From Pycnococcus provasolii (lineage: Eukaryota; Chlorophyta; Pseudoscourfieldiophyceae; Pseudoscourfieldiales; Pycnococcaceae): 64,000 nt of DNA. The stretch covers positions 432,916-496,915 of the forward strand of contig OW568895.1 in assembly GCA_938743325.2 (NCBI GenBank), given 5' to 3'. The position numbers were made by a program, and so were the translations under genes. This document shows, piece after piece, positions 1 through 64,000 of this stretch (position 1 is the stretch's first letter; every line of letters begins with the position of its first letter). The notes beneath the pieces are model-generated. The model worked only from the letters and a program-made list of their open reading frames with translations. It ran no database searches and was not told the origin of the DNA.

Positions 1-934
1 ATGCCACAGCTCGTTCCGCCACAAGCAGGCTTGCATGCAGCTCGCCCGTCTCTGGGCAAATGAATCCGTCCAGCTCAGGGTACAGCACGCGTGGCGCGGG
101 TACGGTGGGCGTTCCGCTGACATTCGCGGCGCTTCGATCAGCCGCTGCTGCATCGTTGAGCGCCGCGACGGCGTCGTGCACGTTGGACATCTCCATGCGT
201 CGCAGGAATGCGCGACACGTCGTCGCTGCTGCAGCCCACACGCGTTCCCACGCGATCCAGTCGCAAGCGCGCCACGAGTACCGTTTTCGCTTGACGAGCG
301 CGATGAGCCCGACAGCTCCCGCGTGAGGTGCCAGCTTTAGCGCAAGCACGCGTTCGATGTCGCCCGCGTCAGCATTTGCACCGGCATCGTCCGAGGGAGC
401 GGCACCGTCTTCGGGAGCGGCGTCGTCGTCGTCATCCTCTTCTGAATCTGAATCTTCTTCTTCCGACGACGAATCCGACGAGCTTGTGAGGTCGTCGTCA
501 GCAACAACAGCGGGTCGCCTCGCGTTGTTTCGCGGCGCCTTGTTCGTGTGAACTGTTTTCGTTTCCGTGTAGAGGAATTCGGAGAGAGACGCGATCGCCT
601 TTCTCTTATTTTGCGGTGGTTTGGCAGACGACGATGTGTTAGATTTCTTCGCAGAGACGCCTGCTGCTGCTGCGTTTTGTCGCGTCGTCCGTTTCTGTTC
701 CCTTTTCCCTCCTCCCAAGTCAACTTTCGAGGATGAGGGTGCTGCTGATGATGATGTTTTGAGGTCATTTGAGACACTCACACCACACTTCTTCTTCTTA
801 GAAGGAGGGGAGGGCACATCATCATCCTCCTCCTCCATGAAGTCATCCTCATCCTCGACATCCACATCGACGGCGTAGTTCACCACACGAGAACTCACAC
901 GAGCTGAGGTACGAGCAGATCGACGCGTAGACAT
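1..934 (-). CDS. Acidic nuclear-type protein, N-terminal part, runs off the left edge
   Basis: From an ATG at 934 the minus strand is open for 311 codons to base 1 with no stop, so this is the N-terminal part of a longer gene. The first ~50 residues are Ser/Arg-rich and then very acidic, followed by a KKKK basic patch (nuclear-signal-like), a Ser/Lys-rich stretch and a second acidic Ser/Asp/Glu tract around residues 150-190. After that the composition becomes globular; 'IERVLALKL' followed by 'RYSWRACDWIAWERVW' loosely recalls a chromodomain, which would suggest a chromatin protein, but this is inference from weak resemblance. The region upstream (to about 1140) holds a TTAGGG-type repeat. 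The protein could equally be an unrelated nuclear factor; the coding call itself rests on the long open frame and biased composition. Confidence 0.68.
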   Translation of the reverse strand, partial: MSTRRSARTSARVSSRVVNYAVDVDVEDEDDFMEEEDDDVPSPPSKKKKCGVSVSNDLKTSSSAAPSSSKVDLGGGKREQKRTTRQNAAAAGVSAKKSNTSSSAKPPQNKRKAIASLSEFLYTETKTVHTNKAPRNNARRPAVVADDDLTSSSDSSSEEEDSDSEEDDDDDAAPEDGAAPSDDAGANADAGDIERVLALKLAPHAGAVGLIALVKRKRYSWRACDWIAWERVWAAAATTCRAFLRRMEMSNVHDAVAALNDAAAADRSAANVSGTPTVPAPRVLYPELDGFICPETGELHASLLVAERAVA

Positions 935-2754
935 TGCAGCAGGTGAAGAATGAAAATGAGCGCCTGCTTTGCTCGGAGGATGGCGGGGCAGGGCAGGGCA
1001 CCTTATTATGTGAAAAAAGAGAGTTTTTTCAAACCCGGAGAGAAAAGGCGCCAACAAGGAAGTGAAATATATACCGGGTAGTACATAAAATGATTATTCG
1101 GGGTTTGGTTCGGTTCTTCCCGTTCGGGTTAGGGTTAGGGAAGGATGCCCGTGTCTGGATGATGATGGCCTGCTTGCTGTGCGGCTCATGGGCTTATGCG
1201 TTGGTGGGCTCATGGGCGCGGCATTGAGGCTTATCGGAAGTGTCGCCAGAAGAATCGCCAGCGACGATGTGGGACCCACCGTTTATTTCCTCAGCGTCCA
1301 CCGCCAGGTACTTCATGAATGACTCCACTGATTTCCACCTGCCGAGGACTCAGGAGGACTCAGGAACGGTTCAACTTTGTTTTTTTTTCAACGTTTCGTT
1401 TTCTTGGTTTTGTTGTTACAACTAACTTATCTATCCATACTGTAATAATAAGGGACTCTTGCGGCAGTACATGCACCTCTGACATCTCTCTTCTACGATA
1501 ATGATAGTAGTCTATATCATCCCCTAATAAGTGGATTCGAGACATACTGGCTTCTTGTGCGCCTACCGCGTTGCTCGACAAAGTCCGGCGAGTCGCCGCC
1601 GTTTGCCTCTGGCATCATGACACTGCTGGCAACGGATGAACGCGACGATACAGGCGGCGCACCGGACGACGACAATGATGCTATAGGGTTCGCCTCCCAC
1701 TGCACGTCTGCTCCCCCCGCTCCAAAGCTGCTGCATCTTTGCCCCATCTCTTAAGAGGCCATGCAAGACACCTGAGATCTACCAAGAGACTAAAGTAAAG
1801 GGTTAGAAAGGAACGGAATGGAACGGAATGGACGAGCAAGGGTGTATCAGGAAGTGCCAACCCTTCGGCCAACTAACGCGTTCGGGTAAGTCGTATGTAC
1901 TCTTCTTGACCACCTTACATATATGTACATAGAATCGACGCAGTTATTATTGGATGGGTTTTTTTGATGCCACACCAATTATTAACCAATTAACCTTATT
2001 GGGTGGACATTTATGCTTTTCTTTTCGGGACAACACCTTCTTATAATATACTTTAACAAAACACTCAGGGAAGGGGAATGGGGATGTCCCAATTTGTGTG
2101 GGGTTTTAAGGCGGGGAGCTTGCTTGCAAGCTCCTCACATGTCCCACTTTGCGTGGGATTTTTGGGTGGGAAATTTTGCCACTGTTGGCTCACGACCAAA
2201 GTGGGACATGCAAATTGCCCGTTGTTTGTGCGCGACCAAAGTGGGACATCCCAGGATGGGAGGGAGGGGAGGGGAGGGGGGAGGCTGATTTAGAATAGGT
2301 TGGCGCCCTTGCGGTCGCGTGGGTTCGGTAGACCCTGGGATCCCTTAGATGGCAAAATGGTATAGATGGCAAAATACTACCTTTTAGTATGCTCTCTCCC
2401 GACTTGTAGCGCCGACCATGTTCTGGACTGTGTTTGGGGACCCCTTTTAGACTCAGGCGGGGCAAAGCGTTTTGAAAAAATGGATCGGGAGTCTAGTCAG
2501 ATGAGAATCGATTAGGGGTTATCTTTGGGGTATCATTGTGGAGGTTGTGGTTGGATAGGGCGTCGCCTGAACCTCCATGCCCCGCGCACGGGTGTCTACT
2601 TCGCTCTACTAACACCCACGATGCATACAAATGAAGGTTGTTACGAGCAATTTGAAAAAAATGGACCGGGAGTCTTGTGACGGCAAAGGGCGACGAGTGT
2701 GTGCGCGCCGTCGAGCGCAAGCAAGCTTGAGTGCTAAGAACGAGTGAAAGGTCG
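935..2754. other. Intergenic region with mobile-element debris
   Basis: No intact gene is supported in this 1.8 kb. It contains the probable promoter of the left-edge gene, two TTAGGG units (1125-1140), a short tyrosine-recombinase-like remnant (1194-1349), and a low-complexity stretch near 2070-2290 where the motif AAAGTGGGACAT recurs. Near-repeats of 'TTGAAAAAATGGA' plus 'CGGGAGTCT' occur at about 2472 and 2651, which looks like old repeat debris beside the helicase fragment. Short ORFs exist on both strands but none has recognisable protein character. Confidence 0.5.
1194..1349 (-). pseudogene. Tyrosine-recombinase C-terminal remnant
   Basis: Between an in-frame stop just upstream and a TAA at 1194-1196 the minus strand reads LGRWKSVESFMKYL and then an acidic tail. 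The pattern (L)GRW-x-S-x3-F-x2-YL is the typical end of tyrosine recombinases from Crypton/DIRS/Ngaro-type elements and integrases, where H/W and the nucleophilic Tyr lie about nine residues apart. Nothing upstream in this frame encodes the rest of the enzyme, so it is a decayed fragment. The identification rests on about 14 residues and could be coincidental. Confidence 0.35.
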
Positions 2755-3393
2755 TTACATTGCACCGGATGCTGGCGTGCGTCGGCTCCGCCTGCCTGGA
2801 ATCTCGCGGAGACGGTTCATTTCTGCTGTGACTGCGTCGAGTTGCGGTTTGAACTTTTGGAACTCCTGCATGCTGATGGGGTTCGCAAGCTTGAGTGTGC
2901 TGAAACTGGTGTTTCTTGAGAGTGCAACGTAGTGTAGGGATTGGGTGAAGTATGAGCGGGTGCCTCGGTCGTTGTGGTAGGTCAGGCTTGACGTTGTTTG
3001 TCCTTGCGCCGAATGCGTAGTGACGACAAAGCTCGGTTCCAGAGGAATTTGCGAACGGATCGCAATTCGTCCTGGGCCGATGCCAATGCGCGAGTTGACC
3101 GGCCCAATTGGGACAAGGTGAGGATCGTTTGCGTCGTAAGGCGTGCCGTGGTACGATGGAAAGTGCACGATGGCAATGGGTACGCGGGCGTTCTGCGTCG
3201 TCGAGTCGTTGGGATGGTGGATGATCTGGCGAAGCGTGCCGTACGTTCCATTCGCCAGACCGAGCTCCACTGCGACGTTCGATCGGAGGATGACTTGGGC
3301 ACCGAGTCTCAGGGTGCGGAATCGACCGACGGTTTTTGTCTTGGACGGTACGAGTTTCGTCGCCGCCGTTGGTTGTTTGGTTGTTGTAACCTT
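2755..3393 (-). pseudogene. Pif1-type helicase C-terminal fragment (Helitron-like)
   Basis: The open frame after a TAA at 3394-3396 contains consecutive hallmarks of the Pif1/RecD-like SF1B helicase C terminus: 'LRLGAQVILRSN' followed by 'VELGLANGTYGTL' (the GLxNGxxG block), then 'THSAQGQTT' (motif V) and 'YVALSR' (motif VI). The Walker A and B regions are absent, so only the last ~210 residues remain. Helitron transposons end their Rep-helicase protein this way, and cellular Pif1 has the same blocks, so the source is uncertain; decay and neighbouring repeat debris favour a mobile element. It lies head to head with the Ala-rich ORF at 3564, 170 bp apart. The frame stops at 2755. Confidence 0.7.
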
Positions 3394-3563
3394 TTATATA
3401 TCCTCGGACGGGTCAATGTCTTTGTGGACATGTGGTGAAGTCGTTTGGTGAACGAAACAGTATATTTAGTGGAACCCAAGATATCTAGTGAACCCACCGC
3501 CGGGGCGGTTTCGAATGCACGACGTGCTCCGTAGGGGCCGTCATTTCTACTTCTTCGTCAGCA

Positions 3564-4124
3564 ATGCCGCCTAAGCGCGCGGCGACCGCGTCCGCTGGAG
3601 ACGAAAAAGCCGCGAAGCGATTGAGCGTCGACGGCGGTGCTGACGCAACGCCGAAAGAAATGGCTCAGGGCGGCGGCGACGCCGACGCGCCGGCTGCGAC
3701 GGCGACTCCCCCCAAGGCGTCTCCGACGCCGAACCAAGCTCTGGAAACGCCGGCGCGCGACAAGGGGAAGGCGGTCGCGGCGAATCCGAGCGGCGGCGAC
3801 GGCGGAGATGCGTCCGCTGCCACCACGACGATGGCGACGAAGGCGGCTCAACCGGCAACGGCAACGACGGTGAAAAACGCGACTACGGTTACGTCGCCGG
3901 CGTCCGCTCGTGTGGGCACCAAGTTGCTCGCCGCGATTCTTCCGCGCGACGTCGATGAAGATGCGCTACTGTGTCGTGCGGTCACCACCCGCACGTCGCA
4001 AGCGCCTAAGCACGTGCTAAACATCCGCGCGATCGCGGCGTCCGGCGATGGCCCCCGACCTGTGGCGCCTAGGGTCCCTCCGACTTATTTGGTCCAGCGA
4101 TTTTCGCCGACCTGTGGCGCCTAG
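3564..4124 (+). CDS. Ala/Pro/Thr-rich hypothetical ORF, possibly transposon-derived
   Basis: An ATG at 3564 opens a 186-codon frame. Residues 1-~110 are low complexity (Ala, Thr, Pro, Gly, Lys) with short basic patches; residues ~115-160 look more globular ('TKLLAAILPRDVDEDALL', then 'APKHVLNIRAIAASG'). The last ~25 codons are read through the tandem repeat at 4055-4180, so the C terminus has probably been altered by that repeat and the original protein was longer. I do not recognise the family. Disordered Ala-rich N termini of this kind are common in large transposon proteins, and the Pif1 fragment lies just upstream on the other strand, so this may be a truncated element gene. Confidence 0.4.
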   Translation: MPPKRAATASAGDEKAAKRLSVDGGADATPKEMAQGGGDADAPAATATPPKASPTPNQALETPARDKGKAVAANPSGGDGGDASAATTTMATKAAQPATATTVKNATTVTSPASARVGTKLLAAILPRDVDEDALLCRAVTTRTSQAPKHVLNIRAIAASGDGPRPVAPRVPPTYLVQRFSPTCGA

Positions 4125-4180
4125 GGTCCCTCCGACTTATTTGGTCGGCCGACCTGTAGGCCCGACCAGCGATTTTCGTC
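4055..4180. repeat. 40-bp direct repeat with partial third copy
   Basis: A 40-bp unit at 4055-4094, beginning CCGACCTGTGGCGCC and ending TTTGGTC, is repeated exactly at 4107-4146 (period 52). The spacer CCAGCGATTTTCG recurs after the second unit near 4167. The array overlaps the end of the Ala-rich ORF and ends about 170 bp before the TTL-like gene. Confidence 0.85.
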
Positions 4181-4349
4181 CCGGTAACCATAGACCCTAG
4201 AGGGTCTACCGAATAGTTTTATTTGGCGGAGGTTTGATATAGGTACAAAACAAAAAGGTTGGACCAGTGAGTTTTGACCAGTGTGTTTTTGACCCGCATC
4301 ATTTCCCGCCCACACACACACTGTACCTTACAAAACTACTCCATAAGTG

Positions 4350-5609
4350 ATGGCGGCGATGGAAGTTCCATGTCCGTCCCCTTGTTCTTCAGAGTTCTTG
4401 TACTACTTTTTAAACACGTCGTCTTCTTTGTACCTTGGCATCGACAATGTTTTACAAACACCCATGAAGCCGTACGCGTCCTTGTATAAGCGAACGCCCT
4501 CGTCACAAAAGGCACACCTACTCCTACTCGAACGGTGGAACGTGCCGTGGCCGCTTCTCTACGCATCTTCAGGCGCGGAAAACAACGGGAAACCGAATGT
4601 CGCTGTTAACCACGTACGCGGATCCAACAAAGTTACAATCAAGGCGCTCATGGTTAAGCAACTTCGTATGCTCGGACGTGAGCATACCGAGAATGCGTAC
4701 CAACATCCCGCTTTGCCCGAAACGTATCTGCTCGTCCCTCAGTCGCAAGACGACGAACGGCACGAACTAATCAAGGCGCACCAAACACGGAGCGGACCTT
4801 GGATCGCGAAGCCGACGTCAGGGGCGCACGGGGATGGAATACGCGTCTTTGCATGCGCGTCAGAAGCGGCGGCATACGTCGACGCGTCTGCCGCGCCAAA
4901 CGACCAGCCTGCAGCCAAAGAAGACGGCGCAAAGACAAAGCGAAGGCCAATAAGACCCAAGCCTAGGCCGATGTGGCTCGTGCAACGATACGTCGAGGAG
5001 CCACTCTTATACAGAGGTAATCGGAAGTTTGACGTGAGAGCACTCGTCTGCGTGCGCCACGACGGAAAGGCGTTCTGGTACACCGACTGGGTCGCACGCG
5101 TGTGCGGATCGGCATTCGACATGGCCAAGCTCGACGACAGATACGCGCACATCACAAACCATTGCGTTCAAGTACAAGGTGAGGCGTACGGCGAGCACGA
5201 GGAGGGAAACGAGGTGTTTCGCGAAGACGTGCGCGTCTATTTGGAGGAGTCGCGCGGGCGAAGCGCGGGCAGCGAACTCTTCCGTCGCATCGAGCAGGGT
5301 ATGCACGAAGCTGCGCGAGACCTCGTTGCCGCGCTGAGAGAGAATGCCGACTTCAGCGCCGATGCGCCGTGTGCATCCTTTCAGCTGCTAGGACTTGATC
5401 TCATTGCCACGACGGATGGCCGCGTCCTTCTGCTTGAAGCGAATGGGTCGCCGGCGGTCGCTGAGCGTATGATACCCGAAGCTGCCGAGGCTGTGGTAAA
5501 TCTGGCGCTAGAACCACTGCGTCGCGACATTCTTGGCTTGGGAGATGGCGCATCGAAAGAGCATGCGAAACAAAACAGCCAATCCAATCCGCACTTCATG
5601 GAACTTTGA
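4350..5609 (+). CDS. Tubulin-tyrosine-ligase-family (TTLL) enzyme
   Basis: This 419-residue protein belongs to the TTL/TTLL ATP-grasp ligases, which add tyrosine, glutamate or glycine to tubulin tails and thereby tune cilia and microtubules. Visible landmarks in order are: the ATP-binding loop WIAKPTSGAHGDGI (about 151-164), the QRYVEEPLL...RKFDVR block (212-230; the Arg/Asp pair is typical of TTLs), ITNHCVQ (268-274), and the metal/ATP block LLGLDLIATTDGRVLLLEAN with D350, E363 and N365, followed by the usual SP. Length is normal for a single-domain TTL. The start is the first ATG after an in-frame stop-free GTG; ATG at 4359 is a possible alternative. Which modification it makes cannot be decided here. 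Presence fits a flagellated ancestry, like the two kinesins. Confidence 0.9.
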   Translation: MAAMEVPCPSPCSSEFLYYFLNTSSSLYLGIDNVLQTPMKPYASLYKRTPSSQKAHLLLLERWNVPWPLLYASSGAENNGKPNVAVNHVRGSNKVTIKALMVKQLRMLGREHTENAYQHPALPETYLLVPQSQDDERHELIKAHQTRSGPWIAKPTSGAHGDGIRVFACASEAAAYVDASAAPNDQPAAKEDGAKTKRRPIRPKPRPMWLVQRYVEEPLLYRGNRKFDVRALVCVRHDGKAFWYTDWVARVCGSAFDMAKLDDRYAHITNHCVQVQGEAYGEHEEGNEVFREDVRVYLEESRGRSAGSELFRRIEQGMHEAARDLVAALRENADFSADAPCASFQLLGLDLIATTDGRVLLLEANGSPAVAERMIPEAAEAVVNLALEPLRRDILGLGDGASKEHAKQNSQSNPHFMEL

Positions 5610-5746
5610 AGTGTCCGTGATGTGTTGAACTACCATATCTTATAGCTTTTTGTAAATCAAAATATCGCGATTTATGCGTCAATTCCGTGACTGAAGAAAA
5701 AGTGGTATACATTACATGAGCAGCGCATTGTATGTAGTATAAGGTA

Positions 5747-8026
5747 TCAACCAACACGCCTCTGTGGTGGCACGAACGTCGACCTCGACGAGACAACATT
5801 TGGCGTCTTCAAGCGAAGCACGCTCTGCACATCCTCGATGGCTTCAAGCTGACGCGTACGAGAGCGATATGCTTGATTGGGTGCGCTGGAAAATCGGCTC
5901 TTTTGATTGCCAGGAGGGGGAGCGGGCAGCTTGCTTCGTCCGTGGTTCGCGGAGGACGAATTGCGAGATGACGCACGCGATGCATGGTGTGCAGGAATCA
6001 CAAGCGCGGGAATCACTGACGTCTTTCCAACGTCCTCCACGAGACGACTTGAGGCGGAGGGATGGCGACGATTGATCACAGAAAGATCCATCCTCGTGTT
6101 TTGCTCGCGACGCTGCTCGAGGCGCCGACGCGCCTCGCCGCGACGGCGCACCGCCATGCCGCGGCGCTCAGCCTCCTCAGACTGAATCTGGGTTTGCTGC
6201 ATCGCGCGCAGCTCTGCAATGCGAACTGCACCTGCGTCGTGAATTTCAGCCTCCGTGCGAGGCATGGGCATGCGCGCAGGTGCAAATGACAAGATGCGAT
6301 CTCGCGCCGCAGCGTCGGGGAGGCAGCGCAGGATCCGCCTCGCGGCTGCAGCCTCGGTCACCGTGGCGTGGGGGTCCACCACGAGGCGCGATGACTCCAG
6401 CATGACACGCCTAGACAGCTTCACCAAAAGCTCTTCAAACGCGGGCATGGAGATACGATCGTGAAGCTCGTCGCCGTCATTTCCTCTCTCCACCTCCCGG
6501 AACACCTCCAGATACGTGTTCTTGGAGATTAAGGAAGGCACGATATCAAAGTTGAGAGCAAATTGAAGAGCCTCGTCGATGTTCATCGTGCAGTTGGAGG
6601 CCACGCAGTAGTCCCACGACTCCTTGTCAACGCCCACGCCGACGCTCCCAAGCGTGGCGTAGTGTGCGAACATCTGCCTCAGACGCTGGCGATGCGTGCC
6701 GAGCAAGTGCAGCACGTCTTGCGAGTAGCATAGGTCGAGCTCGGGTATCGGAAGCGCGGCGCTGTGGCAGAATGGCAGAATGTTCCGCTCGAGTAGGTTG
6801 CGCCAATCCTCCGCGAATGTGTGTGCTCGGCGAGCCTGCTCCGTCGTGCATTCCGCCGGAGGCTTGTGGTGTCGCCCAATCGGTTCCCCGAGCGCCCTGC
6901 GGCCAGCGACAACGAGAGCGTGGCGCAGATCCTGCCCAGATGTCGGGATGCCCTCCGAAGGGGGTTTGCCACAGCGACGGCACTCTTTCTCGAAGAGGTC
7001 AGTCGCATCGACGGTCGTGAGCTTGTTGTTGAGCAGCCGCGCGTCTCGGAGCAGCCGTATGTATCCGACCAACCCGAGGGTATCGTGCGTGGTGGCTGCC
7101 GCAGTTTCATCCTCAGCGCCTCCGCTCGCGGAGATGCGCACGTGATTCGCCCGCTGCCCCGCATCGAACAGCCCTCCCGGTGGCTTGAGCCCCGACCGTA
7201 TGTTTGCTCGCGTCGGCGGCTTCGACGCGCCCGACGGCATGACGGAGAAGCGCGTTTTGCGCACCTTCTCCTGCGGCGAGCCGCCAACCCTTGCGTTCGG
7301 CCGTCTCACGTCGCCTCGCTCCGCGTACGCGTACCCTTGCACGACGTTCAGCGACTCTTCGTCGCACATTCTCCGCGCCCTCGCCTCCGCCACCTGCGCT
7401 CTGTCCGTGAGTTCACCCGCCTCGAATGCGAGCTGTTCGTGCGACGGCGGCGCGTCGCTGGCCACGCTACGCACGGTGAAGCTCGTCGCTGCGGTGGGCG
7501 GCCTGTCGTCCGCCTCCTCGTACTCGACCAGGTGGTCTCTCGCGCGCCTCGCTCTTTTCGCGAGCGTTCTCGCCTCGTTGATGGCGTGCAGCCACTTGGG
7601 CATGCGCTTGCTGAGCCTCGCTCCTCCCGTCCTCGCCTTTGCGATAATTTTTGCACGCGCCTTTGCTCTCTTGGCGGCGTCGCTTTCGTCGGCTTTGTTG
7701 ACGTGGTACAGCTCGGTGTCGTCTCCGCCTGGCGCCGCGTCGTTGTCGCCGTGCACCTCGGAGAGCGCCCTGACGAACCGTTTCGCCTCTGAGTACACGA
7801 GCGCCTCGGTATGTTTTCCCGACCTGTGTATGTGCGCCTTGAAGTGCTTGTTGTCCGTTTCCGTGACTCCCGCGAACGTGAGCAAGGCGTTGATTGCCAT
7901 GTCTGTATCTAGGTTGAGGTCGTCGAAGTGCTCGAACAAAGCGGCGGGGTGCTGTGAGCTGCCATGATCATAGTGCGAGCCAAGCGCAGGCAGCTTGAGC
8001 GTCTGCGGCAGAGTGCCAGGCGGCAT
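5747..8026 (-). CDS. Hypothetical 759-residue protein with helical core (flagellar-type?)
   Basis: A single open frame from ATG at 8026 to 5747. The N-terminal third is basic/acidic and helical (Ala/Arg/Lys-rich), the middle (about 330-560) looks globular, and residues ~460-570 include 'LGTHRQRLRQMFAHYATLG' and 'FDIVPSLISKNTYLEVFREV' followed by 'ISMPAFEELLVKLSRR'. That pattern (helical 'FxxY' segment, then an EF-hand-like 'pxxF...' segment without calcium ligands) resembles a domain found in many protist flagellar and basal-body proteins; I cannot name a family. The C-terminal 150 residues contain an Arg/Glu-rich predicted coiled coil ('EEAERRG...RRRGEARRRLEQRRE') and a disordered Ser/Pro-rich tail. 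It is convergent with the TTL-like gene, stop codons 137 bp apart, which is compatible with a ciliary role but does not prove it. Confidence 0.8.
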   Translation of the reverse strand: MPPGTLPQTLKLPALGSHYDHGSSQHPAALFEHFDDLNLDTDMAINALLTFAGVTETDNKHFKAHIHRSGKHTEALVYSEAKRFVRALSEVHGDNDAAPGGDDTELYHVNKADESDAAKRAKARAKIIAKARTGGARLSKRMPKWLHAINEARTLAKRARRARDHLVEYEEADDRPPTAATSFTVRSVASDAPPSHEQLAFEAGELTDRAQVAEARARRMCDEESLNVVQGYAYAERGDVRRPNARVGGSPQEKVRKTRFSVMPSGASKPPTRANIRSGLKPPGGLFDAGQRANHVRISASGGAEDETAAATTHDTLGLVGYIRLLRDARLLNNKLTTVDATDLFEKECRRCGKPPSEGIPTSGQDLRHALVVAGRRALGEPIGRHHKPPAECTTEQARRAHTFAEDWRNLLERNILPFCHSAALPIPELDLCYSQDVLHLLGTHRQRLRQMFAHYATLGSVGVGVDKESWDYCVASNCTMNIDEALQFALNFDIVPSLISKNTYLEVFREVERGNDGDELHDRISMPAFEELLVKLSRRVMLESSRLVVDPHATVTEAAAARRILRCLPDAAARDRILSFAPARMPMPRTEAEIHDAGAVRIAELRAMQQTQIQSEEAERRGMAVRRRGEARRRLEQRREQNTRMDLSVINRRHPSASSRLVEDVGKTSVIPALVIPAHHASRASSRNSSSANHGRSKLPAPPPGNQKSRFSSAPNQAYRSRTRQLEAIEDVQSVLRLKTPNVVSSRSTFVPPQRRVG

Positions 8027-8882
8027 AGGCCACTTAAGTGTGTTGCAATGAGCGAGGAGTCGTTTCAGCGAGGGGTCGGGCCGGAGGAGGCAAGTGTCCC
8101 TGTGTCAGTGGTCGGTCAACGAAGCACACGTAGGCGCAAAACGACCTTTATAGGGAATTGGCTTCGAAGGTGTTTCTTGCAAGCAAGGGTGAAGGGTCGG
8201 GCTTTGTTGATTGGTCCACCGTGGTTCTTAAGAGCGACTGGCAGGCACTCTCGCAGGTGGCAGGCCGACGGTTGGTTCGTTTGACTGGAACCTTCCACCT
8301 TCATCATTCCCCATCTCATCAACAATAACCCATCAATTATCAATATGGCAATCAACAACAAGCAATCAACAACATAAGGTAGAAGAGGGGCCGCTCTTCT
8401 CTTGAACTTGACCACCTTTAAAAAATGACCGTCTTACTAAAGGTATATGTATCGCGACGTCCGGGTCACTCCGGCCTGGTATCGCGACGTCCGGGTCACT
8501 CCGGGTGGATCCGCTTGTGAGTGGTTCTTGGCTTCTTGACCACGACGTTACTCCTCACGCGTGTTACATACAATAGTTACTACCTTAAGATAAAGGCCAC
8601 CTGCGCCTGTTACCTGCGCCACCACGAACATGACAGACTTCGCGTTTCTGCGATGAACGATCAACGATGGGACCGGCCTGCGGAGGTTGGTAAGAACTAG
8701 GTAAAGGTATGGGAGGGCTCGGCCTACTAGCGGGACCCGGCGTTAGGGTTAGGGTTAGGGTTCGGGTTCGGGTTCGGGTTTAGGGAAAAGTATTTAGTGC
8801 CATTGGGTGTACAGGCAATAGGTGCTTGCCTGGTTGGTTGCCCCTCCATCTATCTCTCCTGCAGAGGGGGGTTGAAAGAACC
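8027..8882. other. Intergenic region between divergent genes
   Basis: This 850-bp stretch separates the divergent starts at 8026 (minus) and 8883 (plus). It holds a 26-bp direct repeat at 8449-8474 and 8479-8504 (period 30, core ATCGCGACGTCCGGGTCACT), and a telomere-like run at 8743-8785. No gene or RNA is recognised. Confidence 0.55.
8743..8785. repeat. Interstitial telomere-like repeat upstream of a gene
   Basis: Three TTAGGG units followed by three TTCGGG units and one TTTAGGG lie about 100 bp upstream of the ATG at 8883. One of several such tracts in 5' regions of this window. Confidence 0.9.
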
Positions 8883-9665
8883 ATGGCGCGTATCCGAATC
8901 TCAAGACCACGTGTTCGTCATCGGTGTCCTTGTGAAGGTCGTTCTCAATCTCACTCCTCTCGCTCTCTTGGCTTTCTTGGTTCATGTCGTGCTTCGTCAT
9001 TCGTTGCCCCTCTTAAGTCTTGTTGGTCCTCGGCTTCGGCTTCGGCTTCAAATGTAGGTACCTTTAATAGAAGTTTATTTTCCGTTTCTGCGCTGAAGAA
9101 CGTCGATCTGCCTGAAGTCGTCATATGGGACCCCGAAGTTGTCAATATGGATGACGCGTGCGCCGTGTCGTTCGCGGAAGACTGTGCAGCAGCAGGATCA
9201 ATCCTTGCCGTCGCAACGACGGCCACGGATCCTCAAACTGCTCATCAAGCCGCTGAGGCGATTGGCGCCGAGGAGGTGTTTTATGGACAGAGCAAACTCG
9301 CGCTGTTCCGGAATATCATTGAGAACGTCACAGTCACGCCCGCGGGTTTCGGGAAAGCGCCACCGAGCGCGCCTCGTGCGCCGGTGCCCAAATGGATGGT
9401 CGCCATCGAGGCGTCGCCTGAGGGGGCGTTAGCGGCAAGACGTCTGGGCATGCGGTGCTTGGGCGTGGGTGCGGTGGACGTCGAAGAAGCTCACGCTCAC
9501 GTCGACACGCTCTGCGGCCTCGTCGCCGAGGACATTGCCACACCTGGCGCCTTCTGGTTGCAACCGCTACAACCAGAGGTGGGTGTCGGTGCAACTGACG
9601 ACGAGGAGATGAACGACGACGAACAGTTGCGCCGCATTCTCGCCGACCTCGACGCACCACCTTGA
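8883..9665 (+). CDS. HAD-like (CbbY/phosphoglucomutase-type) protein, probably plastid-targeted and non-catalytic
   Basis: The ATG at 8883 gives 260 residues. The first ~60 are Ser/Arg-rich with almost no acidic residues, as in chloroplast transit peptides. The rest resembles the late part of HAD subfamily-I hydrolases: 'VPKWMVAIEASPEGALAARRLGMRCLGV' occupies the place of the family block v-x-v-EDS-x2-G-x2-AA-x-aGM-x-v-x-gV. Here the catalytic/metal-binding EDS is EAS, and the motif I DxDxT is not seen (only 'VIWDPEVV'), so phosphatase activity is doubtful. The C terminus is acidic. Convergent with the flavodoxin-like gene, 57 bp between stop codons. Family assignment is inferred from the single conserved block. 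Confidence 0.72.
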   Translation: MARIRISRPRVRHRCPCEGRSQSHSSRSLGFLGSCRASSFVAPLKSCWSSASASASNVGTFNRSLFSVSALKNVDLPEVVIWDPEVVNMDDACAVSFAEDCAAAGSILAVATTATDPQTAHQAAEAIGAEEVFYGQSKLALFRNIIENVTVTPAGFGKAPPSAPRAPVPKWMVAIEASPEGALAARRLGMRCLGVGAVDVEEAHAHVDTLCGLVAEDIATPGAFWLQPLQPEVGVGATDDEEMNDDEQLRRILADLDAPP

Positions 9666-9722
9666 TGTGATTTCTTTCATGTATGTATGTATTATTACTG
9701 TAAGTGTAAGTACTGTGTATAT

Positions 9723-10334
9723 CTAGCTTGCATACTTCGCTTTAAGTGCAGCCGCGAATCGTTCTGTCCACGGGTCGATAGCCAGCTCGAGTCCTTCGGC
9801 TTCGTTTGCCTCGCACCGTTCGATGAGGCATGTTCCACCCAGCACCCCGAGCGCCTTGTCAAGTTTCTGGCCTGCGGCGTTGCAGTCCTTCGCAGTTGTC
9901 GTTTGACGGTCGAGTAGCAGGTTCGTGTCGCCTATGCATACCACCGCATATGCGACGTCGAGTGCACCAAACTGCGCCCCCTCCTCGTCGACGTACGGGC
10001 ATCCAGTCCCACATCGTTCGTAATGTTGATTTTTCGCGGCGGCGGCGGCGGTTGTGTTGGAGCAGAATTTGCACGACCTCGGTTTCGTGTAGTGCCTGAT
10101 AGCCTTCCCAGCCTCTTCTGCGGGCGCGTCGTTTTCGACAGTTTGCGCTACGTAGAGGAGGCACGCTGGCTTTGTGGTCGATGCTAGTACAGCCGCCCAT
10201 ACGTCTAAGTGGTCGTTCATGGCGACCGTTTTGATCGCAATACTCTTGGGCACCATAGCACGCACTTGCTTCGCGAGGTGTCGCGCGACTTCGCACGCCG
10301 CCTCGCCGCCGTGCATTACCACGAGGTCGCACAT
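9723..10334 (-). CDS. Flavodoxin-like domain protein
   Basis: From the ATG at 10334 the product is 203 residues, the size of one flavodoxin fold. It starts 'MCDLVVMHGGEAACEVARHLAKQV', matching strand beta-1, the FMN phosphate loop position and helix alpha-1 of diflavin-reductase flavodoxin domains, and later has 'LDVAYAVVCIGDTNLLLDRQ', equivalent to the conserved y-a-V-f-g-LGD-t-n-Y block, then 'AAGQKLDKALGVLGGTCLIE' and a final 'DPWTERFAAALKAKY' matching the usual ...pW...l. The canonical T-x-T-G phosphate-binding loop is not present (HGGEAA instead), so FMN binding may be altered. A Cys/His-rich insert (residues ~90-115) could bind metal. No reductase domain follows, so it would be a stand-alone domain. 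Confidence 0.75.
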   Translation of the reverse strand: MCDLVVMHGGEAACEVARHLAKQVRAMVPKSIAIKTVAMNDHLDVWAAVLASTTKPACLLYVAQTVENDAPAEEAGKAIRHYTKPRSCKFCSNTTAAAAAKNQHYERCGTGCPYVDEEGAQFGALDVAYAVVCIGDTNLLLDRQTTTAKDCNAAGQKLDKALGVLGGTCLIERCEANEAEGLELAIDPWTERFAAALKAKYAS

Positions 10335-11476
10335 AACTAAGGTGATGACAAAAGGGTATAAAAGCGCTAAATACGAAGTAGAAGAAGAGAGGAAAATGAT
10401 GAAAAAATACTTACCAGTGGATCGCGATCGCACCAATCCCCAATAGACTAATAAAATGTACGTCACGATGTGTCCACCAGTATCTTAGACTATGGTGTGG
10501 TGTTGGGAAGAGAGAGGCAGAGAAAAAGAGGGGAGGGATAGGATGGAAAGAAGCTCGTACGACAACAGCGGATCCCCAAAGTTTCTAACCTGGTGTACAA
10601 AACCTCGGGGTGGAGGGGGAGCGAGATCCATATAGTCTAACGATCCTCGCCCCTCGGGAAGTTCCTTCCAGCCCCCCCCCCCCCCCCCCCCCGAGTTTTT
10701 TGCAAAGTTGGATGTTTTTGCCCAAATCCTTTGCAAAGTTGGATGTTTTTCTAACCCTAACCCTAACCCTAACCCTAAGTCCCTACAACCTGGGTTTAGG
10801 TCGGGACAAAGTCGAGTGACTGCCCAAAGCCGTGTGACTGCCCAAAGGTTAGGGCACCCGTCCCAAAGCTAGTTGGTGAGGTTTATAACAGCCAATGACT
10901 CTCCACCTGGGATACCGACCAAACCAAATGCCTCTCGACCTGAAATACCGACCAAATCCAACTCAATGGACCAGTGGACCACCCAGCCCCGACCTAAACC
11001 CAGGTTGTAGGGACATAGGGTTAGGGTTAGGGTTAGGGTTAGAAAAACATCCAACTTTGCGAAGGATTTGGGCAAAAACATCCAACTTTGCAAAAAACTC
11101 CCCCCCCCCCCCCCGACTGCCCGAGTCCCACTGCCCGACCGACCCCCTGGCAGCCTGGCCCCTGGCCTGGGGGAGGTCCCGGGGGCGACTTCCCAGGGGT
11201 CTTCGCCTTCGCCTTCGTCGTCCTTCCCGCCGTGCCGTGTGCCCCCCTGGGCCCTGGGGTGGTCCTGGACCTGGACCTGGTGGAGCTCTTCTTAGAAGTC
11301 GTTCCCAGTACTTCCCACCCCCGTCCTCCTTCCCTTCCCTTCCCTACATTCCCTCCCCTTCCCTTGCCTTGCCGACGACTTTGTTGAAGTACGACCTTCC
11401 CCGACGGTCGGACGCGTTCAAGAGGTCTTCGTCCCATTATTCTTGTCTCTCTTCAAAAGGAGCCCACCCTGTTAAC
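10335..11476. other. Intergenic region with foldback structure
   Basis: Apart from the inverted repeat at 10694-11099 and flanking C-tracts, no gene is visible. From 11100 to 11476 the sequence is very C/G-rich and low-complexity (Pro/Gly-coding in every frame) and presumably contains the promoter and 5' UTR of the gene starting at 11477. Confidence 0.5.
10694..11099. repeat. 112-bp inverted repeat carrying telomeric units
   Basis: The arm at 10694-10805 is the reverse complement of 10988-11099 with about two mismatches over 112 bp; the spacer is 182 bp. Each arm contains two copies of GCAAAGTTGGATG and four telomere-type units (TAACCC in the left arm, GGGTTA in the right). Immediately outside, both ends abut long C-runs on the same strand (about 20 C before the left arm, about 14 after the right). 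The structure could extrude as a large hairpin and looks like a foldback element or a healed telomeric fusion. Confidence 0.9.
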
Positions 11477-12556
11477 ATGATGAAGATGAAGAGATGTTCT
11501 TTGCGTGCTCCTCAGGGTGGTGCTCATGGTGGTCATGCTTCTTCTCGGTCTTCTTCTTCTTCTTCTTCTCGGTCTTCTTCTCGGTCTCGGCGACACGCTC
11601 TGAAGTGTCTGGCGATGAATATGAATGTGCGTGGATATCCAGTGCTTGGGACAAACACGATGAATCCCGCGCCTGCTCCTGCTCCTCCGGAAGACATCGT
11701 CGTGAGTAGTAGTGGGTTGGACAAAGTTAACGTCAACATATACGCCACGGACGAAATCACGAGGCAGGCGCGCATGCTCGGGGAAGAGGCGAGCGGGCAC
11801 GTCACGGAACTGTGGAAAATCGCTGAGCCGCAGCTGGGGGCGGCGGCGTACCAAGTGCGCATGGGAGCGGAACAGGCGAGTGGGCGCGTCAACGAACTCT
11901 GGAAGATTGCAGAGCCGCAGCTCGCAGACACATCCCAGAAAATTGTCACGGCGGCGTCGGACTTCACCTCAGACCCGAGGGTGCAGCAGGGATACGCGAA
12001 AGCGCAGGAACTCGCCGCGCAGACGCTCGCGAGCGGGTACGAGCGTGCGGCGGAGACGGCTCAGGACGTCGCGACAAAACTAGAGAACACCGACTGGGAG
12101 GCTGTCGCGGCGACCGCGGTCGAGCGGGCTGACCAGGCTGCGAAGTACGTTGCAGCCACGCCTCAGTATGCCGCTGTCGTGGCACAGGCGGATGTGGTCG
12201 CAAACCAGGCGCGCGAACAGGTTGACTTGCAAGTCGCTTCCGTCATGTCGAGCGATGTTGTCGCGCGCGCGACTGACAGCGCGGCGAACGTGCAAGCTGT
12301 CTACGACAGAGAGGTTGCCATTCTCAAAGAGAACGAGCAGCTCATGACGGCGATGAGTGTGGGTGGCAAGTATGCGGCGCTGACGGCGAACGCGGCATGG
12401 CAGGGATTCGAGTATGTGCTGGCGTGGTCGCAGCTCACGCTCGAGGATCTTTACGCCGCGAACGGCATCGACCCGCAATTTGCGCTGCCCACAATTTGTG
12501 TGGTTGGCGCGCTCGTGGTTCGCGAGCAGGTCAACAGCTTTGGCAAAACAGAATAA
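11477..12556 (+). CDS. Helical Ala-rich protein with transit-peptide-like N terminus and C-terminal hydrophobic segment
   Basis: The ATG at 11477 (a second follows directly) gives 359 residues. Residues 1-~75 are Ser/Arg-rich (a TCTTCT-type repeat codes the Ser run) and low in acidic residues, a typical plastid or mitochondrial presequence. Residues ~95-140 hold an internal duplication of 'EASGxVxELWKIAEPQL'. The remainder is long amphipathic helix, rich in Ala, Gln and Val with little Pro, similar in character to apolipoprotein-like or membrane-associated thylakoid proteins. A short hydrophobic stretch near the end ('FALPTICVVGALVV') could anchor it in a membrane. I do not recognise a family. 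It is convergent with the rhodanese gene (83 bp between stops). Confidence 0.78.
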   Translation: MMKMKRCSLRAPQGGAHGGHASSRSSSSSSSRSSSRSRRHALKCLAMNMNVRGYPVLGTNTMNPAPAPAPPEDIVVSSSGLDKVNVNIYATDEITRQARMLGEEASGHVTELWKIAEPQLGAAAYQVRMGAEQASGRVNELWKIAEPQLADTSQKIVTAASDFTSDPRVQQGYAKAQELAAQTLASGYERAAETAQDVATKLENTDWEAVAATAVERADQAAKYVAATPQYAAVVAQADVVANQAREQVDLQVASVMSSDVVARATDSAANVQAVYDREVAILKENEQLMTAMSVGGKYAALTANAAWQGFEYVLAWSQLTLEDLYAANGIDPQFALPTICVVGALVVREQVNSFGKTE

Positions 12557-12639
12557 CACACAAGAGGTAACAACAAAAAACAAAACAAAGTATTAAATTT
12601 TTTTACACAGAAGAAAATATAGTATCCGTAGGGTAGTAC

Positions 12640-13998
12640 TCACTGCAACTGCTGTGGGGATGATGTCCTCACAGCCTCCTTCGCGTCGTCGACGCGTCGA
12701 ATCTGCTTCATCACCGTCCTTCGTTTGCCTCGACTTGCCTTGCTCTTCAGCATCTTCTCATGCTCCTCTCGAAGGCGTAAGCTTTGTCTCTCCAACTCAT
12801 CTACCGAGAAGCGCGAAAGTCGAGTGTGGTATATGCCCTTTAGGTGCATGTGCCGAATGCAGTACAGGTCGCGTTGCTCCGATACGTGGAAGCACGTATC
12901 GCAGCACAGCACGCGATCGCGGCAAACGCAACACACGCGGCATCCGGCATTCAGGAGAACCTCCGTACCCTCAGGACCAGGCGCTATGGACACGTCGCCG
13001 TAAAATGGCTCGTTGGTGCCGTGCGACGCGGTCTCGGACATTCTGTTGCACATCTCACACTTGCGTGCCACCGTGGAAGCGCGTCTCGAGTCAAACACGT
13101 AGTTTTCGCCCACGAACAGGCTTGACTCGGCGTTTGCACCAACATCGCTCTCGAGGTACCTGTGAATGCCACCACGTAGCTGGAATACGCGCGGGAGGCC
13201 GAGCTGGCGCGCGAGCGAGCTCGCCTTCTCACATCGGATTCCACCTGTGCAGTACATGAGAACCGTCTTGTCAGCGAGCGTCGTCTTATTGTCTCGCAGC
13301 CACCTGGGGAACTCGTCGTACGTTCGCGTGCTTGGATCGACGAGAGCAGGATGGTCAAACTTTCCCGCCGCCACTTCGTAGTGGTTCCGCACGTCGACGA
13401 CGACGGTGTTGGAGCTGTCGAGTTCCCGAACGTCAAGAGGTGGCACCGGCGGCGGCAGCACCCGTTCGTCGAGCGTTTGGCGCACTCGCTTGCTTCCTTT
13501 CGTTCCGTGGCCCGCAGGGCGTGCCGCGTGAACGAGCGCATCGTGAAATTCTTTCGGCGAGAGGTGCACGCCTCCAAAGTCCCGCACGAAGTCTGCGTTC
13601 GTATCCTTGAGTCCCGACGAGCAGATTTCGTCCCGCAACTCCAGCTTGAGGTCCGGGAACGGCGGCGCACCGCCGTCTACCACGGACGTCTTCCAGTCGA
13701 CGTCGCGGAACACCTCAGGGAACTTGGAGACGGCAAGGTGCACGTAGGTGTGGAGATTTGACGACGCCAGTGCGTCGTCTGTGTGCGCATTAGTCATTGG
13801 GGCTGCGAGCGTTCCGTTGATTCCCTCGGCAGCGACGCGCACGCGTCCCAGTACACCGAGACAGTCCGCACCAAGAGCTTCGCGGTGCCACTCCAGCAAA
13901 GCCGAAGGGTCGGCAACTGTCCTGTACGCGTAGAAGAGCACGACGCCGTACTTGGTCGGAAGCTTGTCAGCAGCATAATACGCGTGCGCAGCCGCCAT
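12640..13998 (-). CDS. TrhO/TSTD2-type rhodanese (tRNA uridine-34 hydroxylase family)
   Basis: The first ATG of the conserved part is at 13998, giving 452 residues. The N-terminal domain has 'VVLFYAYRTVADPSALLEWH' and 'GRVRVAAEGINGTLA', the signature of the acylphosphatase-like domain of TrhO (YceA) and eukaryotic TSTD2. The rhodanese domain carries 'VVVDVRNHYEVAAGKF' and the active loop YCTGGIRCEKAS, with the catalytic Cys at residue 250. After it comes a Cys-rich segment ('CEMCNRM', 'CRVCCVCRDRVLCCDTC') that may bind zinc, as in other long family members, and a basic tail. TrhO makes 5-hydroxyuridine at position 34 of certain tRNAs in bacteria; the eukaryotic role is less clear. The gene shares a 179-bp divergent intergenic region with the secreted His-rich protein. 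Confidence 0.9.
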   Translation of the reverse strand: MAAAHAYYAADKLPTKYGVVLFYAYRTVADPSALLEWHREALGADCLGVLGRVRVAAEGINGTLAAPMTNAHTDDALASSNLHTYVHLAVSKFPEVFRDVDWKTSVVDGGAPPFPDLKLELRDEICSSGLKDTNADFVRDFGGVHLSPKEFHDALVHAARPAGHGTKGSKRVRQTLDERVLPPPVPPLDVRELDSSNTVVVDVRNHYEVAAGKFDHPALVDPSTRTYDEFPRWLRDNKTTLADKTVLMYCTGGIRCEKASSLARQLGLPRVFQLRGGIHRYLESDVGANAESSLFVGENYVFDSRRASTVARKCEMCNRMSETASHGTNEPFYGDVSIAPGPEGTEVLLNAGCRVCCVCRDRVLCCDTCFHVSEQRDLYCIRHMHLKGIYHTRLSRFSVDELERQSLRLREEHEKMLKSKASRGKRRTVMKQIRRVDDAKEAVRTSSPQQLQ

Positions 13999-14177
13999 GG
14001 AGAGCGGAGGAAAATGAGCCAGCCAACCCCGAATAATAATCACGCATGGCACGGATCCTGATATGATTCGGGGTTTGCTGCAGTTTTTTGCACCCTCCAC
14101 CTTTAGTCTATCGTAGTTCGCGCACAGCACAGATACAGATCGATCCTTTCCCACGCACGTGTAACCTGCTTGTTGTG

Positions 14178-15737
14178 ATGCTCCTGCGGCGTCCCTCTGC
14201 TCTTTTTTCTGGTCATCGCTCTTGCTTTGTTTCATTGCTCTTGCTCGGCTCTTTAGTTTCATCTGCACTCTGGACTGCACACGCTTATGAAACAGACGAA
14301 CAGCAGCTTGGAAACGCGGAAATGGAGTCTGCGGAAACCTTATATGAGTCAACGCGACAACGAGGACGTGGGGACGCGCAGCACGTTGCCGACGAAGCTG
14401 AGCCAGTCGCGACGACGGAAGATGCGCACGCAACCAGCAAAACCCACCACGCTCGTGCACATCACGGAGGGGGCGAGGCCGCACGCCTTCGCGACTCGGC
14501 ACGACGTGGCGGCGTTCAGGAAGGGAGCTGGCAGGCTCAACTATTCCCTCTGTACGGCAAGCACAACCACAACAAACCGTTGCACCACCGGCACCACCAC
14601 GAGCCTGGCGGAATGGAGGTGCACCTCGACGACGTTCACCGTCACCACGTCGCGCAGAGTGACAACCACATCGCGACCGAGGAGGATATTCTTCCCAAGC
14701 CACCGCCGAGGAGGAGGTGGCGCAAGCACGTCGGCGAGGGTCTCGCTCTGACTGGCACGACGAAATTCGGCCCAACCGCCGAAGGTGGCGACGCTGGCGC
14801 AAGCGCGGATTACCATCAGCTGAATAATTACCTTCAGCTGAATACCCTCGGCCACCACATGGCCGTGCGATCGAAGGGCGAGGAGCAGCAGCGGCCGCAG
14901 CGCGTCGAGGATGACGTGCGTCCGTACGTTCACAAAAACCATCTCAGTAAATTCGAGCGGACGGGATTTGAGACGTTCGCGCGTGAGGCACGGCACGACA
15001 GCGCGAAAGCTCTCATCGCCGGCGCATCGAAGGCTGAGCTGCACGCAGCTCGCGGGAGCTCGCTGCGCCAGCCGAGCAAAACTGGAATGAACGTGCGACT
15101 GGAGACGCGCAACGCCGTGCTGGAGAAGGCGGAGGGGCATCCGGATCACAGCCATGCTGACTTGCACGACGCACGATCGGCGCGCGATGCCGCCTGGGAT
15201 CGGCACCGCCAAGGAAGTTCGGGATCGTACCTCGACTTGCTCACTGGCAACGACGAGCACGAGCACGAGCACGTTCATCACTCCACCGCGCCGTCGCCAC
15301 CGCCTCCACCGACGTCGTTTATCACTCACGAGGGGTACAAGCCGCTGACGGCACGAGGTCTCGAGCGCAAGGCGGCTGCACAGGCTGAGATTTACGAAGC
15401 TCATCACAGTAGTGCGTGGAATCGTGCGCCGCCTCGCGATCGCAAGCTTGTCGAGCGCGAGTCTGCGTGGAAGCTCCTCAATCCGCACGACAATGGCATC
15501 ATTTACGACCGCCACGGCCCTCGCGTGACGGTCAAGGGCGTGGTGCAGAGCCGTGGATACACACGGCAGGCTCTCAAGACGGCGGATCAGTTTCGTGGGT
15601 GGACTCAGGACACGAATCTCGCCTCCGGCGTGGGCGACCGAGATCATGCACCACCTCCACCTCCTCGCGATCACCGCAAGGACGGCACTCTCACGGAGGA
15701 TGCGCGTCGCAGCGGACGTCACGGGCGTCGTCTGTAA
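14178..15737 (+). CDS. Secreted or vesicular His-rich protein of unknown function
   Basis: ATG at 14178 gives 519 residues starting with a clear signal peptide: basic 'MLLRRPS', then 'CFVSLLLLGSLVSSALWTAHA' with a likely cleavage after Ala. The mature protein is hydrophilic and rich in His, Arg and Glu, with clusters such as 'HRHHHEPGG' and 'DEHEHEHEHVHH' that could bind zinc or copper, and Pro runs. The C-terminal ~100 residues ('ESAWKLLNPHDNGIIYDRHG', 'VKGVVQSRGYTRQALKTADQ') look more ordered. No known domain is recognised. Divergent from the TrhO-type gene; convergent with the ATL-type gene, stops 42 bp apart. Confidence 0.8.
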   Translation: MLLRRPSALFSGHRSCFVSLLLLGSLVSSALWTAHAYETDEQQLGNAEMESAETLYESTRQRGRGDAQHVADEAEPVATTEDAHATSKTHHARAHHGGGEAARLRDSARRGGVQEGSWQAQLFPLYGKHNHNKPLHHRHHHEPGGMEVHLDDVHRHHVAQSDNHIATEEDILPKPPPRRRWRKHVGEGLALTGTTKFGPTAEGGDAGASADYHQLNNYLQLNTLGHHMAVRSKGEEQQRPQRVEDDVRPYVHKNHLSKFERTGFETFAREARHDSAKALIAGASKAELHAARGSSLRQPSKTGMNVRLETRNAVLEKAEGHPDHSHADLHDARSARDAAWDRHRQGSSGSYLDLLTGNDEHEHEHVHHSTAPSPPPPPTSFITHEGYKPLTARGLERKAAAQAEIYEAHHSSAWNRAPPRDRKLVERESAWKLLNPHDNGIIYDRHGPRVTVKGVVQSRGYTRQALKTADQFRGWTQDTNLASGVGDRDHAPPPPPRDHRKDGTLTEDARRSGRHGRRL

Positions 15738-15779
15738 TGACGGGTATACTTCACATGTATAAAAGTTTGATACACGAAT

Positions 15780-16295
15780 TTACAGTTGTTCGTCGAATTC
15801 GACGTCCGGAAATTGATATCTTAGATCATCAAAGTCGCGCACGCGTCGCTTCTGCATGTTCCCCTGTGTTTCGAACGTCACACCTTCCGCAGCAAGTAGG
15901 GTCTCCTGCTGTGAAACCGTTTCCACTTCATCTTTGTCGTCATCTCTCTTGCGTTTTTTCGATGATGGTTTTTTGCTTTTCGATTTCTTGGATACGATGT
16001 CCGAGGCTCGAAAGCTGACGCATCCTGCGCTATTGATGACGCGCCACCAGGGAACGTCCGCGTCCCAGCACTTCCCGAGCGCCCATCCGACGTGTCTTGC
16101 GACCGCTTTCGATCCGAGCGCCTCCGCGACGTCCCCGTAGGTGGTTACGTGGCCCGCGGGTACGGTCTTGACGAGGTCGTACACGGAGTCCGTGAACTCG
16201 CCCATGTCCGATATCACGCGAGGCTTGCCGTCCTGCGTCGCGTGGTTCGAAGGCGCAGGCGCAGGCGCGGCATGACGCGTGGTGGTGCGCGGCAT
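15780..16295 (-). CDS. Alkyltransferase-like (ATL) DNA-repair protein
   Basis: The 171-residue protein is an MGMT/Ogt-fold domain (residues ~33-100: 'FTDSVYDLVKTVPAGHVTTYGDVAEALG', then 'ARHVGWALG') with a Lys-rich C-terminal extension. In O6-alkylguanine-DNA alkyltransferases the active site is PCHRV; here it is PWWRV (residues 82-86), so the acceptor Cys is Trp, as in ATL proteins, which cannot remove the alkyl group but flag lesions for nucleotide-excision repair. Unlike the usual ATL PWHRV, the His is also replaced. The Arg finger region ('SKAVARHVG') is retained. A KKSKSKKPSSKKRKR patch is a probable nuclear localisation signal. Starts at ATG 16295. Confidence 0.9.
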   Translation of the reverse strand: MPRTTTRHAAPAPAPSNHATQDGKPRVISDMGEFTDSVYDLVKTVPAGHVTTYGDVAEALGSKAVARHVGWALGKCWDADVPWWRVINSAGCVSFRASDIVSKKSKSKKPSSKKRKRDDDKDEVETVSQQETLLAAEGVTFETQGNMQKRRVRDFDDLRYQFPDVEFDEQL

Positions 16296-16340
16296 GGTTG
16301 GGGATCCGACCCTACAGTCCCCCCTCCCTTTTGTGGGGTC

Positions 16341-16373
16341 CTTGGGTTAGGGTTTGGGTTTGGGCTAGGGTTA
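16341..16373. repeat. Degenerate telomere-like repeat upstream of the ATL gene
   Basis: TTGGGTTAGGGTTTGGG followed by TTTGGGCTAGGGTTA lies about 50 bp upstream of the minus-strand ATG at 16295, mixing TTAGGG, TTTGGG and CTAGGG units. Confidence 0.8.
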
Positions 16374-16479
16374 TTAGCGAAGGCCCCTTTGGGCTGGGTA
16401 ACTTGTCTCCGTGACGTGACGAGTCCAAACTGTTACTTGTTATGACCAGAATTATTCCCTCCCTGTACGACCCTACGGC

Positions 16480-17690
16480 CTACGCCGACATCGCGGCGAA
16501 CGCCAGCCCAGCAACGCCAACGAAGAACGAAGGCACGTAAGCACCTGAAGTTTTCGCGGGAGCCGTGGTCACCGTCTTCACCGGCGCCTTGGTAGTCGCC
16601 GTCTTCACCGGCGCCTTGGTCGTCGTCGTCGTAGGCGCCTTGGTTGTCGTCGTCGTAGGCGCCTTGGTTGTCGTCGTCGTCGGCGCTGCTGGCGCTGGTG
16701 TTGCCTCCGCCGGCGCTTGATCAATAGCCACCGTGGGCTCCTCGATGCCCGTGAAGCCGGTAATGCCGGCCGCCTCCAAGTTCGCCTTAAACGAGCCATC
16801 CTTGGCAGCCTCAGTCAACTTCTCGCTAACCTCCTTCGCCTCCATCGTATCCTTCACAGCCACCTTGAAGGTAACCTTAAGGTTAGTCGCCGTAAGAGAA
16901 CGACGCTTCGACGACACGGCAACCTCCTCAACCTTCACATCCTTGATATCCTTCTCGCTGACACCCATCGTTTTCGCCGTCGCATTGGCGAAGTTACCCG
17001 CGTCAAACTGGTCCTTGGTCATGCCCGCAAGCACCACCGACGCGTCAATCGGAATCAGAACTTCGTCAGGTCCGTCGTCAGGTATGTCAGGAATCGGCGC
17101 GCCGGTGGCGCAGGCGCTGAGCACAGCCACCATGATCCCTTGATCACTTTCCGGAAGCATCGGCTTACCTTCCGTATCCTTGAAGTCGAGCTTCGAGTCC
17201 ACTAAGAGCGTCAGGCACTCTTTCGTGACGCCAGCCGCCTCGATTTTCTCGCATGATGGCCTGGCATCGCTCGATGTCTGCTGCAAAGACTCGCTGTACT
17301 GCATGAACTTCGTCACGCAAAACGTTCCAGCAGAGTCCTTCATTTCACACGTCGCGGGATAAGCCATGCAAACCGTGTCTATGTCGCCACTGCACAGCCC
17401 CGCAATTTGCAAAAAGTATGGCTTGCTTGCTGCGTCAAGAAGTTCTCCCCCCGCAGCCAGCGGGAACGTGAAGTTCGCCTTGACGAGTCCGTCGATGCAT
17501 TCACGACGGCCAAAGTCCGTGCAAAACTTCGTTGGGTTCATGTCGTCACCGGCCAGATTCATCATCTCCGTCCATTTAAGATAGCACACTTCGCCTGCAT
17601 TGCTCTTGATCTCGCACATGGCTGGAGAAGCAATGCACATTTGATCGGCGGTGGGGACCGCCTCCGTCGTCGTGTTCGTCGTGGGTGCCT

Positions 17691-17769
<79 letters not shown>

Positions 17770-19308
17770 GTTCGTCGCAACATCCTCACCAGAAATCGTT
17801 GCCCCACACATCATCCAAAAGGTATCGCCAGAATCGCTCCTCCAACCCAGCGCGTCAAGCGCGGTCTTAAGTTCATCAGTACTGTTTTCGAACTTCTCCA
17901 GGGTTTCCGTTAAATTCTTTTCGACTGGCACAGCCACCTTGAAGGTGACTAAAACGCCTTTAGTATTGCAGCACTTGCATTCATTGTCTCCTCCATAGAG
18001 GGATAGACGCTGTTTTTCCTTAGCTTGATCAAACGTAACGTCCTTCTGGGAAATTTCAAACATGTTCGCCATCACTTTTTCGAACGAAAACTTAGGGTCC
18101 GTTCTAAAATTTAGTTCATAAAATTTGAATACGGTCATGGCGTCGTTGATCTCAATTGACGCGTCCCAAGTTTTGGTGGGAACCGCCTTTGTCGTCGTGT
18201 TCGTCGTGGGAGCCGCCGTCGTCGTCGTGGTCGTGGGTGCCTTCGTCGTCGTCGTGGGCGTGGGAGCCTTCGTCGTCGTCGTGGGCGTGGGAGCCGCCGG
18301 CGTGGGAGCCGCCGCCGTCGTGGGCGTGGGAGCTGCCGCGGTGGATTCGTAGCACGGACACCAGAGGTCGTACGTCTCCGTCTGGCCGTTGCCCATGTCC
18401 ACCGACTTCATGCCATCGCATCCACCACTGTTGCCGCTGTCACTGCTCGTGTACAGCGCCTTGCACTCCGTGATCGAGTTGACCGGTCCAAAGCATCCGT
18501 TGAGAAAAGGAGGCTCCGTCTGGATGTGGTAGTGGTACACCGTGGACGCCGAGATGCCGCCTGCGAACGTCGAGTTCGCGGGAACCGGTCCCGTGTGACC
18601 GCCGCACGCGTCGAGGTTCGTCGGCTTCGTGCCACCGTTCTCGTTCTTGCCGTACAGGCCAACGCCGTCGAGCATGATTCCGACGAGGCCTGAGTGTCCG
18701 GCTGCGTTGACGTCGTAGTTGCATACGATGTCGGTGTGGTAGTGGTACGGCGTCGCGTGGCCTCCGCACGCGTCCATGAAGAGCGAGGTCATAACGTTAG
18801 TTTCTCCGTTAGTTTCTCCGCACTGCTTGAAGAGGCTGTGCTCGCACGTTCCGACGTCCATGCCCCCGGGACAGTATCCAAAGTACTTGGTTCCGTCGTA
18901 GCACGGGTGCGGCGGCCTCGTGTTCTCGGTCACCGATCCATCTGGGGTGCTACCAAATCCAGCCTCGAACGGCCCGTAGATGTTGTTCCCGTTCGTGGCG
19001 TACCCGACGTTTCCCAAGCCGGGTGCGGCGGCGGGTCCAGTCACGCTCGGGATGGAGGCCGTTCCGATGGTCCCTGAGAAAATGCCCGTCGCGGTGTTGT
19101 ACGTGACAGACACCGTGGACGTGTCGCTGCTTCCCGTCGAGCTGGGCGCGGGTCCAGACGACGCGGGAGGTCCCGTTCCTGTTGGTCCACTTCCACCAGT
19201 TGGTCCCGTTCCAGTTGGTCCACTTCCACCAGTTGGTCCAGTTTGCGCCAAGGCCATAGACGCAAGCATGGCAAGCATATAAGCATATAAGCAAGCCCGG
19301 CACGCCAT
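16480..19308 (-). CDS. YHYH-domain, Thr-rich secreted surface protein, copy 1 (long form)
   Basis: ATG at 19308 gives 942 residues with a signal peptide (MACRACLYAYMLAMLASMALA). A Gly/Pro/Thr-rich stretch (GPTGGSGPTGTG repeats) precedes a YHYH domain, seen as 'HATPYHYHTDIVCNYD' and 'TVYHYHIQTEPPF' with many Cys and Gly. Then come mucin-like TTTTKAPT linkers alternating with three roughly 100-residue domains ('VLVTFKVAVP...' and 'LKVTFKVAVKD...' with the conserved SSKRRSLTA). Only this copy has a Thr run coded by (ACG)n and a Cys-rich double repeat ('MCIASPAMCEIKSNAGEVC', 'VCMAYPATCEMKDSAGTFC'). The end 'SFFVGVAGLAFAAMSA' is a hydrophobic tail as in GPI-anchor signals. Probably an O-glycosylated cell-surface or cell-wall protein; function unknown. 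Confidence 0.88.
17692..17769. repeat. CGT trinucleotide microsatellite (26 units) in coding sequence
   Basis: An uninterrupted 78-bp CGT run on the plus strand codes an ACG-based poly-Thr tract in YHYH copy 1. It is absent as a long run from copies 2 and 3, so it has expanded in this paralogue and is likely length-polymorphic. Confidence 0.95.
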
Positions 19309-19847
19309 ATTTCTTGACTCTTGTAAGGTTAAGCTGAGAGTGGTGCGAAGTGATCCCGGGTAGGGAAATAATGCGAACACACGAATGACGAGCGCGGACG
19401 TTTGGGCGGCCGGCGGGGAGAAGGAGGTGGGTGACGTGATTTCGGGGTTCGTCATCACGTGATTGAATTGGTCAAAACTCGATCGAGGAAGCAACAAGGC
19501 GGTTGGTGGATGACGATTAATAGAGTGGGATCTTCACGGTGATAAATATCAGCCATCTTTCAGGTCTTCTTTTTCTCTGACATCTGAGATTGCTTCTTGA
19601 TGAGACCGTCATCCACCTGATGACCTCTCCATTGGGCCATTGGGGTCTCGCACCAGCCACCAGGCAGCCACCCTTCCTAGGTGAAAAGAATGCTTTGGCC
19701 CTTCGCACCTCCAGGTGGGGTGAACTCCATTGGGGAAGGAACTAAAGGCATGGGTCCGTTATTGGGTCGGCGAATCTCGTGAACCCTCGGGAACCGTCGT
19801 CAAAAGGCGAACACCTCTACGCGAAAGGGGAAGGAGGAAAGCAATTA
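19309..19847. repeat. Upstream part of the tandem repeat unit (copy 1)
   Basis: The sequence upstream of YHYH copy 1 is nearly identical to 31929-32470 upstream of copy 3 and similar to 27797-28778 upstream of copy 2 (which has extra sequence). It is noncoding and presumably contains the promoter. It ends at the TTA target site into which the 5.1-kb element inserted. Confidence 0.8.
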
Positions 19848-20034
19848 GGCTGAACCTTATAGGGACTTGTTCCCACTCCCGAAAAACTCCCCAAAAAAGG
19901 TTTTTTGGGGAATACCCTCTCGTTTAGGGACTTTTAGGGACTCTTAGGGACTCTTCCTGTATTTGGGATCCCTCTTTGATAGTTCTTATGTTTCTGTATA
20001 TCCCCATACGTATGTATTAGGGTTAGGTATCCCT

Positions 20035-20082
20035 ATTAGGGGTCACAACTGCACCGAATATGAAGCAGTTGTGACCCCTAAT
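20035..20082. repeat. 18-bp perfect hairpin flanked by a repeated palindrome
   Basis: ATTAGGGGTCACAACTGC (20035-20052) is exactly inverted at 20065-20082 with a 12-base loop. The palindromic 11-mer CCATACGTATG lies on both sides, at 20004-20014 and 20098-20108. The structure sits about 180 bp upstream of the recombinase ATG and may be a binding or terminal site of the nested unit, or a regulatory hairpin. Confidence 0.85.
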
Positions 20083-20260
20083 CCATTTGAACTCCCTCCA
20101 TACGTATGAACTCCACACTGCCTCTTGCCTCCTCCTTTGCCTTACGCAGGCCACCCTCTTGCCTCCTTTGCCTTACGCAGGCCACCCCCCTACCTTGCCC
20201 CCCCTCCTTGCGCACTGCCCACTCAATTGCGCGTTGTTGTCCTTCCGTTGTCCTTCCACC

Positions 20261-22606
20261 ATGCCGATGCCGGAGGCCATGGAGACCCACGGCCGCTCCG
20301 CTTCTCTAAAGAAGCAACAAGGGACGGTGCGTGCCGCCTTCGAGGCGTTTGGGGAGTGTGATGAGGAGTGCGCGAAGGTGTATGGTGGGGGGCTGGATCA
20401 ATTGAGTGAGGAGACGTTGTGTCATGAGGATGTTGTCCGGAGGTTTGCTACATTTCTTGTGGAGGATTGGAGGGCGGCTGGCACGGGTGAACACATAGGT
20501 GGTGCCACTGTCTTGCAATACTTGTCTGTCCTCATGAACATCATTGTGAACAAGTACCGTTCGTCCGATGACGCAAAAACAAAGAAGTTCTGCTTGAGCT
20601 TAGCAAAGCATGCTCCTGAAGGCGCGTGGTACCGCGGACTGAAGGCGGAGGTGCGCAAGCTCTGCTTCAAGCGCGCGCTAGAAAATGGTGAGTCACTGGA
20701 CAACTCAGCAACACCCGTTGGGTTCCAACAAGTCAAGCAGATGGCCGTTGCGCTTGCTCATCGATCGACCCCGCGGGCAATGGAAACCAAGTTTGCTCTG
20801 CGACAAACGTGGGCGTCTGGCGGACGTGCGGCGGAGTCGGCTTACTTGCTCTATACAGGGTTGAAGTGGGACTACGACCAGCAGTGTACCGTCGGTTTGT
20901 GGCCACAGCTTAAGACGTTCAAGGTCAAGCTTGCTGTATTTGTCGCGGGAATCGACGCGTCAACATGCTACTACACAGATTGGGGAGACGTCATGGCGCT
21001 CTCGCAGCCGCCGATCTTCGAGGATGGCGAGGCTTGCTTCTTGAATACAAAGCTATCCCTCGCGGCACACCCGGCGAGAGTTCTCGGCGCATCGATGAAA
21101 GACCTGCGGAAGGATTGTCCCGAGCTACCAGAGGACGTATCCGCCGGCGGTCTGCGCCCCGGCGTGGTGAACTACGCCCTGATGCACGTCGACCCGATGT
21201 TTTTGTGCCACACAACTGGCCATGACGGCAAGGGCTTTTCGAACTTATTCGAGTACATGGATGCGTCGGTGGCGATGGCGATTCCTGGCGCGGTGGTGCT
21301 CGCCGGCTGGCCTGCGCTACCGCGCGCGCAGCTCGGAAAAGCGCCGGTGCCCGCCGACCTCTTCTGCCTCGTCACGCAAGGCAATCGTGAGCGGATGGAG
21401 CTGTTTGTGGATGCCTTATTTAACATGCATTCAGCCGCGCCGCCCATGCTATTGCAAAATGGTGACCTCAGGCCTGCCGTCCGCGCGTGCGCCGCCAGCA
21501 TTATCATGCACTATCCGGAGCGAAAGCGCAGAGGGGAGGCACGCTCCGTCCATGCCAAGCTGATTGAGACGGTGGAAGGAATGAAGCTCTACGACCCTGG
21601 GGCAAGCGCGGATACAACGCTAATTCGATGGAGCGCCGAGCTGAGAGCCAAATTCACGAGCGACAACCAACACCTCCTCCTCCCTGCGGTGAGCAACAAC
21701 GCCGAGATGGCCGTGCGTGTCGTGCAGCACGTCGTGGAGTTAACCCAACAGGTCGTCCGAATGCGCGAGGAGATTTCCGAGCTTCGTGCACAGCCACAGC
21801 AGCAAACCCCGTCGCAAGCGCAGCCGCAGCCACAGCAGCAAACCCCGTCGCAACCGCAGCCACAGCAAGCCGAACAAACCCCGTCGCAAGCGCAGCCGCA
21901 GCCTTCCTCGCTTGAATTTGTTCAGTCACCTTCGCCAGGGCCTCCACTTCCGTCATTCGTGCCTATGTCGGAACATGATTCGCTCGACGACAATGCCGAG
22001 AATAGCTGCATGCGCGACACACTCGCAGTCGACGTCTTCCGCGATATCATGGCGAAGGGCGGCGGCGAGCCGACGGTTGGATCGAACAAAGGATCGAACA
22101 AAGTTAAGTACAAGCTGAACCTTGTCTTGAAGCTTTTTGGCGGCATCGCGACCGACGACGAAGTGAAGCTGCTCAAGCCGACGCGCGGCAAGGAGAACGC
22201 AGCGAGCTCGGACATGGGCGCTCGACTCGTGCTCTGCAAGAAGCTCAACGTGCTTGCGGTGGCGTTTCTGAGGGATGCGTACATCGATGCGAAGTGCCCC
22301 GTTCCGCCACAGCTCCAACCGATCAACCAACACAAACTGAAGGCGAGCTCAGTGGACTTTCGCCTTGGCGATCTCAAGAAACAGCGCAAAGGGTCTGCCG
22401 TCGATCTCGACAAGTCGACGTTGCGCGCTTGGAGAAGCAAGCACGATGCGAAGAAGCAGCGGGCATCGGTGACATCCACGGGGCAGACGGAGGAACAACA
22501 AGAGAGCCCGACGGCATCGGCAGGTGGGCAGTCGTCAGGCACGAAGCGCATGCGAAGCTCGTTGGAGGGCTGGGTTAAGACGATCGTGAATGGTGTCACC
22601 CTGTAA
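20261..22606 (+). CDS. Tyrosine-recombinase-like protein of a Crypton-type element
   Basis: From the ATG at 20261 the frame is intact for 781 residues. Residues ~180-340 show the tyrosine-recombinase catalytic layout: 'ASGGRAAESAYLLYTG' with Arg I (R189), 'AGGLRPGVVNYAL' with Arg II (R299), 'TTGHDGKGFSNLFEYMD' with H321 and candidate nucleophile Y332. The R299-H321 spacing (22) equals that of lambda integrase, and H-Y is 11 rather than 9. The first His of the HxxR box is Gly (296). Residues ~510-550 are a Q/P-rich repeat (QQQTPSQAQPQP) acting as a hinge, followed by a basic C-terminal domain probably for DNA binding. Cryptons encode a lone recombinase with such extra domains and integrate by recombination. 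Upstream in-frame codons lack ATG, so 20261 is the best start. Family assignment is from motifs only. Confidence 0.72.
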   Translation: MPMPEAMETHGRSASLKKQQGTVRAAFEAFGECDEECAKVYGGGLDQLSEETLCHEDVVRRFATFLVEDWRAAGTGEHIGGATVLQYLSVLMNIIVNKYRSSDDAKTKKFCLSLAKHAPEGAWYRGLKAEVRKLCFKRALENGESLDNSATPVGFQQVKQMAVALAHRSTPRAMETKFALRQTWASGGRAAESAYLLYTGLKWDYDQQCTVGLWPQLKTFKVKLAVFVAGIDASTCYYTDWGDVMALSQPPIFEDGEACFLNTKLSLAAHPARVLGASMKDLRKDCPELPEDVSAGGLRPGVVNYALMHVDPMFLCHTTGHDGKGFSNLFEYMDASVAMAIPGAVVLAGWPALPRAQLGKAPVPADLFCLVTQGNRERMELFVDALFNMHSAAPPMLLQNGDLRPAVRACAASIIMHYPERKRRGEARSVHAKLIETVEGMKLYDPGASADTTLIRWSAELRAKFTSDNQHLLLPAVSNNAEMAVRVVQHVVELTQQVVRMREEISELRAQPQQQTPSQAQPQPQQQTPSQPQPQQAEQTPSQAQPQPSSLEFVQSPSPGPPLPSFVPMSEHDSLDDNAENSCMRDTLAVDVFRDIMAKGGGEPTVGSNKGSNKVKYKLNLVLKLFGGIATDDEVKLLKPTRGKENAASSDMGARLVLCKKLNVLAVAFLRDAYIDAKCPVPPQLQPINQHKLKASSVDFRLGDLKKQRKGSAVDLDKSTLRAWRSKHDAKKQRASVTSTGQTEEQQESPTASAGGQSSGTKRMRSSLEGWVKTIVNGVTL

Positions 22607-22990
22607 GGAAGAGCGACAAACATTATCATTTTGGGCAGAATCACTACACCTAAGTCTACCTTACCACCCACCAGAGTTTGTGACATCGTGAATGGTGTCA
22701 CCCTGTAAGGAAGAGCGACAAACATTATCATTTTGGGCAGAATCACTACACCTAAGTCTACCTTACCACCCACCAGAGTTTGTGACATCGTGAATGGTGT
22801 CACCCTGTAAGGAAGAGCGACAAACATTATCATTTTGGGCAGAATCACTACACCTAAGTCTACCTTACCACCCACCAGAGTTTGTGACATCGTGAATGGT
22901 GTCACCCTGTAAGGAAGAGCGACAAACATTATCATTTTGGGCAGAATCACTACACCTAAGTCTACCTTACCACCCACCAGAGTTTGTGAC
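22583..22990. repeat. Four 102-bp tandem repeats spanning a stop codon
   Basis: Four near-identical 102-bp units begin at 22583, 22685, 22787 and 22889. The first contains the last eight codons (IVNGVTL plus stop) of the recombinase gene, and every unit repeats that coding tail and its TAA (at 22604, 22706, 22808, 22910) plus 3' UTR sequence. Because 102 is a multiple of 3, the minus strand shows a spurious long open frame. Confidence 0.95.
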
Positions 22991-23121
22991 ATGGTAGTGT
23001 AAGGTGTCTGCTCCGTGCGCGCGGCCTAAGGCTCCATACCGGGGCGCGCAAGGCGCGCGCCCCGGTGTTCCCGCCTTGTGCCGTGCTCCTCCGCAGACAC
23101 CTTACACTACCATGTCACAAA
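22983..23121. repeat. Nested palindrome: 29-bp perfect inverted repeat with an inner GC hairpin
   Basis: The arm TTTGTGACATGGTAGTGTAA... (22983-23011) is exactly inverted at 23093-23121 (29 bp, no mismatch). Within the 81-bp interior, CCGGGGCGCGC (23039-23049) pairs with GCGCGCCCCGG (23055-23065) over a 5-base loop. The outer arm starts at the end of the fourth 102-bp repeat. It could be the downstream boundary of the nested recombinase unit or an origin/terminator-like structure. Confidence 0.9.
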
Positions 23122-24089
23122 GAATCCTAGAAACCGTGCGCTCCCAGGGTGACTAATAATAGGGACTTCCTTCCCCCGCGTTCTTATAGGTAGGGGATTC
23201 GTACCACAGGGGAAGTGGCGGATCTCTTCCTCGTTGGACCTGACGTTTTCGTCCATGAGGGAAGCCATAGTGGAAATTAAAAAAAAAAGGAAATCACCAA
23301 AAAAGAAAGAAAGAAAGAAAGACCACCTTCTTATGTTGTCTCATAGGCCCCACAGGATTGAAGCAAAAATATCAGAGTGGCGTAGGCTCCTCTCTCCCTT
23401 TCTCCTCTCTCCCCCTCTCCCTTCCCTTTTTTGGGACCCGGGACAGGGACCCTTCGGGTCCCTAAAAATTCGATGCGTCCCTAAAGGGTGGATTTTGGGG
23501 TGGTGGGACCGTTTAGTGGGGAGCGAAAAATTTGTTACCTTTTAAAAAGGGATGAGCTCCCACTCCCACAATTCGCTTCTCCTCAACCGGTATCCCCAAC
23601 TCCTTGGTCGGCCCCTGCCGACCTAAACCTTTAAGTCCAGCCTTCCCGACCTACGGGACCAGCTCTTCAGGATTGAACAGCAGGCGATGGCGCGGCCGGC
23701 GTTGCGGCGTAGCGGAGGACGGCACGCCGACGAGCTCCTCGGTGAACGTCCAGCCGTTCACCTGCTCTGGCGCCATGTTGACCTGCGCGACTTGTACGCG
23801 CGGCGTTCGAGGCCACGCCCGGCCGCGAGCTCGTAGTACGCTCGCTCGTACACGTCGCGCGTCGGGTCTGTCGTGCGCGCAGCGGCTGCGCGCTGCAGCG
23901 TGTCGCGCGCGTCCCAGAACGCGTTGTCCGCGAGGTCGAAGCACATCATTGGCACGTCGGACATGGCGGGAAAGTTTGAAAAGTTTGTAAAGTTTGAAAA
24001 AGTTTGAAAAAGTAAAAAGTAAGTTACTCTTCACCAACAAGGTCCTCACACACCACCTTCCACTACGTCGTTGTCGTCGTCTTCGGCGC
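23122..24089. other. Interior of the transposon without a recognised gene
   Basis: This stretch contains purine-rich low-complexity DNA (23270-23325), several copies of GGGACTT- and CCCACTCCC-like motifs also seen near the TIRs, and minus-strand ORFs (for example 23758-23964) with protein-like composition but no recognised family. They may be the remains of a second Harbinger-encoded protein. Confidence 0.4.
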
Positions 24090-24500
24090 GGCGCTGCCAG
24101 TGACGTCATGCCAGTTGACTCTGCAACGTCGTCGAAATACCAGCCGCGTCCTAGCACGCGCAGGTAGCCCAGCACTTTAAGCTCCAGCGGAACACCAGGC
24201 CGACCTGTAATGTCGTACACGTCAGGCATGTGCGGCTTCAGCACCGAGCACACCAAGCGGAACACGCAGGGCGGCATGCGGAACCTGCGCCTGAACAGGT
24301 TCCACTGGTACGAGCCCTCGTCGAAGAGGCCATCCTATTGCAGCATGCGCCACCAAATGCTGTCCTGCCAAGCGCCGTCTTGCTGGACGCGTGAGCTGCG
24401 AGGGAGCGCGTACGCTTCGGGCGCCATGAGGCCGAGGCGACGGTGCACCTCACGCCGGTCGAGGACCTCGCCAAAGAGACGCTGGCAAGCCTCGGCGCGG
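24090..24500 (-). pseudogene. Harbinger-like transposase N-terminal fragment, broken
   Basis: The minus strand reads 'GSYQWNLFRRRFRMPPCVFRLV' and then 'VPLELKVLGYLRVLGRGWYFDDVAESTGM', the pattern of PIF/Harbinger transposase N termini (W-x-FRRRFR-v-p-x2-F followed by a helix-turn-helix with ALRvLGRG and a-x2-sG-m). A TAG at 24335-24337 interrupts the frame just upstream of this block, and after 'STGMT' the similarity ends; no DDE catalytic domain is visible. It is therefore a dead transposase, consistent with the TTA duplication and TIRs of the surrounding element. Boundaries are approximate. Confidence 0.6.
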
Positions 24501-24990
24501 CCGCGCGGGCACGCGCTTTGCGCCAGCTGCCTGTGCAGTCCTGGCAGGCAGTGCGGGTGTCGTCGTTCTGGTGCGCGCGCCGTTTGTGCACGGCGCGGAC
24601 AACGTGCGCCAAGACATGGGGCGGCAACATCTGTCAAGTAAAGGTTCGAAAACAGCTGTGTGTTGACTGTTGTTCCCCCGACCTGTGAAGACCCGTTGCG
24701 TTGGAATAGCCGGTTGGAATAGTGCGTTGGAAACGGACCTGTATTTGGGATCCTTCTCTGAACTATACCAACTGTACCGGGGGAGTTTTGTGGGAGACCT
24801 TTTCCCACTTCCACAAAACTCGCGAGTTTTGTGGGACTGGGAACGTTTTTCGGGAGCTCCCGAAAAACGAAAACCAATTTGGGGCCGTTTTATGGTTCCC
24901 TAAGGTGGCCCCATCCCACAAAACTTCCCATAGAACGGCCCCAAAAAGTTTTTCGGGACTGGAAATGGGACCCTATAAGGTTCTGCCTTA

Positions 24991-25490
24991 GCAACGCAAC
25001 GCAACGCAACGGAAGCTCATCGAGCAATCCACATATGGTCAATACTCAATAGTACTACAGTACACGAGGGAACGAACGCATCGTCGCATCGGTTCTTAGA
25101 CACCATTATTCATAGACTAGTCTCTATCCTATATCGTTCCCGACGTGCGCCTACAGTACACTTGTAGTACAGATCAAGCCTTTGTCTAAGTTACTGTATG
25201 TAGCTTATCGCGCCTTGCTTTGTCTGGTCATTCTCGTGAGCAGAGAGAGGGTGCGTCTCGTCTGACGTCTGGGGAGTCTCGCCATCTGCCATCTACCATC
25301 TGGGTCCCAGTTGCCATTATTGTCCCACTGGTCGGAACTTGGAAGTTCCCTGGAAAAGAAAGATGGCAGAGAAAGTTGACCACCTCTCTGCACTGAGCAA
25401 ATCGTCCATGATCCATAACCTGGAGTTACGTTCCCTTTGCGTACAGTAGTACTGTACGGTACAGTATTATGATTACAGTTACTTGTTATG
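24991..25490. repeat. Right-hand part of tandem repeat unit 1
   Basis: This resumes the repeat unit interrupted by the transposon and aligns with 28779-29235 and 32471-32935, starting with GCAACGCAACGCAACGCAAC. It is noncoding. It ends where the tail of YHYH copy 2 begins ('CCAGAATTATTCCC'). Confidence 0.8.
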
Positions 25491-25525
25491 GCCAGAATTA
25501 TTCCCTCCCTGTACGACCCTACGGC

Positions 25526-27796
25526 CTACGCCGACATCGCGGCGAACGCCAGTCCAGCAACGCCAACGAAGAACGAAGGCACGTAAGCACCTGAAGTTTT
25601 CGCGGGAGCCGTGGTCACCGTCTTCACCGGCGCCTTGGTAGTCGCCGTCTGCACCGGCGCCTTGGTCGTCGTCGTCGTAGGCGCCTTGGTTGTCGTCGTC
25701 GTAGGCGCCTTGGTCGTCGTCGTCGTAGGCGCCTTGGTCGTCGTCGTCGTAGGCGCTGCTGGCGTTGGTGTTGCCTCCGCCGGCGCTTGATCAATAACCA
25801 CCTTGGGCTCCTCGATGCCCGTGAAGCCGGTAATGCCGGCCGCCTTCAGGTTGGTCTCGTACGTCTTGTTGCCATCCTTGATAGCCGCTTCCAACTTGTC
25901 GCTAACCTCCTTCGCCTCGATCGTATCCTTCACAGCCACCTTGAAGGTAACTTTAAGGCTAGTAGCTGTAAGAGAACGACGCTTCGACGACGCGGCAACC
26001 TCCTCAACCTTCACATCCGTGATATCCTCCTCGTTGATATCCATCGTTTTCGCCGTCGCGATGGCGAACTTCTCCGCGTCAAACTGGTCCTTGGTCATGC
26101 CTGTAAGCACTACCGACGCGTCAATCGGAGTCAGCTTGTCGTCAGGTCCGTCGTCAGGTCCGTCGTCGGTCCCGACGACGGCCTCCGTCGTCGTGTTCGT
26201 CGTGTTCGTCGTGGGAGCCTCCGTCGTCGTGGTCGTGGGTGCCTTGGTCGTCGTTGCCACATCCTCACCAGAAATCGTTGCCTCACACATATACCAACGA
26301 GTATCGCCATAATCGCTGCTCCAACCCTGCGCGTCAAGCGCGGTCTTAAGTTCACAAGTATTGTTTTCGAACTTCTCCAGAGTTTCCGTTGCATTCTTTT
26401 CGTCTGGCACAGCCACCTTGAAGGTGACTAAAACGCCTTTTGTCGAAGGCGTACCACCTTCATACCCGCATGCGACTATTTCCTTAGCTTCCACATCCGT
26501 AACGTCCTTCTCGGAAATTTCAAACACGTTCGCCACCACTTTTTCGAACGAACCATCAATGTATTGAGTGAGTCCAGAAAAGTGGCCTATGGATACGCCG
26601 TTGATCTCAATTGACGCGTCCCAAGTTTTGGTGGGAACCGCCTTTGTCGTCGTGTCCGTCGTGGGAGCCTTCGTCGTCGTCGTGGGCGTGGGAGCCTTCG
26701 TCGTCGTCGTGGGCGTGGGAGCCTTCGTCGTCGTCGTGGGCGTGGGAGCCTTCGTCGTCGTCGTGGGCGTGGGAGCCGCCGTCGTGGGAGCTGCCGCCGT
26801 CGTGGGCGTGGGAGCTGCCGCGGTGGATTCGTAGCACGGACACCAGAGGTCGTACGTCTCCGTCTGGCCGTTGCCCATGTCCACCGACTTCATGCCATCG
26901 CATCCACCACGGTTGCCGCTGTCACTGCTCGTGTACAGCGCCTTGCACTCCGTGATCGAGTTGACCGGTCCAAAACATCCGTTGAGAAAAGGAGGCTCCG
27001 TCTGGATGTGGTAGTGGTACACCGTGGACGCCGAGATGCCGCCTGCGAACGTCGAGTTCGCGGGAACCGGTCCCGTGTGACCGCCGCACGCGTCGAGGTT
27101 CGTCGGCTTCGTGCCACCGTTCTCGTTCTTGCCATACAGGCCAACGCCGTCGAGCATGATTCCGACGAGGCCTGAGTGTCCGGCTGCGTTGACGTCGTAG
27201 TTGCATACGATGTCGGTGTGGTAGTGGTACGGCGTCGCGTGGCCTCCGCACGCGTCCATGAAGAGCGAGGTCATAACGTTAGTGTCTCCGCACTGCTTGA
27301 AGAGGCTGTGCTCGCACGTTCCGACGTCCATGCCCCCGGGACAGTATCCAAAGTACTTGGTTCCGTCGTAGCACGGGTGCGGCGGCCTCGTGTTCTCGGT
27401 CACCGATCCATCTGGGGTGCTACCAAATCCAGCCTCGAACGGCCCGTAGATGTTGTTCCCGTTCGTGGCGTACCCGACGTTTCCCAAGCCGGGTGCGGCG
27501 GCGGGTCCAGTCACGCTCGGGATGGAGGCCGTTCCGATGGTCCCTGAGAACTTGCCCGTCGCGGTGTTGTACGTGACAGACACCGTGGACGTGTCGCTGC
27601 TTCCCGTCGAGCTGGGCGCGGGTCCAGACGACGCGGGAGGTCCAGTTCCAGTTGGTCCAGTTCCTGATCCACACCCGTCCGGCGGCCGTCCGATTCCCGG
27701 CCCCCACGTCACTCCCTGGCCGGAGCAGTCTTGCGCCAAGGCCATAGACGCAAGCATGGCAAGCATATAAGCATATAAGCAAGCCCGGCACGCCAT
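25526..27796 (-). CDS. YHYH-domain, Thr-rich secreted surface protein, copy 2
   Basis: ATG at 27796 gives 756 residues with the same signal peptide, YHYH domain and hydrophobic C-terminal tail as copy 1. After the signal peptide it has 'DCSGQGVTWGPGIGRPPDGC' in place of the Gly/Pro/Thr repeats of copy 1. The mucin-like linkers have four APTPTTTTK units. It lacks the long poly-Thr run and the Cys-rich double repeat of copy 1, and the first C-terminal domain differs ('SIGHFSGLTQYIDGSFEKVV'). It is closest to copy 3. The open frame shows no disruption, so both are likely functional. Confidence 0.87.
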   Translation of the reverse strand: MACRACLYAYMLAMLASMALAQDCSGQGVTWGPGIGRPPDGCGSGTGPTGTGPPASSGPAPSSTGSSDTSTVSVTYNTATGKFSGTIGTASIPSVTGPAAAPGLGNVGYATNGNNIYGPFEAGFGSTPDGSVTENTRPPHPCYDGTKYFGYCPGGMDVGTCEHSLFKQCGDTNVMTSLFMDACGGHATPYHYHTDIVCNYDVNAAGHSGLVGIMLDGVGLYGKNENGGTKPTNLDACGGHTGPVPANSTFAGGISASTVYHYHIQTEPPFLNGCFGPVNSITECKALYTSSDSGNRGGCDGMKSVDMGNGQTETYDLWCPCYESTAAAPTPTTAAAPTTAAPTPTTTTKAPTPTTTTKAPTPTTTTKAPTPTTTTKAPTTDTTTKAVPTKTWDASIEINGVSIGHFSGLTQYIDGSFEKVVANVFEISEKDVTDVEAKEIVACGYEGGTPSTKGVLVTFKVAVPDEKNATETLEKFENNTCELKTALDAQGWSSDYGDTRWYMCEATISGEDVATTTKAPTTTTTEAPTTNTTNTTTEAVVGTDDGPDDGPDDKLTPIDASVVLTGMTKDQFDAEKFAIATAKTMDINEEDITDVKVEEVAASSKRRSLTATSLKVTFKVAVKDTIEAKEVSDKLEAAIKDGNKTYETNLKAAGITGFTGIEEPKVVIDQAPAEATPTPAAPTTTTTKAPTTTTTKAPTTTTTKAPTTTTTKAPVQTATTKAPVKTVTTAPAKTSGAYVPSFFVGVAGLAFAAMSA

Positions 27797-29568
27797 AGTT
27801 CTCGACTCTTCTTGTAAGGTTAAGCTGAGAGTGATCCGTGCGAAGTGATCCCGGGTAGGGAAATAATGCGAACACACGAATGACGAGCGCGGACGTTTGG
27901 GCGGCGGAGAAGGAGGTGGGTGACGTGATTTCGGGGTTCGTCATCACGTGATTGGTCGTCAAAACTCGATCGAGGAATCAATCAACAAAGGCGGTGGATG
28001 ACGATTAATAGAGGGGGATCTTCACGGGGATAAATATCAGCCATATTATTTGATAGTTCAGGTGGACCCATCTGTCCTTCTTTTTCTCTGACAGTCTGAG
28101 ATTGCTTCTTGAGACCGTCATCCACCTGATGACCCCCACCTCGTGGCACCAGGCCGCCACCCAAGGGCATATTAACCCAGCGCCACCTACCTTCTAATAT
28201 AAAAAGTAGAGATTGCAATGGGGATTTGTTGTTAAGTTTGGTTTCGGAAAAAAGTTGCCTCTCCCTAATAAAAAAGTTTTCTCGACCTAACGTCGGGATT
28301 CCTAAAAGTTGCGCCACCCTTATGCCCGTTATAGCAAAGGCCAGGAAATAACGGGAATCCCGACTTATAGCGTTCCCTACTGCGCCCTCCGACCAAACCC
28401 ACTTCCTGGACTTACCATAACGGGAATGGGCTGAATTTCCCACAACGGGAACGTATAACCAGGAAATCAATGGGCTCAATTTCCCACAACGGGAACGTAT
28501 AACCAGGAAATCGCATGTCGTTCCCGTTCAAGGCCACCGACCAAACTGTGCAACGGGGAGTTCCCCCCTCCCATGCGGGGCGTAGCCTGCAACAAGCTTC
28601 GCTTGTTAGGGGAAAAGAATGTTTTGGCCCTTGGCACCCCTGGGGGTGATGAACTGGGGAAGGTTGATCAAGGAAGGCATGGAACGGGTCCGTTGGGTCG
28701 GCGAATCTCGTGAACCCTCGGGAACCCTCGTCAAAAGGCGAATACCTCTACGCGAAAGGGGAAGGAGGAAAGCAATTAGCAACGCAACGCAACGCAACGG
28801 AAGCTCATCGAGCAATCCACATATGGTCAATATGTACTCAATAGTACTACCCTACACGAGGGAACGAACGCATCGTCGCATCGGTTCTTACACTAAAAAC
28901 GTTTTACTTCCTAGTCTATTCTATCGTTCCCGACGTGCGCCTACAGCACACTTGTAGTACTGCCTTTGTCTAAGTTAGCTTATCGCGCCTTGCTTTGTCT
29001 GGTCATTCTCGTGAGCAGAGAGAGGGCTCGTCTCGTCTGACGTCTGGGGAGTCTCGCCATCTGGTCTATTCTATCTGGGTCCCAGTTGCCAGTGTCCCAC
29101 TGGCCGGACCTTGGAAGTTCCCTGGAAAAGAAAGATGGCAGAGAAAGTTGACCACCTCTCTGCACTGAGCAAATCGTCCATGATCCATAACTTTGAGTTA
29201 CATTCCCTTTGTGGTACAGTATTATGATTAACAGCCTCTACTGTACCATACTGTGGTACTTACTATTCCCAAGGCTCTCCAAAACCTCCGTCTAATAAGT
29301 CGAGCGAGGCTCGCGCGTTTCCTACTAGGTCTATCTACGTCGTCCCGCGAGGCCGCGACGACTACGATAGTACTCCTTTCCCGTCGACTGGTGTTTTCCG
29401 ACACCGATATTGTGTCCGTCCCACCACTTACTCTGAGCCTGAAGTCTGCCTGAGGTGCGGTTGGTGGTGGAGTCGTCTTCGTCTTACCACCTCTTCCTGC
29501 GAGCTCTCTCGCGGGCCCCGACTTCCACTCCCGCAGCACTCGTCCTTAAGTACTCACCTACTGCGATA
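27797..29568. other. Noncoding part of tandem repeat unit 2
   Basis: This contains the promoter of YHYH copy 2 and the repeat-unit sequence shared with units 1 and 3. Between about 28030 and 28600 it carries sequence absent from the other units, including a 44-bp tandem duplication (28425-28468 and 28469-28512) with core ACAACGGGAACGTATAACC. The uninterrupted TTA target site equivalent to the transposon insertion is at 28776-28778. No gene is supported. Confidence 0.6.
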
Positions 29569-29673
29569 ATGTCGTCAGACGTGCTCGTCGTCACGCACGC
29601 CGAGGGCCCCGACTTGGAAATCCCGCCGTTCGCGGGAGAAAACGCCTCTGATGAAGGTGAAGGTGCAGCCTCC
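29569..29673 (+). pseudogene. Truncated copy of the first 35 codons of the gene at 33242
   Basis: From ATG at 29569, 35 codons ('MSSDVLVVTHAEGPDLEI...') match the start of the 200-residue protein at 33242 with one visible amino-acid change (E for D in 'FAGENASDEGEG'). Identity stops abruptly at 29673 and joins the antisense tail of YHYH copy 3, leaving a 65-codon fused frame to 29766. This marks the breakpoint of the tandem duplication. Confidence 0.9.
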
Positions 29674-29705
29674 AGAATTATTCCCTCCCTGTACGACCCT
29701 ACGGC

Positions 29706-31928
29706 CTACGCCGACATCGCGGCGAACGCCAGTCCAGCAACGCCGACGAAGAACGAAGGCACGTAAGCACCTGAAGTTTTCGTGGGAGCCGTGGTCACCG
29801 TCTTCACCGGCGCCTTGGTAGTCACCGTCTTCACCGGCGCCTTGGTAGTCGCCGTCTGCACCGGCGCCTTGGTCGTCGTCGTCGTAGGCGCCTTGGTCGT
29901 CGTCGTCGTCGGCGCTGCTGGCGCTGGTGTTGCCTCCGCCGGCGCTTGATCAATAGCCACCGTGGGCTCCTCGATGCCCGTGAAGCCGGTAATGCCGGCC
30001 GCCTTCAGGTTGGTCTCGTACGTCTTGTTGCCATCCTTGATAGCCGCTTCCAACTTGTCGCTAACCTCCTTCGCCTCGATCGCATCCTTCACAGCCACCT
30101 TGAATGTAACCTTAAGATTAGTCGCCGTAAGAGAACGACGCTTAGACGACGCGGCCACTACCTCAGCCTTCACACCCGTGATATACCTTTCGCTGATATC
30201 CATCGTTTTCGCCGTCGCACTGGCGAAGTTACCCGCGTCAAACTCGTCCTTGGTCATGCCCGCAAGCACCACCGACGCGTCAATCGGAGTCAGCTTGTCG
30301 TCAGGTCCGTCGTCGGGTCCGTCGTCGGTCCCGACGACGGCCTCCGTCGTCGTGTTCGTCGTGTTCGTCGTGGGAGCCTCCGTCGTCGTGGTCGTGGGTG
30401 CCTTGGTCGTCGTTGCCACATCCTCACCAGAAATCGTTGCCTCACACATATACCAACGAGTATCGCCATAATCGCTGCTCCAACCCTGCGCGTCAAGCGC
30501 GGTCTTAAGTTCACAAGTATTGTTTTCGAACTTCTCCAGAGTTTCCGTTGCATTCTTTTCGTCTGGCACAGCCACCTTGAAGGTGACTAAAACGCCTTTT
30601 GTCGAAGGCGTACCACCTTCATACCCGCATGCGACTATTTCCTTAGCTTCCACATCCGTAACGTCCTTCTGGGAAATTTCAAACACGTTCGCCACCACTT
30701 TTTCGAACGAACCAGCGCCGTATTGAGTGAGTCCAGAAAAGTGGCCTATGGATACGCCGTTGATCTCAATTGACGCGTCCCAAGTTTTGGTGGGAACCGC
30801 CTTTGTCGTCGTGGTCGTCGTGGGGGCCTTCGTCGTCGTCGTGGTCGTGGGAGCCTTCGTCGTCGTCGTGGGCGTGGGAGCCTTCGTCGTCGTCGTGGGC
30901 GTGGGAGCCGCCGTCGTGGGAGCTGCCGCCGTCGTGGGCGTGGGAGCTGCCGCGGTGGATTCGTAGCACGGACACCAGAGGTCGTACGTCTCCGTCTGGC
31001 CGTTGCCCATGTCCACCGACTTCATGCCATCGCATCCACCACGTTTGCCGCTGTCACTGCTCGTGTACAGCGCCTTGCACTCCGTGATCGAGTTGACCGG
31101 TCCAAAACATCCGTTGAGAAAAGGAGGCTCCGTCTGGATGTGGTAGTGGTACACCGTGGACGCCGAGATGCCGCCTGCGAACGTCGAGTTCGCGGGAACC
31201 GGTCCCGTGTGACCGCCGCACGCGTCGAGGTTCGTCGGCTTCGTGCCACCGTTCTCGTTCTTGCCATACAGGCCAACGCCGTCGAGCATGATTCCGACGA
31301 GGCCTGAGTGTCCGGCTGCGTTGACGTCGTAGTTGCATACGATGTCGGTGTGGTAGTGGTACGGCGTCGCGTGGCCTCCGCACGCGTCCATGAAGAGCGA
31401 GGTCATAACGTTAGTGTCTCCGCACTGCTTGAAGAGGCTGTGCTCGCACGTTCCGACGTCCATGCCCCCGGGACAGTATCCAAAGTACTTGGTTCCGTCG
31501 TAGCACGGGTGCGGCGGCCTCGTGTTCTCGGTCACCGATCCATCTGGGGTGCTACCAAATCCAGCCTCGAACGGCCCGTAGATGTTGTTCCCGTTCGTGG
31601 CGTACCCGACGTTTCCCAAGCCGGGTGCGGCGGCGGGTCCAGTCACGCTCGGGATGGAGGCCGTTCCGATGGTCCCTAAGAACTTGCCCGTCGCGGTGTT
31701 GTACGTGACAGACACCGTGGACGTGTCGCTGCTTCCCGTCGAGCTGGGCGCGGGTCCAGACGACGCGGGAGGTCCCGTTCCAGTTGGTCCCGTTCCTGAT
31801 CCACACCCGTCCGGCGGCTGTCCGATTCCCGGCCCCCACGTCACTCCCTGGCCGGAGCAGTCTTGCGCCAAGGCCATAGACGCAAGCATGGCAAGCATAT
31901 AAGCATATAAGCAAGCCCGGCACGCCAT
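29706..31928 (-). CDS. YHYH-domain, Thr-rich secreted surface protein, copy 3
   Basis: ATG at 31928 gives 740 residues. Domain order equals copy 2: signal peptide, 'DCSGQGVTWGPGIG' segment, YHYH domain ('HATPYHYHTDIVCNYD', 'TVYHYHIQTEPPF'), Thr/Ala/Pro linkers, domain with SFEKVVANVFEISQKDV, short 'DDGPDDGPDDKL' acid linker, domain with SSKRRSLTATNLKVTFKVAV, Thr-rich linker, hydrophobic tail. It differs from copy 2 mainly in the number of linker units and in scattered substitutions. Upstream sequence is nearly identical to that of copy 1, so copies 1 and 3 share promoters while copies 2 and 3 share coding structure, a mosaic suggesting gene conversion. Confidence 0.87.
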   Translation of the reverse strand: MACRACLYAYMLAMLASMALAQDCSGQGVTWGPGIGQPPDGCGSGTGPTGTGPPASSGPAPSSTGSSDTSTVSVTYNTATGKFLGTIGTASIPSVTGPAAAPGLGNVGYATNGNNIYGPFEAGFGSTPDGSVTENTRPPHPCYDGTKYFGYCPGGMDVGTCEHSLFKQCGDTNVMTSLFMDACGGHATPYHYHTDIVCNYDVNAAGHSGLVGIMLDGVGLYGKNENGGTKPTNLDACGGHTGPVPANSTFAGGISASTVYHYHIQTEPPFLNGCFGPVNSITECKALYTSSDSGKRGGCDGMKSVDMGNGQTETYDLWCPCYESTAAAPTPTTAAAPTTAAPTPTTTTKAPTPTTTTKAPTTTTTTKAPTTTTTTKAVPTKTWDASIEINGVSIGHFSGLTQYGAGSFEKVVANVFEISQKDVTDVEAKEIVACGYEGGTPSTKGVLVTFKVAVPDEKNATETLEKFENNTCELKTALDAQGWSSDYGDTRWYMCEATISGEDVATTTKAPTTTTTEAPTTNTTNTTTEAVVGTDDGPDDGPDDKLTPIDASVVLAGMTKDEFDAGNFASATAKTMDISERYITGVKAEVVAASSKRRSLTATNLKVTFKVAVKDAIEAKEVSDKLEAAIKDGNKTYETNLKAAGITGFTGIEEPTVAIDQAPAEATPAPAAPTTTTTKAPTTTTTKAPVQTATTKAPVKTVTTKAPVKTVTTAPTKTSGAYVPSFFVGVAGLAFAAMSA

Positions 31929-33241
31929 ATTTCTTGACTCTTGTAAGGTTAAGCTGAGAGTGGTGCGAAGTGATCCCGGGTAGGGAAATAATGCGAACAC
32001 ACGAATGACGAGCGCGGACGTTTGGGCGGCCGGCGGGGAGAAGGAGGTGGGTGACGTGATTTCGGGGTTCGTCATCACGTGATTGAATTGGTCAAAACTC
32101 GATCGAGGAAGCAACAAGGCGGTTGGTGGATGACGATTAATAGAGTGGGATCTTCACGGTGATAAATATCAGCCATCTTTCAGGTCTTCTTTTTCTCTCT
32201 GATGTCATGAGATGGCTTCTTGATGAGACCGTCATCCACCTGATGACCTCTCCATTGGGCCATTGGGGTCTCGCACCAGCCACCAGGCAGCCACCCTTCC
32301 TAGGGGAAAAGAATGCTTTGGCCCTTCGCACCTCCAGGTGGGGTGAACTCCATTGGGGAAGGAACTAAAGGCATGGGTCCGTTATTGGGTCGGTGAATCT
32401 CGTGAACCCTCGTGAACCCTCGTCAAAAGGCGAATACCTCTACGCGAAAGGGGAAGGAGGAAAGCAATTAGCAACGCAACGCAACGCAACGGAAGCTCAT
32501 CGAGCAATCCATGGTCAATACTCAATAGTACTACACGAGGGAACAAACGCATCGTCGCATCGGTTCTTAGACACCATTATTCATAGACTAGTCTCTATCC
32601 TATATCGTTCCCGACGTGCGCCTACAGTACACTTGTAGTACTGCCTTTGTCTAAGTTATGTAGTACTTAGCTTATCGCGCCTTGCTTTGTCTGGTCATTC
32701 ACGTGAGCAGAGAGAGGGCTCGTCTCGTCTGACGTCTGGGGAGTCTCGCCATCTGATAGTCTATCTGGGTCCCAGTTGCCACTTGCCAGTGTCCCACTGG
32801 TCGGACCTTGGAAGTTCCCTGGAAAAGAAAGATGGCAGAGAAAGTTGACCACCTCTCTGCACTGAGCAAATCGTCCATGATCCATAACCTGGAGTTACGT
32901 TCCCTTTGTGTACAGTAGTACGGTACAGAATTATGATTAACAGCCTCTACTGTGCCTGTGGTACGATTCCCAAGGCTCTCCAAAACCTCCATCAAAGTCA
33001 AAGTCGAGCGAGGCTCAAAGGCGCGTTTCGTACTACGATAGCTCTATCTACCGTCTACGTCGTCCCGCGACGCCTACATTCCCGTCGACTTTTGTTTTCC
33101 GACCCCGATATTGTGTCCCACCACTTACTCTGAGCCTCTGAGGTGCGGTTGTGGGCGGAGTCGTCTTCGTCTTGCAGCCTTCCCGACTTCCCCTCCCGCA
33201 GCACTCGTCCTTAAGGTAAGTACTTACCTACTGCGATAATA
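31929..33241. other. Noncoding part of tandem repeat unit 3 and promoter of the 33242 gene
   Basis: Repeat-unit sequence shared with units 1 and 2, with the intact TTA site at 32468-32470. The right part (about 32900-33241) is present in full only here and partly in unit 2; it is the natural 5' region of the gene at 33242, so unit 3 is the parental arrangement. No further gene seen. Confidence 0.6.
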
Positions 33242-33844
33242 ATGTCGTCAGACGTGCTCGTCGTCACGCACGCCGAGGGCCCCGACTTGGAAATCCCGCC
33301 GTTCGCGGGAGATAACGCCTCTGATGAAGGGGAAGGTGCAGCCTCCTTAGAACAAACCGTGGGTGATGATGCAGGGAACGAACTGCCTGCGAGACCAGCC
33401 ACCACGGCGCTGGGAAGGCGGCCAGGCTCAAGACCCGGAACGGGACTTAGGCCAGGGACGGGATTCGGCGCACGGGCAAGGCCAAACACCGCGCCGGCGT
33501 ACATGCCAAACCCGAGATACGATATGACGTTCATGACGAGCATATGCCAACGGCTCTGGGACGAAAAGAGAAGTGTTCTCGAGGGGGAGGACAACGAGGG
33601 AAGCGACAGCGAGGTGATGGCACAGCTCGAGGAGGAGCAGAAAGTCGAGGACGAGAAACGTGCGGAAGAAGATGCAGAGGACGAGCGGCGTGACGCGGAG
33701 GAGGCGGAGGCGATACGCCTCGAGGAGGAGAAGCGCAAGGCGGAGGAGGCGGAGCGCATTCGACTCGAGAACTTGGCAGCACAGGAAGCGCTCGAGGCGA
33801 TGAACGCCAAGGGTAAGAAGAAGAAGGGCAAGAAGAAGAAGTAG
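33242..33844 (+). CDS. Small coiled-coil protein with basic tail, function unknown
   Basis: ATG at 33242 gives 200 residues. The N terminus is acidic (MSSDVLVVTHAEGPDLEIPP), the middle has an Arg/Pro/Gly stretch and 'ARPNTAPAYMPNPRYDMTFM', and residues ~115-185 form a Glu/Arg/Lys-rich coiled coil ('DEKRAEEDAEDERRDAEEAE'). It ends with a Lys-rich tail (GKKKKGKKKK). I do not recognise a family. Its first 35 codons and 5' region were caught up in the neighbouring tandem duplication. Convergent with the gamma-glutamyl hydrolase gene, 74 bp between stops. Confidence 0.8.
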   Translation: MSSDVLVVTHAEGPDLEIPPFAGDNASDEGEGAASLEQTVGDDAGNELPARPATTALGRRPGSRPGTGLRPGTGFGARARPNTAPAYMPNPRYDMTFMTSICQRLWDEKRSVLEGEDNEGSDSEVMAQLEEEQKVEDEKRAEEDAEDERRDAEEAEAIRLEEEKRKAEEAERIRLENLAAQEALEAMNAKGKKKKGKKKK

Positions 33845-33918
33845 AAAATAAATCAATTGTGCTTCTTCTTTTTCACATGTGTACTCCTGTGTTTGCTTTT
33901 TGGCCGGCTTTTCGCTTT

Positions 33919-35022
33919 TCAGATGTCGTACACCTGGAAGAAGTTCGCCTCCACGCCGCCAGGTGGTGCCTCGCGTGCCATGAAGCGCACGTTGTAGTTG
34001 TAGATGAGAACGTCCATAGCCTCCTGCTGCGTGGCGGCGCGATTGCCGTTGCGCCGGCAGCGGTCGACGAACGCCTGCGCCATTCGAAACGTCACCTCGT
34101 CAGGCGCCAAGCCGTGCGGAATGTGCTGCTCGTTGTTGAATTCAAATGCATTCTTCTCCGGGTGCCACTGAACGGCTGTGAACTCGGCGTACTTGCCGTC
34201 CGGCACGCCGTCAATCGAGCTCACGTACCTGTTTCCCTGCTTATCGTCAGAGATGGATAGGATTCGCATCTTATCGGTCAGTTTGTCGTCAAACGCCGAA
34301 GGAGGAACGCCCTGAACGTGGTTTTCCATGGTGAATGCGTGTCGCTCGAGAGAAGCGAGCATGGCGTCGTCGAATTGTCGAAACAGCGTGGAGTTGCGTG
34401 CGTCGCGTGTGAGCGTGAGTGTGGACGCGTCGTCCTGCGCGTCAAACTGCTTGAGCAAGTTTCCGTCGTTTCCTGCGAGGTACACGCACATGGTTTCGAA
34501 TCCGAGGCACGTTCCGTGCACGGGCATGGGGTTTCCCGCTTGCGTTTGCTTGACTGCGTACTCCATGGCTTGCACGGCTGCATCGTAGAACGGCTGTCCC
34601 TGTTCGAGCGTCTGTTCTCCTCCCGGTATGAGCACGCCGTTGCATTTGTCGAGCGTTTTTTTTCTGTTTTCAGCCGTGTCGTCAAACTTGAGCGCGGCTG
34701 CGAGTCCTCCCGCCATTTCGACGTACTTGACGTACGACGCGGCAACGTATCCTCTGTTTGCGAGAGCGGGCGGCGCCGGTTGGCTCAAGATACATATGAC
34801 GGGCGCGCCATCCGTGGGGTAGTGTCCCCCACTCCCCCTCAAACCACTTACCATCCCAGAACCACCCGTAACATCAACATCAACCCCCCCAACAGCACCA
34901 GGAGCACCTCTCAGCCGCAATGGTGACGACGACGACGACGACGACGCAGGAGGTAAGTGCGAGGCCAAAGAAAACACCGCCACCACTACCACCAAGATCC
35001 GTGCTCCTCCTCCTGAAAGCAT
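33919..35022 (-). CDS. Gamma-glutamyl hydrolase (folate polyglutamate hydrolase)
   Basis: This 367-residue protein is a class-I glutamine-amidotransferase-like peptidase (family C26) that removes glutamates from folylpolyglutamates. The core starts 'PVICILSQP', with 'YVAASYVKYVEMAGG', 'CNGVLIPGGEQTL', the nucleophile elbow 'HGTCLGFE' (Cys172) and 'FTAVQWHPEKNAFEF' with the catalytic His287, all as in plant and animal enzymes. The ATG at 35022 begins a signal peptide ('ARILVVVVAVFSLASHLPPA'), fitting secretion or vacuolar location as known for the family, followed by a Ser run and 'LRLRG'. It is divergent from the gene at 35350 across a telomere-repeat-containing spacer. Confidence 0.93.
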   Translation of the reverse strand: MLSGGGARILVVVVAVFSLASHLPPASSSSSSSPLRLRGAPGAVGGVDVDVTGGSGMVSGLRGSGGHYPTDGAPVICILSQPAPPALANRGYVAASYVKYVEMAGGLAAALKFDDTAENRKKTLDKCNGVLIPGGEQTLEQGQPFYDAAVQAMEYAVKQTQAGNPMPVHGTCLGFETMCVYLAGNDGNLLKQFDAQDDASTLTLTRDARNSTLFRQFDDAMLASLERHAFTMENHVQGVPPSAFDDKLTDKMRILSISDDKQGNRYVSSIDGVPDGKYAEFTAVQWHPEKNAFEFNNEQHIPHGLAPDEVTFRMAQAFVDRCRRNGNRAATQQEAMDVLIYNYNVRFMAREAPPGGVEANFFQVYDI

Positions 35023-35139
35023 AAGAAGAGACTGCACTACGCGTGGCGTTTCGAATGAATGCGGCGGGGGATAAGACGTCCGGACGATCGGAAAATGGCG
35101 GCCGATACAGATGTGGGGGGAGATCGCCGACCACACCCA

Positions 35140-35206
35140 CCCTAACCCTAACCCTAACCCTAACCCTAACCAACTACCCTAACCCTAACCCGAACCCTAA
35201 TCCTAA
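35140..35206. repeat. Interstitial telomeric repeat in a divergent promoter
   Basis: About ten CCCTAA-type units (some CCGAACCCTAATCC variants) lie in the 327-bp spacer between the divergent ATGs at 35022 and 35350. The remaining spacer is unremarkable apart from a CT-rich run (35310-35330) just upstream of the plus-strand ATG. Confidence 0.95.
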
Positions 35207-35349
35207 CGCGGACCCAACAAAAGGTAAGAGGGGGCCCCTTCTTTTCTGCTCCCATCATCACCATCATCACCATCCTCACCATTCGAAATCGAACTAGGTT
35301 TCGTTAAGGTCCTCTCTCTCTCTCTTAAGACAACCGAACCTAACCTTGC

Positions 35350-36960
35350 ATGCGCTGGCGTTACTATTGGTGCACTCTACTTGTTGTTGTTGCTCTTGTT
35401 GGTGTTCACTCTGCGTCGTTCTTCTTTGTTAAGGCTGGCTCAATGTCTCCTCCTGACCTTGATGAGGCTTCGTCTCCTGATGATGATGATGTCTCCTGTT
35501 TCGAGAATGACGAATCTGGCCTCTCTTCCCAGGGGGGGCGTCAATTATTGGAAGTTCTTCCGGAGTTTTTGGACCCGCACGTCGTCCTTTCACAAAACAA
35601 CAACGCAATGTCCAAGGCAATGCTCTTATCTTCTCTATTCGACCGACTTGGCATCGACGACGCAGAGAGGGAGAGCATGCTACTACAAAAACTTGACGAA
35701 ATCATGCCTGCTTCGGACGACAACTTGCTTGCGCTGCAAATGTGGGCACTTCTCGCGGACCAAACGGTTGGCAACGTCGACTACGCGCGCGCGGGGTGCG
35801 GCTGGAACCACCCGGAAAGCAGGTCGGAGTACCGAAGAAGAACGCACGCGAGCTTTCACTCGAACATAACGCGCGAACGACGCAAGAAAGACAGGAAGCG
35901 TCTCGTCGATACGCTCGAAGGTGTGGTGCTGTCGGATGGCGGAGGGAACACGAACGCACTCGTCAGCGCGGCTGTCGAGCTTTTCGCGGAGATGTCGGGA
36001 TGTCGCGCGGTGGGCGCGGACGCGCCGACGGAGGAGGGTGTTCTTCAGGCGCTCAGAGCTGAGGGACTCGTGCCACTTCGCGCGCTGTGCGAGTGCGCAA
36101 AGAGCCGCGTCACCATGTCAGGTGCAAGCATTCCATCCGAACCGTACGAAACTGCCGTGCGCCGCCTCGCGGAAGCCGTCATTCGAGGCACGTGGCGCTC
36201 GCTTCGATACGACGCGGCAAGCGGTGACGTGCGGCAGCTCGCGGCACTCGACGACGCGACCCGCTCGGCGTGGTCGTTTCTCGGGCGCTGCGCGTCGGTA
36301 CTTGAGCCTGGCCGTTTCACGACGTGGGATGGCGTCGTGGGAACGTCGATGCACAGGCTGGTGCTCGAGGAAGCGCGTAAGCGTGGCCGGCCGATCGCCA
36401 TTCTCGCGGACACACTTGAGCTGCTGTGGGCCACCAAGATTGGCGGGCCGAGCCATGGATTCGACTACGAACCGCAGTGCCACCTGCCGTTACTCATGAA
36501 TGCTCGACATAAGGCGATCGTCGTCGTTGACGCTGGATTCGAGCACCACCCTGCTTTCCGGAGCCACGTGCGCCTGCTGCAGGTACACGGCGGCGACGCG
36601 TCGTCGCACCACGTGTACCTCGAGCCCCTCAATGCCTGCTTCTCCATGAATTCATTGGCCAAGCATGCACCGGACTACGGCGCTGCCGTGCGCGCGTATG
36701 CGGCACTGGCAATCACCCTTGCAGCCAAGCTGCACGTTCCACTCAGCTTTGAGCCTGGCCTACGCGCGGTGATACTAGACGCATTGCAGAGTGAAGGTTT
36801 CACGCCTCACGTCAAGCTCGAGCAGGTTCGCTACGTTCTGTATCCGTCCACGGCTGTCGTGGAGGCGTCAGACACGCTCAGCGCAAAGCACGACTGGGTG
36901 CAAATGGAGGAGGAGGTGACACCAACCTTACGCCGCGCCATATGGCACGCGCCGTCTTAG
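35350..36960 (+). CDS. Hypothetical secretory-pathway protein, 536 residues
   Basis: ATG at 35350 starts a signal peptide ('WCTLLVVVALVGVHSASF'), then an acidic, probably disordered segment to about residue 65. The remainder is an all-alpha/beta globular region without recognised motifs: 'LLSSLFDRLGIDDAERESML', 'IAILADTLELLWATKIGGP', 'HKAIVVVDAGFEHHPAFRSH', 'LHVPLSFEPGLRAVILDALQ', ending 'LSAKHDWVQMEEEVTPTLRR'. The last 60 residues recall endonuclease-like RAP or restriction-fold ends, but the resemblance is too weak to name. Four repeated 'E/DALxxEG' turns suggest helical repeats. Codon use and length support a real gene. Confidence 0.8.
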   Translation: MRWRYYWCTLLVVVALVGVHSASFFFVKAGSMSPPDLDEASSPDDDDVSCFENDESGLSSQGGRQLLEVLPEFLDPHVVLSQNNNAMSKAMLLSSLFDRLGIDDAERESMLLQKLDEIMPASDDNLLALQMWALLADQTVGNVDYARAGCGWNHPESRSEYRRRTHASFHSNITRERRKKDRKRLVDTLEGVVLSDGGGNTNALVSAAVELFAEMSGCRAVGADAPTEEGVLQALRAEGLVPLRALCECAKSRVTMSGASIPSEPYETAVRRLAEAVIRGTWRSLRYDAASGDVRQLAALDDATRSAWSFLGRCASVLEPGRFTTWDGVVGTSMHRLVLEEARKRGRPIAILADTLELLWATKIGGPSHGFDYEPQCHLPLLMNARHKAIVVVDAGFEHHPAFRSHVRLLQVHGGDASSHHVYLEPLNACFSMNSLAKHAPDYGAAVRAYAALAITLAAKLHVPLSFEPGLRAVILDALQSEGFTPHVKLEQVRYVLYPSTAVVEASDTLSAKHDWVQMEEEVTPTLRRAIWHAPS

Positions 36961-37223
36961 TATATAAATACATTTAAGATTTGTTTTTCATTGATCATTT
37001 CGTTCTCTCTCTCTTCTTTCAACACCCTTGCCTCCATTCACCTAAGCACCTAGCCGTACGCGCCTTGTTTTGTGCACATGATCATCACATTGTGCAAACA
37101 AACGCGCTGTGAGTGGCGCCGTTGAATGTGCTGCGAGGAGTGGCGTGAATGGGACGGACGGGACGGACGGGACCGTTGGACGAAGTAAAACCCAGTTCCA
37201 TATTACTGAATGATCAATTCCAC

Positions 37224-39389
37224 TCATGATCCGAAGCAGGCAAAGAAGCCTCCTCCACCCGATGATGGCCCGCCAGTCTTCGGACGAGCCTTTTCGCCAT
37301 ATTTCTCCTGCAACTTTTCAAGTGTCCTCTGCAGGCTGATGTTTTTGTCAACCTCCTCCATCATCTTATCCTTAAAGATCCGAGCCGCGTGTTCGGCGTC
37401 GTCGCGCTGTTTCACTGCGGAAATGCGACTGCGTTCCGCTTCTCTCCACCGCTGCCAGTTGAGCCAAGATCCGTCCTCTCCCTTCGTTTCGTCTATGTCA
37501 GCAAGGCCCCTCAGGCGCTCAATCTCCTTCTCCGCCATGTCTGCCGCCTCGCTCAAACGCGAGATCGTCTCCTTATCTTGCTCATGGTAGCCCTCGTATC
37601 GCTTCAGCTCATCTTTAAGCTCTTGCATCAATTCATTCCTAGTGCCCTCCTCCGAGAGCATTTGGTCAGCCACCTTCATGTCCTCGTGGCGCTGTTCCTC
37701 GTACGACTCAGCGAGGTCCTCAAACTTCTTCAAAAGCGCCGCCTTCTCCTTGTCCATAACCTGTTTCTCCGCCTTGATTTCCGCAAGCTCGTCCTCCAGC
37801 TTACTGATCTCCGACTGAAGCTCGGCAACTTGCTTCGAGTCTCCTCCAGCTCGCGGGGCAGCGGCGGCGCCGATGCCGGTCGAGGAAGTCATCGATCCTC
37901 CTGCAATCAAGCTCGCCGCCATCGTAAAGCGCGCCTTAACCATCTGCGCGCGCTGCTTCTGCAGCTCCTGCTTGAGCTCATTGATCTCGTCGGAGCTGCC
38001 CTCCGACAGCTTCTTCTTCAATTCCTCAGCCTCAAGCTTGAGTCGTTCCACAGCAGCCTCGGGCGTTTCTGTCTCGTTGAGCGTAGCGTGGTTGATAATC
38101 TGCTTCGCGCGCACGGCGAAGCGAAGGGTCGAGTGCGTCTCCTCCGTGTGCTGGTCGGCAATGTGCACGCAGCAGACATTCACGCACTTGGAGTTGCCGC
38201 CGAGGGCGGGCTGCAGGAGGCGCGTAAGGTTGGAGTCGCGGTACGGAACGTGCTGCTTCTTCGCGCCCTTGGCTGCGCCATCGCCGCCGGAGAGGATGTT
38301 GATGACGAGTCCAAGCGTGAGAAGGCTCTTGTTGATCATGACGCCCTCCTTCGCGCGCTCGCCCGTCGCCTCCGTCTTGGCCAGGCGCTCCGAACCGGCA
38401 AGGTCGACGAAAGCGAGCGTGGAGAAGCGCACGGATCCCGTGCCCTTGCCTTGTTTGTACTGCGGCAGCTCCGCGCAGCTGCGCACGCCCGCCATCTCCG
38501 GCGACGGTGCCATCCTGGACTCGACGTGTATGCGAAAGATGGTGTGACTTCGGCTCGAGACGATGTTCATCTTCGTCGAGCCAACTTGCCTCGCCTTCTG
38601 CCCCACCATGACGAGTTCCATCGCCTGAGACGCGGTCTGCACGTACGGCTCGCGCGAGCCCGGAACATACGGCCCCTTCTTTCCATCCATGAGCTTGAGC
38701 GGCTTGTGTTCCTTCACGAGCAGGTCTCGCAGCTCCTCCTTGTAGATTTCGATGTACGAGACGGAGACGAAGAACGCGCGCTCCGTCTCGGCGTTCATTT
38801 TTTCGAAGAACTCGTTGATTGCGAGCGGCATGAGCCCGGGCATGGACTCGTTTCCTAGGATGGTGTGCGTCTTTCCCGCTCCCGTCTGGCCGTACGCAAA
38901 TACCGTTCCGTTGAAGCCGCTCATGCACTCGTCGAGAAGGTGCTTGATTTCGTTTTCGTAGATATCCTTGGTTTCCGTGTCCTGCAGGTACACGCGGTGG
39001 AACTGGTACTCCTCTCGGTTATCCTCGAGGTCGTCGATTTGCGTTTTGTCGTACGTCCACCGTCCGATGGTTTCTCCGAGCTCCTTGCGGTGCGGCCTGA
39101 CCCGAACGAATACTCTGATGGCTTCGTCAGACGCCTTGCTTTTTGCGCCAACGGATGTTCCCACGCGTTCCATCTTCTTCGCCGGGTCCAAGGTTTGGTG
39201 GAGGTTATCCTGAACAAACGACTTGTCGTTCGTGGCGGCATACTTCGCGCTGGTTGACATTTCCTTCACCATCTTCTTTTCAACGGCAGGAGGCGTTGCA
39301 GTCTTCTTGGTTGCCGCTCCTGTCGTCGCCGTCTTCGCCGTGGTTCCCGGCGAGGACCTGGTAGAAGTCGGCGACTTCTTAGGCGGCAT
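37224..39389 (-). CDS. N-terminal-motor kinesin with C-terminal CaaX-like motif
   Basis: ATG at 39389 gives 721 residues. After a ~88-residue Lys/Thr/Ala-rich N-terminal extension the motor begins 'AIRVFVRVRPH'. It has the P-loop GQTGAGKT (167-174), switch I 'NIVSSRSH' (275-282), switch II 'DLAGSE' (329-334) and 'HVPYRDSNLTRLLQPALGG', with 'EETHSTLRFAVRAKQI' at the motor end (~425). Residues ~440-690 are predicted coiled coil, broken by an Ala/Gly hinge near 510. The protein ends GGGGFFACFGS; CFGS has the form of a farnesylation CaaX box. The motor resembles CENP-E/kinesin-7 types, but the subfamily is inferred. No intron is needed. Confidence 0.93.
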   Translation of the reverse strand: MPPKKSPTSTRSSPGTTAKTATTGAATKKTATPPAVEKKMVKEMSTSAKYAATNDKSFVQDNLHQTLDPAKKMERVGTSVGAKSKASDEAIRVFVRVRPHRKELGETIGRWTYDKTQIDDLEDNREEYQFHRVYLQDTETKDIYENEIKHLLDECMSGFNGTVFAYGQTGAGKTHTILGNESMPGLMPLAINEFFEKMNAETERAFFVSVSYIEIYKEELRDLLVKEHKPLKLMDGKKGPYVPGSREPYVQTASQAMELVMVGQKARQVGSTKMNIVSSRSHTIFRIHVESRMAPSPEMAGVRSCAELPQYKQGKGTGSVRFSTLAFVDLAGSERLAKTEATGERAKEGVMINKSLLTLGLVINILSGGDGAAKGAKKQHVPYRDSNLTRLLQPALGGNSKCVNVCCVHIADQHTEETHSTLRFAVRAKQIINHATLNETETPEAAVERLKLEAEELKKKLSEGSSDEINELKQELQKQRAQMVKARFTMAASLIAGGSMTSSTGIGAAAAPRAGGDSKQVAELQSEISKLEDELAEIKAEKQVMDKEKAALLKKFEDLAESYEEQRHEDMKVADQMLSEEGTRNELMQELKDELKRYEGYHEQDKETISRLSEAADMAEKEIERLRGLADIDETKGEDGSWLNWQRWREAERSRISAVKQRDDAEHAARIFKDKMMEEVDKNISLQRTLEKLQEKYGEKARPKTGGPSSGGGGFFACFGS

Positions 39390-40519
39390 GATGTCTGAGC
39401 AGCGAAAAACCTTAAGAGGAAGAGGAAGAGGAGCGAGACAACTTTAAAAAGCTGCAGTACCACTTGTAGCACCAGGCGTACCAAAGCACCAGAATGAAAC
39501 GCCGTGGACGAAAGGCCAAGGCACGTGAGCGAGACAAGCTTGCGTGCGAGGGGAATGGAGAGGGGGAAGGGGTCGCGTTGCCTCTCGTAATAATAAACTC
39601 CATCGGGGAGGGGAAGGGAAAGAACAGTGTCGGCGCCCATACCCTTTGCTTTCTTTCCTTTCTTCGGAGCGATCGATCGCCCGGGGCGAAACCTCGATCG
39701 GGACCCAATGCAAGGGGCCCACTGCGAGGGGCCGGCCCACAGTCCCACGGCCATTTGGTGATGTGGTGATGTGGGTTCTCGCGGCCGATACATTCGGGCG
39801 AACGATAAAGTTTCCTGTCCATCGATCGGGATCCCACACAAACACCGTACATAGGTGTCGTGTGCAACTCCATTGGGCAAGTTGCAACCAGCCCTCTGGA
39901 GGTTCCCCCTTTCTCGGTCGGGTGCGGTGCGGTGCGGTGGTTTGGTTTGCCGATAGGTAGTACAAGAATAATCCTGAAGGTCGGAGCGACAAGCGCCCAT
40001 ACCACGTGCTCGTAGGTCGCGATCGATAATCGCCCTCGGAATCGACCTCCATCGATAATCGGCTAAAAGGACCCGGGGGCGATCGATCGCGGCGTCGCTC
40101 GAGCGAGAGCGCAGGCGTGCATTCTCGCATTCTCGCATTCCCTTTTCTCCACAATCCACATTATTAGGACACGAGTGATTCGGGAACCAGTCTTGATCTG
40201 TAGTACTCACAACCTTGGAAGGTGTTCCCTCTGCCTTGAAGCTCACCTGGAAACCTCGTCCTCCTCCACAACTTCAAGCTCGAGCCATAAATACTGTATA
40301 TCAACTACTGCAGTAGTTCTAAGACCTCAAGTCAAATCAATCAAATACATGCCAAATAAAACAAAAAAAAGTTCGTGTCGTTTTTCAATTAAAAAAATAA
40401 TGTATTCGTTGTCGTCGTGCAGATGATTTTGTTCTCCAGCTACCTATCACCCAAAACAGCCAGGAAAAAAAACAAGTAGTGCTATCTAGTGATTTTCAAA
40501 AAAAAACAAAGCAGAATGC
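39390..40519. other. Intergenic region, no gene recognised
   Basis: This 1.1-kb stretch lies between the start of the kinesin gene and the end of the ammonium-transporter gene, both on the minus strand. Overlapping ORFs in several minus and plus frames (39266-40246) have biased, unprotein-like composition. The motif GATCGATCG recurs around 39670-40085, and a GGTGC repeat occurs near 39925. AT-rich sequence at 40360-40510 probably includes the transporter 3' UTR. Confidence 0.5.
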
Positions 40520-42064
40520 TTAAGCTGGCACCACTTCGGCGTCAGACTTCTTATCAATGGTGATACCCTCGGCAAGGTCGTCAAGCGAGTAGCAAGCCTC
40601 TCCGTGACAGTACTGATCCAAGCCAGTCTTCGTCTCCACCACGTCCTCCACGCGCAAGCCGCCGCAAACTTTGTCAGTCACCTTAAGTGCGAGGTAGCTC
40701 GCCACGCCTGTGTAAGCCACCGTCGCCAATGCCGCCGCCGTCTGAATGCCGAGCTGCGTCATCATCGGCGTCTCCACGAACCCTCCGAACGCCGGCGCGC
40801 CGAGAACGGCGAGAAGGATCGTGCCAACAAATCCGCCGACGCCGTGAACGCCGAACACGTCAAGGCTGTCGTCGTAGCCAAACTTCGTCTTCACCTCCGT
40901 GGAGAAGTAGCGGCAAATCAATGCAGAAATGGTTCCCATGAGAATGCCTCCGAGCGGGCCCACGGAGCCGGCGGCGGGCGTGATGGCTGCAAGTCCCGCG
41001 ACGCAGCCGGTGCAGATTCCAACGATGCTCGTCTTCTTCGTCTCCATGTAGTCGAGCGCCATCCAGACGAGGCCGGCGATGGAAGCCGAGAGGTGCGTCA
41101 CGAGGTTCGCGAACGCCGCGTCGTGGCCGGCGGCACCGGCGGAACCGCCGTTGAAGCCAAACCAGCCAACCCAAAGCATGCCTGTGCCAAGAAGCGTGAG
41201 GAGGATATTGCCGGGGACCATGCGATTCTCCTTGCGCGGTCCAACCACAATGGCAGCGACGAGCGCGCCGATGCCAGCCGTTATGTGCACGACGATGCCA
41301 CCCGCAAAGTCAATGACGCCCGCAGCCGCGAGCGCGCCACCTCCCCAGATGAGGTGGCAGGCAGGGTAGTACACGAGAACGCTCCAGACGGCCATGTACA
41401 CGATACTCGCGTTGAACTTCATGCGCTCGACGAACGCGCCAATCATCAGCGCGGGCGTGATGACGGCGAACGTCATCTGGTACAGCGCCCACAGAGCCTC
41501 GGGAAGCGTCTCCTGGAGCGAGTCCTTGGTGATGGACATGAGGAACGCCTTGTCGAGTCCTCCGACTGCGGCGTTGGGCGCTTCCGAGAAGCAGAGCGAG
41601 TATCCGAATGCCCACCACATGACTGACGTTACGAGCGCACAGACGAGGCACTGCGCGAACACGGAGAGCTGGTTTTTGCGGCGCACGAGTCCTCCGTAGA
41701 AAGCGGACAGGCCAGGCAGCGTCATGAAGAGCACGAGAGCGGAGCACGTGAGGATCCACGCGGCATCCGCGCCGACGGGCGTGGACGCGATGTTCGCGAC
41801 GGGGTTCACCTTGACGGAAGCCGTGGCGGCCGAGGCGGCGGCGGCGGCCATCGGTGCGGCCGTTGCCGATGTTTTGGTTGCGCGTGGCTTGCGCGTCACA
41901 CCACGCGTGTTGGATGTTGCGTCCGCCGATCGGCGGTGCGCGTTACATAGCGGGCTTGCGCGTCCCAGGCCGCGAGCACGAGCAGCGGCGGCCCGAGCCG
42001 CGCCCCCGCGAGCGAAGGCGGGCATGCGCACCGTTGAAGAAGGCTTATTGAACGTGAGCACCAT
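40520..42064 (-). CDS. AmtB-type ammonium transporter
   Basis: ATG at 42064 gives 514 residues. The core (from about residue 75) is a canonical Amt/MEP channel with about 11 membrane helices: 'ALVLFMTLPGLSAFYGGLVRR' (helix 1 and the AFYGG signature), 'WWAFGYSLCF', 'VYMAVWSVLVYYPACHLIW', 'IDFAGGIVVHITAGIGALVA' (the DFAGG-x-VVH block with the pore His), 'GMLWVGWFGFNGGSAGAA', and 'VFGVHGVGGFVGTILLAVLG' (second pore His). It moves ammonium across the plasma membrane or plastid envelope. The ~70-residue Ala/Arg-rich extension ahead of the core is unusual for plasma-membrane AMTs and resembles a transit peptide. The sequence is of the bacterial/AMT2 type rather than plant AMT1 (inference from motifs). 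Confidence 0.93.
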   Translation of the reverse strand: MVLTFNKPSSTVRMPAFARGGAARAAAARARGLGRASPLCNAHRRSADATSNTRGVTRKPRATKTSATAAPMAAAAASAATASVKVNPVANIASTPVGADAAWILTCSALVLFMTLPGLSAFYGGLVRRKNQLSVFAQCLVCALVTSVMWWAFGYSLCFSEAPNAAVGGLDKAFLMSITKDSLQETLPEALWALYQMTFAVITPALMIGAFVERMKFNASIVYMAVWSVLVYYPACHLIWGGGALAAAGVIDFAGGIVVHITAGIGALVAAIVVGPRKENRMVPGNILLTLLGTGMLWVGWFGFNGGSAGAAGHDAAFANLVTHLSASIAGLVWMALDYMETKKTSIVGICTGCVAGLAAITPAAGSVGPLGGILMGTISALICRYFSTEVKTKFGYDDSLDVFGVHGVGGFVGTILLAVLGAPAFGGFVETPMMTQLGIQTAAALATVAYTGVASYLALKVTDKVCGGLRVEDVVETKTGLDQYCHGEACYSLDDLAEGITIDKKSDAEVVPA

Positions 42065-42772
42065 ATGTTGGTTAATAAGGCACGTACGTCGTGAGGTGAG
42101 CTATCCGGAATGATGTCGAAGGGTGGGATGGGAGGGAACTGCTGCGGTTGGATGGCTGCTGTCAGCGTGTGCGTTTGGTGGGGGGGGCGACCCGTGGCCC
42201 TTCCAAACAGGCGAAAAAGAAACGTGCGCTTGCGTTTCGACGCGTTGGGCCCATCTTCCGAGACCGTTTCGTACCGCACATTCACGCCCAAAGGGACGCG
42301 ATCCCGATGAGGCTGGCGTCCCTTTCGCGTCCTTTCGCTTCTACGGAATCGAGGGACAAAGAACGTTCCAAAAAAGGCGCACGCTGCTTTGGAACATTGG
42401 TTGATGCCTTTTCGGTTCGGATGAAAGGTTTAGGCTACCCTAGGCTAGGAAACAACAACAAGGCCGCAAACAACATTAAGAGCAAACACGCTACAGGCGC
42501 CTAGACTATCGGAATAGGTAAGGTGTCACTCGCATTACCGGATTAAGGCAAGTAAGGGGCAACATTATTACAGAGAGTTGACGCGTTTTGGGAAAGAAGA
42601 GGCACCTTTTTACTAAAAAGGGGTCGGGGGTAAAAAGTCGTGAGGGGTAAAAAGTCGTGAACGGCCTTGACGACGTGCTGCGCCACGCCAGTGACGACAC
42701 GGTGACGTCCCCGACGTCAGGCTGCTCGCCAGTGGTCCCCTGGGAGTCGCTTTGCTGCCAGGAGGCCAAGGT
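42065..42772. other. Intergenic region, no gene recognised
   Basis: Holds the promoter of the ammonium transporter and, from about 42500, sequence that may already belong to the decayed retrotransposon whose integrase lies to the right. A GTCGTGA...GGTAAAAA repeat is present near 42620-42660. ORFs here lack recognisable features. Confidence 0.4.
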
Positions 42773-43060
42773 TTCGTCGAGGCACGGTCGCCCCACCATG
42801 ACAGTCCCTACGCTGGTCACATGGGCCGAGATCGTACAGTACTCTCGCCTTAGCTAGACGATACTTCATACTACTTTTGGCCGGATATGGCAACTTACGT
42901 CAAGGAATATTGCAAACGTTGCCCGATCTGCCAATTACACAATCCTGGCAACAAACGCCGAGCTGCACCATTGAAGCCAATATGTACCACCTGCAGGAGC
43001 CCCGTTTCGTGAACTCACAATGGATTTTGTTTCCGTTACCAAGTCGAAATGGACCTAGCC
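42773..43060 (+). pseudogene. Ty3/gypsy-type integrase fragment
   Basis: One plus-strand frame reads 'HHDSPYAGHMGRDRTV', a TAG stop, then 'SYYFWPDMATYVKEYCKRC' and 'CQLHNPGNKRRAAPLKPI'. This is the HHCC zinc-binding module of LTR-retrotransposon integrases (H-x-p-x-aGH-x-G, YyWPgM, C-x2-C) in the right order and spacing. A frameshift then continues with 'APFRELTMDFVSVTKSKW', matching the start of the catalytic core with its first Asp. With a stop and a frameshift it is a decayed copy. No LTRs or reverse transcriptase are seen nearby. Confidence 0.82.
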
Positions 43061-43225
43061 TAAGCTTAGATTCGGGGTTAAAGAAAGCCTGGTTCAAGCA
43101 CGTATTGTGGTTTTGGTTTGCGTTTCCTTTCTTTTCTGCCCCAACCGAATGCATTCATCACACGCGTGTGTTGAACGCCGCCTCCGACACGTCAGACTTC
43201 GAAGACCTTCACCTTCGTGTCAGCC

Positions 43226-43238
43226 ATGCTCAGCACGA

Positions 43239-43269
<31 letters not shown>

Positions 43270-44596
43270 CCCTCGCCCTCGCCCTCACGTTTGTTGCTGT
43301 GCTCGCGTTCCTCGAGGGTTACCCGTAGTAGGGTTAGGGACTTCCTCCCTAATTCTAACTGGTAGTAGGGAGAGGGTTCGAGTCAGTGCGCTGGCGTCGT
43401 CGCCTTCTCACGCGTACTTGGCGGAAATCACGGGGACGGGCGTGCACCTCGCGCTCGCGTATGCGATCGCTCGCATCGTTCACGTCGCGATACCAGGACC
43501 TCTCATTGCGAAGTTTTGGGCGCAACACTGTATGGGGGGGGAACGCCAACTCCCGGACGACAACGCGACCACGGAAGAGGCGGCGCGACTCGACCAGGCG
43601 CTCGACAAAAGAAAGGAAATGATGAAGAACAACTTCTTCCAATCAATTCCGGGCCAGCTGATACACCCATTTTTCTTTTTCGAGATTTTTCGTGCGTTGT
43701 GTCGGTGCATTCAGCTTAGTGGATTGACGCACTTCCTTCCTAACGAAGGACGAGGAACACTGCGTGGAGCTCTCCTTGGATGGACGCACACCGACAAGTT
43801 TGCGGATATCATCGACAAAGCTGGGCTTGTCAACAAGTGCTCTGTTCTCTGCCTTGCTTGGGCAGCACTAAACGTGACGAAGGCGTCAATCCGTGAAGTG
43901 CGCGCGGTGGTTGCGGAGAGCATCGTCGATTCTCGCTTTCGCTCACAGACTCTGTCCACCCTCTTGCTGCTCGACCGGGTACTCACCACCCTATCGGTTG
44001 CGTTGCCGCTGATTGTTGCTTACCTAAGCCACTCGAACGGTCCTCTTGTCACCTCGATCGGTGGGTTCGTCGGCCTCGCACTTGGCTTGGGGTCCCAAGA
44101 CGCCGCGAAAAGCTTCGTTGCGGGAGTCAGCCTGTTGTGGCGACAACCGTTCGCCGTGGGTGACGCCATCGAAATACCATCACTCAAGGTGTTTGGAAAG
44201 CTGCTCCAATTTGGCATTTTCAATTCGGTGATTGAGGATTTGGACGGCCGACCCGTGACGGTTCCCAATGCCGCGCTCGCAGCTGGTGCCGTGGTGAATC
44301 GTAGCCGAGCCCGCTTGCGTTTGTGCAGGCTCGACATATTGGTCATGCCGCCGTCATCCTCGCAGCTTCGCTCATTTCTGCAAGATGCGCGACGCAACGT
44401 CGGAGGATCTGTGAACATCTCATCCATCACTTGTGACGGTGTTGGCATCACGGCAAAGATGAAGGTAAAGAACGACGCCACGTTCGACGCAACAAAGGGA
44501 GACCTTTACGCGAAGTTGCTGGAAAGCGCGGAGAAGCATGAAGTGGAGCTCTCCTTCGAAAAGAGGATCGTCCTTCAGCCTCCGGCGTCCGAGTGA
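43226..44596 (+). CDS. MscS-family mechanosensitive channel, probably organellar
   Basis: ATG at 43226 gives 456 residues. The N terminus contains 'PRPRPRPRPRP' coded by a CCCTCG hexamer array and then Ser/Arg-rich sequence, as in plastid transit peptides. The channel core shows the MscS pore helix 'GGFVGLALGLGSQDAAKSFV' followed by 'WRQPFAVGDAIEI', 'GKLLQFGIFNSVIEDLDGRPVTVPN' and 'VVNRSRARL', i.e. the beta domain with the conserved pf-x-vGD-x-i, V-x-x-i, dg-x2-v-x-vPN pattern. Upstream helices lie around residues 60-90, 145-165, 205-225 and 245-275. Such channels (MSL2/3 in plants) relieve osmotic tension in plastid envelopes. Codons before 43226 in frame lack an ATG close by. Confidence 0.92.
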
Positions 44597-44830
44597 ATCA
44601 ATGTAAAGTAAGTGCGTACTTTTTCCGAGGAAATACTGTACAGAGGTCGAGAAAAAAAAAAAATTCCCTCTGGGATACCTCGCTCATGTATGCACGCGTA
44701 CTCTCCGGCAGGAAGAGCGCACAAGAGCGCAACTCTCTTGCTATGTGCACGTGGCGTTTGTCAGGGTTGGTGTTTTAATTGTAATAACACAACTGTACAC
44801 TTTTGCCTCAACTTCGAAGGATGCCAGCCG

Positions 44831-45787
44831 TCAGCGGCGGTCCGATGATCCTGAAAGTGACGCCGCGAGCGAGCTTGGGATGGAAAAAGCACTTTGCAGC
44901 TCCGCTAGGCTTCCTTCTGAGCCACCGGCATCGTGGCCACCACCACCTCCGTGACCGCCGCCGCCACCGCGCAGCTGGACGTGTCTCGTTATGCGGTCGT
45001 TGCGGTCATCAACCGCCGCGCGTATACGTTCGCGCATTCTCGCCGTACGATCTCTTACATTTTGCACCCGCGCCATGGCTGCGTGCTTGTCAAATCTTCT
45101 CGACGACTCGTCAACACCCGCCGACACAGCCGGGGTTGGCTCAGTCGTCGTGACTGGCTCAGTCGAGGTTGTCTCAGCCTCGACGATCACCTCCTCCGTT
45201 TCTGATTCTGTTTCTGTTTCTTCCCCAACCACCGTATCGGCCAGGGTCTCTTCGTCGTCTTGCTCTTTTTGATCTGCGTGCAAGGCATCACCATCGTTCT
45301 CCAGTCTCACCCCGGCCTCAACAACTTCCTCTCTGCCAAGGTCGCCTCCCCTTAACGTCGCCGCGGCCGTCGCTAAGTAGGCCGCTGGCCCATCCTTGAG
45401 TAGCACGAACGCAGCACCCGTCAACGTTAAAAGCAACGCCAAGAAGCGCCATAGCCACCTCCCTCTTCGTTCGGGACCTTTCAAGCTTTTTCCGTCGTAG
45501 TACGACGGCAGGCCGCCGCCGTGCGCATGCCTTGCATACCTCCCCGCTTGTGCCGGCACTGCCACGTTGGATGGGCGCGCACGCATCACGATACCTGTGG
45601 TCTGTGCAAGCCTACTTGAGTGGGACGACGGGCAGGAGCTGATGGCTGGAGGCTCAAGTCGCGTCGGGAGATCGTACAAACTACGGTGGGCAAAACGTTG
45701 CTGCAGCGGGGCAGAGGGAGGGCAAACGGATCTAAGGTTAAGAGTACCCGGTAGGTAGAAGTTAAAAACCCCAAACATCATCCCCAT
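44831..45787 (-). CDS. Single-pass membrane protein with acidic and Gly/His-rich regions
   Basis: The open frame from ATG 45787 codes 318 residues; an internal ATG at 45586 (start 'MRARPSNVAVPAQ') is an equally reasonable start giving 251. A single membrane segment 'WLWRFLALLLTLTGAAFVLL' is preceded by a basic stretch (GPERRGR), suggesting the N terminus faces the cytosol or stroma. After it come an acidic Glu/Thr-rich region, a basic helical segment 'ARVQNVRDRTARMRERIRAA', and 'LRGGGGGHGGGGGHDAGG'. No known family. Its stop lies 234 bp beyond the convergent MscS gene. Confidence 0.7.
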   Translation of the reverse strand: MGMMFGVFNFYLPGTLNLRSVCPPSAPLQQRFAHRSLYDLPTRLEPPAISSCPSSHSSRLAQTTGIVMRARPSNVAVPAQAGRYARHAHGGGLPSYYDGKSLKGPERRGRWLWRFLALLLTLTGAAFVLLKDGPAAYLATAAATLRGGDLGREEVVEAGVRLENDGDALHADQKEQDDEETLADTVVGEETETESETEEVIVEAETTSTEPVTTTEPTPAVSAGVDESSRRFDKHAAMARVQNVRDRTARMRERIRAAVDDRNDRITRHVQLRGGGGGHGGGGGHDAGGSEGSLAELQSAFSIPSSLAASLSGSSDRR

Positions 45788-46072
45788 ATCCTTTGGAAAA
45801 CCAAACCCCTCTCACATCACTCCGTTCACTCGTCCAACTCAAGGGAATAAACTGACAGATCAGCTTACTTCATGTACTGTAGACTACGATAAGATGTATG
45901 TAAGTTACGATGGCGGTCAAGGAAAAGAACAAAACAAAGGAGCGCGTTCAAAACGCCTATTTAAGGTAGATACAAACATTGTGCTTATTTTAATAAGATC
46001 TTTGACAACAGCAACAACATGATCATGGATCATGGATCATGGATCATGAGCGGGGGAGGTCGAGGCTATGGG

Positions 46073-49000
46073 CTATGCAGTACCACTTCCGACAAGCCTC
46101 GCCATGATTGCTCCAATCTGCTGTTTTGCAGCCCTTTCATCCACAAGATGTGGAGGGTATTTGGGTGTCAGCACCTCCACCTCCGCGGAGGGTTGCCAAG
46201 TGAGCGAGTCGTTTGTCGCACCACCCACTTTCGTACACGAATTGAGGGCCCAGGCAAGAGCGGATCGCTTCACCGGCTTCGACACGTATAACGACATGCC
46301 ACTTTCCGCGCACTTGTCGCTGTCCCCGCGCATGGCGTTGGCCGTGCACGCGACAATGGGCAAAACGAATGGCGCACTGCCCTCCCAGTCACGAATCTCT
46401 CGCGTGGCGGACCACCCATCCTTGATCGGCATGTTGCAGTCCATGAACACGCAGAGGATTTGATTGTGGCTCTGCTTCACCTCGTCGACAGCCTCCTGGC
46501 CATTCTTGGCAATCATCACCCGCCACGACATGGAACGAAGCATGCCCGAAATCACCTTGCGCGACACGTCGTCGTCCTCAACTACAAGCGCCGTGGGAAT
46601 ACTGCGAGCCTCTCGCAGCTTGGTGATCTCATCCACCAGAGGCTCGATGTCCTCGACTCGAATCGCGTGACAGCTAGGAATGCGGTGCGTGAGGGGGCAC
46701 CGCCCACCTGTGCTGCCGCTAACCTTGTTAGCTTCAGAATCGCCAGGATACGCGACGAATTTGTCACTTGCGCCAACGCCAGCGACGACGATGCGCACCG
46801 GGCGAATCACGTCAGCGATGGCAAGAGCCTGAACTGCCACCTCATCCTCCTCCTCGTTTTGGCAATCCACAAGAACCATGTCGCAAAAAGCGGGAGACTG
46901 GCGAGAAGGCGAGCCTGTGCTGATCAAGTGCAGGCATGCTTTCACGCTTGGTACCGCCTGCACGCTATCCACGTGCGCCGCGTGAAGCACATCCTCCATC
47001 TTACGAGTAAAACTTTCGTCTTTCGTGATGAGAATTGCCTTGAGCTGCGACGCCTGGCTTGGCTCGGCGCCATCGTTGTTGGCACGCGACCTCGAGCCTT
47101 TTCCGGAATGCGGCCTAGTACGGTTTTCCGACTCGTCGTTGTCGTGACCTACCATCGGGTCCATGACGAGGTAAGACTCCTTGAGGCAGCTCTTCACCGC
47201 GGCGATGAGAATCTGTCGGTTGATTGGTTTCTTCACAAATCTGTCCATGCCAGCCGCTCGGCACACGTCGACGTCTTCCGCCGTTCCTCCGGTAATGCCA
47301 ATCAGGGGAAGGCGGGAGACGCCGCCGGAACCTTCCGCCTGCTGCTCCACCTTTCGTATGATCCGCGAAGCCTCGGCTCCATCCATGATCGGCATATGTA
47401 AGTCGAGAAGCACGCACAAATATTCGGTGTTCAGGCACTTCGCATCGCCCTTCGAGATCAGCAGCTTGCTGATCGCCTCCTCTCCGTTGAAGGCTGTGTC
47501 GCAGGCGAATCCAGCCTTCTTGAGCATTCGCACCAGCACCAAACTGCTCGTCTTATCATCCTCCACGACGAGGAAGCGCTGCTTCGGATGCAGAGCCATT
47601 TCCACCTTGGCGGTGCTTTCGTTCGTTTCGTTAGCACTTTGCTCCATCGCCAAGTCTGCAAGAGCTGCCATGGAGTCTTGCATCTCTCCGAGAACCGGCG
47701 GCTCGTACTGCTCGCCACGAGATATGGCGGCGATCGTGTCACGCAGTTGCCACTGCCTGGTTGGCTTCGCGAGCACAGTCCACTTGACCGCACCCAACGA
47801 GGGTGAAGAAAAAACCTTCGTGGCTAAGGATCGCAGCCTGATGGGTGTCAAGATCACCCAACGCATTTCAGGGTAATCGGCAATGCAGCGCTCGTACGCC
47901 TGCTGGGCACTCTGTATCTCGTCAGCCTCCATGATGGACGAAATGACGGCAATCTTTGATTTCCTGTTGGCATCACTGATGCATTGCCGCAGCGCCTGCT
48001 GCAATCCTGCCGTGGATGGGATGGTTGCGCAGCGCGGTGATGTGGAGCACCAGTTCAAGCACCGCTTGGAAGTCTCGGCGATCCACTCGCGCATGCGCTC
48101 GTTGTGTGCGATGGTGATGACAAAAACCTCCTCCGTCAACGCAATGCAACCGGGCGGCGTGACCTTGGCGGTGAGTGGCAATCTCGACGGGCCGTTGCTC
48201 TTGCTAGAGCGACGGCCCAGCATAGCGGTCAAACTGAACGTAGAGCCCTTGCCCGGTTCGCTCTCAAGGGCAATCTGTCCTCCCATCAGCTCGCAGAGCT
48301 GTTTGGTAATCGCGAGGCCAAGCCCCGTTCCACCGTACTTGCGGGTGATTCCGGTGTCCACCTGTGTGAATCGCGCAAAGAGTTTTCTCTGCTGCTCACT
48401 TGGGATGCCAATTCCCGTGTCGCGCACGCTGATGAGCACGGTGAAAGGGTCGTCGTCCTCGTCCGTCGCGCGTCTTCCCGGGTTTTCGTTGGCAAGTTTC
48501 GTCAGCGCTAGCTCGATCTCACCTTTCGTCGTGAACTTCAGCGCATTTGACAGCATGTTCAGAAGCATTTGCTTCAGGCGAAGGCTGTCACCAATGACAT
48601 TGTCGGGCAGGCCCGGTCCGAGCGTGAAGATCACCTCGACACCCTTGATTGCGGCAAGGTGAGCAATCGAGTCCACCGCGTCGCCTGCGGTGGAGTACAG
48701 GCTAAACTCCCTCGATTCGAGCTCGAACTTCCCGGCTTCGACGCGCGTGAGGTCGAGAATGTCGCTAATGAGGGTAAGCAGCCCATTCGCGCTCGTTCGA
48801 ATCTGTCGACTTAGCTCGAGTTGATCGTCTTCCCCGAGCGTGTCGGAAAGCAGCTCATTCATTCCAATGATGCCGTTCAAAGGAGTTCTCATTTCATGAC
48901 TCATGTTTGCAAGGAACTGGGACTTGGCATCGTTCGCAGCCTGCGCCTTGGAGAGGGCAACCTCGGCGTCCATCATACGCTTGAAGTGCGTGACATCCTG

Positions 49001-52000
49001 ACCGACGCCAACGACGCCAATCACATTGCCCCTGACGTCGCGCCGAGGGTTTGCATTCAGCAGAATATGAATCGGATTCGACCAGTCTTCGTCCATCTTC
49101 GCCTGCTTCGTGTAGAATGCAATCTCGAATGACGCGGTGCTCTGTCCCTTGAGCGCCATGTCCATAATCTCCTGAACGGAGCGGCGATCGTGCGACATCA
49201 CAAACTTTTCCACAAAAACTTCGCCCTTCGCATCGAGCGCGGAATACCCTAGCAGCTCCTCAACCTTATTATTCCACTCGGTAATTCGACCCTCAAGATC
49301 GATGCCAATGATTGGCGCGTTGGCAGTTTCGATGAGCTGGCGTAGTTCTGATGCGATCGCTTCGAGCTCGACTTCCGCCTTTTTGCGTTCGGTGATATCC
49401 TGACCGACGCCAATCACGCCGTAGATCTTGCCCTCGACATCGCGTCGTGATGTGGCGTTCAGCAGCACTTCCACGCGCTCGCCACCCTTGGTGTACAGAG
49501 GGAACTCGAAGTTCTGCGCCTCCTTGCCTTTCAGGGCGTCGTCGAGCACACGCTGCACGCTTTCGCGGTAGTCGGGCGAAATGAAGTTCTGCACGAGGTG
49601 TCGGCCCATCGTTTCGTCTTTCGTATATCCTACAATCGCCTCGGCTTTGTCGTTCCACTCGTTGACGTTGCCGTGCACGTCGATTCCGAAGATGGGCGCG
49701 TTGGCGGTTTCGACGAACTGGCGAAGTTCTTTCGCGATAGATTCTTGTTTATCAGCAGCCTGCTTCGACTGCGTGATATCCTGACCGACGCCAATCACGC
49801 CGATGATGTTGCCCTCGACGTCACGTCGCGATGTCGCGTTCAGCAGCACTTCCACACGCTCGCCGCTCTTCGTGAAGAGAGGAAACTCGAAGTTCGCTGA
49901 CTCGATGCCGCGCAGCGCGTTGTCCAGCACGGCGCGCACCGCATCCTTGTACTCGTCCGTGATGAAGTGCTCGACGAGCCCGCGACCGAGCACGTCCTCC
50001 TTCGAGTACCCGGTGATCTGCATGGACTTGACGTTCCACTCGTTGACGTTGCCGTGCACGTCGATGCCGAAGATGGGCGCGTTGGCGGTTTCAATAAACT
50101 GGCGCAGTTCTGTGGCGACGTTTTCCAGCTCGACTTCCGCCTTTTTGCGTTCGGTGATATCCTGACCGACGCCAATCACGCCGTAGATCTTGCCCTCGAC
50201 ATCGCGTCGTGATGTGGCGTTCAGCAAGACTTCCACGCGCTCGCCACCCTTGGTGTACAGAGGGAACTCGAAGTTCTGCGCTTCGCGACCCTTCAGGGCG
50301 TCGTCGAGCACACGCTGCACGCTTTCGCGGTAGTCGGGCGAAATGAAGTTCTGCACGAGGTGTCGGCCCATCGTTTCGTCTTTCGTGTATCCTACAATCG
50401 CCTCGGCTTTGTCGTTCCACTCGTTGACGTTGCCGTGCACGTCGATGCCGAAGATGGGCGCGTTGGCGGTTTCGACGAACTGACGCAGTTCTTTCGCGAT
50501 AGATTCTTGTCTATCAGCAGCCTGCTTCGACTGCGTGATATCCTGACCGACGCCAATCACGCCGATGATCTTGCCCTCGACGTCACGTCGCGATGTCGCG
50601 TTCAGCAGCACTTCCACACGCTCGCCGCTCTTCGTGAAGAGAGGAAACTCGAAGTTCGCTGACTCCATTCCCAGCAAAGCTTTGTCGAGCACGGCGCGCA
50701 CCGCATCCTTGTACTCGTCCGTGATGAAGTGCTCGACAAGCCCGCGACCAAGCACGTCCTCCTTCGAGTACCCGGTGATCTGCATGGACTTGACGTTCCA
50801 CTCGTTGACGTTGCCGTGCACGTCGATGCCGAAGATGGGTGCGTTGGCGGTTTCAATAAACTGGCGCAGTTCTGTGGCGACGTTTTCCAGCTCGACTTCC
50901 GCCTTTTTGCGTTCGGTGATATCCTGACCGACGCCAATCACGCCGTAGATCTTACCCTCGACATCGCGTCGTGATGTGGCGTTCAGCAAGACTTCCACAC
51001 GCTCGCCACCCTTGGTGTACAGAGGGAACTCGAAGTTCTGCGCTTCGCGACCCTTCAGGGCGTCGTCGAGCACACGCTGCACGCTTTCGCGGTAGTCGGG
51101 CGAAATGAAGTTCTGCACGAGGTGTCGACCCATCGTTTCGTCTTTCGTGTACCCGACAATCGCCTCGGCTTTGTCGTTCCACTCGTTGACGTTGCCGTGC
51201 ACGTCGATGCCGAAGATGGGCGCGTTGGCTGTTTCGACGAATTGGCGTAATTCTGTCGCGATGGACTCCTGCTTGTCCGCCGCCTGCTTCGACTGCGTGA
51301 TATCCTGACCGACGCCAATCACGCCGATGATCTTGCCCTCGACGTCGCGTCGCGATGTCGCGTTCAGCAGCACTTCCACACGCTCGCCTGATTTTGTGAA
51401 GAGAGGAAACTCGAAGTTCGCTGACTCGATGCCGCGCAGCGCGTTGTCCAGCACGGCGCGCACCGCATCCTTGTACTCGTCCGTGATGAAGTGCTCGACG
51501 AGCCCGCGACCGAGCACGTCCTCCTTCGAGTACCCGGTGATCTGCATGGACTTGACGTTCCACTCGTTGACGTTGCCGTGCACGTCGATGCCGAAGATGG
51601 GCGCGTTGGCTGTTTCAATAAACTGGCGCAGTTCTGTGGCGACGTTTTCCAGCTCGACTTCCGCCTTTTTGCGTTCGGTGATATCCTGACCGACGCCAAT
51701 CACGCCGTAGATCTTACCCTCGACATCGCGTCGTGATGTGGCGTTCAGCAAGACTTCCACACGCTCGCCACCCTTGGTGTACAGAGGGAACTCGAAGTTC
51801 TGCGCTTCGCGACCCTTCAGGGCGTCGTCGAGCACACGCTGCACGCTTTCGCGGTAGTCGGGCGAAATGAAGTTCTGCACGAGGTGTCGGCCCATCGTTT
51901 CGTCTTTCGTGTATCCTACAATCGCCTCGGCTTTGTCGTTCCACTCGTTGACGTTGCCGTGCACGTCGATGCCAATGATGGGCGCGTTGGCGGTTTCAAT

Positions 52001-54283
52001 GAACTGACGCAGCTCTGTCGCGATGGATTCTTGCTCGACTTCCGCCTTTTTGCGTTCGGTGATATCCTGACCGACGCCAATCACGCCGTAAATTTTTCCT
52101 TTCATATCGCGTCGTGATGTGGCGTTCAGCAAGACTTCCACGCGCTCGCCTGATTTTGTGAAGAGAGGGAACTCGAAGTTCTGCGCCTCCTTGCCTTTCA
52201 GGGCGTCGTCGAGCACACGCTGCACGCTTTCGCGGTAGTCGGGCGAAATGAAGTTCTGCACGAGGTGTCGACCCATCGTTTCGTCTTTCGTGTACCCGAC
52301 AATCGCCTCGGCTTTGTCGTTCCACTCGTTGACGTTGCCGTGCACGTCGATGCCGAAGATGGGCGCGTTGGCGGTTTCGACGAATTGGCGTAATTCTGTC
52401 GCGATGGACTCCTGCTTGTCCGCCGCCTGCTTCGACTGCGTGATATCCTGACCGACGCCAATCACGCCGATGATCTTGCCCTCGACGTCGCGTCGCGATG
52501 TCGCGTTCAGCAGCACTTCCACACGCTCGCCGCTCTTCGTGAAGAGAGGAAACTCGAAGTTCGCTGACTCCATTCCCAGCAAAGCTTTGTCCAGCACGGC
52601 GCGCACCGCATCCTTGTACTCGTCCGTGATGAAGTGCTCGACGAGCCCGCGACCGAGCACGTCCTCCTTCGAGTACCCGGTGATCTGCATGGACTTGACG
52701 TTCCACTCGTTGACGTTGCCGTGCACGTCGATGCCGAAGATGGGTGCGTTGGCGGTTTCAATAAACTGGCGCAGTTCTGTGGCGACGTTTTCCAGCTCGA
52801 CTTCCGCCTTTTTGCGTTCGGTGATATCCTGACCGACGCCAATCACGCCGTAGATCTTGCCCTCGACATCGCGTCGTGATGTGGCGTTCAGCAAGACTTC
52901 CACGCGCTCGCCACCCTTGGTGTACAGAGGGAACTCGAAGTTCTGCGCTTCGCGACCCTTCAGGGCGTCGTCGAGCACACGCTGCACGCTTTCGCGGTAG
53001 TCGGGCGAAATGAAGTTCTGCACGAGGTGTCGACCCATCGTTTCGTCTTTCGTGTATCCTACAATCGCCTCGGCTTTGTCGTTCCACTCGTTGACGTTGC
53101 CATACACGTCGATGCCGAAGATGGGCGCGTTGGCGGTTTCGACGAATTGGCGTAATTCTGTCGCGATGGACTCCTGCTTGTCCGCCGCCTGCTTCGACTG
53201 CGTGATATCCTGACCGACGCCAATCACGCCGATGATCTTGCCCTCGACGTCACGTCGCGATGTCGCGTTCAGCAGCACTTCCACACGCTCGCCTGATTTT
53301 GTGAAGAGAGGAAACTCGAAGTTCGCTGACTCCATTCCCAGCAAAGCTTTGTCGAGCACGGCGCGCACCGCATCCTTGTACTCGTCCGTGATGAAGTGCT
53401 CGACAAGCCCGCGACCGAGCACGTCCTCCTTCGAGTACCCGGTGATCTGCATGGACTTGACGTTCCACTCGTTGACGTTGCCGTGCACGTCGATGCCGAA
53501 GATGGGTGCGTTGGCGGTTTCAATAAACTGGCGCAGTTCTGTGGCGACGTTTTCCAGCTCGACTTCCGCCTTTTTGCGTTCGGTGATATCCTGACCGACG
53601 CCAATCACGCCGTAGATCTTACCCTCGACATCGCGTCGTGATGTGGCGTTCAGCAAGACTTCCACGCGCTCGCCACCCTTGGTGTACAGAGGGAACTCGA
53701 AGTTCTGCGCCTCCTTGCCTTTCAGGGCGTCGTCGAGCACACGCTGCACGCTTTCGCGGTAGTCGGGCGAAATGAAGTTCTGCACGAGGTGTCGGCCCAT
53801 CGTTTCGTCTTTCGTGTATCCTACAATCGCCTCGGCTTTGTCGTTCCACTCGTTGACGTTGCCGTACACGTCGATGCCGAAGATGGGCGCGTTGGCTGTT
53901 TCGACGAACTGGCGAAGTTCTTTGGCGTCGCTCTCATGCTCCTTTTGTGTATCTTTAATAACCACGAGTCTGTAGTCTGTTTCTCTTGTTTCCCCTGTGT
54001 GTTCGAGCTTCGTGACGCTCACACGAAACTCGCCTTCGGTAAACACGCTCTCAAGCCCTTTCAAGATTGCGTCGAGTAGTCGTTGCATGAGCTTGTTGCC
54101 TGTGCCGTCGTTAATGACGTCCTGTATTCTGGCATTTCTCACAAGCTCGTGGTTGAAGAGGTCTCTTCGCTCGGTGGCGGCTTCACTCCACAGCTTTATG
54201 GAGCCTTCCGCGTCGACGACCACCGCCGCGACGCCGACTAGAGAGAGCGCCCGCACGACGGAGTCGAGCAGAGGCGACGGCAT
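46073..54283 (-). CDS. Giant hybrid histidine kinase with 14 PAS-type units and receiver domains
   Basis: ATG at 54283 gives 2,736 residues. An N-terminal degenerate PAS-like domain (1-120) is followed by 12 PAS units of 127 residues (~121-1645) of two kinds: A ('GNVNEWNDKAEAIVGYTKDE') seven times and B ('GNVNEWNVKSMQITGYSKED') five times, then a divergent PAS ('RITEWNNKVEELLGYSALDA'). The kinase has the HisKA box SHEMRTPLNGIIG (phospho-acceptor His1796) and HATPase boxes 'LSNALKFTTKGEIEL', 'VRDTGIGIP' and 'GGTGLGLAI'. A receiver with Asp2294 ('VLLDLHMPIMDG'), a degenerate receiver, and a receiver with Asp2615 ('VFMDCNMPIKDG') follow. No membrane helix or signal peptide is visible, so it is a soluble sensor; PAS ligands are unknown. 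LOV Cys motifs are absent. Confidence 0.93.
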   Translation of the reverse strand: MPSPLLDSVVRALSLVGVAAVVVDAEGSIKLWSEAATERRDLFNHELVRNARIQDVINDGTGNKLMQRLLDAILKGLESVFTEGEFRVSVTKLEHTGETRETDYRLVVIKDTQKEHESDAKELRQFVETANAPIFGIDVYGNVNEWNDKAEAIVGYTKDETMGRHLVQNFISPDYRESVQRVLDDALKGKEAQNFEFPLYTKGGERVEVLLNATSRRDVEGKIYGVIGVGQDITERKKAEVELENVATELRQFIETANAPIFGIDVHGNVNEWNVKSMQITGYSKEDVLGRGLVEHFITDEYKDAVRAVLDKALLGMESANFEFPLFTKSGERVEVLLNATSRRDVEGKIIGVIGVGQDITQSKQAADKQESIATELRQFVETANAPIFGIDVYGNVNEWNDKAEAIVGYTKDETMGRHLVQNFISPDYRESVQRVLDDALKGREAQNFEFPLYTKGGERVEVLLNATSRRDVEGKIYGVIGVGQDITERKKAEVELENVATELRQFIETANAPIFGIDVHGNVNEWNVKSMQITGYSKEDVLGRGLVEHFITDEYKDAVRAVLDKALLGMESANFEFPLFTKSGERVEVLLNATSRRDVEGKIIGVIGVGQDITQSKQAADKQESIATELRQFVETANAPIFGIDVHGNVNEWNDKAEAIVGYTKDETMGRHLVQNFISPDYRESVQRVLDDALKGKEAQNFEFPLFTKSGERVEVLLNATSRRDMKGKIYGVIGVGQDITERKKAEVEQESIATELRQFIETANAPIIGIDVHGNVNEWNDKAEAIVGYTKDETMGRHLVQNFISPDYRESVQRVLDDALKGREAQNFEFPLYTKGGERVEVLLNATSRRDVEGKIYGVIGVGQDITERKKAEVELENVATELRQFIETANAPIFGIDVHGNVNEWNVKSMQITGYSKEDVLGRGLVEHFITDEYKDAVRAVLDNALRGIESANFEFPLFTKSGERVEVLLNATSRRDVEGKIIGVIGVGQDITQSKQAADKQESIATELRQFVETANAPIFGIDVHGNVNEWNDKAEAIVGYTKDETMGRHLVQNFISPDYRESVQRVLDDALKGREAQNFEFPLYTKGGERVEVLLNATSRRDVEGKIYGVIGVGQDITERKKAEVELENVATELRQFIETANAPIFGIDVHGNVNEWNVKSMQITGYSKEDVLGRGLVEHFITDEYKDAVRAVLDKALLGMESANFEFPLFTKSGERVEVLLNATSRRDVEGKIIGVIGVGQDITQSKQAADRQESIAKELRQFVETANAPIFGIDVHGNVNEWNDKAEAIVGYTKDETMGRHLVQNFISPDYRESVQRVLDDALKGREAQNFEFPLYTKGGERVEVLLNATSRRDVEGKIYGVIGVGQDITERKKAEVELENVATELRQFIETANAPIFGIDVHGNVNEWNVKSMQITGYSKEDVLGRGLVEHFITDEYKDAVRAVLDNALRGIESANFEFPLFTKSGERVEVLLNATSRRDVEGNIIGVIGVGQDITQSKQAADKQESIAKELRQFVETANAPIFGIDVHGNVNEWNDKAEAIVGYTKDETMGRHLVQNFISPDYRESVQRVLDDALKGKEAQNFEFPLYTKGGERVEVLLNATSRRDVEGKIYGVIGVGQDITERKKAEVELEAIASELRQLIETANAPIIGIDLEGRITEWNNKVEELLGYSALDAKGEVFVEKFVMSHDRRSVQEIMDMALKGQSTASFEIAFYTKQAKMDEDWSNPIHILLNANPRRDVRGNVIGVVGVGQDVTHFKRMMDAEVALSKAQAANDAKSQFLANMSHEMRTPLNGIIGMNELLSDTLGEDDQLELSRQIRTSANGLLTLISDILDLTRVEAGKFELESREFSLYSTAGDAVDSIAHLAAIKGVEVIFTLGPGLPDNVIGDSLRLKQMLLNMLSNALKFTTKGEIELALTKLANENPGRRATDEDDDPFTVLISVRDTGIGIPSEQQRKLFARFTQVDTGITRKYGGTGLGLAITKQLCELMGGQIALESEPGKGSTFSLTAMLGRRSSKSNGPSRLPLTAKVTPPGCIALTEEVFVITIAHNERMREWIAETSKRCLNWCSTSPRCATIPSTAGLQQALRQCISDANRKSKIAVISSIMEADEIQSAQQAYERCIADYPEMRWVILTPIRLRSLATKVFSSPSLGAVKWTVLAKPTRQWQLRDTIAAISRGEQYEPPVLGEMQDSMAALADLAMEQSANETNESTAKVEMALHPKQRFLVVEDDKTSSLVLVRMLKKAGFACDTAFNGEEAISKLLISKGDAKCLNTEYLCVLLDLHMPIMDGAEASRIIRKVEQQAEGSGGVSRLPLIGITGGTAEDVDVCRAAGMDRFVKKPINRQILIAAVKSCLKESYLVMDPMVGHDNDESENRTRPHSGKGSRSRANNDGAEPSQASQLKAILITKDESFTRKMEDVLHAAHVDSVQAVPSVKACLHLISTGSPSRQSPAFCDMVLVDCQNEEEDEVAVQALAIADVIRPVRIVVAGVGASDKFVAYPGDSEANKVSGSTGGRCPLTHRIPSCHAIRVEDIEPLVDEITKLREARSIPTALVVEDDDVSRKVISGMLRSMSWRVMIAKNGQEAVDEVKQSHNQILCVFMDCNMPIKDGWSATREIRDWEGSAPFVLPIVACTANAMRGDSDKCAESGMSLYVSKPVKRSALAWALNSCTKVGGATNDSLTWQPSAEVEVLTPKYPPHLVDERAAKQQIGAIMARLVGSGTA
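49350..53920. repeat. 381-bp coding repeat array (12 units, mostly 762-bp A-B dimers)
   Basis: The 12 internal PAS units are direct DNA repeats of 381 bp. Order from the start of the gene is A B A B A A B A B A B A, so the 762-bp A-B dimer is the higher-order unit with one A-A junction. B units recur at 762-bp spacing except for one 1,143-bp gap (762+381) at the A-A junction. Units of one kind differ by only a few bases, indicating recent amplification or gene conversion. Confidence 0.95.
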
Positions 54284-55544
54284 GTTATTGTTTGCGAATG
54301 GGAAGGGAAGGGAATGGGGGGGCGGCTGAAGCTGAGGGTTTACGTGTATCACGCGTGTTTTAATACAAACGCGGCTGGCAGGCTGGCGGCTGGGGGGGGA
54401 GGAGGAAGGTTGGGAAAAAGAGAAAAAGCGGGTGAAGCAGGCAGGTGAAGCAGGCCTGGCTTTCGCAACAAGGAAGGGGAAGGGAAGGGGCCGGCCTTCC
54501 CCAAGTTAAAAGTTGGACTGTCAAAAAGTTGGACTGTCCGATCTGCACAGCATGAAAATAGGTCCAGGTGGAGGTGGTCTTCGCTCGCACGGATTTTTTC
54601 TTTTTTTGTCCACCCTGTCAGGTCTATCGTGGACTTCTTCAGACATGGGTAACCACCGTTGAACCAAACTTCTTCTCAAGGGTCGCTGGGGATCCCGGTC
54701 GCAAATCCTCGGGTCCGGCTATCGTAGTTTCAGAAGAAAGTCAATGGCGGAACTTTTGTCCTCTAGACGATCATCTGCCTATCCCTTGAGAGAGATCCGG
54801 GCCTTCCGGGGGGATCCCGGAATCGCGGGCGCGGTGGCTCGCCCCCTAATCGCAAGAGAAGCCCACTGGCAGTTATTATGGGTCCGTCATACTTTTGCAC
54901 GGGAGCTCCCGGGAGCTCCCGGGGGTTCTCCGGGAGCTCCCGGGAGTTTCTCAGGGCAGCAACGCCCCCCGAAAGGAGGTGGTATGCGGGCGTCAGCCCG
55001 TATTCACGGGAACGGTCTTCACCGAAAAAAAAATTTTTCGGCGACCCTTCCCGGTCTCCTACGCCTATCCCCGTCAGTCGCCCGTCCGTTCTCTTCTCAA
55101 GAGTGATGGAGGTTCGGACGGGTCGGGCGGGAAGGAGGAGGAGCAAGGGAAAGGCCGCCCCCCGGGCGGCCTTTCCATGGGGCGTGAAGGGAACCTCCCT
55201 TCTCGGCGTGCCCCCTGTAGAAAACCCCAAATTTCCGTGTGAACACTGGAAATGTGGGCCCTCCCGGAGGGTCTTGGGAGCTCCCGGGAGCTCCCAAGAC
55301 CCCTGGGAGCCACCCCCCTCTCCTGGGAGCTCCCGATTTCTGGTCTCCCGGGAGACCCCTGGGAGCTCCCCCTGGGGAGCTCCCAGGAGCTCCCAGGGGG
55401 GTCTCCGGGGGGGTCTCCTGGGAGCTCCGGGGCGGAGAGGGGGTCTCCGGGGGGGTCTCCTAGGAGCTCCCAGGGGGGTTCTCGGGAGCTCCTAGGAGCT
55501 CCCGGTCGTCGTGTTTATACCCACACACGGCTATTTCGTCGTGA
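54284..55544. other. Intergenic region with palindromic low-complexity DNA
   Basis: No gene is supported. From about 54897 to 55503 the sequence is dominated by repeats of the palindrome GGGAGCTCCC and variants (GGGGGTCTCC, CCCGGGAG), giving many overlapping hairpins and Gly/Ser/Pro-coding frames. A CCGAAAAAA...TTTTTCGG hairpin lies near 55022-55040. The left part includes the promoter of the histidine kinase. Confidence 0.6.
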
Positions 55545-56301
55545 TTACATCGTGATAAAATGGTTCACAACAAAACTTTTCGCATCCTTCCATAGCAAGC
55601 TATCAGTGTGTTCCACAGGAGAGCGTTCAAGCACGCTCTCCGCAGGAATTACTTCGAACTGGTTATCGGCGACGGGATTTTGCTTCTTCTTTCCCTTCTT
55701 CTGCGCCTTCGCTTTCGGCGTCCAAATGAGTTCAGTCATTTCTTCAGGGAATAGTCCGGAACGCTCCGCCACATCCATCCACCTCACATATGCCAAGTCA
55801 TACTTTTGTGAGCCAATGCTCGCTTGGAATAAAGCAATCACCTGAGCGTACCATGGATCGGCGGCATCGTCGTCACCAGCCGGCTTCACACTTACGCAGT
55901 CGTGGACCTCTTTTCCCGAACTATTCTGGGAACCGCCACGGATCCAAGTGGAGTTCTCCTACCTTGACGAGAAGGCATGCGAACGCAGCGAGGTGCGCGT
56001 CGCTCCAATCCACGCCACACCATTCCTCGGCTGTTGTCGCACACAAGCGCGAGAGAATGACGTCAGTAGGAAGAGGCGCAGCACCAGACGCAGCAGACGC
56101 AGCACCACCAGACGCAGCAGACGCAGCACCACCAGACGCAGCAGACGCAGCACCACCAGACGCAGCACCACCAGCACCAGCACGAGCACGAGCATAGAAC
56201 GGCTGCTTCTCGAAAGTGCCTGTAGACGACAGGCGATACACCTGCCACGGCTTGGAGGTGTTCGCCATCTCTTGGCCGAACTTGCCTCCGCCGAACACCA
56301 T
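55545..56301 (-). CDS. BAH-domain-like protein with a 37-nt intron
   Basis: Exon 1 runs from ATG 56301 to 55963 and exon 2 from 55925 to 55545; removing the GT...AG intron 55926-55962 (GTAGGAG...TTCCCAG) restores one frame across 'CLLVK-NSSGKEVHDCVSVKP', giving 239 residues. Without splicing the first frame stops within the intron. The joined part 'VHDCVSVKP...PWYAQVIALFQ' and 'YVRWMDVAERSGLFPEEMTE' follows the BAH pattern (gD-x-V-x-v, p-x-y-i-a-x-I-x-x-i-f-e, v-x-W-f-x-r-x-E), a chromatin interaction fold. Residues ~40-75 are GGAASAAS repeats coded by an imperfect ACGCAGC... repeat. The C terminus has KAKAQKKGKKK. The ATG lies at the very edge of a block duplicated at 61864. Confidence 0.72.
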
Positions 56302-56538
56302 ACTTTTGCATGCATGCACACACAGAAGAAGAAGAAGAAGTGAAGCAGTGTGTTGACGGTCGACGATAAAACTAAAATCAAGATGGTGAACGTGACGGAG
56401 GGGATCAACTTGCTTGGTTGAGAACGAGTCGGAGAGTCGGAGAGGGAGAATGGGAGGCACGAATTGGCAAAAACTCCGAAGAGGCGTATTGATTCAAAAT
56501 TTGTGTACCTCGACACCGACGTTCATATTGAACGCAAT

Positions 56539-56710
56539 AGGGCAAGGTCCGTGGTTCGACTCCGGTAAGAATTTCTTTCTATCACTCTCTTCGTGCACCA
56601 CCTCTGCCCTCTTCTTACCAAAAAATCACAAACCCAGCGTAGGAGTATTTTGACTACCCATCAGAAAAAATGGCTCCTGTAGCTCAGTTGGTCAGAGCGT
56701 GCCCTTCGTA
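56539..56710 (+). tRNA. Circularly permuted tRNA-Thr(CGU) with an insert in the T arm, copy 1
   Basis: The 3' half precedes the 5' half. 56539-56564 carries A38, anticodon-stem GGGCA (39-43), variable loop AGGTC, CGTGG, T loop TTCGACT and CCG. After a 73-nt insert (56565-56637, GTAAGA...CCCAG), 56638-56647 supplies CG (64-65), acceptor TAGGAGT (66-72) and A73. A 25-nt linker follows, then 56673-56710: acceptor GCTCCTG, TA, D arm GCTC-AGTTGGTCA-GAGC, G26, TGCCC, loop TTCGTA with anticodon CGT. All stems close: anticodon 5/5, D 4/4, T 5/5 (one G-U), acceptor 7/7 (two terminal G-U). G15-C48, G18G19, T54T55C56 and A58 are present, and C2-G71 fits Thr identity. A T9 run follows the 5' half. Insert boundaries are inferred and ambiguous by one base. 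Confidence 0.85.
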
Positions 56711-56711
56711 A

Positions 56712-56720
56712 TTTTTTTTT
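56712..56720 (+). terminator. RNA polymerase III-type T9 terminator
   Basis: Nine consecutive T residues begin two bases after the 5' half of the permuted tRNA. Placement after the 5' half, not after the 3' half, is what a permuted precursor needs. Confidence 0.75.
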
Positions 56721-57107
56721 GCAAAAATGGTGGACCTGGCTTTTACCGGAAAAAGAAGATAAGAAATATGGGATACGCCAGGTGTAGCCGAAATGTGCGC
56801 CCGTCGCCCTATTCCATTCCCATTCCCCAGGGTGACGCTTGGACGCGTTTTAGCCTGACTCGGCCAACCCCGAACGCCCCCTCCGGAGGCGATCCCTCCT
56901 CACTCCCGAGGAAGCGACGGACGGGCTGGCGGGGAGTGTTGCACAGGCTCTCCCGGCCTCCGCTCCTCTCGCCCCTGACGCAGAAATTTCTTTTCTCTCT
57001 CTGCTTAAGAAAGAGAGGGTCACGGACCTAACTTAATCATCACAATAGACTACAAATACAAGTTGACTACTAACTTACAAACAAATTTTGTTCTCTCCAT
57101 TCATAAA

Positions 57108-59504
57108 TCACAAGCCCAGTAGCGAAAATGCGCGCTGGCTCATCGTAATGGCGCCCTCGGTCTTCTTTGACGATTGTCTTGATGTGACGAGCTGTTGTCG
57201 GCGAGGAGACTTGGTTGCAACCGCGGTTGGTGCGGGAGGAGTCACGACGGCACTGGTCGTTTGATGGGAAATCTCCGCCGGAGGATATCTGGGCTCGACA
57301 GGCATGACTGGCACCGCAGAAATTGCCGCCGGCAAGACGTATGTCTCTAGCCTCTCCTCCTCCTCCTCCTCCTCCTCCTCCTCCTCCTCTTGCTCCTGCT
57401 TCCACTCCCCCTGCTCCTGTTGCTCCAGCTTCCACTGCTCCTCCTGCTCCTCTTGCTCCTGCTTCCACTCATCCTCTTCCTGCGCAGCAGCAGCATAATC
57501 ATCACCACCACCAACACCACCAGCAGCAGCTTCCACTTCCCACCAAGCAGCTACGTCATCCTCGCCCTCGTCCTCTTCATCCGCCAACACTTTCTCCTCC
57601 TCCTCCTCCACCGCCTCCTTTCTTCTCCTCCGCAGTTCCTCATTCTCAGTCCTCAGCGACTCGTTCTCAATCGCTATGGAGATGAAGCGGCCGCGCTCCT
57701 CGCGTGCAGCCTCCTTCAACCTCTCAATTTCAGCTTCTGCCATGGCCAACCTTGTGCGTAGATCATCCGAATTCATTGAAGTCGAAAGCAGCGTTCTCAC
57801 CTCCTCTCTCTCCTGCTCCTGCTCCAGCTCCTCCTCCTCTCTCTCCTCCTCCTCCTCCTCCTGCTCCTCCTCCTCCTGCTCTTCTTCCTCAACTCCGAAA
57901 GCCATCATAGTGGCACGGCGCACAGCTTCTTCCGCATCCAACTGCTCGTTGTCGACCCTTGCCGCCTGCTCCGTGTTGTTGTTCTTTGCTATAATCGCCT
58001 CATCAGAAGATGCTCTGATAGACCGCGGCGTGAGATCCTCAACGCTCGCGCGCAGCCTCGCATTCTCAGCCCGCAGCACCGTGAGCTCGCGGTGCATGTC
58101 GCTCGTCGCCGTAGCCACAGCGTGTGCCACCGCGCTGGGCGACTCCCCGCCCCTGGGCAGCCAGCTCGCGGCGCTGCCTGCCGCGCCCTTGGGCCCTTGG
58201 AACCCGAGATTGTCGCCGCTCGCGACGCGCACGACGGGGCGATTGCGAATGTTCATCGCCCGCGTCGCATAGTACAGCGTGCTCAGAGTCTCGTCGGTGT
58301 GCCGTGAGCTGGGAGAAACGCACGCGAGAAGGAGAGCCAGGCTATTTCCACCAAGGGAGTCGCGGAGCAGCTTCGTGAGCGTGCTGTCCCGATAGGGAAC
58401 GTGCATTGCTGCCGCGTCGCCAGAGGCGGCGGACTGGCTGAGACTCGGAACCTGCTGCTCTGCTGCCGCTCCAAGCTTGCTGATAACCTTGCTCAGCGCG
58501 AACAGGCTTCGATTGATGGAGCCAGTCTCCTTCGTCATCACATTGCTCTCAGCTCCCGCGCTGAGCCTCTCAGATCCCGCTAGGTCAACGAACACCGCCT
58601 TGCCAAGCAGAGGAGGGCACGCGCCTCCGCCAGCCGCGTGCGGTACACGCACGTGCACGGTAAAGATGGAGTGACTTCGACTGCTATCCCGATTCCCGCG
58701 CGTTGCGCGCACGCGCCGGTTGCGCGCACCCCTGAGCAAAAGCTTACGTGCAACGGCAAGGCTAGGCAGCGCGCGCTCACGCAGGCCGGGCACGTGGAAA
58801 CCGTTGCGAGCGTCGTAGCGAACGGGCAACGATGACGACGTTGTCGGCGGAGTGGAGGAGACGTCGCCGCCGACGCCACCTGCGACGCCGCCACCGCGTG
58901 ACGTCTCGTCTACCGCCCAAAGGTCGAACACAAGCTCTGAGTACACCTCGAGGTACGTTGCGCTGACAGCCGCGCCGCTCACTTTTGCATACTCGAAGAT
59001 CTGCGCCAGGCTTCGAACGATGATGCCGTCGTCGTCAGCGGTGGCGTCTTCCTCCGCACTGCTGCTGCCCTCCGCACTGTCGCGCGCGGCAAGCTGTTCA
59101 ATCCGCCCTGACATGCTGAACGTCTTGCCTGAACCTGTTTGCCCGTACGCGATGATCGTCGCGCCGTATCCCTGGAAGACACGCTCGAGAAGGTTCGTCC
59201 ACCCTGACCTCTCAATAAGCTCGGTGTTTGCCACCTCCGGGCCGCACACCGAGGGGAACGCAAAGTCGCGGAAGGCTGCAGAAGTGCGCACGCGCAGTGC
59301 CCCGTCAACAGGCGAGCAGGCTGGCGGTTGTGCCGAGATGGTGAGAACATGACCTCCATTCTCCGCCAGACGATCCGAGGGTAAGATGGGGCGCACGCGA
59401 ACGCTCACGTGAACGCACGACGACGTCTCGGAACCGCCGCCGCGGCTGCGGTTACTCAACGGCGGCTGTTGAACATCGGGCTCGAGCGCAGTTCGGTCCT
59501 GCAT
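57108..59504 (-). CDS. Kinesin with N-terminal motor and acidic coiled-coil tail
   Basis: ATG at 59504 gives 798 residues. The motor starts 'VHVSVRVRPI' (~31) and contains the P-loop GQTGSGKT (121-128), switch I 'NRDSSRSH' (271-278), switch II 'DLAGSE' (307-312) and 'HVPYRDSTLTKLLRDSLGG', with 'ETLSTLYYATRAMNIRNRP' at the motor/neck boundary. Two low-complexity inserts in the motor (acidic near 140-160, Gly-rich near 202-225) are unusual. The tail (~480-740) is coiled coil with long Glu runs coded by CTC repeats, ending in a basic Ser/Thr-rich segment. Subfamily not assigned. The last three codons lie inside the duplicated block. Confidence 0.92.
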   Translation of the reverse strand: MQDRTALEPDVQQPPLSNRSRGGGSETSSCVHVSVRVRPILPSDRLAENGGHVLTISAQPPACSPVDGALRVRTSAAFRDFAFPSVCGPEVANTELIERSGWTNLLERVFQGYGATIIAYGQTGSGKTFSMSGRIEQLAARDSAEGSSSAEEDATADDDGIIVRSLAQIFEYAKVSGAAVSATYLEVYSELVFDLWAVDETSRGGGVAGGVGGDVSSTPPTTSSSLPVRYDARNGFHVPGLRERALPSLAVARKLLLRGARNRRVRATRGNRDSSRSHSIFTVHVRVPHAAGGGACPPLLGKAVFVDLAGSERLSAGAESNVMTKETGSINRSLFALSKVISKLGAAAEQQVPSLSQSAASGDAAAMHVPYRDSTLTKLLRDSLGGNSLALLLACVSPSSRHTDETLSTLYYATRAMNIRNRPVVRVASGDNLGFQGPKGAAGSAASWLPRGGESPSAVAHAVATATSDMHRELTVLRAENARLRASVEDLTPRSIRASSDEAIIAKNNNTEQAARVDNEQLDAEEAVRRATMMAFGVEEEEQEEEEQEEEEEEREEEELEQEQEREEVRTLLSTSMNSDDLRTRLAMAEAEIERLKEAAREERGRFISIAIENESLRTENEELRRRRKEAVEEEEEKVLADEEDEGEDDVAAWWEVEAAAGGVGGGDDYAAAAQEEDEWKQEQEEQEEQWKLEQQEQGEWKQEQEEEEEEEEEEEERLETYVLPAAISAVPVMPVEPRYPPAEISHQTTSAVVTPPAPTAVATKSPRRQQLVTSRQSSKKTEGAITMSQRAFSLLGL

Positions 59505-59873
59505 GCCGCGGGGTTCCCAAAAGAACCACCGGCGCACAGCTGCGTGCGAGCTTGGTGTGCTGTGCCCAGCGTGTTGTTTTGAGTTGGCGCGCAGCCGCGG
59601 CCGGAGGGCGGAGGGGCCAGTGACACTTTCCACGCCGGGAAATTCACCGGGAAATTATGGACGGACAAAGTTGGGGGTTATGGTTTTTTGGGCCCCGTCC
59701 TTCGCCATTTGCCAAATTTTAAAACCCCTACAAAGATACGGATTTTTCTGCGGCCGGCAATAGAGGACCTCCAGCCTTGTGCTCGCGTGTCGTGGACAAG
59801 ACAAGACCTAGGGTGTCCCCACAGTGCGGATAGAAAACCTCCCTCTCTTTCCCCCCCTCCTACCATCGTATCC

Positions 59874-60443
59874 ATGGACTCCTTCTCTCTAGACGGAGCG
59901 GCGTGGGACAGCGCGCACGTCGTCAGGCAGCTCGTCGTGCCCGCGGCGGGAGCGAGGGATGTGCCTGCCATTGCGAGGTTCGTGCAGAAGCACGCACAAA
60001 GCATTACTTCGATCTACGTCTCGCTCGACAAGGCGCACATGGATATCCACAGGTCTGAGCGGGAGCTCTATGCAGCCGTGCACCTTCTCCTCTCGACGGT
60101 CGCGCGCACAAATATACAGGACGTGCGCATACGCGTGCCACATGCGGCGAGGCGATGGTGCACGCGACTGTGCAAAAACAAGCTCGCGGCACTTCTGCCC
60201 GACATCCTGGGAAGTGCCGAGCACGTCAGGCACGTCACCATCAAGCCGTACGGTCTTTTGAAAAAGACGAGAGGGGCGAATGAGCTGACGCACTTGTTTC
60301 GCAAGCGTCGCGAGGAGAAGATTTTGGCTTTGCTCATGGGCACACACAAACGACTGGGAGAGGATTCCGTTTTGAGGAACCTCGACCAAGCTTTGCTTCA
60401 GCGGATCATGAAACTTGGGTGTAGCTGCACCGTCGACGTGTGA
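59874..60443 (+). CDS. Hypothetical 189-residue protein
   Basis: ATG at 59874 opens a frame of 189 residues. It is basic and helical, with 'AHVVRQLVVPAAGARDVPAI', 'ITSIYVSLDKAHMDIHRSER', 'RWCTRLCKNKLAALLPDIL' and 'HVRHVTIKPYGLLKKT'. Alternation of 'I-x-S-I-Y-V-S' and 'V-R-H-V-T-I' strands with helices could be a short LRR-like or alpha/beta fold; no family is recognised. Divergent from the kinesin gene (369 bp between ATGs). Confidence 0.65.
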   Translation: MDSFSLDGAAWDSAHVVRQLVVPAAGARDVPAIARFVQKHAQSITSIYVSLDKAHMDIHRSERELYAAVHLLLSTVARTNIQDVRIRVPHAARRWCTRLCKNKLAALLPDILGSAEHVRHVTIKPYGLLKKTRGANELTHLFRKRREEKILALLMGTHKRLGEDSVLRNLDQALLQRIMKLGCSCTVDV

Positions 60444-60969
60444 GTAGTGTATGTGCTGTATATTTTGATGTATCAAAATACACACGAAAAAAAAAGTAGT
60501 CTTGTATGTGCTTCTATTGTAACAGGAAAAAAATGATATACCTCACCCCAGTCCTGTTAGCGTCAACGTATATGACGTATATTCGCCCTGTGGCCCATGG
60601 AAAGCGGAATTTAAAAAGAAGACTCGACGCTTTTCCAGCCGCTTTCGCGTTAGGCTTACTCACTGGGCAGGCTTGTAACCCAGTTACCTGGGATGATACG
60701 CGTTATTGCTTAGAGAATCTATATATAAACAACAGTACGTGGTTTACATGGTGGAGGCGTGTGCTGTTGTTTGTTGTTTGTTGTGTGTTTCGTTTCTCCT
60801 CCATCGTGAAAGTTTTCCAAATCCGATGTGGCTTGCTTTCGAGGACACGATTCAGATCATCCTGAAGCTCGCGACAGGATACCACGTACTTCGAGCCGCG
60901 GTGATGAGTGGACGCCTCGCAGGTCGCAAGTATGTGTTCTCATGGGCATTCTCGCTCGACATTCTTTCT
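60444..60969. other. Intergenic region with possible structured RNA or gene remnant
   Basis: Between convergent genes. At 60598-60650 GAAAGCGG and CCGCTTTC can pair, and ACTGGG pairs with CCCAGT at about 60660-60682. On the minus strand around 60790-60900 a frame reads 'SCRELQDDLNRVLESKPHRIW', which looks protein-like but has no start and no recognised relatives. Neither is strong enough to call. Confidence 0.3.
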
Positions 60970-61875
60970 TCAAAAGACATCCTTGGCATGCCGCACCTTG
61001 GCAAACGTCTCAACCGGGTCGGTGGTGTTGAAGTGCGCCTGGAGAGAAGGTTCGTCCGCACGCATGAACGGATTTGTTGACTTTTCGAGACGGATGGTTG
61101 TGGGAACCGTCCACTCGTCCTTCTCGCGCTGCTTCTGCACGAGCTGGTAGCGTTCTGCGAGGTTCTCGTTCTTGACATCCGCGGTGACGGCAAACTTCGC
61201 GTTTGCCAGCGTGTACTCGTGCGCGCAGAATACCAGCGTGTCATCGGGAAGAGCCTTGAGCTTACGAATGCTGCTCCACATCTGCGCCGGCGTTCCCTCA
61301 AACAGTCGTCCACAACCCATCGCGAACAGCGTATCTCCGCAGAACAGCGCGCCGGAGTCCGCGAAGTGATACACGATGTGCCCAGACGTATGTCCCGGCG
61401 TGTCGTACACGGTGGCGAGACTGTTGAAAACGACGTCGTTTTCTCCCGCAGGTGTGGTGATGCAAGGAATGCGCTCGTTTGCCGGACCCACAACTTCGCA
61501 GTCAGGGTAGAGAGAGAGGAGATCGGCGTTTCCACCCGCGTGGTCGGCGTGGTGGTGCGTATTCAAGATGTGGGTGAGTTGGAAGCCGTAGTGGGCGAGA
61601 ATGGAATGGATGAGCGAAGCGTCAGGCGTGTCAATGGCTGCCGTGTGCTCACCCTTGTGGACGAGGTAGCCGTAGTTGTCTGACAGAGCGCGAAACTGGA
61701 TGACGGTGAGGTTGTTGGGAAGGTTGTACTCTTTTGTGGTGATGTCGAACATCGTCGACGAAGCAGCAACTTTTGACTTTTGCCTGTGACTAGTGAGGCG
61801 GCGGAAAAATGAAGAACAAGAGGTGGTGGTGGTGGTGGAACGAAAGAACGTTTTTGTTGTGCTATACTTTTGCAT
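60970..61875 (-). CDS. Glyoxalase II (hydroxyacylglutathione hydrolase)
   Basis: The metallo-beta-lactamase-fold enzyme hydrolyses S-lactoylglutathione to lactate in methylglyoxal detoxification. Visible are the metal motif THHHADHAGG (106-112 for the core), 'VYDTPGHTSGHIVYHF' (third metal His), 'GALFCGDTLFAMGCGRLFEG' (bridging Asp), 'VFCAHEYTLANAKFAV' (last His) and the C-terminal 'VPTTIRLEKSTNPFMR', all characteristic. ATG 61752 starts a cytosolic-length 260-residue form (MFDITTKEYNL); ATG 61875 adds a Ser/Thr/Arg-rich 41-residue N terminus (MQKYSTTKTFFRST...) resembling a mitochondrial presequence. That upstream ATG lies inside the duplicated block 61864-62685, so the longer form may be a recent gain. 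Confidence 0.92.
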   Translation of the reverse strand: MQKYSTTKTFFRSTTTTTSCSSFFRRLTSHRQKSKVAASSTMFDITTKEYNLPNNLTVIQFRALSDNYGYLVHKGEHTAAIDTPDASLIHSILAHYGFQLTHILNTHHHADHAGGNADLLSLYPDCEVVGPANERIPCITTPAGENDVVFNSLATVYDTPGHTSGHIVYHFADSGALFCGDTLFAMGCGRLFEGTPAQMWSSIRKLKALPDDTLVFCAHEYTLANAKFAVTADVKNENLAERYQLVQKQREKDEWTVPTTIRLEKSTNPFMRADEPSLQAHFNTTDPVETFAKVRHAKDVF

Positions 61876-62110
61876 GCATGCACACACAGAAGAAGAAGAA
61901 GAAGTGAAGCAGTGTCCGTTGTTGTTGACGGTCGACGATAAAACTAAAATCAAGATGGTGAACGTGACGGAGGGGATCAACTTGCTTGGTTGAGAACGAG
62001 TCGGAGAGTCGGAGAGGGAGAATGGGAGGCACGAATTGGCAAAAACTCCGAAGAGGCGTATTGATTCAAAATTTGTGTACCTCGACACCGACGTTCATAT
62101 TGAACGCAAT

Positions 62111-62282
62111 AGGGCAAGGTCCGTGGTTCGACTCCGGTAAGAATTTCTTTCTATCACTCTCTTCGTGCACCACCTCTGCCCTCTTCTTACCAAAAAATCA
62201 CAAACCCAGCGTAGGAGTATTTTGACTACCCATCAGAAAAAATGGCTCCTGTAGCTCAGTTGGTCAGAGCGTGCCCTTCGTA
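62111..62282 (+). tRNA. Circularly permuted tRNA-Thr(CGU), copy 2
   Basis: Identical in sequence and layout to copy 1, shifted by 5,572 bases: 3' half 62111-62136, insert 62137-62209, remaining T-stem/acceptor/A73 62210-62219, linker 62220-62244, 5' half 62245-62282 with anticodon CGT. As part of the derived block it shows the permuted form has been copied as DNA along with its flanks. Confidence 0.85.
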
Positions 62283-62283
62283 A

Positions 62284-62292
62284 TTTTTTTTT
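62284..62292 (+). terminator. T9 terminator of permuted tRNA copy 2
   Basis: Nine T residues follow the 5' half at the same spacing as in copy 1. Confidence 0.75.
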
Positions 62293-62685
62293 GCAAAAAT
62301 GGTGGACCTGGCTTTTACCGGAAAAAGAAGATAAGAAATATGGGATACGCCAGGTGTAGCCGAAATGTGCGCCCGTCGCCCTATTCCATTCCCATTCCCC
62401 AGGGTGACGCTTGGACGCGTTTTAGCCTGACTCGGCCAACCCCGAACGCCCCCTCCGGAGGCGATCCCTCCTCACTCCCGAGGAAGCGACGGACGGGCTG
62501 GCGGGGAGTGTTGCACAGGCTCTCCCGGCCTCCGCTCCTCTCGCCCCTGACGCAGAAATTTCTTTTCTCTCTCTGCTTAAGAAAGAGAGGGTCACGGACC
62601 TAACTTAATCATCACAATAGACTACAAATACAAGTTGACTACTAACTTACAAACAAATTTTGTTCATTCATAAATCACAAGCCCA

Positions 62686-63091
62686 TGAAGATCGTGAATA
62701 TTCCTATACACGAGAATATTCCGTTTTTTTGGCAAACCCCGAAACCTCCTTTTTTTTACGACCATTCTGGTCCAGCCCGACCAGGTAGAGTCAAGTTTAG
62801 AGTCAAGAGTTAAGAGAAGTGTAATTGGCGAGATAGGCCACACACTGAATCATACAGGTTGGTGACGGACTGTGGAAATTCATTGGTTCAAGTTCACGAA
62901 CGACCAGGGAACGGCGAGGCTGCGCGCGAACTCGGTGCAACGCCACGCACACCACGCGGCGTCGCGACAACTGTACGCCATCGTTAGCACAGTTGGCGTA
63001 AGTGCTCGGTCGTTGGACCACGTCGCGTAAGTGTTTTCCCTCGGCCGAGGGAACCACGATTCTTCCTCTTCGTGGTTCGCGTGCGAGAGCG
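62686..63091. other. Intergenic region, no gene recognised
   Basis: Sequence right of the duplicated block. It includes an inverted pair GAATATTC(C) near 62697 and 62712 and purine-rich tracts. No coding or RNA feature supported. Confidence 0.4.
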
Positions 63092-63381
63092 ATGGGACAC
63101 TACGACGTGTGGAAAGCGTACGAGAACGCAATCAAGTCATCCGAGGTACCAGAGGATGTTCGCGTTGAGGTTGAGAAGAGCGATGACTCGCACGGCGTGG
63201 AAGTTGAGGAGGCCTTCTCCAACGAGGAGCTCATTGTGAGACACGACGTTTGCGACACAGACCGCTACGAGATCGCAAAGAGTTGGAGCGTGAAAGGCAA
63301 CGCATGAAATGCCCAATCTGCTTTTATGCGTTGAATACGCAAAAATGCGCGGGTCTCGAGCCTTGCGGCCATAACTTTTAA
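63092..63381 (+). pseudogene. Frameshifted, truncated RING-finger gene
   Basis: ATG 63092 opens 'MGHYDVWKAYENAIKSSEVP', an acidic frame ending at 63307. In a shifted frame overlapping its end, the sequence reads 'KELERERQRMKCPICFYALN' and then 'GLEPCGHNF' before a TAA at 63381. C-P-I-C-x(n)-C-G-H-x-F is the first half of a RING finger, normally preceded by just such a charged helix. The two frames would join around 'RYEIAK/KELERE' if two bases were restored, and the rest of the RING is missing, so this is a broken or truncated gene next to the telomeric array. Confidence 0.5.
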
Positions 63382-63552
63382 CAACATAACATTACCGCGC
63401 TACTTGGTGATATGACAAGATATCGCCGGAAACGGCGGGTTAAAAAAATGGCTATTGTTATTGGCTTCGTTCTGCACGACGCTGGCCGACGGTCGGCCGC
63501 ATACCGGAGGCGAAATTTTTTTTTCAACATGTGGGTCAAACTGCCAGCCTGG

Positions 63553-63790
63553 CAATTAGGGTTACAATTAGGGTTACAATTAGGGTTACAATTAGGGTTA
63601 CAATTAGGGTTACAATTAGGGTTACAATTAGGGTTACAATTAGGGTTAGGGTTAGGGTTAGGGTTAGGGTTAGGGTTAGGGTTAGGGTTAGGGTTAGGGT
63701 TAGGGTTAGGGTTAGGGTTAGGGTTAGGGTTAGGGTTAGGGTTAGGGTTAGGGTTAGGGTTAGGGTTAGGGTTAGGGTTAGGGTTAGGGT
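63553..63790 (+). repeat. Interstitial telomeric array with a 12-bp variant block
   Basis: Eight exact copies of CAATTAGGGTTA (63553-63648) run into about 24 further uninterrupted TTAGGG units to about 63789. Beyond it the sequence is not telomeric, so the array is internal or subtelomeric. The unit TTAGGG identifies the likely telomere sequence of the organism. Confidence 0.97.
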
Positions 63791-64000
63791 GACCAATTAA
63801 GTCGGCGTGGACCAATTTGGTGCAGAATTTGGTGGATCCCCATCGGATTTATCCCGACCAAAATGGTGCGTGGACCTTTTTGGTGCAGAGTTGGTGGATC
63901 CCCAAATCAGGAAATCAGGGGGGGGTACGGGGGGTCTCCCCCCGTTGGGGGTTGGGGGGGTCTCCCCCCCACCTTTTTGTGATTGCCCTTACGGATGCCA
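63791..64000. other. Subtelomeric-type sequence with short repeats
   Basis: Contains the near repeat TTGGTGCAGA(A)TTTGGTGGATCCCC twice (about 63818 and 63879) and G/C-run DNA (GGGGGGTCTCCCCCC) at 63917-63970 able to form hairpins. No gene seen. Confidence 0.5.

What the first reader, a model, noticed from the sequence alone, without database searches (positions are those of the whole stretch)
56539..56720. Circularly permuted tRNA-Thr(CGU) with an extra insert splitting its T arm
Seen directly: a 3' tRNA half lies upstream of a 5' half, the joined halves give a perfect anticodon stem around CGU, and a T9 terminator follows the 5' half. The T stem and acceptor stem complete only if 73 nt inside the T arm (56565-56637) are removed; then all four stems and the tertiary bases G15-C48, G18G19 and T54-A58 are right. 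Known: permuted tRNA genes occur in Cyanidioschyzon, in prasinophytes and in a nucleomorph. A permuted gene with a second disruption in the T arm would be a very complex case, and the insert ends look like GT...AG rather than an obvious endonuclease motif.
Basis: partly seen in the sequence, partly recalled or inferred. Interest (0 to 1): 0.93.

Follow-up and report, generated by a model that had tools for sequence, protein, structure and literature searches.

The report
Spliceosome-type introns in scrambled tRNA genes
In a tiny marine green alga a transfer-RNA gene is written back to front and is also cut by an insert that looks like a messenger-RNA intron, and other tRNA genes of this alga carry the same kind of insert, which would make its genetic decoding depend on two different splicing machines.

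Summary
Window 56539-56720 holds a permuted (37/38) tRNA-Thr(CGU) gene whose T stem is split at 63/64 by 73 nt. The genome fits Pycnococcus provasolii ucPycProv1.2. I parsed 21 different nuclear tRNA genes, a sample and not a census: 16 are permuted, 12 carry insertions outside 37/38. These 23 distinct ectopic introns are all 69-81 nt and GT...AG, with a CTNAY branch-point-like motif 17-24 nt before the intron end (shuffles: mean 4.6, maximum 12 of 23). None of the 20 tested has the four central pairs of a strict bulge-helix-bulge. One of two Ile copies has an extra 74-nt intron of this kind. One intron sequence sits at different positions in three tRNA genes. A U6-like gene has a GT-AG intron too. 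Best reading: mRNA-type introns have invaded Pol III tRNA genes; the spliceosome removes them, the tRNA endonuclease makes the circular junction. RNA evidence is lacking. Permuted tRNA genes with an extra intron are known; I found none in print with spliceosome-type introns.

The parts
56539..56564 (+). tRNA-Thr(CGU) 3' half, first exon (A38 to 63 in the T stem)
   Evidence: parsed; ARAGORN on the joined tRNA
56565..56637 (+). 73-nt ectopic intron, GTAAG...CCCAG, CTTAC with its A 20 nt before the intron end
   Evidence: tied best-scoring excision; 0 of 4 BHB central pairs
56638..56647 (+). 3' half, second exon (rest of T stem, acceptor 3' strand, A73)
56648..56672 (+). 25-nt intervening linker between the tRNA 3' and 5' ends
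56673..56710 (+). tRNA-Thr 5' half (positions 1-37, anticodon CGT)
56712..56720 (+). T9 run, Pol III-type terminator, followed by GC
56525..56538 (+). leader just upstream of the 3' half; can pair with the anticodon loop (3 of 4 BHB central pairs, all three anticodon bases) at the 37/38 junction
62111..62136 (+). second copy: 3' half, first exon
   Evidence: 100% over 182 nt
62137..62209 (+). second copy: 73-nt GT-AG intron
62210..62219 (+). second copy: 3' half, second exon
62245..62282 (+). second copy: 5' half
62284..62292 (+). second copy: T9 terminator
56300..57118 (+). duplicated block that carries the gene (partner 61864-62685)

Best explanation
This is a working, circularly permuted nuclear tRNA-Thr(CGU) gene of P. 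provasolii with a spliceosomal (U2-type) intron in its T stem. Inferred path: Pol III transcribes leader, 3' half with intron, linker and 5' half, and stops at T9. The spliceosome removes the GT-AG intron (5' site GTAAG, branch site CTTAC, 3' site CAG). The tRNA splicing endonuclease and ligase join A37 to A38, giving a circle. RNase P and tRNase Z cut out the linker and CCA is added. The intron belongs to a class of mRNA-type introns that has entered many tRNA genes, and U6, in this genome. Shown: gene anatomy, restoration of the cloverleaf, GT-AG and branch-site-like signatures, no strict BHB at the ectopic introns tested, an intron present in one of two paralogues, one intron sequence in three genes. 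Inferred: transcription, splicing, the lariat, the circular intermediate, and use of the tRNA.
For: (1) 23 of 23 distinct ectopic introns in 12 tRNA genes are GT...AG, 69-81 nt, with CTNAY whose A lies 17-24 nt before the intron end; for the tested window of 14-26 nt, shuffled introns give a mean of 4.6 and a maximum of 12 of 23 in 5000 trials. (2) When excisions are scored only by how well they restore the cloverleaf, GT-AG is among the best in 18 of 20; for the 19 tightly constrained introns it is 17 against 0.42 expected. (3) Two Ile(AAT) copies, 99.65% alike over 572 bp up to that point, differ by a 74-nt GTGAG...CTAAC...TAG insertion between positions 31 and 32. (4) One intron family sits at 62/63 in Glu(CTC), 32/33 in Gln(CTG) and 27/28 in Asp(GTC), 85-88% identical to the Glu query. 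(5) None of 20 ectopic introns has 4 BHB central pairs or 4 or more outer pairs (mean central 1.1, highest 3; partner-shuffle null 1.39), while three canonical 37/38 introns have 3-4 central pairs. (6) A U6-like gene has a GTACG...CTACAG intron in ACAGAGAA|GATTAGC. (7) mRNA introns share the unusual 5' sites: GTACG in 3 and GTTCG in 1 of 4 complete ones; the 23 tRNA introns have GTAAG 11, GTACG 8, GTTCG 1. (8) ARAGORN, with CCA added, recognises 17 of 20 rearranged or spliced entries, Ile counted twice (14 of 16; 2 of 3; 1 of 1); of the 12 genes with ectopic introns it recognises 10. (9) A Prp8 C-terminal domain and two catalytic tRNA-endonuclease domains are encoded.
Against: There is no RNA evidence of any kind. 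Some exons are tiny: 5 nt in Gln(TTG), 8 nt in Ile copy b; neighbouring introns would have to be spliced one after the other (inference). Two introns fail the excision test: Ser variable arm 32.5 against 33, Gly D stem 32.5 against 34; a first version with a shorter D-loop limit gave 17 of 20. The BHB test used one fixed geometry, so the relaxed forms listed for C. merolae and O. lucimarinus are not excluded; one ectopic intron (Ile b) has 3 of 4 central pairs, and one canonical intron (Gly) has only 1 of 5 outer pairs. Right of the Ile insertion only 7 nt (CTAATAC) agree before about 15 nt that differ; 38 nt with the terminator then agree again. Three products are not recognised by ARAGORN (Gln(CTG), Met(CAT) of C26, His), and Glu(TTC) gets an uncertain anticodon. 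The few mRNA introns seen are longer (85-280 nt) and only 2 of 4 have CTNAY in the 14-26 nt window; in U6 it lies 31 nt out. The U6 match is weak (32.4 bits, Rfam cut-off 44). Searches were run because I had parsed with GT-AG in mind, but the neighbouring exons of multi-intron genes came from the same parse, and the three Asp introns were not put through that test.
Confidence: 0.76

Rival explanations
1. The insert is an ectopic tRNA intron of the C. merolae kind, cut by the tRNA splicing endonuclease at a relaxed bulge-helix-bulge.
For: C. merolae has permuted genes with extra introns, and its BHB introns are processed in sequence (PMC3978253, section 7 read); [quoted passage not shown] Relaxed BHB forms are accepted there. 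The endonuclease catalytic domain is present here. The 37/38 permutation junctions show somewhat more pairing than the null (mean 2.3 of 4, null 1.77, 97.5% point 2.15).
Against: No strict BHB at any of 20 ectopic introns tested, the Thr insert scoring 0 of 4. BHB splicing does not ask for GT-AG, for 69-81 nt or for a CTNAY at a fixed distance. Sites in the acceptor, D and T stems do not fit the usual eukaryotic ruler (PMC3978253, section 8 read).
Confidence: 0.08
2. The loci are decaying pseudogenes or tRNA-derived repeats, and the working tRNA-Thr(CGU) is elsewhere.
For: Local duplicated copies exist, and some of the set have odd D loops or an acceptor mismatch (Gln(CTG)). The search for a colinear gene was not exhaustive.
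Against: Both Thr copies are identical over 182 nt, and pairing is complete through three rearranged pieces. No colinear copy was found. 21 different nuclear tRNA genes were parsed, and only two of them, Trp and Tyr, are colinear without an ectopic intron; if the disrupted ones were all dead the alga would lack most tRNAs (inference).
Confidence: 0.06
3. The tRNA genes are transcribed by Pol II inside longer transcripts, so that ordinary co-transcriptional mRNA splicing explains the introns.
For: Spliceosomal splicing is normally coupled to Pol II; the introns look like mRNA introns.
Against: A T8-T11 run follows the genes read, also those found without a terminator filter; one search did use such a run as a filter, so for the genes it brought in this is no independent evidence. 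The U6-like gene has the same kind of end and an intron. S. pombe U6 shows that a Pol III transcript can be spliced by the spliceosome (PMC8917221, passage read).
Confidence: 0.12

Closest known systems
Circularly permuted tRNA genes, type II (C. merolae; Ostreococcus, Micromonas; Bigelowiella nucleomorph)
   Same: 3' half upstream of 5' half, junction at 37/38, short linker (25 nt; reported range 1-74), T run after the 5' half, some BHB-like pairing at the junction (PMC3978253, sections 4, 7, 8 read; here).
   Different: The Thr gene also carries a 73-nt GT-AG intron without a strict BHB; 16 of the 21 tRNA genes parsed here are permuted.
Permuted tRNA genes with an added intron: C. merolae Gly(CCC), Arg(CCT), Leu(TAA); O. 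lucimarinus Ser(TGA)
   Same: A permuted gene that needs a second splicing event (PMC3978253 Table 1). The O. lucimarinus case is a 56-nt intron at 27/28 listed as 'no H'.
   Different: In the permuted C. merolae genes the introns are short (13-27 nt) and BHB-mediated.
Highly disrupted tRNA set of C. merolae
   Same: 34 of 43 nuclear tRNA genes disrupted while only a few protein genes have spliceosomal introns (PMC3978253, passage); the same imbalance is seen here.
   Different: There the tRNA introns are BHB introns; here the ectopic ones look spliceosomal.
mRNA-type intron in U6 snRNA (S. pombe)
   Same: A spliceosomal intron in a Pol III gene, removed by the spliceosome (PMC8917221, passage). 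This genome has an intron in its U6-like gene as well.
   Different: tRNA genes rather than U6, many introns, several per gene.
Introner elements / mobile spliceosomal introns (recalled, no paper read)
   Same: The same intron sequence at non-homologous positions: Glu, Gln, Asp.
   Different: Only one family at three sites was found, by one query, and all its six matches lie in copies of those three tRNA genes, two of the three Asp copies judged by their spacing only; the Thr query found no relative elsewhere.

Membership tests
Circularly permuted tRNA gene, type II | 3' half encoded upstream of the 5' half, together giving a full cloverleaf | tested here: met
Circularly permuted tRNA gene, type II | junction at 37/38 | tested here: met
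   A37 and A38 adjoin the anticodon stem halves
Circularly permuted tRNA gene, type II | BHB/hBH-type pairing at the junction | tested here: inconclusive
   Thr has 3 of 4 central, 3 of 3 anticodon-leader and 5 of 5 outer pairs; the mean over 13 junctions is only a little above the null
Circularly permuted tRNA gene, type II | circular RNA intermediate | not testable with these tools
   needs RNA
U2-type spliceosomal intron | GT...AG ends at the exon junction | tested here: met
U2-type spliceosomal intron | branch-site motif at a set distance from the 3' splice site | tested here: met
   23 of 23, null mean 4.6
U2-type spliceosomal intron | same splice signals as mRNA introns of the genome | tested here: inconclusive
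   5' sites agree, but only 4 complete mRNA introns, longer, branch motif in the window in 2 of 4
U2-type spliceosomal intron | lariat and removal by the spliceosome | not testable with these tools
   needs RNA
BHB (tRNA-endonuclease) intron | bulge-helix-bulge at the intron-exon borders (one fixed geometry tested) | tested here: not met
   0 of 20 ectopic introns; Thr insert 0 of 4; relaxed forms not excluded
Introner / mobile spliceosomal intron | near-identical introns at many unrelated sites | tested here: inconclusive
   one family at three sites; none found for the Thr intron

The most novel reading that the evidence does not exclude
Mobile spliceosomal introns are spreading through the Pol III genes of this alga. 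Most nuclear tRNAs would then be made only after spliceosomal removal of one to three introns from inside stems and, for permuted genes, circularisation by the tRNA endonuclease, so that translation itself depends on the spliceosome acting on Pol III transcripts.
Probability: 0.58. Interest if true: 0.96.

Novelty: new variant of a known kind. Interest (0 to 1): 0.92.

Why it matters
Textbook tRNA introns are removed by a protein endonuclease, and mRNA introns by the spliceosome. Here the two systems would have to work on the same tiny transcript, up to three times per gene, inside stems needed for folding. The intron present in one of two paralogues and the shared intron in three genes make intron gain in Pol III genes directly testable (reverse splicing or DNA insertion). 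Ordinary tRNA finders would miss such genes: ARAGORN sees none in this window. Older puzzles such as the 56-nt 'no H' intron of O. lucimarinus Ser(TGA) deserve another look.

Tried and rejected
BHB fold of the insert: tested in one geometry and not met. Group I/II or other catalytic RNA: no Rfam match over the window, and 73 nt is too short (general knowledge). Chance: excision test and shuffles. A colinear Thr(CGU) elsewhere: not found, with the limit that RF00005 scored only 63 of 587 candidates. The motif counts by themselves prove nothing: 14 matches against 17 in the reversed control, 79 against 65, 38 against 79; the genes rest on reading the fetched DNA. Gln(TTG), Lys(CTT) and Ser(GCT) first looked unreadable and resolved once several introns per gene were allowed. 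In one search one Lys(CTT) exon was placed too early, giving a false 54-nt intron; corrected to 77 nt. Excision test version 1 (D loop up to 13) gave 17 of 20, version 2 (up to 16) 18 of 20. The three Asp introns were found later and were put through neither the excision nor the BHB test. One candidate passing the filter (L090) was not resolved. The odds for the best explanation were lowered from 0.82 to 0.76, and for the novel case from 0.60 to 0.58, on rechecking, because the terminator runs were partly a search filter and because relaxed BHBs were not tested.

Literature: searches (40 of 45 papers listed; 30 of 89; 15 of 22) and 73 looked for permuted tRNAs, spliceosomal introns in tRNA genes, ectopic tRNA introns, U6 introns and P. 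provasolii tRNA introns in the open-access library. No title or abstract start in those listings reports spliceosomal introns in tRNA genes or permuted tRNAs of P. provasolii. Beyond the listings I read sections of PMC3978253, the abstract of PMC9602550 and passages of PMC11130579, PMC8209157, PMC12633428, PMC12301720, PMC13149111 and PMC8917221. Maruyama 2010, Soma 2007 and 2013 and Tani and Ohshima were not read; they are known to me through those papers.

Full report
WHAT IS THERE. The 3' half of a tRNA (A38 on) begins at 56539, runs to 56564, is broken by 73 nt (56565-56637) and finishes at 56647. A 25-nt linker follows, then the 5' half 56673-56710 (positions 1 to A37, anticodon CGT), then T9. 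Joined in tRNA order without the 73 nt, and with CCA added, this is called tRNA-Thr(cgt) by ARAGORN; as it stands in the window it is invisible to ARAGORN and Rfam. A second copy, identical over all 182 nt, sits at 62111-62292 of the same window, inside a duplicated block. No other copy and no colinear tRNA-Thr(CGU) was found (RF00005 scored only 63 of 587 candidates).

WHOSE GENOME. The window is C35:432916-496915 of a 32.33-Mb assembly of 46 contigs. Pycnococcus provasolii ucPycProv1.2 is described as 32.2 Mb, 44 chromosomes, a 24.3-kb mitochondrial and an 80.2-kb plastid genome, QV 58.2 (PMC11130579, abstract and passages). Size, contig number and the places of the organellar tRNAs fit; the name is an inference.

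THE CLASS. A colinear tRNA search found 27 matches, 24 on the two organelle contigs and three nuclear. ARAGORN reads the nuclear ones as Tyr and Trp (the second Trp copy aligns at 99.9%). I therefore searched short D-arm and T-loop motifs. The motif counts are not above their reversed controls as a whole (14 against 17; 79 against 65; 38 against 79), so the genes rest on reading the DNA. I fetched the surroundings of all 66 nuclear matches and of 19 of the 36 nuclear matches, screened them by script and read the ones that passed or looked likely. By my reading 20 of the 66 and 10 of the 19 lie in tRNA genes, second copies being judged by alignment; most of the others were dropped by the filters and not read one by one. 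With Ile, Tyr and Asp this gives 21 different nuclear tRNA genes, a sample and not a census. 16 are permuted: Thr(CGT), Ile(AAT), Asn(GTT), Ser(GCT), Ser(TGA), Leu(CAA), Glu(CTC), Glu(TTC), Gln(CTG), Gln(TTG), Lys(CTT), Lys(TTT), Gly(TCC), His(GTG), Asp(GTC) and a Met(CAT) on C26. Five are colinear: Leu(CAG), Met(CAT) on C23, Gly(GCC), Trp(CCA), Tyr(GTA). Twelve of the 21 carry introns outside 37/38: nine permuted and three colinear.

THE INTRONS. There are 23 distinct ectopic introns, at positions from 8/9 to 67/68, in the acceptor, D, anticodon, variable and T regions; Lys(CTT), Gln(TTG) and Asp(GTC) have three each. All 23 begin GT and end AG, are 69-81 nt long, and hold CTNAY with its A 17-24 nt before the intron end. 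Shuffling the introns gives a CTNAY in the 14-26 nt window in 4.6 of 23 on average and never more than 12 in 5000 trials. They are A+T-rich (39% GC; window 57%). The three 37/38 introns measured (41, 17 and 32 nt) are not GT-AG and lack the motif in that window.

IS GT-AG READ INTO THE DATA? I parsed with GT-AG in mind, so I scored every excision within set limits only by cloverleaf pairing and conserved tRNA bases. GT-AG is among the best-scoring excisions in 18 of 20 (17 of 20 with a tighter D-loop limit). For the 19 with at most six tied solutions it is 17, against 0.42 expected from the GT-AG frequency among tested excisions. The misses are the Ser(GCT) variable arm and the Gly(GCC) D stem. 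The three Asp introns were not put through this test. A case that needs no scoring: two Ile(AAT) copies on C16, alike at 99.65% over 572 bp up to that point, differ by a 74-nt insertion, GTGAG...CTAAC...ATAG, between GGTC and CTAATAC. To the right only those 7 nt agree before about 15 nt that differ; 38 nt including the terminator then agree.

SPREAD. The Glu(CTC) T-stem intron, used as a query, has relatives in the genome at Gln(CTG) on C40 (85%) and at three places on C13 (88%). The one C13 place read is an Asp(GTC) gene with two further GT-AG introns. So one intron sequence occupies 62/63, 32/33 and 27/28 in three different tRNA genes. For the Thr intron no such relative was found.

SPLICEOSOME OR ENDONUCLEASE. 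Scored for one fixed BHB geometry, 0 of 20 ectopic introns have the four central pairs or four outer pairs; their mean of 1.1 central pairs (highest 3) is no better than partner shuffling (1.39). The three canonical introns have 3-4 central pairs (outer 4, 4 and 1). The 13 permutation junctions, both Ile copies counted, average 2.3 (null 1.77, 97.5% point 2.15), and the Thr junction has 3 of 4 plus full anticodon-leader pairing. Relaxed BHBs were not tested. The genome encodes two proteins with the tRNA-endonuclease catalytic domain, a Prp8 C-terminal domain and a U6-like gene, a weak Rfam match of 32.4 bits, whose ACAGAGAA|GATTAGC stretch is split by a 161-nt GTACG...CTACAG intron. Protein genes do have introns with the same unusual 5' sites (GTACG in three, GTTCG in one of four complete ones), but these are longer (85-280 nt) and only 2 of 4 have the branch motif in the window. 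They are also rare: 56 of the first 60 kinase-domain rows cover at least 250 of 263 positions in one open frame.

HOW IT LIKELY WORKS. Inferred steps: Pol III transcription to the T run; spliceosomal removal of the GT-AG intron; endonuclease and ligase join 37 to 38, closing a circle; RNase P and tRNase Z free the ends. The circular route has been defined biochemically for permuted pre-tRNAs (PMC3978253, abstract). That a Pol III transcript can be spliced by the spliceosome is known for S. pombe U6 (PMC8917221, passage). C. merolae Gly(CCC) loses its T-loop intron before the permuted ends are joined (PMC3978253, section 7); the same order is plausible here. The T runs speak for Pol III, but one search used them as a filter, so they count only for the genes found without it.

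AGAINST. No RNA data. Exons of 5 and 8 nt between introns demand sequential splicing. Gln(CTG), the C26 Met and His are not recognised by ARAGORN, and Glu(TTC) only with an uncertain anticodon; in all 17 of 20 entries are recognised, Ile counted twice. The mRNA comparison rests on four introns.

NOVELTY. Permuted tRNA genes, also with an added intron and once in the T loop, are known (PMC3978253, Table 1); Auxenochlorella has permuted genes too (PMC12633428, passage). Spliceosome-type introns in nuclear tRNA genes were not found in the listings, three of which were capped. Hence 'new variant of a known kind', with high interest.

Noticed in passing
C35, C16, C7, C23, C3, C13, C20, C28, C11, C25, C26, C34 of G000 (window: 56300-57118 and 61864-62685): Many of the nuclear tRNA genes read, and U6, occur as two near-identical copies about 1.6-22 kb apart on the same chromosome, often inverted; the Asp(GTC) intron is in three places 5964 bp apart. 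This looks like local duplication kept alike by gene conversion.
   Followed up: partly
downstream ends of the tRNA genes and of U6, e.g. window 56712-56722: The T8-T11 run is in most cases followed by GC (Met on C23 and Lys(CTT) differ), more uniform than a plain T run would need.
   Followed up: no
L029, L102, L107, L073 upstream of the 3' half: A shared upstream element GGGGATACCG(G/C)TTC, perhaps a Pol III promoter that replaces the broken internal A and B boxes.
   Followed up: no
L073 Lys(TTT), L108 Met(CAT), L075 His(GTG), L112 Gln(CTG): D loops with about 3-8 extra nucleotides before GG; either long D loops or very small introns.
   Followed up: no
L108, near 1000 and 2958: Two permuted tRNA genes, Lys(CTT) and Met(CAT), lie about 2 kb apart, and the pair is repeated inverted about 8 kb away (L109).
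   Followed up: partly
C34:514197-514281(-) and 522277-522361(+): U6-like snRNA gene with an mRNA-type intron inside the ACAGAGA box region; the Rfam match is weak and only the first copy was read.
   Followed up: partly
window 46073-54352(-): A 2759-aa open frame with many near-identical PAS-like repeats ahead of a hybrid histidine kinase (domain names by eye).
   Followed up: no
window 16480-19497, 25526-27877, 29706-32117 (all -): Three paralogous Thr-rich, probably secreted proteins in a local array (by eye).
   Followed up: no
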